Below, in pieces: positions 1 through 32,099 of a DNA stretch of 32,099 nt. The notes beneath the pieces are model-generated. The model was given only the letters and a program-made list of their open reading frames with translations, was not told the DNA's origin and made no database searches. This DNA is from Anaerolineales bacterium (GTDB lineage Bacteria; Chloroflexota; Anaerolineae; Anaerolineales; Villigracilaceae). The position numbers and the translations under genes are program-made. Every line of letters begins with the position of its first letter. Position 1 is the first letter of the stretch. The DNA is taken from NCBI GenBank assembly GCA_919902735.1, contig CAKKRM010000001.1, positions 1 to 32,099 of the forward strand, given 5' to 3'.

Positions 1-55
1 CGCTATCGCTCAGGGCGACATGACCCTAAAACACGCAAAACTGCGTAAGGTGAGT
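1..55 (+). mobile_element. MITE-like element, copy 1 (right end only)
   Basis: Positions 7-55 are identical to 5075-5123, the right half of the complete element at 4976-5123. The copy ends in GCGTAAGGTGAGT, the terminal inverted repeat of the family. Its left half lies outside the window, so the target duplication cannot be verified; the five bases after the element are GATTA. Confidence 0.7.
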
Positions 56-149
56 GATTAACTGTCAGGGCGTTTTTTTGCGCGTTCGAGGCACATACTA
101 ATACTACGAGCGGATAGTCGAGAAGCCAATAAAAGTGGAGTTGTTAATC

Positions 150-2981
150 ATGGAAATGCTAATAGAGTCAGAGCTTCGTTACCGGCGCTTGTTTGAAGCC
201 GCACAGGACGGGATCTTAATCCTGGATGCCCGGACAGGAATGATCACGGATGTCAATCCATTTTTGATGGAAATGCTGGGTTATTCGCGCGAAGAGTTTG
301 TGGAGAAAAAGCTCTGGGAAGTTGGGGCGTTTAAAGATATTAAAGCCAGCCAGGAGGCTTTCGAAGCTTTGCAGGAGAATGAATATATCCGCTACGAAAA
401 TCTGCCGCTTCGAACGAAAAATGGACGGCTCGTTCAAGTGGAATTTGTCAGCAATGTCTATCTGGTGGGCGATGAAAAAGTGATCCAATGCAATATCCGT
501 GACATCACCGCGCGCAAACAGGCTGAAGAGGCTCTGCTCAAGGCGGGCGCATTGCAGAGCGCGATCTTCAACAGCGCCAATTTCTCGAGCATCGCCACCG
601 ACGCCAAGGGCGTCATTCAGATATTCAATGTCGGCGCTGAACGCATGTTAGGCTACGCGGCCGCGGATGTGATGAACAAAATTACTCCGGCCGACATTTC
701 CGATCCGCAGGAAGTGATCGCGCGTGCCAGGGCTTTGAGCGTTGAACTTGAAACGACAATTACGCCGGGCTTCGAGGCATTGGTGTTCAAAGCTTCACGC
801 GGGATTGAAGACATCTACGAATTGACTTATATCCGCAAGGACGGCAGCCGCTTCCCCGCTGTCGTTTCGGTCACGGCGCTGCGCGACGATCAAAACGCAA
901 TCCTCGGCTACCTGTTGATCGGCACGGACAACACCGCGCGCAAACAAGCTGAAGAGGCGCTGCTCAAGGCGGGCGCATTGCAGAGCGCGATCTTCAACAG
1001 CGCCAACTTTTCGAGTATTGCCACAGATGCCGCCGGTGTCATTCAGATATTTAATGTAGGCGCCGAGCGCATGTTGGGCTACACAGCCGCAGATGTGATG
1101 AACAAGATCACCCCAGCCGATATTTCCGATCCGCAGGAAGTTATCGCGCGCGCCAGGACTTTGAGCGCCGAACTGGACACAACAATTACGCCGGGCTTCG
1201 AGGCTTTGGTGTTCAAGGCTTCACGCGGGATTGAAGACATCTACGAACTAACTTATATCCGCAAGGATGGCAGCCGCTTCCCGGCGATTGTGTCGGTCAC
1301 AGCGTTGCGCGATCCTCAAGATGCCATCATCGGTTATCTGTTGATCGGCACGGATAACACCGCGCGCAAACAGATCGAGGCGGAGCAGGAACAGCTTAGT
1401 CAACGCCTGCGCGATCAGCAGTTCTACACCCGCTCGCTGTTTGAATCCAATATCGACGCGCTGATCACTACTGACCCGCGCGGCATCATTACCGACATCA
1501 ACAAACAGATGGAGGCGCTGACCGGCTGTACGCGTGATGAATTAATTGGCGCCCCATTCAAGCACTACTTCACCGATCCTGAGCGGGCCGAGATGGGCGT
1601 CAAGCTGGTGCTGAGCGAAAAGAAGGTTACCAACTACGAACTCACCGCGCGCGCCAGAGATGGCAGAGAAACTGTGGTGTCTTACAATGCGACCACCTTC
1701 TACGATCGCGATAGGAAACTGCAGGGTGTCTTCGCTGCCGCGCGCGATGTGACTGAGCGCAACCGTCTGGATAAGGTATTGCAGGAAAAAAATGTCGAAT
1801 TAGAGAACGCCAGATCATTGGCGGAACAGGCCAACCTCGCAAAATCAGATTTTCTTTCGAGCATGAGTCACGAACTGCGCAGTCCGCTGAATGCCATTCT
1901 CGGGTTCGCCCAATTGATGGAGTCCGATTCCCCGCAGCCAACGAAAACTCAGAAAGAAAGCATTGCCCAAATCCTTGGAGCGGGATGGCATCTGCTGACG
2001 TTGATCGACGAAATCCTCGATCTCGCGAAGGTTGAGTCTGGGCAGGTTCCGCTTTCGCCGGAGCCGGTGTCACTGGCTGAAATCCTGCTCGAATGCCGGG
2101 ATATGCTTGAAATGCAGGCGCAGCAGCGTGATATCACATTGATCTTTCCCCACTTCCCAGCCCCCATTTTTGTTCGAGCCGACCGGACCCGCGTGAAGCA
2201 GGTGCTGATCAACCTGCTTTCCAATGCAATCAAATACAACAGCCAGCAGGGAAGGGTTGAAGTGAAATGTGGCGAGAGCAGGCCGGGATACATTCGCGTC
2301 AGCATCAAGGATACCGGTGCAGGACTGTCCCCGGACCAACTGGCGCAATTATTTCAGGCATTCAACCGTCTTGGTCAGGAAGCTGGCGGTGTGGAAGGCA
2401 CCGGCATCGGACTGGTGGTGGCCAAGCGGCTGATCGAACTGATGGGGGGCACGATCGGCGTGGAAAGCACCATTGGAACGGGAAGCGTGTTCTGGTTCGA
2501 ACTGCTCTCGGTTGGCGAGCCGCGCCTTTTGGAAGTGGTCAACGCAGGCGTTTCGGTTCAACCGCTTACGGCTCGTGGAACGCATCTGTATACCCTGCTT
2601 TATGTGGAAGATAACCCGGCCAACCTGAAACTGGTCGAGCAGATCATCGCGCGTCACCCCGATATAAACCTGTTGACCGCTGTGAGTGGGAAGGATGGCA
2701 TCGAGATCGCGCGCGGCTCTCAACCGGATGTGATCCTGATGGATATCAACCTGCCCGACATCAGCGGCTTCGAAGCCGTGAAGATCCTGCGCTCAGACCT
2801 TGCCACAGCACACATCCCGGTCGTTGCCCTGAGCGCCAATGCCATGCCGCGCGATATCAAGAAGGGGTTGCAGGCCGGATTCTTCCGCTATATCACCAAG
2901 CCGATCAAGGTCAATGATTTCATGGATGCGCTGGATGAGGCGCTCAAACTTGCAGGAATAAAGCATGAAGTAATCGAATAA
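150..2981 (+). CDS. Multi-PAS hybrid sensor histidine kinase with C-terminal receiver
   Basis: Cytoplasmic sensor kinase of 943 aa without a membrane segment. Order: PAS about 8-123, two near-identical PAS units about 121-404, a fourth PAS about 421-540, HisKA with phospho-acceptor His574 in MSHELRSP, HATPase_c with N-box INLLSNA and glycine boxes DTGAG and GTGIG, then a receiver domain with phospho-acceptor Asp865 in LMDINLP. A signal bound by the PAS domains would be expected to control autophosphorylation and relay to the internal receiver; there is no output domain, so a separate phosphotransfer protein or regulator is presumably needed. A GTG at 135 is possible, but ATG150 has GGAG nine bases upstream and aligns exactly with the start of the paralogue at 3342, so 150 is preferred. 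The signal is unknown. Confidence 0.93.
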   Translation: MEMLIESELRYRRLFEAAQDGILILDARTGMITDVNPFLMEMLGYSREEFVEKKLWEVGAFKDIKASQEAFEALQENEYIRYENLPLRTKNGRLVQVEFVSNVYLVGDEKVIQCNIRDITARKQAEEALLKAGALQSAIFNSANFSSIATDAKGVIQIFNVGAERMLGYAAADVMNKITPADISDPQEVIARARALSVELETTITPGFEALVFKASRGIEDIYELTYIRKDGSRFPAVVSVTALRDDQNAILGYLLIGTDNTARKQAEEALLKAGALQSAIFNSANFSSIATDAAGVIQIFNVGAERMLGYTAADVMNKITPADISDPQEVIARARTLSAELDTTITPGFEALVFKASRGIEDIYELTYIRKDGSRFPAIVSVTALRDPQDAIIGYLLIGTDNTARKQIEAEQEQLSQRLRDQQFYTRSLFESNIDALITTDPRGIITDINKQMEALTGCTRDELIGAPFKHYFTDPERAEMGVKLVLSEKKVTNYELTARARDGRETVVSYNATTFYDRDRKLQGVFAAARDVTERNRLDKVLQEKNVELENARSLAEQANLAKSDFLSSMSHELRSPLNAILGFAQLMESDSPQPTKTQKESIAQILGAGWHLLTLIDEILDLAKVESGQVPLSPEPVSLAEILLECRDMLEMQAQQRDITLIFPHFPAPIFVRADRTRVKQVLINLLSNAIKYNSQQGRVEVKCGESRPGYIRVSIKDTGAGLSPDQLAQLFQAFNRLGQEAGGVEGTGIGLVVAKRLIELMGGTIGVESTIGTGSVFWFELLSVGEPRLLEVVNAGVSVQPLTARGTHLYTLLYVEDNPANLKLVEQIIARHPDINLLTAVSGKDGIEIARGSQPDVILMDINLPDISGFEAVKILRSDLATAHIPVVALSANAMPRDIKKGLQAGFFRYITKPIKVNDFMDALDEALKLAGIKHEVIE
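511..1362 (+). repeat. Tandem 426-bp in-frame duplication of a PAS domain
   Basis: Units 511-936 and 937-1362 encode two consecutive 142-residue PAS blocks that differ at only nine residues. The junction word CGCGCAAACA recurs at 511, 937 and 1363, fixing the period at exactly 426 bp. This is a recent internal duplication inside the first kinase gene and a possible site of copy-number change by recombination. Confidence 0.92.
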
Positions 2982-3021
2982 GACGCACGAACCTATCCGC
3001 ATTTCCTGGGGAATCACGGTT

Positions 3022-3141
3022 GAGTGCGTAAAGGGTTGGGTATGTCATCGAGAGCAAGGTCAATTGTCGGCGCGGCAAGATTCGAGTAATCCGTCTGAAG
3101 GATGCGCTTCCACTTGCTGACGAATTCCTGCGGGGTGATTG
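3022..3141 (-). pseudogene. Coding-like remnant, unknown, possibly methyltransferase/endonuclease type
   Basis: On the minus strand an open stretch of about 40 codons, closed by TGA, reads like real protein (ITPQEFVSKWKRIL, then a tail ending PNPLRTQP). It has no start codon and a TAG four codons upstream. The opening faintly resembles the N-terminal EFVxKW segment of some type IIG restriction-modification proteins, but it is too short to assign. The gap between the two kinase genes otherwise holds only the stem-loop module at 3185. Confidence 0.22.
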
Positions 3142-3184
3142 GCGTTTCCTACTTATAAGTGACTGTCGCCTGGATTTGAGCTTT

Positions 3185-3256
3185 CCCCCCCAAGCGACGT
3201 AGACAAACAATCCCCGACGGATGGATGCGTTCGGGGACTATTTATTGTATAGTTAA
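3185..3256 (+). promoter_or_regulatory. Stem-loop module, copy A, upstream of kinase 2
   Basis: First of four copies of one module. It has a C-run followed by CAAGCGACG, a stem with left arm 3205-3219 and right arm 3228-3243 around the loop GATGGATG, then TTGTATAGTTAAG. This is the most diverged copy, with mismatches and a one-base bulge in the stem, but block order and spacing are the same as in copies B-D. It lies about 85 bases before the GTG start of the kinase at 3342. The function is inferred from position only: a promoter/operator or a 5'-leader hairpin. Confidence 0.6.
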
Positions 3257-3341
3257 GTGCCGAAGTATGTCTTTGCGCATTCGTGGTTTCTGGCTGTTTC
3301 GCATGGGAAGGGCACAGCCAGGGAAAAGTGGAGAGGAAATC

Positions 3342-4943
3342 GTGCAAACACTAAAAGATTCAGAGCTTCGCTACCGCCGCCTGTTTGAAGCGGCTCAGGA
3401 TGGGATTCTGATCCTGAACGCTGAGACAGGCATGATCGAGGATGTGAATCCATATTTGATAAACATGCTGGGGTATTCGCGCGAAGAGTTCGTTGAAAAG
3501 AAACTTTGGGAGGTGGGCGCGTTCAAAGACGTCGAAGCCAGCCAGGAGGCCTTCCTTGCATTGCAGAATGAAAAATATATTCGCTATGAAGACCTGCCGC
3601 TTAAAGCAAAGAATGGAAGTTTGGTGCAGGTGGAATTCGTAAGCAATGTATATATGGCGGGCGGCGAGAAGATCATCCAATGCAATATCCGCGATATTAC
3701 AGACCGCAAACATGCCGAGGAAAATATCCGTCAACTTAATGTTGACCTTGAAAGGCGTGTGGAAGAACGCACAGTGGAACTGGTCTACGCCAACCGCATC
3801 AAAGATGAATTCCTCGCGAACATGAGCCATGAATTACGCACCCCGTTGAATGGCATTTTGGGTCTATCTGAAAACCTGTTGGAAGGGGTCTACGGCGCAT
3901 TGATTGAAAAGCAAAAGCATACCGTGCAAGTGATCCAATCCAGCGGCGAACATCTTTTGGAACTGATCAACGATATTTTGGATATCTCCAAGATCGAGGC
4001 GGGGAAATTTGAGTTTAGCCTTGAAGAAGTTAAAGTGGACAAGATTTGCCAGTCGAGCCTGGTCTTCATCAAACAGCAGGCAAATAAAAAATCCATCACA
4101 GTGGAGTATTCATCCCTTGAGAACGCCTTCACGGTTTTTGCAGACCCAAGACGGCTCAAGCAAATCCTCATTAATTTACTGAATAACGCTGTGAAATTCA
4201 CCCCTGAAAATGGAAAGGTAAAACTCGAGATACGGGGGAATGTCAAGGAAAGTCAGTTGCAGTTTTCCATCACAGATACCGGCATTGGCATCGTCCCTGA
4301 AGATGTTCCAAAATTATTCAAACCCTTTACGCAGTTGGATGGCGGCTTGTCCCGTCAACACGAAGGCTCAGGGCTGGGCCTTGCGCTGGTAAAGAAAATG
4401 GTTGAGATGCATGGCGGCAGTGTTGAAGTGCAGAGCAAGCCCGGCCAGGGCAGTCGTTTTTCTTTTGTGCTGCCGTGGGATGAAAAAATACAGGCCGGCA
4501 ACAACCTTGATTCGCTTGAAGGCAGTACTGAAATGGGCGATACCACTTTGGAGGGCAATTCAAAAGTCCGCGGGATAGTTTTGCTCGCGGAAGATTATGA
4601 AACCAACATCCTGGCAACCAGGGATTATCTGGAGAGCCGTGGGTATCAGGTATTTATTGCCCGTGATGGCCGCGAGGTGCTTTCAAAAGCGAATGAAGTT
4701 TTCCCGGATATCATTTTGATGGATATCCAGATGCCCAACTTGAATGGCTTCGACGCAACCCGCCGCCTCCGTGCCGACCCCCGATTTGCCGCTCTTCCAA
4801 TTATCGCTCTCACCGCCTTTGCCATGTTCGGCGACCGCGAACGCTGTCTCGATGCCGGGATGAATGAATATTTGAGCAAGCCTTTTAAATTGAAAGAGTT
4901 GGAACAAATGATAGAACAGTTTTTGCATCCATTCAGCGGATAG
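3342..4943 (+). CDS. PAS hybrid sensor histidine kinase with C-terminal receiver
   Basis: Cytoplasmic kinase of 533 aa, paralogous to the kinase at 150. A single PAS (about 7-122) closely matches the first PAS of that protein. A short coiled coil (about 123-150), HisKA with His163 in MSHELRTP, HATPase_c with INLLNNA, DTGIG and GSGLGL, and a receiver with Asp461 in LMDIQMP follow. ATGs further upstream are in frame, but GTG3342 has GGAGAGGA just before it and starts the protein at the same point as the paralogue, whereas the earliest upstream ATG lies inside the stem-loop of module A. The upstream module A and the stress genes downstream suggest a stress-signalling role; this is inference. No partner regulator is encoded nearby. 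Confidence 0.93.
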   Translation: MQTLKDSELRYRRLFEAAQDGILILNAETGMIEDVNPYLINMLGYSREEFVEKKLWEVGAFKDVEASQEAFLALQNEKYIRYEDLPLKAKNGSLVQVEFVSNVYMAGGEKIIQCNIRDITDRKHAEENIRQLNVDLERRVEERTVELVYANRIKDEFLANMSHELRTPLNGILGLSENLLEGVYGALIEKQKHTVQVIQSSGEHLLELINDILDISKIEAGKFEFSLEEVKVDKICQSSLVFIKQQANKKSITVEYSSLENAFTVFADPRRLKQILINLLNNAVKFTPENGKVKLEIRGNVKESQLQFSITDTGIGIVPEDVPKLFKPFTQLDGGLSRQHEGSGLGLALVKKMVEMHGGSVEVQSKPGQGSRFSFVLPWDEKIQAGNNLDSLEGSTEMGDTTLEGNSKVRGIVLLAEDYETNILATRDYLESRGYQVFIARDGREVLSKANEVFPDIILMDIQMPNLNGFDATRRLRADPRFAALPIIALTAFAMFGDRERCLDAGMNEYLSKPFKLKELEQMIEQFLHPFSG

Positions 4944-4975
4944 TACCATCCCGTGTGTACGGCACAAACTTATTG

Positions 4976-5123
4976 ACTCACCTTACGCACCGCCCATGAT
5001 TCCCTCCCGAAGGACATCGGGACGATGTGAGCGGAGCGAAGGGTCTCTAAGATAGTCGTAGAGACCCTTCGCTCCGCTCAGGGCGACATGACCCTAAAAC
5101 ACGCAAAACTGCGTAAGGTGAGT
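4976..5123. mobile_element. MITE-like element, copy 2 (complete, 148 bp)
   Basis: Perfect terminal inverted repeats ACTCACCTTACGCA / TGCGTAAGGTGAGT, flanked by a 5-bp direct repeat TATTG (4971-4975 and 5124-5128), which is the signature of transposition. The interior holds a perfect 18-bp stem (5030-5047 with 5061-5078). There is no coding capacity, so it would need a transposase supplied in trans. Together with module B it fills the 329-bp gap between kinase 2 and the GlsB gene. Confidence 0.85.
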
Positions 5124-5151
5124 TATTGAAACGAAATTTGATTTGATCCCT

Positions 5152-5222
5152 CCCCCAAGTGACGGAGAGAAACACACCCCAACCGATGGATGCGGCTGGG
5201 GTGTGTTTGTTGTACGATGAAT
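5152..5222 (+). promoter_or_regulatory. Stem-loop module, copy B, upstream of glsB-like gene
   Basis: CCCCCAAGTGACGGA, then a 16-bp stem with one A-C mismatch (5170-5185 with 5193-5208) around the loop ATGGATG, then GTTGTACGATGAA. TACGAT could serve as a -10 box, but no good -35 box is seen at the usual distance. It ends about 50 bases before the ATG at 5273. Confidence 0.72.
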
Positions 5223-5272
5223 TTATGATGCGCGCAGATGCGCGTGTCCATATTATTTATAGGAGAAAAAAT

Positions 5273-5653
5273 ATGATCGATTTCATTTTATGGATCATTG
5301 CCGGAGCATTTGTCGGGTGGATTGCCAGCATTATCATGAAGACCAACAACCGGCAGGGACTGATCGCCGATATTATCGTCGGCATTGTGGGTGCGTTCGT
5401 GGGCGGCTATTTTTTGAGTCCGCTATTTAACATCAGCACGATCAACGAGGGCAACTACAGCATCTCTGCATTGTTGGTATCGCTGGGCGGCGCGATCATC
5501 CTGCTGGCGTTCTCCAAGTTGTTTCGGAATGTGGGCGGTTTTTTGGTGATCGTCATCCTTGCGCTGGTCGTATCCACATACGTCAGTTGCTGGCCGATGG
5601 CTTCCACATCAGCGTTCTGCGCCGCGGTCCGGGCAATTCCATTTTTGCAATAA
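5273..5653 (+). CDS. GlsB/YeaQ/YmgE family stress-associated membrane protein, C-terminally extended
   Basis: A 126-aa hydrophobic protein. Residues 1-88 are a typical transglycosylase-associated (GlsB/YeaQ/YmgE) membrane protein: WIIAGAFVGWIASIIM, then DIIVGIVGAFVGGYF, then a third hydrophobic segment around 66-83. The molecular function of this family is not settled; members are linked to general stress. Start ATG5273 has AGGAG eight bases upstream. Oddly, the protein runs about 35 residues beyond the usual end, with a fourth hydrophobic segment and a Cys-containing tail. Over that tail another forward frame also reads like protein (ISVLRRGPGNSIFA), so a frameshift or fused remnant is possible. 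It follows module B; module C begins eight bases after the stop. Confidence 0.85.
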   Translation: MIDFILWIIAGAFVGWIASIIMKTNNRQGLIADIIVGIVGAFVGGYFLSPLFNISTINEGNYSISALLVSLGGAIILLAFSKLFRNVGGFLVIVILALVVSTYVSCWPMASTSAFCAAVRAIPFLQ

Positions 5654-5660
5654 CCCATCT

Positions 5661-5731
5661 CCCCCAAGTGGCGGATGCGAATACTCCCCAGACGCAGGAT
5701 GTGCCTGGGGAGTATTCATTGTAGGATGAAT
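5661..5731 (+). promoter_or_regulatory. Stem-loop module, copy C, upstream of csbD-like gene
   Basis: CCCCCAAGTGGCGGA, then a perfect 13-bp stem (5679-5691 with 5705-5717) and ATTGTAGGATGAA. The stem sequence differs from copies B and D at several positions, but both arms changed together, so pairing is preserved. The loop contains CAGGATG instead of ATGGATG. It lies about 95 bases before ATG5827. Confidence 0.72.
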
Positions 5732-5826
5732 GTATGACCTGCGTATATTTAGCCGACGCCAAACCCGAAGAGCGCTCCGCACTGCGCCTGCTAAATCTGG
5801 ATTTGAAGATGGAAGAGGATCAAACC

Positions 5827-6066
5827 ATGAACAAAGATGTAATCGAAGGAAAATGGAAACAAATGCGAGGCGAGGCCAAGGCTTGGTGGGGCAAACTTAC
5901 CGACGATGATCTCGATCGAGCCGCTGGTAAGTTCGAAGTCCTGACTGGCTTGCTTCAGGAAAAATATGGCTATACCCGTGAAGCCGCTGCCAATGAGATC
6001 GACAAGCACGTGACTGAGTATGAAGCCAGCCTGAAAAAGAAGATTGTACCCACACCTGCAAAATAA
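5827..6066 (+). CDS. CsbD family general-stress protein
   Basis: A small hydrophilic helical protein of 79 aa. The first block (VIEGKWKQMRGEAKAWWGKLTD, split here as EGKWKQMRGEAK and WWGKLTDDDL) and the following AAGKFEVLTGLLQEKYGY are diagnostic of CsbD/YjbJ proteins, which accumulate in stress in many bacteria and have no defined biochemical activity. Upstream in-frame starts exist from 5734, but ATG5827 gives the usual family length and has a purine-rich GAAGAGGA before it. The last residues include a Lys-rich tail ending in TPAK. It is preceded by stem-loop module C and followed by a second GlsB gene on the same strand. Confidence 0.9.
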   Translation: MNKDVIEGKWKQMRGEAKAWWGKLTDDDLDRAAGKFEVLTGLLQEKYGYTREAAANEIDKHVTEYEASLKKKIVPTPAK

Positions 6067-6133
6067 TCGAAACGTCCCCCCCCTTTCTCTCCTGAAAAAG
6101 AGAAGCAATAAAATATTTACATTGGAGATAAAC

Positions 6134-6397
6134 ATGAACCTTGTTATATACCTTATCGTTGCTGCAATCATCGGCTGGGCCGCGACTGAAATCATGCATG
6201 ACCGCTCGAATCTGCTGCTCAATATTGTCATTGCCGTTGTTGGTGCATTCCTTGGTGGTTACTTTCTCAGCCCCATCTTTAAGGTGGGCACGATCAATGA
6301 TGCGATCACCATCCCAACCATGCTGGTTACGCTGCTGGGGTCCATCATTCTATTGGCAGTTGTCAACCTCTTTCAAAGAGGAAGTCGCGCAATCTGA
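6134..6397 (+). CDS. GlsB/YeaQ/YmgE family stress-associated membrane protein
   Basis: An 87-aa membrane protein with three hydrophobic segments and the family pattern IVAAIIGWAATEIM, then IAVVGAFLGGYFLSPIF. It is paralogous to the protein at 5273 (shared GAFxGGYFLSP), but of standard family length, which supports the view that the other copy is extended. Start ATG6134 has GGAG seven bases upstream. It lies 67 bases after the CsbD gene and probably belongs to the same transcript, because no stem-loop module precedes it. Predicted inner-membrane location; molecular function unknown. Confidence 0.87.
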   Translation: MNLVIYLIVAAIIGWAATEIMHDRSNLLLNIVIAVVGAFLGGYFLSPIFKVGTINDAITIPTMLVTLLGSIILLAVVNLFQRGSRAI

Positions 6398-6421
6398 TCA
6401 ATTCGTTTTTTAGCCCGTAAT

Positions 6422-6473
6422 AAGTCGGTTGTGTGAAGCAACTCCATGCAGAGTTGTTGAGGGCAACCGACTT
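6422..6473. other. Branched hairpin after the GlsB gene
   Basis: Perfect 10-bp arms AAGTCGGTTG (6422-6431) and CAACCGACTT (6464-6473) enclose a smaller hairpin CAACTC...GAGTTG. It follows the stop of the GlsB gene by 24 bases. There is no T-run after it, so it may be a weak terminator, an mRNA stabiliser or a structured leader of the next gene. Confidence 0.45.
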
Positions 6474-6559
6474 CTATATGAAAACATTTCTCGAATAAAC
6501 ATCATTTAGGGTGCGAGTCTTACCCCTTTTACAGAAATAATTCAGAAAGAGGAATCAAA

Positions 6560-6973
6560 ATGTCAAACGACAGTAGAGTATCAGAAGTTAGAACGTCTCA
6601 AAGCGAACCGGAAAGGGAGCAGCGTATCTTCACTTTTAAAGCCACTCAATTGATCTGGCTGTTGTTCGGAATTCTCGAAGCGCTCATCGCACTTCGCATC
6701 GGATTGATGCTGATAGGGGCCAACCCTGCCAGCCCGATCGTTGCCTTGATCTATGGATTTACCAATTTGTTCCTGTTTCCCTTTACCGGATTAGTCGGTT
6801 CGCCGGCGGCCGGCAACATGGTGCTTGAACTTTCTTCCATGTTTGCCATGTTGATCTATGGTCTGATCGCATGGACTACGGAAAGAGTAGTCTGGCTGAT
6901 CTTTTATCGCCCGCGCGGTCCAGTTGTAGCCGTTACTGAAACTTCGACGAGTGAGAACCATACCACCCGATAA
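6560..6973 (+). CDS. YggT-like small membrane protein (paralogue 1)
   Basis: 137 aa. A polar N-terminus of about 25 residues is followed by three hydrophobic segments: about 28-52 (LIWLLFGILEALIALRIGL), the segment around LIYGFTNLFLFPFTGLVG, and one ending near TTERVVWLIFYRPRG. The pattern of a hydrophobic pair with FxLRxxLxLxGANP and LIYxFTxxFLxPF resembles YggT-family proteins; no biochemical role can be given. Start ATG6560 has AGAGGA upstream. It is followed after 26 bases by a clear paralogue, so the pair arose by duplication. It probably belongs to the envelope-stress cluster. Confidence 0.72.
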   Translation: MSNDSRVSEVRTSQSEPEREQRIFTFKATQLIWLLFGILEALIALRIGLMLIGANPASPIVALIYGFTNLFLFPFTGLVGSPAAGNMVLELSSMFAMLIYGLIAWTTERVVWLIFYRPRGPVVAVTETSTSENHTTR

Positions 6974-6999
6974 ATCCAGGTTCAAACTGAAGAGTCAAA

Positions 7000-7413
7000 A
7001 TGTTAAATGAAAGCAATGTAACAGAAGCGAAATCAGTGCAAAGAGAACCGGGTCTAACGCGGCGCTTCCTCTCGTTTAAAGCCACACAGATCACCCTCTT
7101 AAGTTTCAGCATACTCGAAATCCTGATCGCACTGCGCATCATCCTGAAACTAATCGGGGCCAATCCGGACAACCCAATCGTTGCATTGATCTACGGGTTT
7201 ACAGCCATGTTTCTTATTCCCTTTGTGGGATTGATCAAATCGCCCACAACCGGCGGCATGATTCTGGAGACCTCTTCCATATTTGCAATCGTAATCTATG
7301 CCTTGACCGCTGTGGCATTTGAAAAACTGATCTGGGTGATTTTCTCGCGGCCGCGCAGCCTGGAGACATCGGTTACTGAAACTACGATCAACGATAATCA
7401 AACCATGCCATAA
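7000..7413 (+). CDS. YggT-like small membrane protein (paralogue 2)
   Basis: 137 aa, the same length and layout as the preceding gene, with the shared features FKATQ, SILEILIALRIILKLIGANP, LIYGFTAMFLIPFVG and a cytoplasmic-looking tail after FSRPR. The two copies have diverged mainly in the polar N-terminus and in the C-terminal tail. Start ATG7000 follows GAAGAG. The hydrophobic segments predict an inner-membrane protein; a function is not known. It sits within one co-directional run of genes (6134-8194). Confidence 0.72.
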   Translation: MLNESNVTEAKSVQREPGLTRRFLSFKATQITLLSFSILEILIALRIILKLIGANPDNPIVALIYGFTAMFLIPFVGLIKSPTTGGMILETSSIFAIVIYALTAVAFEKLIWVIFSRPRSLETSVTETTINDNQTMP

Positions 7414-7428
7414 ATCAAAGAGGCCAGG

Positions 7429-7599
7429 ATGGATAATTCCTTCGACCAGCAAGAGTCCGATACACAAAAATCGAGAAGCTTGTTTTCCAACCTGCAGATT
7501 TTGTATGATGTACTAAATTGGCTCGCCGGCCTGTTTCAGTTGACGGAAGAAGAGCGAGATGAAGCTGGTATCTATTTTGATAATCGACATGAGAAGTAA
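7429..7599 (+). CDS. Small protein of 56 aa, unknown
   Basis: An ATG at 7429 with AGAGG a few bases upstream opens a 56-codon frame ending at TAA7597. The protein is acidic and amphipathic: a polar start, a central helix-like segment (LQILYDVLNWLAGLFQL), then TEEERDEAGIYFDNRHEK. It lies 15 bases after the YggT-like gene and 60 bases before the YtxH gene, with the same direction and tight spacing, which supports a real gene. No family was recognised. Confidence 0.6.
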   Translation: MDNSFDQQESDTQKSRSLFSNLQILYDVLNWLAGLFQLTEEERDEAGIYFDNRHEK

Positions 7600-7659
7600 T
7601 TTGCGGGCGGCAGGACAACCCTGGCACGTGTAAACATTTAGATAATAAGGAGAACCACA

Positions 7660-8013
7660 ATGAACAACGAAAATCAAGAACTTGAAGATCACAACAATAA
7701 TATTTTAGGCGTTTTAGCTGGAATGCTGATCGGCGCTCTGGCCGGCGCTATAACGATGCTTTTGCTGGCGCCGCAATCTGGAAAAGATACAAGAACACAG
7801 ATCCAGGAAAAAGGCATGGAACTGCGCGACCGTACCAGTGGAATCGTGGAAGATGCCATGGCGCAGGTACGCCTGGACAGGAATCGGTTAACGGTCGCTG
7901 GACGTGAAAAGATCAAAGACCTAAAAAAACAAGGCCAGGAACTGGTGGTAGAGCAACTGGAGCATATATCCGAAGCTGCACAAGCTGGAAAAAAGGCCAT
8001 ACAAGGTTCCTAA
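7660..8013 (+). CDS. YtxH domain-containing protein
   Basis: 117 aa. One transmembrane segment near the N-terminus (about 16-37, GVLAGMLIGALAGAITMLLLA) is followed directly by the YtxH signature APQSGKDTR, then a long, charged amphipathic helical tail (about 45-117) rich in Gln, Lys and Glu. YtxH proteins are small stress-associated membrane-anchored proteins; the molecular role is not established. Start ATG7660 has AGGAG upstream. It is followed by a 49-aa membrane protein and a terminator, so it lies near the end of the stress transcript. Confidence 0.87.
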   Translation: MNNENQELEDHNNNILGVLAGMLIGALAGAITMLLLAPQSGKDTRTQIQEKGMELRDRTSGIVEDAMAQVRLDRNRLTVAGREKIKDLKKQGQELVVEQLEHISEAAQAGKKAIQGS

Positions 8014-8044
8014 AAATTGAACGATTTCAGAAAAGGAGAATTTC

Positions 8045-8194
8045 ATGAAGATCACTAAAAATATTGGTTTCCTGTTACTGTCCATTTGGCTCATTCTCAC
8101 AGGATTATCCGCATTCATTTCAATGGGCGGATTGGGCACGATCCTGGCATTGCTTGCCATAGCGGCTGGCGTATTTATTTTGTTGGGACGGTAG
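8045..8194 (+). CDS. Small membrane protein of 49 aa, unknown
   Basis: ATG8045 with AAAGGAG upstream opens a 49-codon frame ending at TAG8192. The protein is almost wholly hydrophobic with two probable membrane segments (IGFLLLSIWLILTGLSAF and the Gly/Ala-rich TILALLAIAAGVFILLG). It is 31 bases after the YtxH gene and six bases before a strong terminator, which makes it the last gene of the transcript. No defined family was recognised. Confidence 0.7.
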   Translation: MKITKNIGFLLLSIWLILTGLSAFISMGGLGTILALLAIAAGVFILLGR

Positions 8195-8199
8195 GCCAA

Positions 8200-8240
8200 T
8201 TGTCACCCGGATAATCCAGTCGGGTGACAATTATTTTTTT
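8200..8240 (+). terminator. Rho-independent terminator of the stress-gene run
   Basis: A perfect 10-bp stem TTGTCACCCG (8200-8209) / CGGGTGACAA (8221-8230) with an 11-base loop, followed by TTATTTTTTT. It starts six bases after the stop of the 49-aa gene. Confidence 0.9.
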
Positions 8241-8269
8241 CAAAAGAAGGTCCCTTGCTAGTGTTAATC

Positions 8270-8348
8270 ACTCCCCTTACGCGATTTTGAGAAAAAGTGA
8301 TGTTGTTCCCGAATGGGGAACGACATACCATTACTGCGTAAGGTGAGT
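8270..8348. mobile_element. MITE-like element, copy 3 (79 bp)
   Basis: The ends ACTCCCCTTACGC and GCGTAAGGTGAGT are inverted repeats with one mismatch, flanked by the 5-bp direct repeat TAATC (8265-8269 and 8349-8353). The interior is short and unrelated to copy 2 apart from a small hairpin TTCCC...GGGAA. It has no coding capacity. Confidence 0.8.
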
Positions 8349-8440
8349 TAATCATCATCTTATTAACAGCCAACGATCACACGCACGGCTGTCAGTAGCA
8401 GGTTTGGCGCATTCGACAATTATATTAATATGGTTCATCT

Positions 8441-8511
8441 CCCCCAAGTGGCGGAGATAAACACACCCCGGCCGATGGATGCGGCCGGGGTGTGTTTACT
8501 GTATGATGAAT
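8441..8511 (+). promoter_or_regulatory. Stem-loop module, copy D, upstream of Lmo0937-like gene
   Basis: CCCCCAAGTGGCGGA, then a perfect 16-bp stem (8459-8474 with 8482-8497) around the loop ATGGATG, then ACTGTATGATGAA. This is the best-formed copy. TATGAT fits a -10 box without a matching -35 box. It ends 33 bases before ATG8544, which has its own AGGAG. Confidence 0.75.
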
Positions 8512-8543
8512 TCAAGAACAAATCATTCAATAGGAGAAATCTC

Positions 8544-8702
8544 ATGCTTACCTGGATCATTGTAATTTTGCTCATACTCTGGCTGCTCGGATATTTCGGT
8601 CCGAATGTCTACTCTGGAATTCCGCGGAGCGGCAACGTTTTACACACATTGCTTGTTATTGTCGCCATTCTCATTATTTTGAGACTCTTGGGCATCGCAT
8701 AA
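8544..8702 (+). CDS. Lmo0937-like small membrane protein
   Basis: A 52-aa protein with two hydrophobic segments (WIIVILLILWLLGYF and LLVIVAILIILRLLGIA) joined by a short polar loop containing a GN-HTLL stretch. This matches the Lmo0937/DUF5670 type of two-helix membrane peptides found across bacteria, often near stress genes; the function is unknown. Start ATG8544 has TAGGAG eight bases upstream; the longer frame from 8430 runs through the stem-loop module and is rejected. It appears to be monocistronic, with module D as its leader or promoter. Confidence 0.78.
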   Translation: MLTWIIVILLILWLLGYFGPNVYSGIPRSGNVLHTLLVIVAILIILRLLGIA

Positions 8703-8751
8703 CGATCCTATTCATCGGCGGAAATCTTTATGGTACTGGATCACTAAATTT

Positions 8752-9699
8752 ATGAATCACAAACTGAGTGACTTTTCTGTTTTCGTATTGATGCTGACGT
8801 TGCTGACCCTGTCTTCGTGTAATGGAATGACAGTGACTCCGTCTGTGGCTGGGCAGGAAGAATTGCTGGTTACACCAGCTCAATTGATTTTGCCTTGCGA
8901 AGCGTGCGATCAGGCGACTCTGGCAGCGGCGCTGACACAGGAAAAATTTAACACTGAAAATCAGGCTGCGGCCACCGCTGAGATCGTGCGCGCCAACGCA
9001 CAGGCAACTTTGAATTCAGCCAACGCAACATTGAGCGCGGCCCTCACCCAGGAGCAAAATACCACCAATATCATTGTGGCCCAAATTGCAGCCACGGCTG
9101 AAGTCGCGCGTGCCAATGCGCAGGCCACTTTGTTTTCAGCGGGATCAACCCAGAGCGCCGCATTTACCCAGGATTCCATCCGTCAGACCCAAATGGCAGA
9201 TATGGCGACAACGAGCGCTCAATCCCTGCTAATTCAACAAAATAATGACGCACTCGCGGCTGGCACCCAGACGGCAGTCGCCAATACCATTGCCACCCAG
9301 ACTCAATCTGCTGCTGCAACATCGCAATGGTATACGGACCAAACACGTCAACGTGATGAGCAAAGGCAGGGGCCAATTGCTTTCCTGTGGATGTGGTGCT
9401 TTCCCAGCTTTGTTGTGCTGTCTGCGATCTTTGTTCTTTGGGCAATTTGGCGCTGGCAAAAACTTCAACAAGTCAAACAACGAGTTCTCGAAAATCCAGT
9501 TGAAAAGTTACAGCCGCCAATGGCCGGGCTCCATCATCGCCGACAGGATAATGTGTTGTTTTATGTAGAAAGTGATGTTGTTGATGATGGCTATCAGGTT
9601 ACAACGCCTGACGATCATGTGTCCCAATGGATGAATGAGGTCAAAACCAAACTACTAGACAGTGATAAGAAGGATGAAGATGATAGTACAAACAATTGA
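8752..9699 (+). CDS. Ala/Thr/Gln-rich lipoprotein-like protein with transmembrane segment
   Basis: 315 aa. A hydrophobic N-terminal segment ends in LSSC (Cys23), a plausible lipobox, so it may be a lipoprotein. Residues about 50-200 are low-complexity, rich in Ala, Thr, Gln and Asn, and probably alpha-helical, and contain a duplicated block. A strong transmembrane segment (about 208-234, Trp-rich) follows, then a charged tail ending in an Asp/Glu/Lys cluster. The topology suggests an exported helical region anchored in the membrane with a cytoplasmic tail. The final 20 bases overlap the start of the next gene, which suggests translational coupling. No function is assigned. Confidence 0.72.
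   Translation: MNHKLSDFSVFVLMLTLLTLSSCNGMTVTPSVAGQEELLVTPAQLILPCEACDQATLAAALTQEKFNTENQAAATAEIVRANAQATLNSANATLSAALTQEQNTTNIIVAQIAATAEVARANAQATLFSAGSTQSAAFTQDSIRQTQMADMATTSAQSLLIQQNNDALAAGTQTAVANTIATQTQSAAATSQWYTDQTRQRDEQRQGPIAFLWMWCFPSFVVLSAIFVLWAIWRWQKLQQVKQRVLENPVEKLQPPMAGLHHRRQDNVLFYVESDVVDDGYQVTTPDDHVSQWMNEVKTKLLDSDKKDEDDSTNN
8962..9177 (+). repeat. 120-bp-period internal duplication in the Ala-rich protein gene
   Basis: The codons for residues 71-102 and 111-142 encode two copies of one 32-residue block (AATAEIVRANAQATL and AATAEVARANAQATL, each followed by SA..T.SAA.TQ). Many third positions differ, so the duplication is old and protein-level constrained. Confidence 0.75.
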
Positions 9700-10387
9700 C
9701 CCCAATCCTTCCGTTAAACAAACGCGGGTAATCAGGGCAAAAGTAGCAACCGTTTTGACCAAATGGGGATTATTGCCGCGATTTAAACGTTGGCGATTAA
9801 CACAAGACCCGGATACCGGAATGATCGTTCTGTTTGGCATACTCAACAACAGATATATCGCAACGCATACTTCCATTCCGTTCGGTCATTACTTCGATCC
9901 GCGTTTATTGCACGATCTCGCTAACGAATTGCAATTGCAAGTCGTGTCTTGCAACAGTGACGGTCTGCGTTATGCCTTTATCCTGGACCGCGGCCAGCTC
10001 GGAAAACTGCCGACACATATAGATTTTCCCTATATTGACAAGGGGAAACTTTTGGTCAGAGTGATTTACGAAAGCCCCCTGCACCCCCCGCCGGTTCCGC
10101 CTGTTAATAATAGGATGGTTGATGACCACACACTTGTGGATGAGGGTGTGGGCGCTTTCTTGAAGGTCTTTGACGATATCAAGCTTAGGGACGATGCTGT
10201 CGCAACGGACTTCACTCACTCCCTGCCCGAGATCGTTGTGATAGACAAGGAGGAATTCGATAAACGGGTTGCGGAGCATGAAGCTGACCGACTAAGGATA
10301 AAAAATATCAAGAAATTGCTTGACGAGTCTGCTGGAAAGCTTCAAAAACTTCACAATCGCAATCAAATTAAACCAGTAAATCCATAA
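9680..10387 (+). CDS. Protein of unknown function, 235 aa, coupled to the upstream gene
   Basis: No family was recognised. The protein is soluble, without signal peptide or membrane segment. A basic N-terminal half contains WGLLPRFKRWRL and a compact, mixed-secondary-structure region (about 30-130). A Pro-rich linker (HPPPVPPV) and an acidic/helical C-terminal part rich in Asp, Glu and Lys follow. GTG9662, ATG9674 and ATG9680 are possible starts; ATG9680 has AAGAAGG at the best distance. It overlaps the upstream membrane-protein gene by 20 bases, so the two products probably act together. The last gene pair of the run follows after 20 bases. Confidence 0.7.
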   Translation: MIVQTIDPNPSVKQTRVIRAKVATVLTKWGLLPRFKRWRLTQDPDTGMIVLFGILNNRYIATHTSIPFGHYFDPRLLHDLANELQLQVVSCNSDGLRYAFILDRGQLGKLPTHIDFPYIDKGKLLVRVIYESPLHPPPVPPVNNRMVDDHTLVDEGVGAFLKVFDDIKLRDDAVATDFTHSLPEIVVIDKEEFDKRVAEHEADRLRIKNIKKLLDESAGKLQKLHNRNQIKPVNP

Positions 10388-10407
10388 GTTTAAATCAAGG
10401 AGAAAAA

Positions 10408-10608
10408 ATGGGACGCAAAGGTGTTAGTAAACGCAAGCCAAAACAATCCAACTCGTTTTCCAACGACAAAAACAAAAGCTCTTCCAATGCTCACCCGAAT
10501 CAGGGCACATCTGTGCAGTCGCTTGTGAAGGACAATGGAGCCACTCTCAACAAGGGCGGAACAAATTCTTTGGGAGAATCAGATAAAAAGAATAGAAAAG
10601 GAAGGTAG
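10408..10608 (+). CDS. Small basic low-complexity protein, 66 aa, unknown
   Basis: Start ATG10408 has AAGGAG six bases upstream. The protein is very hydrophilic, rich in Lys, Ser, Asn and Gly (opens MGRKGVSKRKPKQSN, ends KKNRKGR), without hydrophobic core, and so is probably disordered. The strong ribosome site and the position 20 bases after the previous gene support a real gene. Nucleic-acid binding is possible from charge alone; no family was recognised. Confidence 0.6.
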   Translation: MGRKGVSKRKPKQSNSFSNDKNKSSSNAHPNQGTSVQSLVKDNGATLNKGGTNSLGESDKKNRKGR

Positions 10609-10630
10609 GGAATACCGTGGAGAAAGCACT

Positions 10631-10768
10631 ATGAAATTACACCTGTTATTTATTGGTATGGATTTGCTTACATTGCTGGCTTATCCAATCGTGTTTGTAT
10701 ATTGCAAATTCCGTCAGTTTTCAAAATCAAAGGAAAGTATAGGGCGTTTTAACTTCAAAAAAAGTTAA
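10631..10768 (+). CDS. Small membrane protein, 45 aa, unknown
   Basis: ATG10631 has GGAGA seven bases upstream. One hydrophobic segment (LLFIGMDLLTLLAYPIVFVY) is followed by a short basic tail (KFRQFSKSKES). It lies 22 bases after the basic protein gene. Its TAA stop overlaps the TAATA target duplication of MITE copy 4, so the element inserted right at the 3' end without altering the protein. Confidence 0.5.
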   Translation: MKLHLLFIGMDLLTLLAYPIVFVYCKFRQFSKSKESIGRFNFKKS

Positions 10769-10770
10769 TA

Positions 10771-10856
10771 ACTGATGTTACGCACCGTCCCGAAGGTTTA
10801 GACTACAAATAGGCTTAATTTACGAGAACCTTCGGGACGTTCCGCGTAAGGTGAGT
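10771..10856. mobile_element. MITE-like element, copy 4 (86 bp)
   Basis: Right end GCGTAAGGTGAGT, left end ACTGATGTTACGC (diverged), flanked by the 5-bp direct repeat TAATA (10766-10770 and 10857-10861). The interior holds inverted arms CGTCCCGAAGGTT and AACCTTCGGGACG. The left end has lost several matches, so this copy is older. Confidence 0.75.
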
Positions 10857-10962
10857 TAATAAATAAAAATGCCATGAAAAAAAACAGGGTTGGGAATATA
10901 TACATCATTCTTTGATCGTGTGAATACCTCAGCATGAGAAGAGAATTGTTTTGATACGCTTT

Positions 10963-11038
10963 AGGACTTTCGCTCGCTCCTCTTGTTTTGCATGTCACCC
11001 TCCCGATGTCCTTCGGGAGAATGACAAGCGAAAGTCCT
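10963..11038. repeat. Nested inverted repeat between convergent genes
   Basis: A perfect 12-bp outer stem AGGACTTTCGCT (10963-10974) / AGCGAAAGTCCT (11027-11038) encloses an inner 7-bp hairpin CTCCCGA/TCGGGAG (11000-11019). It sits between the last plus-strand gene and the 3' end of the yifB gene and could act as a two-way terminator or be a dispersed palindromic repeat. The rest of 10862-11087 shows no gene. Confidence 0.6.
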
Positions 11039-11087
11039 GACGCTTAACAAATCTGATTGAACATGATCGGATTTCTGCAATAAAAAA

Positions 11088-12557
11088 TTACCCTATCATT
11101 AATTTGGGGCGATACTGCAAAGCCTCCGCCAAATGCACGGATTGGATTTCTTCACCCCCCGCCAGATCCGCGATGGTGCGTGACAATTTCAGAATACGGT
11201 GATAGGCACGCGCCGAAAGATTTAACTGACTCATCGCCGCTCGCATCAAGCTCTGACCTTCGGTCTGCAACTGGCAAAATTGCCGTACCTCCCCGACGCG
11301 CATGTCTGCGTTGCAGAGAACGGACTGCAACGTCTCCTGACGTTGCGCCGAAGGCGGGAGACTTCGGACTTCGAATCTTTGATGTTGAATATTTCTCGCG
11401 GCCTGCACTCGTTTTCGGATTGATTCAGAAGACTCGCTGATTTTGTTGGCGCTTAACTTTTCATAATCCACACGCGGAACTTCGATGTGGATGTCGATGC
11501 GGTCGAGCAGGGGACCGGAGATGCGCTTTTGATATTTGGTCACCAACGCGGGGGCGCAGGTGCAAGGTTTGAGCGAGTCGCCAAAATAACCACACTGGCA
11601 GGGGTTCATGGCGGCAATTAATTGGAAGTTGGCTGAGAATGTGAGTGAGCCTTTGGCGCGGCTGATGGTGACGATTTTGTCTTCCATTGGCTGGCGCATG
11701 ACTTCGAGGACGCGGGTGCCGAATTCGGGGAATTCATCTAGGAATAATACGCCGCGATGCGCGAGGGAGATTTCTCCGGGCTTGGGGATGTTTCCGCCGC
11801 CGACGAGTCCCGCGTGGGAGATGGTGTGATGCGGCGCGCGGAAGGGACGATGTCTTAATAACGGTGTGCCTGCGGGGAGTTGGTCTGCGACGGAATAAAT
11901 GCGAGTCACATCCAATGATTCTTCGATGCTCATTTCAGGGAGGATGCCAGGCAATGCACGCGCGAGTAATGTTTTGCCAGCCCCAGGACTGCCAACCATC
12001 AAAACATTATGCCCGCCTGCGGCGGCGACTTCGAGCGCGCGTTTGACGTGATCTTGTCCTTTGATTTCGGAGAAGTCTGTGGGGGTGAAGAGTGGTTCGA
12101 GGAAACTGTCTGAGGGTTGATAAGGCTGAATGAGTTGCCGACCAGCCAAATGGTCGTAGAGATGCGCAAGCGATTTAACGGGGATCACTTCAAGGTCGGG
12201 GATCAAGGCCGCTTCGGGCGCATCCACTTCAGGGACGAACATGCGCTTGTATCCATTGGCGCGGGCTGTGGCGGCCATTGGCAAAATGCCGCGGGTGTGA
12301 CGGAGGACGCCATCCAATGAAAGTTCGCCGACAACGAGGGCGCCGTCTACAACATCATGCGGAAGAAAGCCCGCGAGGAGGATGACGCCGAGCGCGATGG
12401 GGAGGTCGTAGGCGGGGCCTTCCTTGCGCACGATGGCGGGCGCGAGGTTAACAACGATGCGGTGACGGGGGAAATGCAAGCCGGCATTTTTGACGGCGGT
12501 TTGCACGCGCTCGCGGCTTTCTTGAACCGCCGCATCTGGCAAGCCGACAATGGTCAT
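11088..12557 (-). CDS. yifB: YifB/ComM family AAA ATPase, 5'-truncated
   Basis: 489 aa of a magnesium-chelatase-like AAA+ protein. Order: ChlI-type Lon-protease-like fold (RKEGPAYDLPIALG), Walker A GSPGAGKT at 189-196, Walker B GVLFLDEF, the zinc-like NPCQCGYFGD...CTC region and the C-terminal Mg-chelatase helical domain. ComM homologues help branch migration during natural transformation. The first residues MTIVGLPDAAVQESRER normally lie about 35 residues into the protein; here the frame upstream is closed after six codons and the DNA switches to the coding-like repeat at 12554. The Met is therefore an internal one, there is no ribosome site before it, and the gene is probably inactive or re-started. 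All downstream motifs are intact, which points to a fairly recent event or to a misassembly. Confidence 0.88.
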   Translation of the reverse strand: MTIVGLPDAAVQESRERVQTAVKNAGLHFPRHRIVVNLAPAIVRKEGPAYDLPIALGVILLAGFLPHDVVDGALVVGELSLDGVLRHTRGILPMAATARANGYKRMFVPEVDAPEAALIPDLEVIPVKSLAHLYDHLAGRQLIQPYQPSDSFLEPLFTPTDFSEIKGQDHVKRALEVAAAGGHNVLMVGSPGAGKTLLARALPGILPEMSIEESLDVTRIYSVADQLPAGTPLLRHRPFRAPHHTISHAGLVGGGNIPKPGEISLAHRGVLFLDEFPEFGTRVLEVMRQPMEDKIVTISRAKGSLTFSANFQLIAAMNPCQCGYFGDSLKPCTCAPALVTKYQKRISGPLLDRIDIHIEVPRVDYEKLSANKISESSESIRKRVQAARNIQHQRFEVRSLPPSAQRQETLQSVLCNADMRVGEVRQFCQLQTEGQSLMRAAMSQLNLSARAYHRILKLSRTIADLAGGEEIQSVHLAEALQYRPKLMIG

Positions 12558-12691
12558 GTCGGGACCAAAAAGCCGTTAAATTTCAGGTCAAAATTGACCC
12601 ATCAGCACTCAAAAAAACACTTTACGATAATATCACTCTGAATTCCAAAAGGAATTTGGTGCTAGCAAACGCAGCACTCGGTCGATTTTAA
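12554..12691 (+). repeat. 138-bp coding-like direct repeat, copy 1 (C-terminal ORF end)
   Basis: A 46-codon stretch (SCRDQKAVKFQVKID... to ANAALGRF and TAA) that recurs at 27004-27141 with no gap and about 80% identity. Twenty codons differ: 12 silently, the stop by TAA/TAG, and seven as replacements, mostly mild. That is the pattern of a translated sequence under selection. The upstream part of the gene is missing here and is replaced by the yifB gene in opposite orientation. The protein family was not recognised. Confidence 0.75.
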
Positions 12692-12719
12692 TTTTAGCTT
12701 TGCCGCAAACCGATATTTT

Positions 12720-12778
12720 CCTAAAAATCAAATGACCATGCTACTTGTTTCTGGTAGCATGGTCATTTGATTTTTAGG
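12720..12778. terminator. Perfect 25-bp hairpin between convergent genes
   Basis: Arms 12720-12744 and 12754-12778 pair without mismatch around a nine-base loop. The stem is A+T-rich at its base (CCTAAAAATC / GATTTTTAGG). It lies between the plus-strand repeat end at 12691 and the 3' end of the minus-strand gene at 12854, so a two-way terminator is the simplest reading. The rest of 12692-12853 holds no gene. Confidence 0.65.
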
Positions 12779-12853
12779 TATAGCTGTCCTGTCGCGAAGT
12801 CATGAAGTCCTCTAGGGAGGGGATAATTTTACGCTCCAGTTGATGAGATGTAT

Positions 12854-14344
12854 TCAATCCAGCGGTTTATGCTGTGCCAACCATATTCGGCTCTCCCTTC
12901 TTGCCTCATCCGGAACGAACTTTGAGCTACTCCTGGTTTCGTGCATGAACTCCAATAGCCGTTCGTCATTTATTAACTCGGTGGATAAACCGAGGAAATC
13001 ACGGTAATAACTTACATCCAGTGCATAGCTAAGCGATTCTCGGAGGGCCTTCCATTCCATGAAGTCATTTCGATTTTTCTCTTCATGCCATACATGATCG
13101 GTCTCCCCACATCCTCCCAGCAAAATCAAGAATTCTGTTTCGACTTCCTGGTACCCAAATCGTCCACGAATAATGTCTCCTGCTTTGAACTGATGTAAGA
13201 CCCGACTTTGATTCCAAACCTTCTGCGCCTGCTCTGCCGCGGATGCCTCTTGATAATAATTTGTGAGCGAAGTAATTCGATAAAACTCCGAGTTGTCTCC
13301 TATTGGCTGGTCAATTTGGAAATGGCTGGCATCAAGGTTTATATCATTCGCGAGTTTTGCGGGGGTTGGATAACGATCAGCAAATTCATAGGTATCACCA
13401 CAAATTGTTTCGAATGTTTTGTAGGAAATAGGTTTAGCATCCAAATCGATTAAGACTCTAAAAGTAATCCGGTGCGGTTCCATTTGAGCAGGATCGATCC
13501 AATAGGGTCCATTTATCAGTTTCTCCTTTAAGCGGATCCGGTTTGCTTTGATCTCTTCCTCACTTAGAATTCGTCCTTCCTTCTTCACATCTGGTTCGTT
13601 TGCAAGTTCAACGATTTCCTTTTCCACCCAATCAACCGCATCAACGAACTTCACGAAGTGGTGTGAATTCCCCACATGGCCTTCCCGTTTGATGCAGGTG
13701 TTCCAGAAGAGTTTATCTTTGGCTAACCAAATCCTCCCTTCGGCTGTCTGATAATGACAAATCATGCGAGAAGCATCATCACTTTGCCATTCGAAAGATC
13801 TCGTTTTGAAATCAAAGTCATTCATCTCCTCTTTATGGGAGAACTCAATTACCATTTCCCACAATTGCCTAAGCGCCTCTTGAAAGCGTTCCTTCTCCTG
13901 CTCCGCCATCCGGGAAATAATCGGTTTTTTTGACTCGAGTAGCTCAATCAATTCGTAGCCGGCCTCGGGTGGTAAATGTATTATTTCTTCGTAAACAGCT
14001 TCACCCTTAGGCTTTTCAACGTCTGGTGCTGGCTCGCCTTTCTTTCGTTTCTTGCCTGATGGCAGGTTTATCTCGAATCGATGAACCAAACGGGTAACAG
14101 ATACGCCATTGGATTTCCAGGCATCTTCCGAATTCAATTCACTTAATAACCTCAATGAATCCGCTCCATGTAGGGACTCTATTTTCCTGTCAATGTTATT
14201 CCAGATAATCAATCCTGGTTCTTGCCAAGTGTGGATTTGATGTGATTCAAGCCATTCTGGGCACCCCTCTGGCTTTTGTCCTTTGCCGATGCGCTGGTAA
14301 TTCAGATATTCATTAAACCTCATGCCCCAAATTGCTTCTGTCAT
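12854..14344 (-). CDS. Unrecognised protein, 496 aa
   Basis: A large soluble protein without recognised family, signal peptide or membrane segment. It is rich in Trp, Glu and Lys, with a central basic, probably disordered stretch near residue 98-115 (SGKKRKKGEPAPD). Several blocks look like compact folded domains (HRITFRVLIDLDAK, and FKAGDIIRGRFGYQEVETEF near the C-terminus). ATG14350 and ATG14344 are both possible; AAGG is only two bases from the first but eight from the second, so 14344 is preferred. It is convergent with the coding-like repeat and divergent from the STAND cluster. Base composition matches the A+T-richer island. A defence role is possible from neighbours only. Confidence 0.75.
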   Translation of the reverse strand: MTEAIWGMRFNEYLNYQRIGKGQKPEGCPEWLESHQIHTWQEPGLIIWNNIDRKIESLHGADSLRLLSELNSEDAWKSNGVSVTRLVHRFEINLPSGKKRKKGEPAPDVEKPKGEAVYEEIIHLPPEAGYELIELLESKKPIISRMAEQEKERFQEALRQLWEMVIEFSHKEEMNDFDFKTRSFEWQSDDASRMICHYQTAEGRIWLAKDKLFWNTCIKREGHVGNSHHFVKFVDAVDWVEKEIVELANEPDVKKEGRILSEEEIKANRIRLKEKLINGPYWIDPAQMEPHRITFRVLIDLDAKPISYKTFETICGDTYEFADRYPTPAKLANDINLDASHFQIDQPIGDNSEFYRITSLTNYYQEASAAEQAQKVWNQSRVLHQFKAGDIIRGRFGYQEVETEFLILLGGCGETDHVWHEEKNRNDFMEWKALRESLSYALDVSYYRDFLGLSTELINDERLLEFMHETRSSSKFVPDEARRESRIWLAQHKPLD

Positions 14345-14544
14345 ATGCATACCTTATACGAAGAATTTGCAAGGTGAAACGGCGAAGTAAGCAATTTTAC
14401 CTGTTCTGGTTGAAAAGCAACTTAATCAGTTTTTTCCAATAGTTGCTAAAAAAGCCCTCTGGATTTTCCAACAGCTTTCTCTGTCCTTGCAATTTGACAT
14501 CCCTGTAGTTCGTTGTGCTTGATTGGTTGGCAAGCGCAATAGGT

Positions 14545-14604
14545 ACTCTGGATTTCTTCTCTTCCCGCCAGACCTACACTTGTCCGTACTAACTTCAAAT
14601 TATT
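14545..14604 (-). pseudogene. Decayed yifB C-terminal fragment
   Basis: The minus strand reads NNLKLVRTSVGLAGREEIQS, which matches the C-terminal HRILKLSRTIADLAGGEEIQ segment of the yifB product at 11088; nucleotide similarity also extends on both sides. The surrounding frame is otherwise degenerate. This is a second, decayed piece of the same gene family, in the same orientation, about 2 kb upstream of the truncated gene. Confidence 0.55.
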
Positions 14605-14718
14605 GCACCGATTCAGAACTGCTGGATATGAGGCGATCCGAGTATAAAAACACACGTCTTATGATAAGGTGGGTTCCTCTATTATTTGTCGAAATATAGT
14701 TGCATAAAGAAGTGATTA

Positions 14719-14886
14719 CTACAGCCATCCCTTTTCCTTTGCAACGTGGGCAGCCTCCATTCGATTAGGTGAGTATCCCCTTACAGCACGTACACGCGCC
14801 AAAAAACGCTTTACAAAGTAATTAACAGAACTGGCAAAGTCTTCACATGCTGACAACGGATAATCGCCTAAATTTGAATGGGCAAG
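14719..14886 (-). pseudogene. Coding-like remnant, unknown (minus strand)
   Basis: A stretch of 55 codons open from a stop at 14889 to TAG14719, with no start codon at its head. The product looks natural: GDYPLSACEDFASSVNYF, a basic helix-like VKRFLARVRAVRGYSP, and a terminal HVAKEKGWL. It is probably the C-terminal end of a lost gene. The family was not recognised. It overlaps antisense the remnant at 14864. Confidence 0.3.
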
Positions 14887-14980
14887 TTATGCACGACTTT
14901 ATGAATATGAAGTAAGTGACAATAGGTTGATCATCTATTTTGATAATGGCATTCAGACAGAGTGGGAAAGAATCCAGTAA
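14864..14980 (+). pseudogene. Coding-like remnant, unknown (plus strand), followed by a terminator
   Basis: 38 codons between stops with protein-like composition (EWASYARLYEYEVSDN, then IIYFDNGIQTEWERIQ) and no start codon. The stop at 14978 is followed 20 bases later by a good terminator, which supports the idea that this is the real 3' end of a former plus-strand gene. The family was not recognised. Confidence 0.35.
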
Positions 14981-14999
14981 ATCTTAAGTCGAGAAACAG

Positions 15000-15026
15000 A
15001 AAAGTCCCTTTTATAGGGACTTTTTG
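15000..15026 (+). terminator. Rho-independent terminator after the 14864 remnant
   Basis: A 9-bp stem AAAAGTCCC (15000-15008) / GGGACTTTT (15016-15024) with a seven-base loop and a T-rich 3' side (TTTTTGTT). Confidence 0.75.
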
Positions 15027-15030
15027 TTAC

Positions 15031-15141
15031 ATCTTCAATAAACTCAACACTGTCGCGATTAACATAGAAGGCACAAAAGTTGCTCGTAGCCGCGAAGAAC
15101 GAGGCGTCAAAATTGATATTATGATGTTAGACTTAGCTTAG
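15031..15141 (+). pseudogene. Coding-like remnant, unknown, upstream of the STAND cluster
   Basis: A plus-strand open stretch reads FNKLNTVAINIEGTKVARS, then REERGVKIDIMMLDLA and TAG. It lacks a start codon and follows a terminator directly, so it is a fragment. The rest of 14345-15248 shows no intact gene; this 900-bp gap is a graveyard of at least four fragments. Confidence 0.28.
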
Positions 15142-15248
15142 TACAAAGCCATTAGAATCGATGTTTGAGCACTGGCTCGTCAGTGTCTATAAATTCCAGC
15201 TCAAAGAGAAATTGTTGGTTCGGCTTGTTGCCGAAAGGATGGGTTCTT

Positions 15249-16580
15249 ATGAAAAGACGACGAATATTATTTGCCTTTATTGTTGCGACTTTTCTCACAT
15301 TAATTGTGGGTTTGTTATCTAATTTAGCTGCGACATATCTGGCACCAACTTGGGCAGATAAGCCATGGATAATCTACGTTGCATTAGCTGTGACCTTCCT
15401 GATTTCATTGGCCGTTTCCAGCCATCTATTTCTCAAAACTTTACCAGATTTCGAAACCACTGCTCAAACTAATTCACTGTCTTCCCTTTCTTCGCCAGAC
15501 CAACCAAGCAGTAAACAACCGCAGATAATTGCAAGCCAACTTCCAGGAAAATCTTACCGCGAGCTCATTGGTCGAGACATCCTGATTGGGGATGTATTGG
15601 CGGCGCTGCGCGATCCTTCTGGCAAGTGGATCGTCACTGTTGATGGTATGGGTGGGATTGGCAAGACTGCCCTAGTTCGCGAACTTGCAGATCGTTGTGC
15701 GTCAGAACACCTATTTGATGCTGTGGTGTGGGATCAAGCTCCAAAAGAATCACAAGGTCTACCAACAACAGCGGGAAAAGGCAAAGGAACATTAACCTAC
15801 GAGACAGTTTTAGACTCAATTGCGCGCCAGTTAGGAGCCTTGGATGTACCGCGATTGAAAAGACCAGAAAAGGAAATACGTGTCAAGGGTTTGCTCCAGG
15901 TTCAGCGCGTACTCATTGTTTTGGACAATTTGGAAACGGCAAAAGAATCACAGAATGAGATCGTCCGCCGATTGTTACCTTTGCTGAATCCAAGCAAAAC
16001 TTTGATGACCAGCCGCCATCGCTTTCAAGGAGATGTATATGCAGTTCACCTACCTGGTTTGGATGAAGATGGCGCTCTTAGATTTATTCGCCAGGAAGCA
16101 AAGGAGAAAAATATTCAAAACGTTTCAAACGCAAGTGTTTCGGAACTGAAACAAATTGCAGAAACTACAGGGGGCTCCCCCTTGGCGCTCAAGCTTGTGG
16201 TTGGGCAATTAAGTCTGCTGCCCCTCGCAACGGTGTTGGAGCAGCTACGAAAAGTAAAACTTCCCAAGGGCGATAGTGATAAAAATGATTATGTACGTTT
16301 TTACAAGGGTATATTCTCGCCATCCTGGAAATTAATGTCCGAGGATGGGAAGAAATTGTTGATATCAATGTCCCACTTTGCGCCAGGCATTGGAGGAACT
16401 TATGAAGCGGTCAAGGCTACAAGTGATCTGACCAACGAGATACTTGCAGGTTGTATTGATGAATTGTGGCGGCTTTCCTTTTTGGAAAAAGGCGAGTCTC
16501 CTAGCTTGAAGAAGGTACGATATTATTTACACGCGTTGACGCAATACTTTGTTTTGTCAGACATTGTGAAGGTATTGTGA
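15249..16580 (+). CDS. Membrane-anchored NB-ARC (STAND) ATPase lacking its own sensor domain
   Basis: 443 aa. Two N-terminal hydrophobic segments (about 6-30 and 40-62) are followed by a Ser/Pro/Gln linker. Then comes an NB-ARC NTPase with Walker A GMGGIGKT (133-140), Walker B VLIVLDN (221-227), sensor TSRHR (254-258), the GLPL-like GGSPLAL (308-314) and a winged-helix domain ending in LHALTQYF (427-434). STAND ATPases use such a core as a switch that oligomerises when a C-terminal sensor binds its ligand. Here the protein stops nine residues after the winged helix, where a TPR sensor would begin. ATG15249 has an AAAGGA-type site upstream; a TTG at 15165 is less likely. It is the first gene of a six-gene cluster. 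The membrane segments could be the effector, acting by membrane damage (inference). Confidence 0.88.
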   Translation: MKRRRILFAFIVATFLTLIVGLLSNLAATYLAPTWADKPWIIYVALAVTFLISLAVSSHLFLKTLPDFETTAQTNSLSSLSSPDQPSSKQPQIIASQLPGKSYRELIGRDILIGDVLAALRDPSGKWIVTVDGMGGIGKTALVRELADRCASEHLFDAVVWDQAPKESQGLPTTAGKGKGTLTYETVLDSIARQLGALDVPRLKRPEKEIRVKGLLQVQRVLIVLDNLETAKESQNEIVRRLLPLLNPSKTLMTSRHRFQGDVYAVHLPGLDEDGALRFIRQEAKEKNIQNVSNASVSELKQIAETTGGSPLALKLVVGQLSLLPLATVLEQLRKVKLPKGDSDKNDYVRFYKGIFSPSWKLMSEDGKKLLISMSHFAPGIGGTYEAVKATSDLTNEILAGCIDELWRLSFLEKGESPSLKKVRYYLHALTQYFVLSDIVKVL

Positions 16581-16640
16581 TATTTAGGTTTCAAATCGAC
16601 GAAACGGAAAAGACCAATCAACAATAATCGGTAATAGCAC

Positions 16641-18266
16641 ATGTCTGATAAATGGCAGGATTACTATCAGCAAGGTACAGATCGATATATCTCTTATTAC
16701 TCAGATTTTGTAGAAAGATTCAACAGTCTTTTACAACCAGATATAAAGCGTGGGCGCGATCACCATAAACACCGAGTCCGTCACGAGCAAGAGGAGCGTC
16801 GCCTTGAGGGGGAGACATTAAATGCAATCGAGGAGGAAAGGGCAAACGTCCAAGAAGCATTAAGGATGGCTCATACTGGCCGGCAATGGGCTACTCTTTC
16901 TAGCATGGCGCAGATTCTTGTGACTTTTTTTGATAGACGCGGTTACTGGGATGACTGGATTTTAACCCAAAGACTTGTTCTGGACACTGTGCCTAGAAGT
17001 GGCAGGACACAAATCATTGGTGTTGCTTATAACAATATGGGCAGTGCTTATATTGCAGCATCACAGTGGGGCAAGGCTAAGCGATATTTAGGGCTTGCGC
17101 TGAAATACTTTCACGAGAATGGAGACATCGAAAATGAGGGGCGAACTTTAACCAACCTAGGGATCGTTAATGCAGAACAAGGTCACATCAAAGAGGCAAT
17201 CAAATACTACGAGAAAGATCTTGAGATCTGTCGAAAAATTCATGACATACAAGGCGAGGCTGCGACGTTAGGTAACTTGGCTCATGCCTACCGAGATTCG
17301 GGTAGATGGGATGATTCAGTTCGCGTTTTCACTGAAGTGCTCAAGATATTTAAGAGTACTGGTGATCGGCATTCGGAAGCCATGACTCTAAATAACCTAG
17401 CTTTAGTGACTGAAGATATTGGAAAGTGGGATGATGCTATTCGACTTTATCGACAGGCCCTTGAAATGCGACGTGCAATGGGAGATCAATATACTGAAGG
17501 CATTATATTGGCAAATATGGCTGGGGTTTATAGGAAGAAAGGTCAATGGAAGCCTGCCATAGAATATTATCAACAAGCTTTGAAGATATATCAAAAGTTC
17601 AACGACAAGAAGGGTGAAGTGCAAGTAAATTCGAATATGGCTAATGCCTTACTTCGAACGGGTGAAATTGTTCGGGCTATTGGTTATTATCAATCAGCCT
17701 TGGATTCCTTACATCGGATTAATGATCGTTCGGGTGAAGCGCAAATTCTAACAAATTTAGGTGTTGCCTATCAAAAACAGGGGCGTTTTGAGGAATCCCA
17801 TCGGGCCTTGGATGGCGCGCTTTCGATTTCTCGCGAATTGGAGGATCATCATGGCGAAAGCAGCGCGTTGCAAAATTTGGGAGTTACATTTGAGGTTGAA
17901 GGTAATCTATCTTCCGCTTTAAATTGTTACAGACAAAGCCTTAGATTGAAAAAGAAGTTGGGAGATCATCATGGCCAAGGAACTGCATTGGTCGGCTTAG
18001 GGAATTTGGCGTATAAAGAAAGAAAATTGGAAAAAGCACTGGATTATTACCAACAGAGTCTGATCATAAGGAAGAAATTAGGTGATCGTTATGGGGAAGG
18101 TCTCACCCTGGCAAATCTCGGCAGAATGTATCTTGAACTAGGAAAAACTAAGCGGGCTACCAAGTACTGGCAGCAATCGCAAAATGTCCTTATGGAATTG
18201 GATGTGCCTGAAGCTGTAGAGGTGGCAAGTTGGTTAAAAGAATTAGAAGCGGATAATGATAAGTAA
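16641..18266 (+). CDS. Stand-alone STAND-type linker plus TPR sensor protein 1
   Basis: 541 aa, soluble. It opens with the linker that follows the winged helix in single-chain NB-ARC/TPR proteins: RYISYYSDF at 15-23, EEERANV at 64-70, GYWDDW at 101-106. About ten TPR-type repeats of 40 residues follow (about 128-530), each with the core [LY]xNxG...A..Y...L.I....GD. It has no NTPase motif. Repeats of 40 rather than 34 residues are of the kinesin-light-chain/TPR_12 kind used for protein or peptide binding. It starts 60 bases after the NB-ARC gene, without a strong ribosome site; no frameshift joining the two was seen. Expected to recognise a ligand and signal to the NB-ARC protein (inference). 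Confidence 0.85.
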   Translation: MSDKWQDYYQQGTDRYISYYSDFVERFNSLLQPDIKRGRDHHKHRVRHEQEERRLEGETLNAIEEERANVQEALRMAHTGRQWATLSSMAQILVTFFDRRGYWDDWILTQRLVLDTVPRSGRTQIIGVAYNNMGSAYIAASQWGKAKRYLGLALKYFHENGDIENEGRTLTNLGIVNAEQGHIKEAIKYYEKDLEICRKIHDIQGEAATLGNLAHAYRDSGRWDDSVRVFTEVLKIFKSTGDRHSEAMTLNNLALVTEDIGKWDDAIRLYRQALEMRRAMGDQYTEGIILANMAGVYRKKGQWKPAIEYYQQALKIYQKFNDKKGEVQVNSNMANALLRTGEIVRAIGYYQSALDSLHRINDRSGEAQILTNLGVAYQKQGRFEESHRALDGALSISRELEDHHGESSALQNLGVTFEVEGNLSSALNCYRQSLRLKKKLGDHHGQGTALVGLGNLAYKERKLEKALDYYQQSLIIRKKLGDRYGEGLTLANLGRMYLELGKTKRATKYWQQSQNVLMELDVPEAVEVASWLKELEADNDK

Positions 18267-18308
18267 TATCTGGTCTTCATCGGTTTCCATGGAATAGAAT
18301 TTACTTCT

Positions 18309-19985
18309 ATGAACCAATCTGGACGCGTACATGAGATCTATGAACAATCGGGAAGGCGGTATATTGGCTATCTCTTAGATTTAGTCCGCAACAGTCCCGA
18401 TATTCATGTAAATAAGCTCACGGCTGGTCTCTTAGACTTGGAACTTGAGAATATTATTCAAGCAGTAACCCTCGCAAAAGCCCTTCATCTTTGGTTGTCT
18501 GTCAGAGAGTTCGGGGCAAAGTTAGCACCTTTTCTAGATGATCGTGCTTATTGGTATATATGGGAGAACATTGCCGAATTAGCACTCGAGGCAGCGGAAC
18601 ATTTGGATGATACAGAAGCAAGAGCAGAAGCACTCGGAAATTTGGGAACAGTATACATCCGCCGGGGACAATGGGATGATGCAATTATTTGTTATGGCCA
18701 AGCACTAGAGATATTTCGTCAGCTAGGTAACAAACTCCACGAAGCATTGACACTAAGTAATCTGGGGGCCGTATCTTTCGATAAAGGTGATTGGTCTCAT
18801 TCACTTGAGCTCTATGAGGAATCGCTGACTATTTTCACGCAATTGGGAAACAAATCAAAAGAAGCTGACGTATTAGTGAACCTCGCTGCATTGAATAGTT
18901 CAACAGGGAGTTGGGGCGATGCCAGGCGAAATCTTCTGTTGTGTATCAATACTTACGAAGAACTCGGCGACCCTCTTGGTAAGGCTATGGCTTTATCTAA
19001 TCTTGGAAGTGTTTACCTTGAAGAAAGAAAACTAGACGATGCAATCAAGGTTTATACCCAAGCCTTAACCATTTTCGAGGAAATGGATGATCGCTTTGAT
19101 GCCGGTAGGGTTTATACAAATTTAGGCAATGTCTTCTCGGCAAAAGGGGAGTGGCAGCGCGCTATCGAATTTTATGAACGAGACTTGGCTATTTGCCGCG
19201 AATTGGGTGACCAAGAGGGATTGGCAACTACTCAAATGAGCATTGGGGCGAGTTATCGACTCCAAGCTAAATGGGGTGATGCAATAATGAATCTCGAGCA
19301 GGCTCTGGTTATTTTTCGCAACCTTGGCGATTTGCACGGTTTGAGCCAAACCCTCAATAATTTGGGGAATGTATTTCTTCAACTGGAACGATTTGAGGAT
19401 GCTCTTGGTTGTTACCAAGAAGATCTAGTTGCATGTCGTCAAATTGGAGATCGACCCGGTGAAAGCACAATCCTAAACAACTTAGGCTTGGTGTACGCAC
19501 AAATTAACCGCGAGCAGGATGCGATCGAGTGTTATGAACAGGGTCTGCAAATCAGCCGAGAATTAATGGATAGAGACAATGAATCATATCTGTTATCCAA
19601 TTTAGGCTCTCTCCATCTGGCACTCGGCCATGTTATGGCGGCTGAAACTTGCATGGAACAAGGTTTGATGATTTGCCGTGAACTGGGGGATTCCCAGGGT
19701 GAAAGCACAAATTTGATGAATCTTGGAACGATTTATCGATCTCAAGGGGAACTGGAGAAAGGTTTACAATCTTATAAAGACTGTCTTGTAATAAAGCAAT
19801 CATTAGATGACCAGTTAGGCATTGCGGAAGTGAATGCATGCATAGGCGGCTTGTATTTAGACCAAGGCCTCAAAGATGAAGCAGTCGTGACTCTTGAAGA
19901 ATCTTTCAAGATTCTCCGACAACTCGAATCACCACTATCCGCCAAAGTATCTCAATGGCTCGCTGAAGCAAAAGAAGAAAAATAA
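18309..19985 (+). CDS. Stand-alone STAND-type linker plus TPR sensor protein 2
   Basis: 558 aa, soluble. Linker motifs: SGRRYIGY at 14-21, ELENII at 45-50 and AYWYIW at 80-85. About eleven 40-residue TPR-type repeats run from about 108 to the end, very regular in the middle (SNLGSVY, TNLGNVF, NNLGNVF, NNLGLVY). The protein ends in an acidic/basic helix (KVSQWLAEAKEEK) that resembles the end of sensor 1 (VASWLKELEADNDK), so the C-terminal cap is conserved as well. It begins 42 bases after the previous gene, and no clear ribosome site is visible. It is paralogous to the neighbours but not recently duplicated; similarity is at protein level. Confidence 0.85.
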   Translation: MNQSGRVHEIYEQSGRRYIGYLLDLVRNSPDIHVNKLTAGLLDLELENIIQAVTLAKALHLWLSVREFGAKLAPFLDDRAYWYIWENIAELALEAAEHLDDTEARAEALGNLGTVYIRRGQWDDAIICYGQALEIFRQLGNKLHEALTLSNLGAVSFDKGDWSHSLELYEESLTIFTQLGNKSKEADVLVNLAALNSSTGSWGDARRNLLLCINTYEELGDPLGKAMALSNLGSVYLEERKLDDAIKVYTQALTIFEEMDDRFDAGRVYTNLGNVFSAKGEWQRAIEFYERDLAICRELGDQEGLATTQMSIGASYRLQAKWGDAIMNLEQALVIFRNLGDLHGLSQTLNNLGNVFLQLERFEDALGCYQEDLVACRQIGDRPGESTILNNLGLVYAQINREQDAIECYEQGLQISRELMDRDNESYLLSNLGSLHLALGHVMAAETCMEQGLMICRELGDSQGESTNLMNLGTIYRSQGELEKGLQSYKDCLVIKQSLDDQLGIAEVNACIGGLYLDQGLKDEAVVTLEESFKILRQLESPLSAKVSQWLAEAKEEK

Positions 19986-20017
19986 TGTCAACAATACATT
20001 CCGACGATGCCTGAAAT

Positions 20018-22738
20018 ATGTCAAACCAATTAATGGATTTGTTTCAAGAATCAGGAAATCGATATGTATGGTATTGCAGTTCGCTTGTCTCAGAATTGAG
20101 CGACCGGCTTCAACCCGTCATACACGATCTACCTCATCGCATTGGCGAAGTTCGTGCGCCGAATCCTGATCAATTTGAATCACTTCATGAGACTACTGAT
20201 ACCCTGGACGCGGAACGTGAGAACATAATCCACGCCCTCGAATGGTGTGCCGCGCACAATCAGCATGAAGCCTTGGTTAACTTAATTGACAATGTCCTTT
20301 ATTATTTATGGATTGGTTGCTACTGGGATGAGTTGGAATTTTGGCTTTTATTGGGCTCGCAGTCTGCCCAAATAATCAAGGATGTCATATCTCAGGCCAA
20401 TTATTTGGAGGCCCGCGGCAGACTCCTTGAATTCAAAGGGGATTTTCTTGGTGCAGAAAATTGCTTCGTGAAAGCTCTTACGTTATGGAAAGATCAGAAT
20501 AATCTTGAAGGAGAGGCGGCGATGAATTATCGCCTTGGAGGAGTATATGCAAGTCGAGGCATATACAATAAAGCTATTGATTTCTATGTGTTGGCTCAAA
20601 AGACTTTTGATGAACATCATAACCTCGAGAAATTGGCAGATGTTTACGTCGGTTTGGGAAGCGCTTATCGCGACATTAGTGAATGGAAACAGGCTGAAAA
20701 GTTGCTGAAAGAATCTAGTGCACTCTACGAAGAGTTTGGAGATATAGATGGCATTTCGACCGCCTACAATAACTTGGCCAGCTTATATGTCGGACAAGGA
20801 AGATGGAAAGAGGCAATCAATTTATATATGGCTGATCTCTCCATATCAGAAAATTTACGGGACGCATATAGTACGGCTTGTACACAACAAGCACTTGGCA
20901 CAACTTACCTCAGCAACGGAGAGCTTGACAAAAGTACAGAATATTTGATGTTGGCGATGCCAATCTTTCAAAGACTTGGGGATGTCTCGAGGCTTGCTGA
21001 GGTCTACGGTGATTTAGGATCGGTTGCTTCACGTCGGAAGGATTGGACGCGGGCACTTGAATACTATTCATTGGCTAAAGATATATTTCAACAACTTGAC
21101 AATCGCCGTCATTTGGCTAACGCATTAACCCAGATGGGAAATGCAACTTCAAATTTGGGGGAGATAGAGCGATCAGCAGAACTATACCACTTGGCACATC
21201 AAACGTTTTCGCAACTCCTAGATAATCGAACTGCGGTTGGTGGTTATCTAGCGAGTGTCCGCAAGATCTATGCTAATCCATCCGAAATAGATCAAGCCAT
21301 TGAAGTTTGCTACTCAACTTTAATTAGTCTTGAAGAAAAGGGCAACGAGAGGGGAGTCGGGCAAGCGTGCAATGTCTTGGGGGATTTGTTCGCTGAGAAG
21401 GGCGAAACGAATAAAGCCGTTGATTACTATAAATGGGCTGCCAGGAACATGAAACATGTTGGGGATTATGCAAACTTAGGTTTTACATATGGAAACCTTG
21501 GAGACACTTATCGAAGAATCGGCGATTCAGATCAAGCAATCCTGAATTATAAGAGGGCCTATAATACCCATCAAAGAATAGATCGCTCGGAAAGTTCGGG
21601 GTGGGTGTCCATTAATTTGGCAGATATTTACCGCAATATGAAAAAATGGGAGAATGCCAAGCATTGGTATAAAAAGGCTGCATCAATTGGGGAGAAAATC
21701 GGAGAAAAGACAATACAAGCATGGGCAATAAATGGTCTCGGAGACATTTATTCTGACAGACAGAAATGGGCCCGGGCATTGCCCTTCTATCTGCAGGTTT
21801 TTAGCCTCAGAGAACAGGAATCGGATCATTCATTGGTTAATTCAATTTGCAATAAATTGGCGTATACATATCAAAAGCTGACCCTGTTTGAAGACGCTTT
21901 AGAGTATTACCAAAAGGCATTGAGGCTATATGAGGAAGACAGGGACACCCAAGGGATTGTTTGGCAACACAAAACTATTGCAAAGCTTTATGTGGAAATA
22001 GGTGATTTGGAAAAAGCGTCAGAATCATATATTGCCGCTAGGGTTATTTATCAAGTATTACACGATCAAGAAGGGTTATTGCTCATTGCCCAGGATTTGC
22101 TGGATATATATACTGAGCAAAAGAAATATGACAAAGTCATAGAATGTTATTTTGAGATTATTTCGAATGGAAAAGGCGTCCTGTCAGAAAATGCTCTTGG
22201 AGAGGCCCATGGAAAATTGGGTGAAATTTTTTGCAGTATAAAGGAATATGATAAATCTATTTTCTCTTATCAAACTGGACAAAGAATCTTTCGGGAACAA
22301 AACAATAAGGCGGGTATCGCATTCACATCAATGGGGTTGGCTGATGTTTATGAAATATTAGGCAATGGCGAAAGTGAGATCAAAGCCTATCTGGAAGCGC
22401 AAGGCGCCATAGAGTCACTCGAATCGCCTCAAGAATTCTCTTGGATTTACATTAGTATTGGAAATTGCTATTTAAGAATGGAGGAAACACAAAAAGCTAT
22501 ACAAAATTATTCTATCGCTAGAACATTGTTTGAAAACCAGCAAGATACTGGGAGTCTGATTTCCGCTTATCGACATTTGGCTAGCGCTTACGTAAAACTT
22601 GATGATCGAAAGAAAGCTGCTGATTCGATGAATATAGCAATCTCGTTATCAGATAGTGTTGGAGATGCCCAACTCAGCGAAGATTTAAAGATAATGCGTC
22701 AAGCAATAGATAAATATGATGATTTAAGCCATGATTGA
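20018..22738 (+). CDS. Stand-alone STAND-type linker plus long TPR sensor protein 3
   Basis: 906 aa, by far the longest of the five. Linker motifs: ESGNRYVWY at 11-19, AERENII at 65-71, CYWDEL at 101-106. The remainder is a superhelix of about 18 TPR-type repeats of roughly 40 residues, more degenerate than in sensors 1 and 2 and interrupted near residue 405-420 (YLASVRKIY). It has no membrane segment or NTPase motif. It starts 32 bases after sensor 2 and its last codons overlap the ATG of sensor 4 by eight bases, so the two are translationally coupled. The length suggests a larger or extended ligand. An N-terminal frame from 19894 lies in another frame and is not used. Confidence 0.85.
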   Translation: MSNQLMDLFQESGNRYVWYCSSLVSELSDRLQPVIHDLPHRIGEVRAPNPDQFESLHETTDTLDAERENIIHALEWCAAHNQHEALVNLIDNVLYYLWIGCYWDELEFWLLLGSQSAQIIKDVISQANYLEARGRLLEFKGDFLGAENCFVKALTLWKDQNNLEGEAAMNYRLGGVYASRGIYNKAIDFYVLAQKTFDEHHNLEKLADVYVGLGSAYRDISEWKQAEKLLKESSALYEEFGDIDGISTAYNNLASLYVGQGRWKEAINLYMADLSISENLRDAYSTACTQQALGTTYLSNGELDKSTEYLMLAMPIFQRLGDVSRLAEVYGDLGSVASRRKDWTRALEYYSLAKDIFQQLDNRRHLANALTQMGNATSNLGEIERSAELYHLAHQTFSQLLDNRTAVGGYLASVRKIYANPSEIDQAIEVCYSTLISLEEKGNERGVGQACNVLGDLFAEKGETNKAVDYYKWAARNMKHVGDYANLGFTYGNLGDTYRRIGDSDQAILNYKRAYNTHQRIDRSESSGWVSINLADIYRNMKKWENAKHWYKKAASIGEKIGEKTIQAWAINGLGDIYSDRQKWARALPFYLQVFSLREQESDHSLVNSICNKLAYTYQKLTLFEDALEYYQKALRLYEEDRDTQGIVWQHKTIAKLYVEIGDLEKASESYIAARVIYQVLHDQEGLLLIAQDLLDIYTEQKKYDKVIECYFEIISNGKGVLSENALGEAHGKLGEIFCSIKEYDKSIFSYQTGQRIFREQNNKAGIAFTSMGLADVYEILGNGESEIKAYLEAQGAIESLESPQEFSWIYISIGNCYLRMEETQKAIQNYSIARTLFENQQDTGSLISAYRHLASAYVKLDDRKKAADSMNIAISLSDSVGDAQLSEDLKIMRQAIDKYDDLSHD

Positions 22739-23780
22739 TACAGAATCTGAGTTGGCAAGTTCTACGTTTACTGAGTCCGGACACCGTTTTGTCTATCATT
22801 TCGGAGTGCTAGCACACGAGGCCGCTCAGAAATTAAAACCCGAATTGCGCTGGAAAAAAGCGGTTCGACAGTTTTCGAAGTCACGATTCGAAACAATAAA
22901 AGAGATGGAGCTTAACTCCGTCATGCTGTTGGAACTAGAACGGGATAATCTGTTTAATTCTATTGAGTGGGCGCATCGTAATCTGGAATGGAAAATGGTA
23001 TGCCAGATCGTGGATGACTTGGCGACATACTTTAATATTCGTTCTTATTGGTCAGAATGGGTTCATTTTGCGGAATTAGCTGTGGGTGATGCTGAGTTAG
23101 TACAAGACGGAAAACTGAAGGCTATTGCCCTAAACAATCTTTCAGTCGTATATCGTCAATTAGACCGTCTTCCAGAAAGCATTCAATGCTGCCAAGAGAG
23201 TATTATGCTTTGTCAACAAAACGGCGATCACTATGGTAAAGCGTTGTCCTTGGGAAATCTTGGCGGTTCTTATTTTGCTCAAAATGATTTTGACGCTTCG
23301 CATGAGAGTTATACCGCCGCAATTGAAATATTTAAGACGTTGAAAGAATCGTATGAGCAAGCGCAGAGCCTAATGGGAATCGGCATTGTTTTGGCAAAAC
23401 AACAAAAATTAGACGAAGCATCGTCGTATCTAAATGAGTGTCTAAAAATGCAAAGGAAGCTTGGCGATCGATTTGGTGAAGCTCAGACACTTAATAATTT
23501 AGGTATCACACAAAGGATGCAAAAGAGATTCGATCTATCAATCAAAAGCTTTCAAAAAAGCTTGCTTATCAAAGAAGAAATTGGTGATCAGCAGGGTATG
23601 GCAAACTCCTTAACTAATCTTGCTATGTCCTATGAGCGTTCGGGTCAAATTAATTTTGCGGTCAATACCTTGGAAAAAACATTGGCTTTGCTCAGGTACG
23701 ATAATCCATCCGATGTTGAACGTGTTGTCCGAAGACTTGAGAAGCTCCGTCTTCAGCAAAATGAAAAAAACCAAGCATAA
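22731..23780 (+). CDS. Stand-alone STAND-type linker plus short TPR sensor protein 4
   Basis: 349 aa, the shortest of the series. Linker motifs: ESGHRFVYH at 15-23, LERDNLF at 69-75 and SYWSEW at 105-110. Only about five 40-residue TPR-type repeats follow (NNLSVVY, GNLGGSY, MGIGIVL, NNLGITQ, TNLAMSY), then a basic helical end (VRRLEKLRLQQ). The ATG overlaps the end of sensor 3 by eight bases and the gene stops 17 bases before sensor 5, which shows one transcript. The linker is longer than in the other sensors by a basic insertion around 40-60. A five-repeat superhelix would be enough for one peptide-binding groove. Confidence 0.85.
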   Translation: MIDTESELASSTFTESGHRFVYHFGVLAHEAAQKLKPELRWKKAVRQFSKSRFETIKEMELNSVMLLELERDNLFNSIEWAHRNLEWKMVCQIVDDLATYFNIRSYWSEWVHFAELAVGDAELVQDGKLKAIALNNLSVVYRQLDRLPESIQCCQESIMLCQQNGDHYGKALSLGNLGGSYFAQNDFDASHESYTAAIEIFKTLKESYEQAQSLMGIGIVLAKQQKLDEASSYLNECLKMQRKLGDRFGEAQTLNNLGITQRMQKRFDLSIKSFQKSLLIKEEIGDQQGMANSLTNLAMSYERSGQINFAVNTLEKTLALLRYDNPSDVERVVRRLEKLRLQQNEKNQA

Positions 23781-23797
23781 GAGTTCTTCGGAATATT

Positions 23798-25420
23798 ATG
23801 ACTCTAGTCAAACCACAAGACATTTATATACAATCCGCGCGTCGATTTGCTGATCATTATCGGGAATACAGCCGTAATTATCAGAACGACTTTGATTTAC
23901 TCTCTAATGAGATTGAGAATATATTTTCTTGCATTGGCTTATATGGAGACCTTAAAGCCTGGTGGGAAGTGGTTGAGACAATTCAGATCGTGGACGATTT
24001 TTTAGATGCCTTGGGCTATTGGGAAGAACTTGTAGCAGGGTTCCATATCGCAATCGAATCCGCAGACAATTATTTCTGGATGCAGGGTCGAAACCCAAGA
24101 CCAGAGATCTGGCACAAAAGAATCACTCTTCGAGTTCAATTGAGCACTTTGCTATTTCGTCAAGGTGAATACCTAGAAGCACGTACTTATGCAACCGAAG
24201 CGCTGAAAATAGCTAGACGAATCAAGCATCAAAAATTAGAGGGCTTGTTGCTTGGCGAGTTGGGAAATGTCGCCATCGTAATGGGAAATTACAAAGATGC
24301 CGAGCGTCTTCTTACGCAAAGCAAGAGTATGTTAGAGGATTTTGGTGATGCTCTCAATGTAGCAAGTGCACTGGGTCGGCTTGCTTTACTTGCTAGAAGT
24401 CAAGGGGAGTTGGAAAAATCCAGAAACCTGCAAATGTTACGTTTGGACATACTCAGAAAACAAGATGATATGAATCAAGTTGGAGATGTTTTGACTGACT
24501 TGGGAGACATAGCTGTCAGCGTAGGTAATTTTGAAGAAGCCGAAAATTATTATCAAGAAAGCATGGGTATTTATGAAGATCTAAAAGCTTACAAAGCGGT
24601 CGCTTGGGTTAAAGGACTTCGATCTAATCTTTTAGTAAAAAAGGGGCAGGTAACTGATGGCAAACAATTGCTCACAGAGCGTCTCAGGCTTGAACAGGCA
24701 TATGGTGATCAAAGTACAATTTTACATACACTGGAAAGTCTTGCATCCCTAACCTTGGAACAAGGTGAATTGGATGAATCTTTTTCGTTCTATCAAGACG
24801 CACTAAAACTGGCAAACAACTTGAGGGATTTGACAACCCAGGCCTTATGTTTGTTAGGTATTGGCCATATTCAAGAACTTCGCTCAGAAAACGATCTTGC
24901 CCTTCAGTCATTTCAAGAGGGACTTACCTTAGCATTAAAAGTGGGGTATCCCAAATTGATTATTGCGTCCTACAACCACTTAGATTTATTTTCACGTAAA
25001 ACTAACAATTATGATTTTGCAAATCAATCTCTGAATGAGTTGCTTGACTTCTTAAACAAATCCGGTATAAAAAAAGAAAAAGGGGCAGTGTTTTTTGATT
25101 TGGGTAACGTGGCATCAATGAGAGGCAAATCAAAAGATGCTCATAAATATTATAAGAAAGCGTTTGAAGTCTATAGGCAATTTGGACAGGAAGTGGAAAT
25201 GGGCTATTGTTTGGCCCAACAATCGCTCGTGGCTTTTACTGATGATGATTTTCAAAAATCGTGGGAATATCTACTACAAGCAATTAATTTGTATCGAAGC
25301 TCTAAAAACAATGATTTACAAGAAATGATTGGAAGACGCCTCGATGACTTTTCCGATATTCCAGAGTATCAAAGTGCTGTGGAGAGAATCCGGAAAACGG
25401 AGATAAATAGAGCAAATTAA
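23798..25420 (+). CDS. Stand-alone STAND-type linker plus TPR sensor protein 5
   Basis: 540 aa, the last gene of the cluster. Linker motifs, shortened: SARRFADHY at 13-21, NEIENIF at 37-43, GYWEEL at 73-78. About ten TPR-type repeats follow, more diverged than in sensors 1 and 2 (GELGNVA, GRLALLA, TDLGDIA, ESLASLT, FDLGNVA), with a basic end. It begins 17 bases after sensor 4. No T-rich terminator follows; there is only a small near-palindrome ATGACTA-TC-TAGTCAT at 25425-25440. Its predicted role is the same as that of the other sensors. Confidence 0.83.
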   Translation: MTLVKPQDIYIQSARRFADHYREYSRNYQNDFDLLSNEIENIFSCIGLYGDLKAWWEVVETIQIVDDFLDALGYWEELVAGFHIAIESADNYFWMQGRNPRPEIWHKRITLRVQLSTLLFRQGEYLEARTYATEALKIARRIKHQKLEGLLLGELGNVAIVMGNYKDAERLLTQSKSMLEDFGDALNVASALGRLALLARSQGELEKSRNLQMLRLDILRKQDDMNQVGDVLTDLGDIAVSVGNFEEAENYYQESMGIYEDLKAYKAVAWVKGLRSNLLVKKGQVTDGKQLLTERLRLEQAYGDQSTILHTLESLASLTLEQGELDESFSFYQDALKLANNLRDLTTQALCLLGIGHIQELRSENDLALQSFQEGLTLALKVGYPKLIIASYNHLDLFSRKTNNYDFANQSLNELLDFLNKSGIKKEKGAVFFDLGNVASMRGKSKDAHKYYKKAFEVYRQFGQEVEMGYCLAQQSLVAFTDDDFQKSWEYLLQAINLYRSSKNNDLQEMIGRRLDDFSDIPEYQSAVERIRKTEINRAN

Positions 25421-25433
25421 GTTCCATGACTAT

Positions 25434-25607
25434 CTAGTCATCAAAGTAACCAAGTGCTTTCGCATTCGGACAATACGCCGCGCTATGCCCTATCTGCCCA
25501 CAAATTTCACAAGGTATAGGCAGCAATGGCGGATCGTTTCTTTGTTTGTAATCTTCCAACCAACTAACAAGCGGGGCATATATCCATCAGTAAATGAAGT
25601 ATTTCAT
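25434..25607 (-). pseudogene. Small zinc-knuckle protein with an in-frame TGA
   Basis: On the minus strand an ATG at 25607 opens MKYFIY, then TGA, then WIYAPLVSWLEDYKQRN, a Pro-rich DPPLLPIP, and CEICGQIGHSAAYC, a CX2CX4HX4C zinc knuckle, ending FDD and TAG at 25434. Without the TGA it would be a protein of about 57 residues; TGG to TGA is a one-base change. It may be inactive, be a sequencing error, or start downstream of the stop. Zinc knuckles bind single-stranded nucleic acid or protein. It converges on the sensor 5 gene. Confidence 0.4.
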
Positions 25608-25620
25608 GCTGTGCTAAGTT

Positions 25621-25740
25621 CTAAAACAGCGAAGATAAAAGATTGCCCGTCAGGAAGAGGGGAGCAAGAACAAGACCAAGTATAAGATACCCAGCAATGG
25701 ATAATAGAAATGTCAAGAAAATATTCGCTAAATCTTCCAT
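25621..25740 (-). CDS. Possible 39-aa membrane peptide
   Basis: ATG25740 opens a frame of 39 codons that is mostly hydrophobic (ANIFLTFLLSIAGYLILGL, then VLAPLFLTGNLLSSLF). It lies 13 bases upstream of the zinc-knuckle remnant on the same strand. There is no ribosome site, only a TATAAT-like sequence upstream. A 72-residue version from 25839 is possible. The support is weak. The remaining 25741-26071 holds no gene I can recognise. Confidence 0.25.
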   Translation of the reverse strand: MEDLANIFLTFLLSIAGYLILGLVLAPLFLTGNLLSSLF

Positions 25741-26071
25741 GTAGAGATTATAGACAATAAAACATCCCAAAATTTGGGGGTAGTTTTGGTCTGTCAAGTA
25801 TATAATTTTATCTAACAAAGTAAAATACAAATTGGGCAAGCCGTAAAGCAGTCACAGATTAAAGAAAAAATGAAAAGACATCAGTTATATGAGATTGATC
25901 TGAATAGCCGACCTGCGTTTTGTGTAGTGCGTGGGTATACGGAGATTTGCATACCAAGTCCCCGCATGCACACCAAGCCTAAGCCTATGTGTGTGGCTAG
26001 TGCTAGGGAGGAGAAGGCAAGCGCACTGAGTGTGCCTGCGCTGGGCGTCAAGGCTATTCATTGGCTCAATC

Positions 26072-26575
26072 TCATAAAATATTCTTCCAAGTCTTGTTAT
26101 TTCTAACCCGAAGTATTGTAAGATACTTGACTTTATATTTTTCTGCCTCTTCCGTATTGGAAGCTTTTGACTTTCGGATATTGGCAACATCTTTTTCGGT
26201 TAGTTTGGCTAGTTTGCGCACATTTGCAAGGGCTGTCTGTACTTTCTTAGGGCTAGCAATAGAACCTCCAAGCGTGGCAAAGAGTTTACCGATCTCGTTT
26301 TTAGTAAGTTCGTATCCGCAGTGCGGACAGTTCAATTCTCTTTGTCCCTTATATGTAATATTGTTTTCTACTCGCCAGATTGTCGTAAAACTAACACCAT
26401 ATTTTTTTGCTTTTTTCTTGGTTGGTTCTTTTGACTTACGTATTTGGTTTACAGCTTGCTTTGTTAGTTTTGCTCCCCCAAGTTTGTTTCCTTTGGGCTT
26501 TCTTCCAAATGCGGCATATAAAACACCAATTTCATGAGGAGTAAGTGCTTGTCTACAATGAGGGCAATTTAACAT
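26072..26575 (-). CDS. Duplicated CPHC zinc-ribbon plus helix-turn-helix protein
   Basis: 167 aa built of two copies of one unit. Each has NCPHC, then a conserved LTxxEIGxLxAxxG helix, a basic linker, then a helix-turn-helix-like block (KLTKQAVNQIRKSKEPTKKK with YGVSFTTIWRVENN; KLTEKDVANIRKSKASNTEE with YKVKYLTILRVRNNKTWK). The HTH block resembles the DNA-binding ends of phage HNH-endonuclease-associated proteins (a KLT..V..IR...A..Y.VS..TI.R..N..TWK pattern). Each unit has only two Cys, so the two might share one zinc. It probably binds DNA; no nuclease motif is present. There is no strong ribosome site before ATG26575. Confidence 0.6.
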   Translation of the reverse strand: MLNCPHCRQALTPHEIGVLYAAFGRKPKGNKLGGAKLTKQAVNQIRKSKEPTKKKAKKYGVSFTTIWRVENNITYKGQRELNCPHCGYELTKNEIGKLFATLGGSIASPKKVQTALANVRKLAKLTEKDVANIRKSKASNTEEAEKYKVKYLTILRVRNNKTWKNIL

Positions 26576-26685
26576 GTCTCAATTGTACTTTACCTAAAAT
26601 CCAGGAATGAGCCTCACCGAATTATTCCCAACAAAGAGGGGCAAATCCAGCTTACTCTTTTGTTTTGGAAACAAGACCCAATTCG

Positions 26686-26931
26686 ATGGCGAAATATAGG
26701 CACTCCACTCATCCATCCTCGCAGTGTGGATTCGGAAACTCCCAACGGTTGAACCACTTCATAGGTCGCACGCTATACAAGTTCGGTGTAGATGGGGGCA
26801 CTCACCATATAAGGGATGTTGGTTGGGTGTCGGCTATTAGCGGCGTCTTCGCGATTGTGTGGGGACTATTGAGAACCGGTATTGTTATTTCAAGCCTGCG
26901 CCAAGCTTTCGAAAGACAAAAGAAATTCTAG
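26686..26931 (+). CDS. Possible small protein with one hydrophobic segment
   Basis: 81 codons from ATG26686. It has a His/Ser-rich start, a middle GRTLYKFGVDGG and a hydrophobic stretch VSAISGVFAIVWGLLRTGIV with a basic end. There is no ribosome site and no family; it may be chance or a remnant. Within 26576-27334 the only other items are the repeat at 27004 and the hairpin at 27180. Confidence 0.25.
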   Translation: MAKYRHSTHPSSQCGFGNSQRLNHFIGRTLYKFGVDGGTHHIRDVGWVSAISGVFAIVWGLLRTGIVISSLRQAFERQKKF

Positions 26932-27003
26932 TCTGTGTTCTTGGCAGCAGTTTGTGCTTTGCAATGGCTTCCCTGGAATGCGGTGTCAGGTAGCCTGCTA
27001 TTG

Positions 27004-27141
27004 TCATGCCGGGACCAAAAAGCCGTTAAATTTCAGGTCAAAATTGACTCGTCGGCACTTAAAAGGACACATTACGAGAATATTACTCTGAATTCTATAA
27101 AAAACCTAGCTTTGGCGAACGCGGCGCTTGGTCGATTTTAG
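27004..27141 (+). repeat. 138-bp coding-like direct repeat, copy 2
   Basis: This is the second copy of the repeat at 12554-12691, in the same orientation and of exactly the same length, with stop TAG27139. The first 45 bases are nearly identical; later changes are mostly silent. Its frame is open upstream to about 26935, but that part does not match copy 1. Like copy 1 it is followed by a large hairpin and then a convergent gene. Confidence 0.75.
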
Positions 27142-27179
27142 TTCGAAGTATTGTTGCAAATTGACAGCCTTGAACAATT

Positions 27180-27220
27180 AAGACATCTACGTTTCTATTT
27201 CAAGGAAGCGTAGATGTCTT
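27180..27220. terminator. Hairpin between convergent genes
   Basis: A perfect 12-bp stem AAGACATCTACG (27180-27191) / CGTAGATGTCTT (27209-27220) with a 17-base loop. It lies between the end of repeat copy 2 and the 3' end of the STAND gene at 27335. There is no T-run, so its strength as a terminator is uncertain. Confidence 0.5.
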
Positions 27221-27334
27221 GAAATAGGGTAATTTTGAGAACGTTTCTCAAGCTCGGTGTAACCACAATATTTTTACTTAGTTGGTATTGTTTTAGTTAT
27301 ATTCATGTTTTTATTAAGTACACAAGCAGATTTC

Positions 27335-29950
27335 TCAGTTCATTTCTTCTTTCTTTATTTTAATCTTCAATTTCTCTACGAATTCTTTTGCCTCGGTCAA
27401 ATCTTTGTGCTGTAGTCGCTCGTAAATCTTAAGCGCTTCCTGCGCCAATGGCAATGCCAAATCTGTTTGTCCTTCTGCTTCTGTTAGACGAGCGAGTCCA
27501 AACTGGGAGTTCGCAATAGCCTCAATGTTTCCAACCTCTCGGGCAATCACTATAGTTTCCTGAAACAATTTACGTGCATCTATATAGAGACCTAATTCAA
27601 GTGCTAGTCTACTAAGAGTATTCCTAAAATAAGGTTGGGTTTCTTTACTCTCTAATTCAATGTCATGTGCAAATTCTAAAGCTTTATTGTAATAACCATT
27701 TGCTTCGTCGAATCGTGTACGTTCAATATCAAGTAGACCCAAAAAGGCGAATATAAGTGCCATATTTATATTTTTACCTCCCCGGTATAAAGAAAGAACC
27801 TTTTTAAAAGAGTCTTCTGCTTCAGAGTAATTCTTAGACCTTTGCGCAATCTGTCCTATAAGAATAAGTAGATCTGGGTTTTCCATATAATCGCCATCAA
27901 GTTGCTGGGCTTCCATACAACGTCGTGACCAAATTTCTGCAGAAGTTAGGTCATTTCGACTTAGACAGATAAATGACAACCAAAAGGTTAGGTACCTAAC
28001 TGATTGCCAATTCTTAAGTATTAATTGTATTTCGTAGACACGACTAGCCAAAAGAATGCTTTCATCCCAATATCCATTTGACCACAAAAAATAACTAAGA
28101 GCAATTTCTAGATCTATCATCAAAGCTGCTGCATCCTCGTCGTCAATTGAATTATGGTGCACACGTACTTGCTCCCACAATCGGTTTATGGCTGTATCGA
28201 GATTTGCCCATTCAGCATCGAGTCGATAATATGTTTGGTAGGCTTTATCGTTAGTGCCACCATATTGTTTAGCGTAATCAGCCCAATACTGCGCAAATCG
28301 GTTCCCTAGCTTTTGCCTAGCTTCTATCTTATTTATCAGGTCTGCGCGAGCAAATTGCTTTGTTAAAGGATGAAGAATGAAACGTTCCTGCCCATCAGCA
28401 CTTTCAACTACCTCCACAAGACTCAATGTATTTAATCTTTCCAAAACTAGCTCAAGGGACTGGGTATCAATATTGGCAGTAGTCGACAACGCATCAAACG
28501 ATGCGGAACCACCAAAAAAAGAAAGTGCATCGAGCGCAGTTTTTTCATTCGCATCCATTAGGATTTGCGTTTGGCGAAAAACAAAAGTATTTAGATCGTT
28601 CTCAACATTACCATCCCGCAAAAGGTCAAGTGCACGCCTAAATGTAAATCTCTTAGCGCGTATATAACCAATCACCCACATCAATACAAGTGGCGACCCG
28701 CCTGCTTCATCATACAGTTGCTTCCAGCCCAATTCACCTGCGCGCTTGAATATACGCTTTACATCTGGATGCCGAACCATTTCGCTCTCTATAAGCTGCC
28801 GTGCCTCTTTCCAGTGTAATTGCCCAAGCCGAATAGTCGCCGCAGATTCTCCTGTACGATGCCGACTCGTAACAATTGCCTTGCAGTCAACAGGAAGGTT
28901 TCGAAGAAGATCACTTATGGCATTCTGTTCCACACTCGCTAGGGTTTCAAGGTTATCTAGAATAATCAATGACTTAGTGCCACGCAATGCATCAATGAGT
29001 GTGAGACCCTTTTGTTCACTTATCGCATGGGCAATCCTAGGTTGTCCAATTGCTCGAGCAAGTTCGTTAATTAGTGCATCAAGTGTGGTCGTCGCAAGCG
29101 CCACCTTTTGAATACCAGCTGGTTCGAGTCGATCACTTTTGGCTGAGACAAAAGCGATCGAGTTAAAATTGCCATTCTCCTTACATAAATATGCGATCTC
29201 TATCGCAAGCGCAGTCTTGCCTATGCCCCCGATGCCGTCAATAACTACACCCCAACCACGATCTTCAGGGTTGAGCGCACGCAACGCCTTTGCAATTTCG
29301 TTCTTTCTACCAAAAAATGGTGCGCGCCGAGGCAAGGTAACAGGAACTTTCGGAGCATATACTTGGATTTCTTGTGGCGTAAGAGTTTTACCACGCTCCT
29401 TTTCAATATATTCGATCAAGACTTTTGTGAGATGATCATGGACAAGGCGCTCAAAATTATCGGTTGTGTCAAATGTACGATAGAGACCTTGATTATTACC
29501 ACCCGTTTCAAATGTCTTGAAAAAACCGTTTATTTTTGTGAGAGAATCGGGATCAATTTTCGTTATATCTTCGGGAGGGCGCATACAACGGTAAAACATA
29601 ATGCGCGGTTTGCCTGTTTTTCTCCACCATTCATAAGCAGTATCAAATTCTTCGTGTGTTCCCGATCCTTCAGGGTTTGTTCCTCCGGATGGAGTACCAT
29701 ATCGTAACCAAAGAATGCCAATCAAAATATCCCATTGGTCAATAGGTATTTGGTCAAAAATAACCTTTTGCCCGCGGCCCATATTAGGTACAACCTGGGA
29801 CCATTCTAGGACTTCAAGGACAAGACCAAGATAATCTGCTAACCCATGATTCAATTGCTCAACTACAGAAATAAGCCTCGCTTTTTCTGCTAACACATCA
29901 CTTGGTGATGCAATAAAGATATTTAGTTTTTTTAATCCTTCTTTTGGCAT
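27335..29950 (-). CDS. DUF4062-NB-ARC-TPR single-chain STAND protein
   Basis: 871 aa. Residues about 8-185 are a DUF4062 domain (IFIASPSDVLAEKARL, DILIGILWLRYGTPSGG, GTHEEFDTAY), a TIR-like fold predicted to act as effector. NB-ARC core: Walker A DGIGGIGKT (238-246), Walker B LIILDN (328-333), TSRHR (361-365), GGSPLVL, and the winged helix ending HPLTKQF (527-533). Next is the linker (GNRFAQYW at 549-556, AEWANLDTAI at 579-588, GYWDES at 626-631) and TPR-like repeats to the end. STAND proteins with this order act in signalling or anti-phage immunity. AGAGG five bases before the ATG supports the start. It is transcribed towards the split STAND cluster. Confidence 0.92.
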   Translation of the reverse strand: MPKEGLKKLNIFIASPSDVLAEKARLISVVEQLNHGLADYLGLVLEVLEWSQVVPNMGRGQKVIFDQIPIDQWDILIGILWLRYGTPSGGTNPEGSGTHEEFDTAYEWWRKTGKPRIMFYRCMRPPEDITKIDPDSLTKINGFFKTFETGGNNQGLYRTFDTTDNFERLVHDHLTKVLIEYIEKERGKTLTPQEIQVYAPKVPVTLPRRAPFFGRKNEIAKALRALNPEDRGWGVVIDGIGGIGKTALAIEIAYLCKENGNFNSIAFVSAKSDRLEPAGIQKVALATTTLDALINELARAIGQPRIAHAISEQKGLTLIDALRGTKSLIILDNLETLASVEQNAISDLLRNLPVDCKAIVTSRHRTGESAATIRLGQLHWKEARQLIESEMVRHPDVKRIFKRAGELGWKQLYDEAGGSPLVLMWVIGYIRAKRFTFRRALDLLRDGNVENDLNTFVFRQTQILMDANEKTALDALSFFGGSASFDALSTTANIDTQSLELVLERLNTLSLVEVVESADGQERFILHPLTKQFARADLINKIEARQKLGNRFAQYWADYAKQYGGTNDKAYQTYYRLDAEWANLDTAINRLWEQVRVHHNSIDDEDAAALMIDLEIALSYFLWSNGYWDESILLASRVYEIQLILKNWQSVRYLTFWLSFICLSRNDLTSAEIWSRRCMEAQQLDGDYMENPDLLILIGQIAQRSKNYSEAEDSFKKVLSLYRGGKNINMALIFAFLGLLDIERTRFDEANGYYNKALEFAHDIELESKETQPYFRNTLSRLALELGLYIDARKLFQETIVIAREVGNIEAIANSQFGLARLTEAEGQTDLALPLAQEALKIYERLQHKDLTEAKEFVEKLKIKIKKEEMN

Positions 29951-30033
29951 AAGGCCTCTTTTAAAAATAATTATATTACAAAGCAGGTTTTGTTACCTTA
30001 TAGACCTCCTCTGAAATCCCTTCAGAGAAAATG

Positions 30034-30088
30034 AAGTCAAGTCAGACTGCACTGGCACTTGGGGTGCTAGTACAGTCTGACTTGACTT
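30034..30088. repeat. 20-bp inverted repeat upstream of the STAND gene
   Basis: Arms 30034-30053 and 30069-30088 pair with one mismatch (AAGTCAAGTCAGACTG at the base of the stem) around a 15-base loop. It lies between the start of the STAND gene and the IS3 fragment and directly abuts that fragment, so it may be a terminator, an insertion scar or an operator. Confidence 0.6.
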
Positions 30089-30284
30089 GGTCGCTGATTT
30101 TATGAGTGAAAGTCTTTCTAACGGCAGCGCCATTTGCACTTTGAACATTATTGATGACTACAACCGCGAGGCTCTTTGGATCGAAATAGATATCTCACTA
30201 CTGGCGGAACAAGTGGTTTGTGTGCTGGAAAACCTTCTGCTCTGGGAGTTGCACCTAAACCAATTCGCACTTCAAAATGCCTGA
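30087..30284 (+). pseudogene. IS3-family transposase OrfB fragment
   Basis: About 60 codons read DFMSESLSNG and TLNIIDDYNREALWIEID, the integrase-core segment around the second catalytic Asp of IS3-family OrfB transposases, then LLAEQVVCVLENLL. There is no N-terminal half, no third catalytic residue and no start codon; a stop follows after LNQFALQNA. It is a dead remnant. Apart from it and the two hairpins, 29951-30406 holds nothing. Confidence 0.8.
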
Positions 30285-30304
30285 ATTTGTCTACTTATCA
30301 TTGG

Positions 30305-30331
30305 TATATAAAATGGGAGTTTGACACTCCC
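30305..30331 (-). terminator. Possible terminator of the radical SAM gene
   Basis: Read on the minus strand: GGGAGT, loop GTCAA, ACTCCC, then ATTTTATATA. The stem is short and lies about 75 bases after the stop at 30407. Confidence 0.4.
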
Positions 30332-30406
30332 CGTTGTACAAAATGATAGAAATGACCCGGTTCCATTAGCTACTAAATAATTTAAAATCCGCAACCTAAA
30401 GAAATT

Positions 30407-31954
30407 TTACATAGACAAAGACTTACTGTATTTCAACAATCTTAGCCCTTCCAAACGCAGCACTTCCGGAAAAAGTGCTTTATATATATGACAGTTCGGT
30501 GACTTTATATCATATCGCCCTGTCACCCGATAAGTAAGGGCAGGGCATCCTCCTGCGCACCAATAGCGCCAAGCGCAATCGCGACAACCTTCCTTTTCGT
30601 CCACAGAAACATTTTGAATGCCAATTTGATCCAATTGAATCAACTTTAACGGGTCAGGCATACTAATATCTGTAATACTGCGCTCAATCTCCATATGGCA
30701 TTTTGCGACTTTCCCGTTTTGATCAATCACTAAGTAAGAGTCTCCCACGCCACAAGGCTTGTTATGTGGGGTATCCAACCTGGCACGGTCAACCAATGAC
30801 CCAAGGAGACTATGCGGCGGAAGATTATTTTCAATTATTGAAAATGCCTTTTTCATAGCCTCGATGATTTTTTCATCATTATAGGCTAAGTCTATATGAC
30901 CAGAAGAACATTCATTTTCCCGATAGAAATTAATCGTAAAAGGCAGATTTCGTTGAAGAACAAAATCCACAACTTGTGGCAACCCATCCAGATTACGATT
31001 TGAAACAGTTATTGTTATAGAAGGATTGACACCACTAACAGATAATCTGTCAAGAGATCTCTCCACCAAATGAAATGACCCTTTTCCATTAATAAACTTG
31101 CGCTGAGCATCGTGAAACTCACCAATGCCATCCAAAGAAATGGACAAGCGCAATCTGCGCTCCTGAAGTGAGTTGATCATTCGGTCCGTAATCCCCACGC
31201 CATTACTCAAAACAACACCTGTTACCCCCAAGCCATTTTCTTTGGCAACTAACTGGGCATAATCATGCAATTCAAGAATTAATGGAAAATTTAGTGTAGA
31301 CTCTCCCCCAGCAAATTTCAACTTAACCGATTGAAACCCATTTGCAAGTGCGGATCGAAATACTGCATCCACTGATTGCTTACCGTGCTCAATCTCCATT
31401 TTATCGGGGGTTTTGGTTATATAGCAATAATCACATCGTAAATTACATTGATTGGTAACATGAAGCCAAGCTGTTAGTGTTTTCGGGGTCTGATTCAAAG
31501 GTTTCGTATAACTGGAAGAAGAAAGCAAGCCTAGCATTATCATATGCTGCACGATTGATGTTGTTTTTTCTACCTGTACATCGTGAACAGACGCAACTCC
31601 ACTCTGAATTGTATTGGGGTTAACAAATGCGTCTAAAATTTTTTGAGCAGCGTGATTTAGTACAACGGGCCCTCCTGGTCCAACAGGATTAAACAACAGA
31701 TCATTAGTACTATCTAAAGTCTGCCTGTATAAAAAAGGGGACTTTTGCCATAAGTTTTGAAGATTACTATAAAGTGATTTATCCAGAACTGGTTGATTGC
31801 AATCACTACTACAAGCACAATCACTAAAAATGGAATCTAAATACTCTGATGGCAGAATAATATCCGCGTCTGTTGAACAGGCGCAATCCTGCTCGTATGT
31901 TGGGCTTGGAACGCTCCATAAGATTTCAGGGTGGTGGGCATGGTTATCAGACAC
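30407..31954 (-). CDS. Radical SAM/SPASM protein with Cys-rich N-terminus
   Basis: 515 aa. The radical SAM cluster CX3CX2C lies at Cys170, 174 and 177 (CNLRCDYC), with the GGE motif (FAGGEST) and SISLDG following. The SPASM domain has the full set of Cys residues: 401, 419, 457, 460, 466, 470 and 488 (CRDCAWRYWCAGGCP). Such proteins modify ribosomal peptides or protein side chains through S-adenosylmethionine radical chemistry. Residues 1-60 hold two similar acidic Cys motifs (DCACSTDAD at 23-31, DCACSSDC at 45-52), and 85-110 resembles a peptide-binding lead-in (LLFNPVGPGGPVVLNHAA). Start is GTG31954 with AAGGA upstream. A GNAT-like gene ends 28 bases before it on the same strand. No separate precursor peptide was found inside the window. 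Confidence 0.88.
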   Translation of the reverse strand: MSDNHAHHPEILWSVPSPTYEQDCACSTDADIILPSEYLDSIFSDCACSSDCNQPVLDKSLYSNLQNLWQKSPFLYRQTLDSTNDLLFNPVGPGGPVVLNHAAQKILDAFVNPNTIQSGVASVHDVQVEKTTSIVQHMIMLGLLSSSSYTKPLNQTPKTLTAWLHVTNQCNLRCDYCYITKTPDKMEIEHGKQSVDAVFRSALANGFQSVKLKFAGGESTLNFPLILELHDYAQLVAKENGLGVTGVVLSNGVGITDRMINSLQERRLRLSISLDGIGEFHDAQRKFINGKGSFHLVERSLDRLSVSGVNPSITITVSNRNLDGLPQVVDFVLQRNLPFTINFYRENECSSGHIDLAYNDEKIIEAMKKAFSIIENNLPPHSLLGSLVDRARLDTPHNKPCGVGDSYLVIDQNGKVAKCHMEIERSITDISMPDPLKLIQLDQIGIQNVSVDEKEGCRDCAWRYWCAGGCPALTYRVTGRYDIKSPNCHIYKALFPEVLRLEGLRLLKYSKSLSM

Positions 31955-31982
31955 TGCAAATTTTCCTTTTATTTGAAAAACT

Positions 31983-32099
31983 CTAAATATTCAAAGACAT
32001 TATAAAGGTACTCGCTTGTCTAGCTGCAATTTTGAACCCAAATTTATCAAACAAGTGGAAGGCGATCTTATTGTTCACGTTTACTGTGAGATCAATTTG
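31983..32099 (-). CDS. GNAT-like acetyltransferase, C-terminal end (partial)
   Basis: The minus strand reads 38 codons, from the window edge, of a GNAT C-terminus: IDLTVNVNNKIAFHLFDK, then FGFKI and a short tail ending MSLNI and TAG31983. The N-x-x-A-x-x-L-[FY]-x-x-x-GF pattern is the usual acetyl-CoA-fold end of GNAT N-acetyltransferases. The 5' part lies beyond the window. It is upstream of and co-directional with the radical SAM gene, with a 28-base gap, so the two are probably one transcript. Confidence 0.6.
   Translation of the reverse strand, partial: QIDLTVNVNNKIAFHLFDKFGFKIAARQASTFIMSLNI

Follow-up and report, generated by a model that had tools for sequence, protein, structure and literature searches.

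MITEs mobilised by insertion sequences (IS) are short, carry terminal inverted repeats, are flanked by a target duplication, lack a transposase gene and exist in copies that far outnumber the IS, according to the available part of one source (PMC10969869). REP palindromes, as described in the available part of another, fall into GTAG and CGTC super-families, measure 20-40 bp and reach high copy, with no dedicated transposase known for the CGTC type (PMC3733652). Here we describe short repeats in a Chloroflexota bacterium that are real miniature transposons of the first group and whose inner palindromes share some traits with the second. The starting point was a window, the 32,099-nucleotide stretch of DNA analysed here, from which the analysis was extended to the whole assembly and to related genomes.

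Miniature elements and their targets

Three complete copies lie in the window, none with an assigned strand. A 148-bp MITE (4976..5123) with perfect 13-bp terminal inverted repeats around a hairpin is flanked by TATTG on the left (4971..4975, plus strand) and right (5124..5128, plus strand). A 79-bp MITE (8270..8348), whose interior type differs from that of the 148-bp copy, sits between TAATC duplications (8265..8269 and 8349..8353, both plus strand), and an 86-bp MITE with the left end ACTGATGTTACGC (10771..10856) sits between TAATA duplications (10766..10770 and 10857..10861, both plus strand). A further MITE of the 148-bp type is present as its right part only (1..55, strand likewise unassigned); it is incomplete because contig C1 ends there, not for a biological reason. 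These copies, with the exact 5-bp duplications at the three complete ones, had been proposed in a sequence-only reading, and all were found at the positions given. Its claim of one terminus shared by all copies proved slightly loose: five of the seven window termini match ACTCACCTTACGC exactly, the 8270 end has one mismatch and the 10771 end three. At up to three mismatches, ACTCACCTTACGC matches the window 12 times; 100 shuffles gave 4.7 matches on average and never more than 11.

Across the window's genome, exact 13-bp termini number 109 + 111 = 220, with 0 + 0 in a reversed-sequence control; allowing one mismatch raises the counts to 173 + 172 (control 7 + 3). Exact duplications of at least 5 bp flank 59 of the 111 elements extracted with flanks, where 3.3 are expected from shuffled flanks. 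In ten of the remaining 52 the script had joined a true end to sequence within the IS gene. Some of the 52 have two perfect ends (L013, L104); recombination or misjoined contigs are perhaps the cause of missing duplications. Duplications 5 or 6 bp long number 58 and comprise 37 distinct sequences, so the flanking 5-mers lie outside the repeat, contrary to the alternative that the sequence-only reading had itself named. Nine copies of a 152-bp subfamily share a mean identity of 99.2%, and such near-identity implies recent movement.

At the 148-bp copy, a relative that is 90% identical there carries an empty site with TATTG present once. For the copies at 8270 and 10771, relatives align too poorly to give a usable empty site, which leaves one of the three complete window copies with an alignable one. 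At the 10771 locus the best match (L186, genome G016) aligns without the MITE, at below base-level resolution, and is not counted as an empty site.

The target itself is structured. It reads T|TA-N-TA|A where the duplication is 5 bp and T|TA-NN-TA|A where it is 6 bp. Hence the 5-bp length first noted holds for the window copies but becomes 5 or 6 bp genome-wide, and the observation that targets begin with TA stands but the preference reaches one base further on each side. Of 43 isolated sites, 39 have the outer T together with the outer A; 12 of these 43 targets carry two complete half-sites, and 41 carry at least one. In addition, 18 tandem junctions bring two ends face to face, every one with a gap of 5 or 6 bp in a search that covered gaps of 3 to 9.

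Between the same ends lie several unrelated hairpin interiors. The differing lengths reported for the window copies (148, 79 and 86 bp) are borne out, and the palindromes said to fill them resolve into these unrelated hairpins, some of which hold smaller palindromes. We considered the interiors as internal deletions of an IS and rejected this, the likeness ending at about 13-19 terminal bases when the sequences are read by eye. As single-stranded DNA the 148-bp copy folds at -52.4 kcal/mol (z -10.8). A hairpin this strong would suit REP-like palindromes that are retained for some role, transcription termination for example, their mobility secondary or over, as would the gene context of 58 scored sites, 33 of them between codirectional, 17 between convergent and 8 between divergent ORFs under a crude ORF rule with no expectation attached. 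We regard this reading as improbable, given the exact duplications, the empty site, the near-identical young subfamily and the unrelated interiors; nor does the window have any Rfam match at gathering scores, and the number of exact termini is uneven among 57 genomes, from 0 to 220.

Function and mobility of such repeats are not mutually exclusive.

A parent insertion sequence in a sister species

The sequence-only reading had suggested searching for an IS that shares the termini and makes 5-bp duplications, and one was found in a sister species (G044, L056:1501-2616). This IS is 1,116 bp long, has termini as in the MITEs (ACTCACCTTACGCAG...CTGCGTAAGGTGAGT), is flanked by the target duplication TATTT and encodes a 357-aa DDE transposase, for which a PDB sequence search returned no relative at E <=1. 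Seven full-length copies have both flanks readable, and six of them combine like ends with a duplication, 5 bp in L056, L064/L200, L205 and L207 and 6 bp in L065/L201 and L203; the full-length relative L202 has like ends and no duplication. Six copies measure 1.10-1.17 kb.

The 356 contigs assembled for the window's genome contain no intact transposase, and a search of them with the parent transposase matched only contigs C105 and C120. That search, together with a reading of the window's ORF list in place of a family search of those ORFs, agrees with the earlier statement that the window holds no transposase. What the genome keeps is two IS fragments, covering transposase residues 1-77 (94%) and 294-357 (95%), and the latter lies in tandem with a 148-bp MITE, a single TAATA between them. 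The active transposase of this genome was probably the one that left these two remnants. The repeats are multicopy, have terminal inverted repeats, lack a transposase gene, are flanked by a duplication that is single in the empty site, and share their ends with a parent IS. This IS, together with the site found empty at the 148-bp copy in a relative, supports their interpretation as MITEs.

We consider it very probable that the MITEs are moved in trans by this small DDE IS. Its transposase would recognise the roughly 13-bp ends ACTCACCTTACGC and prefer a target made of the half-sites TTA and TAA with 1 or 2 bp between them. A cut at T^TA on each strand would yield the 5- or 6-bp duplication, and the element's terminal A and T would then restore T|TAnTA|A on either side of the insertion. 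Later insertions could target the duplication beside an existing copy, giving tandem pairs; a target rebuilt by the element's outer A and T would explain why the 18 junctions have facing ends 5-6 bp apart.

Counts among genomes also favour the IS as mover: at least 10 exact termini occur in 8 of 9 genomes with an IS match of at least 45% identity vs 12 of 48 others, relatedness being uncorrected. The latter 12 imply that MITEs outlive the IS or that another transposase serves them. They lend some weight to a different, unrelated transposase as the mover, the ends in common with the 1,116-bp IS being inherited from a common ancestor only, and IS with other ends (TAGGACTTACGCAA; L072, L079) do exist in the genus. 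However, the 13-bp ends are identical to those of the IS, the duplications are alike, and an IS remnant stands in tandem with a MITE in the window's own genome, which together make an unrelated mover highly improbable. Mobilisation by the parent IS is the reading that we carry forward.

Small palindromes inside the hairpins

The hairpins hold inner palindromes, which in turn appear to insert at fixed sites. Within the 148-bp MITE lies a 23-bp palindrome, CATCGTCCCGATGTCCTTCGGGA (5005..5027, minus strand), and a sister form of this MITE is 126 bp long and lacks it. The 86-bp MITE is likewise the uninterrupted form of a 112-bp subfamily that bears a 26-bp palindrome. This 26-bp unit, which starts CACTT and finishes GGTG, has 71 copies in the window's genome (control 0). 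It lies at CGA^AG in 30 of the 33 sites first read and all 63 sites read have an A before it. An uninterrupted relative exists for 18 of 34 insertions, against 0 of 136 shifted controls, and seven different host contexts occur both with the unit and without it; the other 16 sites have no such relative in the DNA compared. For the 23-bp unit, 4 of 12 sites have an empty relative (shifted control 0/48). A 19-bp unit has one at 2 of 6 sites, yet 4 of 24 shifted controls also match. Each of the 26-bp and 23-bp types occurs nested within the other (L058, L093).

Hairpins are prone to deletion, and precise hairpin deletion could have produced the shorter forms without any insertion of the 26-bp, 23-bp or 19-bp palindromes. 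The 16 sites that lack an uninterrupted relative and the weak tests of the two smaller units leave room for this. Against it stand the seven host contexts with their clean shifted controls, the invariant preceding A and the nesting in both orders, and we judge deletion unlikely.

A further proposal, which we advance tentatively and put just short of even, is that the 26-bp palindrome, perhaps with the 23-bp and 19-bp ones, is an independent mobile element that makes no target duplication, prefers a site after A, mostly CGA^AG, and enters MITE hairpins, other repeats and even the other small palindromes. In single-stranded DNA the target CCG pairs with CGG on the 3' side of the 26-bp unit, and the two may form a guide-target pair for a putative HUH-type single-strand enzyme. 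REP/RAYT systems have a Y1 transposase gene with the repeat on its flanks. Four genome matches to Y1_Tnp (PF01797) were found, and the 2-3.4 kb loci around them contain neither a 26-bp or 23-bp unit nor a MITE end; the 26-bp unit may still depend on one of the four at a distance. If the proposal is true, the 26-bp palindrome would be among the smallest known mobile elements, and the MITEs of this genus would be layered assemblies, with IS ends around a hairpin and micro-palindromes inside it.

Relation to known elements

The parent IS does not sit squarely in one described family. Its transposase carries YREK at residues 273, 276, 280 and 287, invariant in 8 of 8 aligned sequences. The IS4 family has an exact YREK spacing rule. 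The motif of ISAba11 is HHEK, with which the invariant Y273 and R276 disagree. Against NCBIfam profiles, the parent transposase reaches 351.8 bits on NF049921, 'IS701 family transposase' (cut-off 250, also exceeded by 4 of 4 relatives scanned), 99.6 bits on IS4_4 (cut-off 250) and 17 bits on IS1634 (cut-off 100). The available part of the family survey (PMC2266710) gives IS701 a 4-bp duplication, a length of 1.4-1.55 kb (1,400-1,550 bp) and a YREK motif usually absent or incomplete; IS4 the YREK motif and duplications of 7-13 bp; and IS1634 an AT-rich duplication of 5-6 bp, 1.5-2 kb, ends starting with C and no YREK. Measured against these descriptions, the parent IS resembles IS701 in its transposase profile but differs in its 5-6 bp duplication, its length of ~1.1 kb and its complete YREK. 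It shares YREK with IS4 but not the duplication length or a profile score above the cut-off, and it shares the AT-rich 5-6 bp duplication with IS1634, from which its ends beginning with A (L056), 1.1-kb length, YREK and below-cut-off profile set it apart. It is best explained as a small DDE IS of about 1.1 kb in the IS4/IS701 superfamily.

A literature search, in the parts of the sources available, gave no description of this MITE family or of the 26-bp unit, which is no proof of their being unpublished. The MITE family, with hundreds of termini in one genome and a sister species that still carries the parent IS, makes a clean system for MITE bursts after transposase loss, and a target that seems to be rebuilt by each insertion is part of its appeal. 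How 20-30 bp palindromes come to be dispersed through bacterial genomes when no enzyme for this is known is an old question, which the micro-palindromes make testable: the 26-bp unit offers a preferred target, 71 copies in a single genome and many filled and empty pairs.

Very small dispersed repeats of cyanobacteria, as Elhai reportedly noted in 2008, appear to insert into other repeats. The inner units resemble them by this description but come from another phylum. With REP palindromes, as far as the source portion at hand describes them, the 26-bp unit shares size class and high copy; unlike them it carries neither a GTAG nor a CGTC tag at its end, favours a particular target and is found within other repeats. 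The elements as a whole show the same traits as IS-mobilised MITEs in the portion of that description available, but differ from them in that one set of ends encloses several unrelated hairpin interiors and that only about 13-19 terminal bases, by reading, are common with the IS. MITEs with a parent IS are a known kind; those described here carry nested, apparently mobile micro-palindromes.

Window copies and abundance of the family

The sequence-only reading had proposed a MITE-like family with 5-bp target duplications, and its three complete elements (148 bp at 4976–5123, 79 bp at 8270–8348 and 86 bp at 10771–10856) and their duplications lie where it first placed them; the left end of the 10771 copy is diverged. 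The fourth copy (1–55) is indeed incomplete, truncated by the contig end. For the 148-bp copy, the duplication was borne out by an empty site in a relative: G008, of the same genus, aligns to the window (locus L185) at 90% identity across 3690–4976, and with flanks joined it carries a single TATTG vs TATTG-element-TATTG in the window.

In the window's own genome (4.26 Mb in 356 contigs, the window being C1:1–32099), the exact 13-bp terminus occurs 109 times forward and 111 times in reverse, and a reversed-pattern control 0 times. At least one exact terminus was found in 34/57 genus genomes, own genome included, and in 46 of 120 sampled family genomes (15/26 genera), counts in which lone exact 13-mer matches may be chance. 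We extracted 112 non-overlapping elements (70 from the own genome), a non-random sample because they were drawn from 100 places among the matches listed, about one locus per relative, plus 13 places in another genome, G007. An exact duplication of at least 5 bp flanks 59 of the 111 flanked elements (39/70 in the own genome), vs 3.3 with shuffled flanks; 45 are 5 bp long, 13 are 6 bp and one is 7 bp. Ten of the 52 elements without a duplication are script artefacts, in which a real end was paired with a stretch within the insertion sequence (IS) gene (L056, L061, L062, L065, L066, L069, L078, L084, L086 and L089). Some of the rest are decayed or mispaired, and L013 and L104 have both ends intact yet lack a duplication. 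By the features tested, the family is a MITE family whose mobility we infer from sequence.

Target site and tandem junctions

Target preference was analyzed at the 58 sites where the duplication measures 5 or 6 bp; 43 of these have no other copy within 30 bp. At these isolated sites the pre-insertion target tends toward T|TA-N-TA|A (n = 34) or T|TA-NN-TA|A (n = 9), with the outer T and outer A together in 39/43. Of the 43, 41 have one or both half-sites (TTA or TAA) complete, and 12 have both. The target may consist of two half-sites spaced 1 or 2 bp apart, which would explain both duplication lengths and the earlier description of targets beginning with TA. Since the element starts with A and ends with T, the outer target bases are rebuilt on both sides at each insertion.

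Two outward ends meet at 18 junctions, where every gap is 5 or 6 bp (gaps of 3 to 9 searched). Because unlike subfamilies adjoin at several of these (86 + 148 bp in L137, 152 + 86 in L114, 173 + 112 in L111), these pairs represent separate insertions, not one copy duplicated; duplications flanking such pairs do not always match (for example, L109). The nine copies of the 152-bp subfamily average 99.2% identity, pointing to recent movement.

The parent insertion sequence

The parent IS lies at L056 (1501–2616) in a sister species, G044, where termini 1,116 bp apart, flanked by the duplication TATTT, enclose a single 357-aa ORF with Pfam matches over cut-off to DDE_5, DDE_Tnp_1 and DDE_Tnp_2. 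The own genome holds two pieces of a parent-like IS gene, both internal to contigs, and a single TAATA sits between one piece and a MITE. In two other genomes, G027 and G014, gene fragments lie at many contig ends, as expected because a multicopy IS breaks assembly.

Searching with the IS returned 16 loci in records titled Chloroflexi, Anaerolineae or Anaerolineales, Chloroflexaceae, Oscillochloris, Pyrinomonadaceae, Chitinophagales and Desulfamplus MAGs, with one in a record titled, perhaps wrongly, Klebsiella pneumoniae. Seven full-length copies could be read on both flanks: six (1,104–1,170 bp) have like ends and are bounded by a duplication of 5 or 6 bp, and the seventh, L202, has like ends and no duplication. 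The YREK residues are invariant in all eight transposases aligned (57–80% identity), and we place the putative first catalytic aspartate in the IVDD stretch, which one of the eight (L201) lacks. NCBIfam assigns the ORF to its IS701 profile, despite a misfit with the definition of that family: the parent cannot be filed under IS701, IS4 or IS1634 as defined in PMC2266710. Separately, distant IS4/IS701-like elements with ends TAGGACTTACGCAA occur in other genomes of the genus (L072, L079).

Interiors, other repeats and the 26-bp unit

Clustering gave 34 groups, 17 with a member bearing an exact duplication of at least 5 bp; the grouping is inexact, with some groups related, some merging unlike interiors and some being false pairs. 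The number of unrelated interiors is therefore approximate, but it exceeds the window's three. Small palindromes separate the length variants: 23 bp between the 149- and 126-bp forms, 19 bp between 173 and 154, and one common 26-bp unit between 112 and 86 and between 133 (L041) and 107 (L045).

The window holds further repeats. An inverted repeat at 10950–11051 (arms 84%) encloses a palindrome sharing 24 nt (92%) with the 148-bp interior, and its arm includes AGGACTTTCGCT, a sequence that also occurs at each end of L070, an IS-like locus. A ~79-bp sequence occurs four times (3185–3263, 5150–5228, 5659–5737 and 8439–8517), laid out as CTCCCCCAAGTGGCGGAG, a GC-rich hairpin and TGTATGATGAA; it precedes ORFs read as putative small stress-type membrane proteins and a histidine kinase, L187 and L194 match its 8439 copy more closely than the sequence on either side of that copy, and it looks like a candidate shared regulatory element. 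A 300-bp duplication (501–800 vs 927–1226, 88%) lies within one long ORF, read as a putative PAS-type histidine kinase, and an NB-ARC-like ORF (by reading) at 15165–16580 adjoins a series of long ORFs at 16641–25420 with putative tetratricopeptide repeats.

The 26-bp unit has 71 matches in the own genome at up to 3 mismatches (control 0). At 33 first-read sites (29 own genome, 4 others), A precedes it in 33/33, CGA in 32/33, and CGA|AG is found at 30/33; at 30 relatives' sites A precedes it in 30/30 and CGA|AG occurs in 16/30, so the target is looser there. An uninterrupted relative was found for 18 of 34 sites, spanning seven host contexts (shifted cut, 0/136), and none for the other 16 within the 662 kb searched, rows of the same host being non-independent. 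Nesting runs in both orders, with the 26-bp unit inside the 23-bp type (L058) and a 24-bp variant of the latter inside the 26-bp unit (L093). The unit is present in 35/57 genus genomes. Allowing 1 mismatch, a phylum sample of 301 genomes yielded 4 that carry it: 4/8 within the genus and 0/293 outside it. These micro-palindromes resemble the small dispersed repeats of cyanobacteria. They also resemble REPs, as described in PMC3733652.
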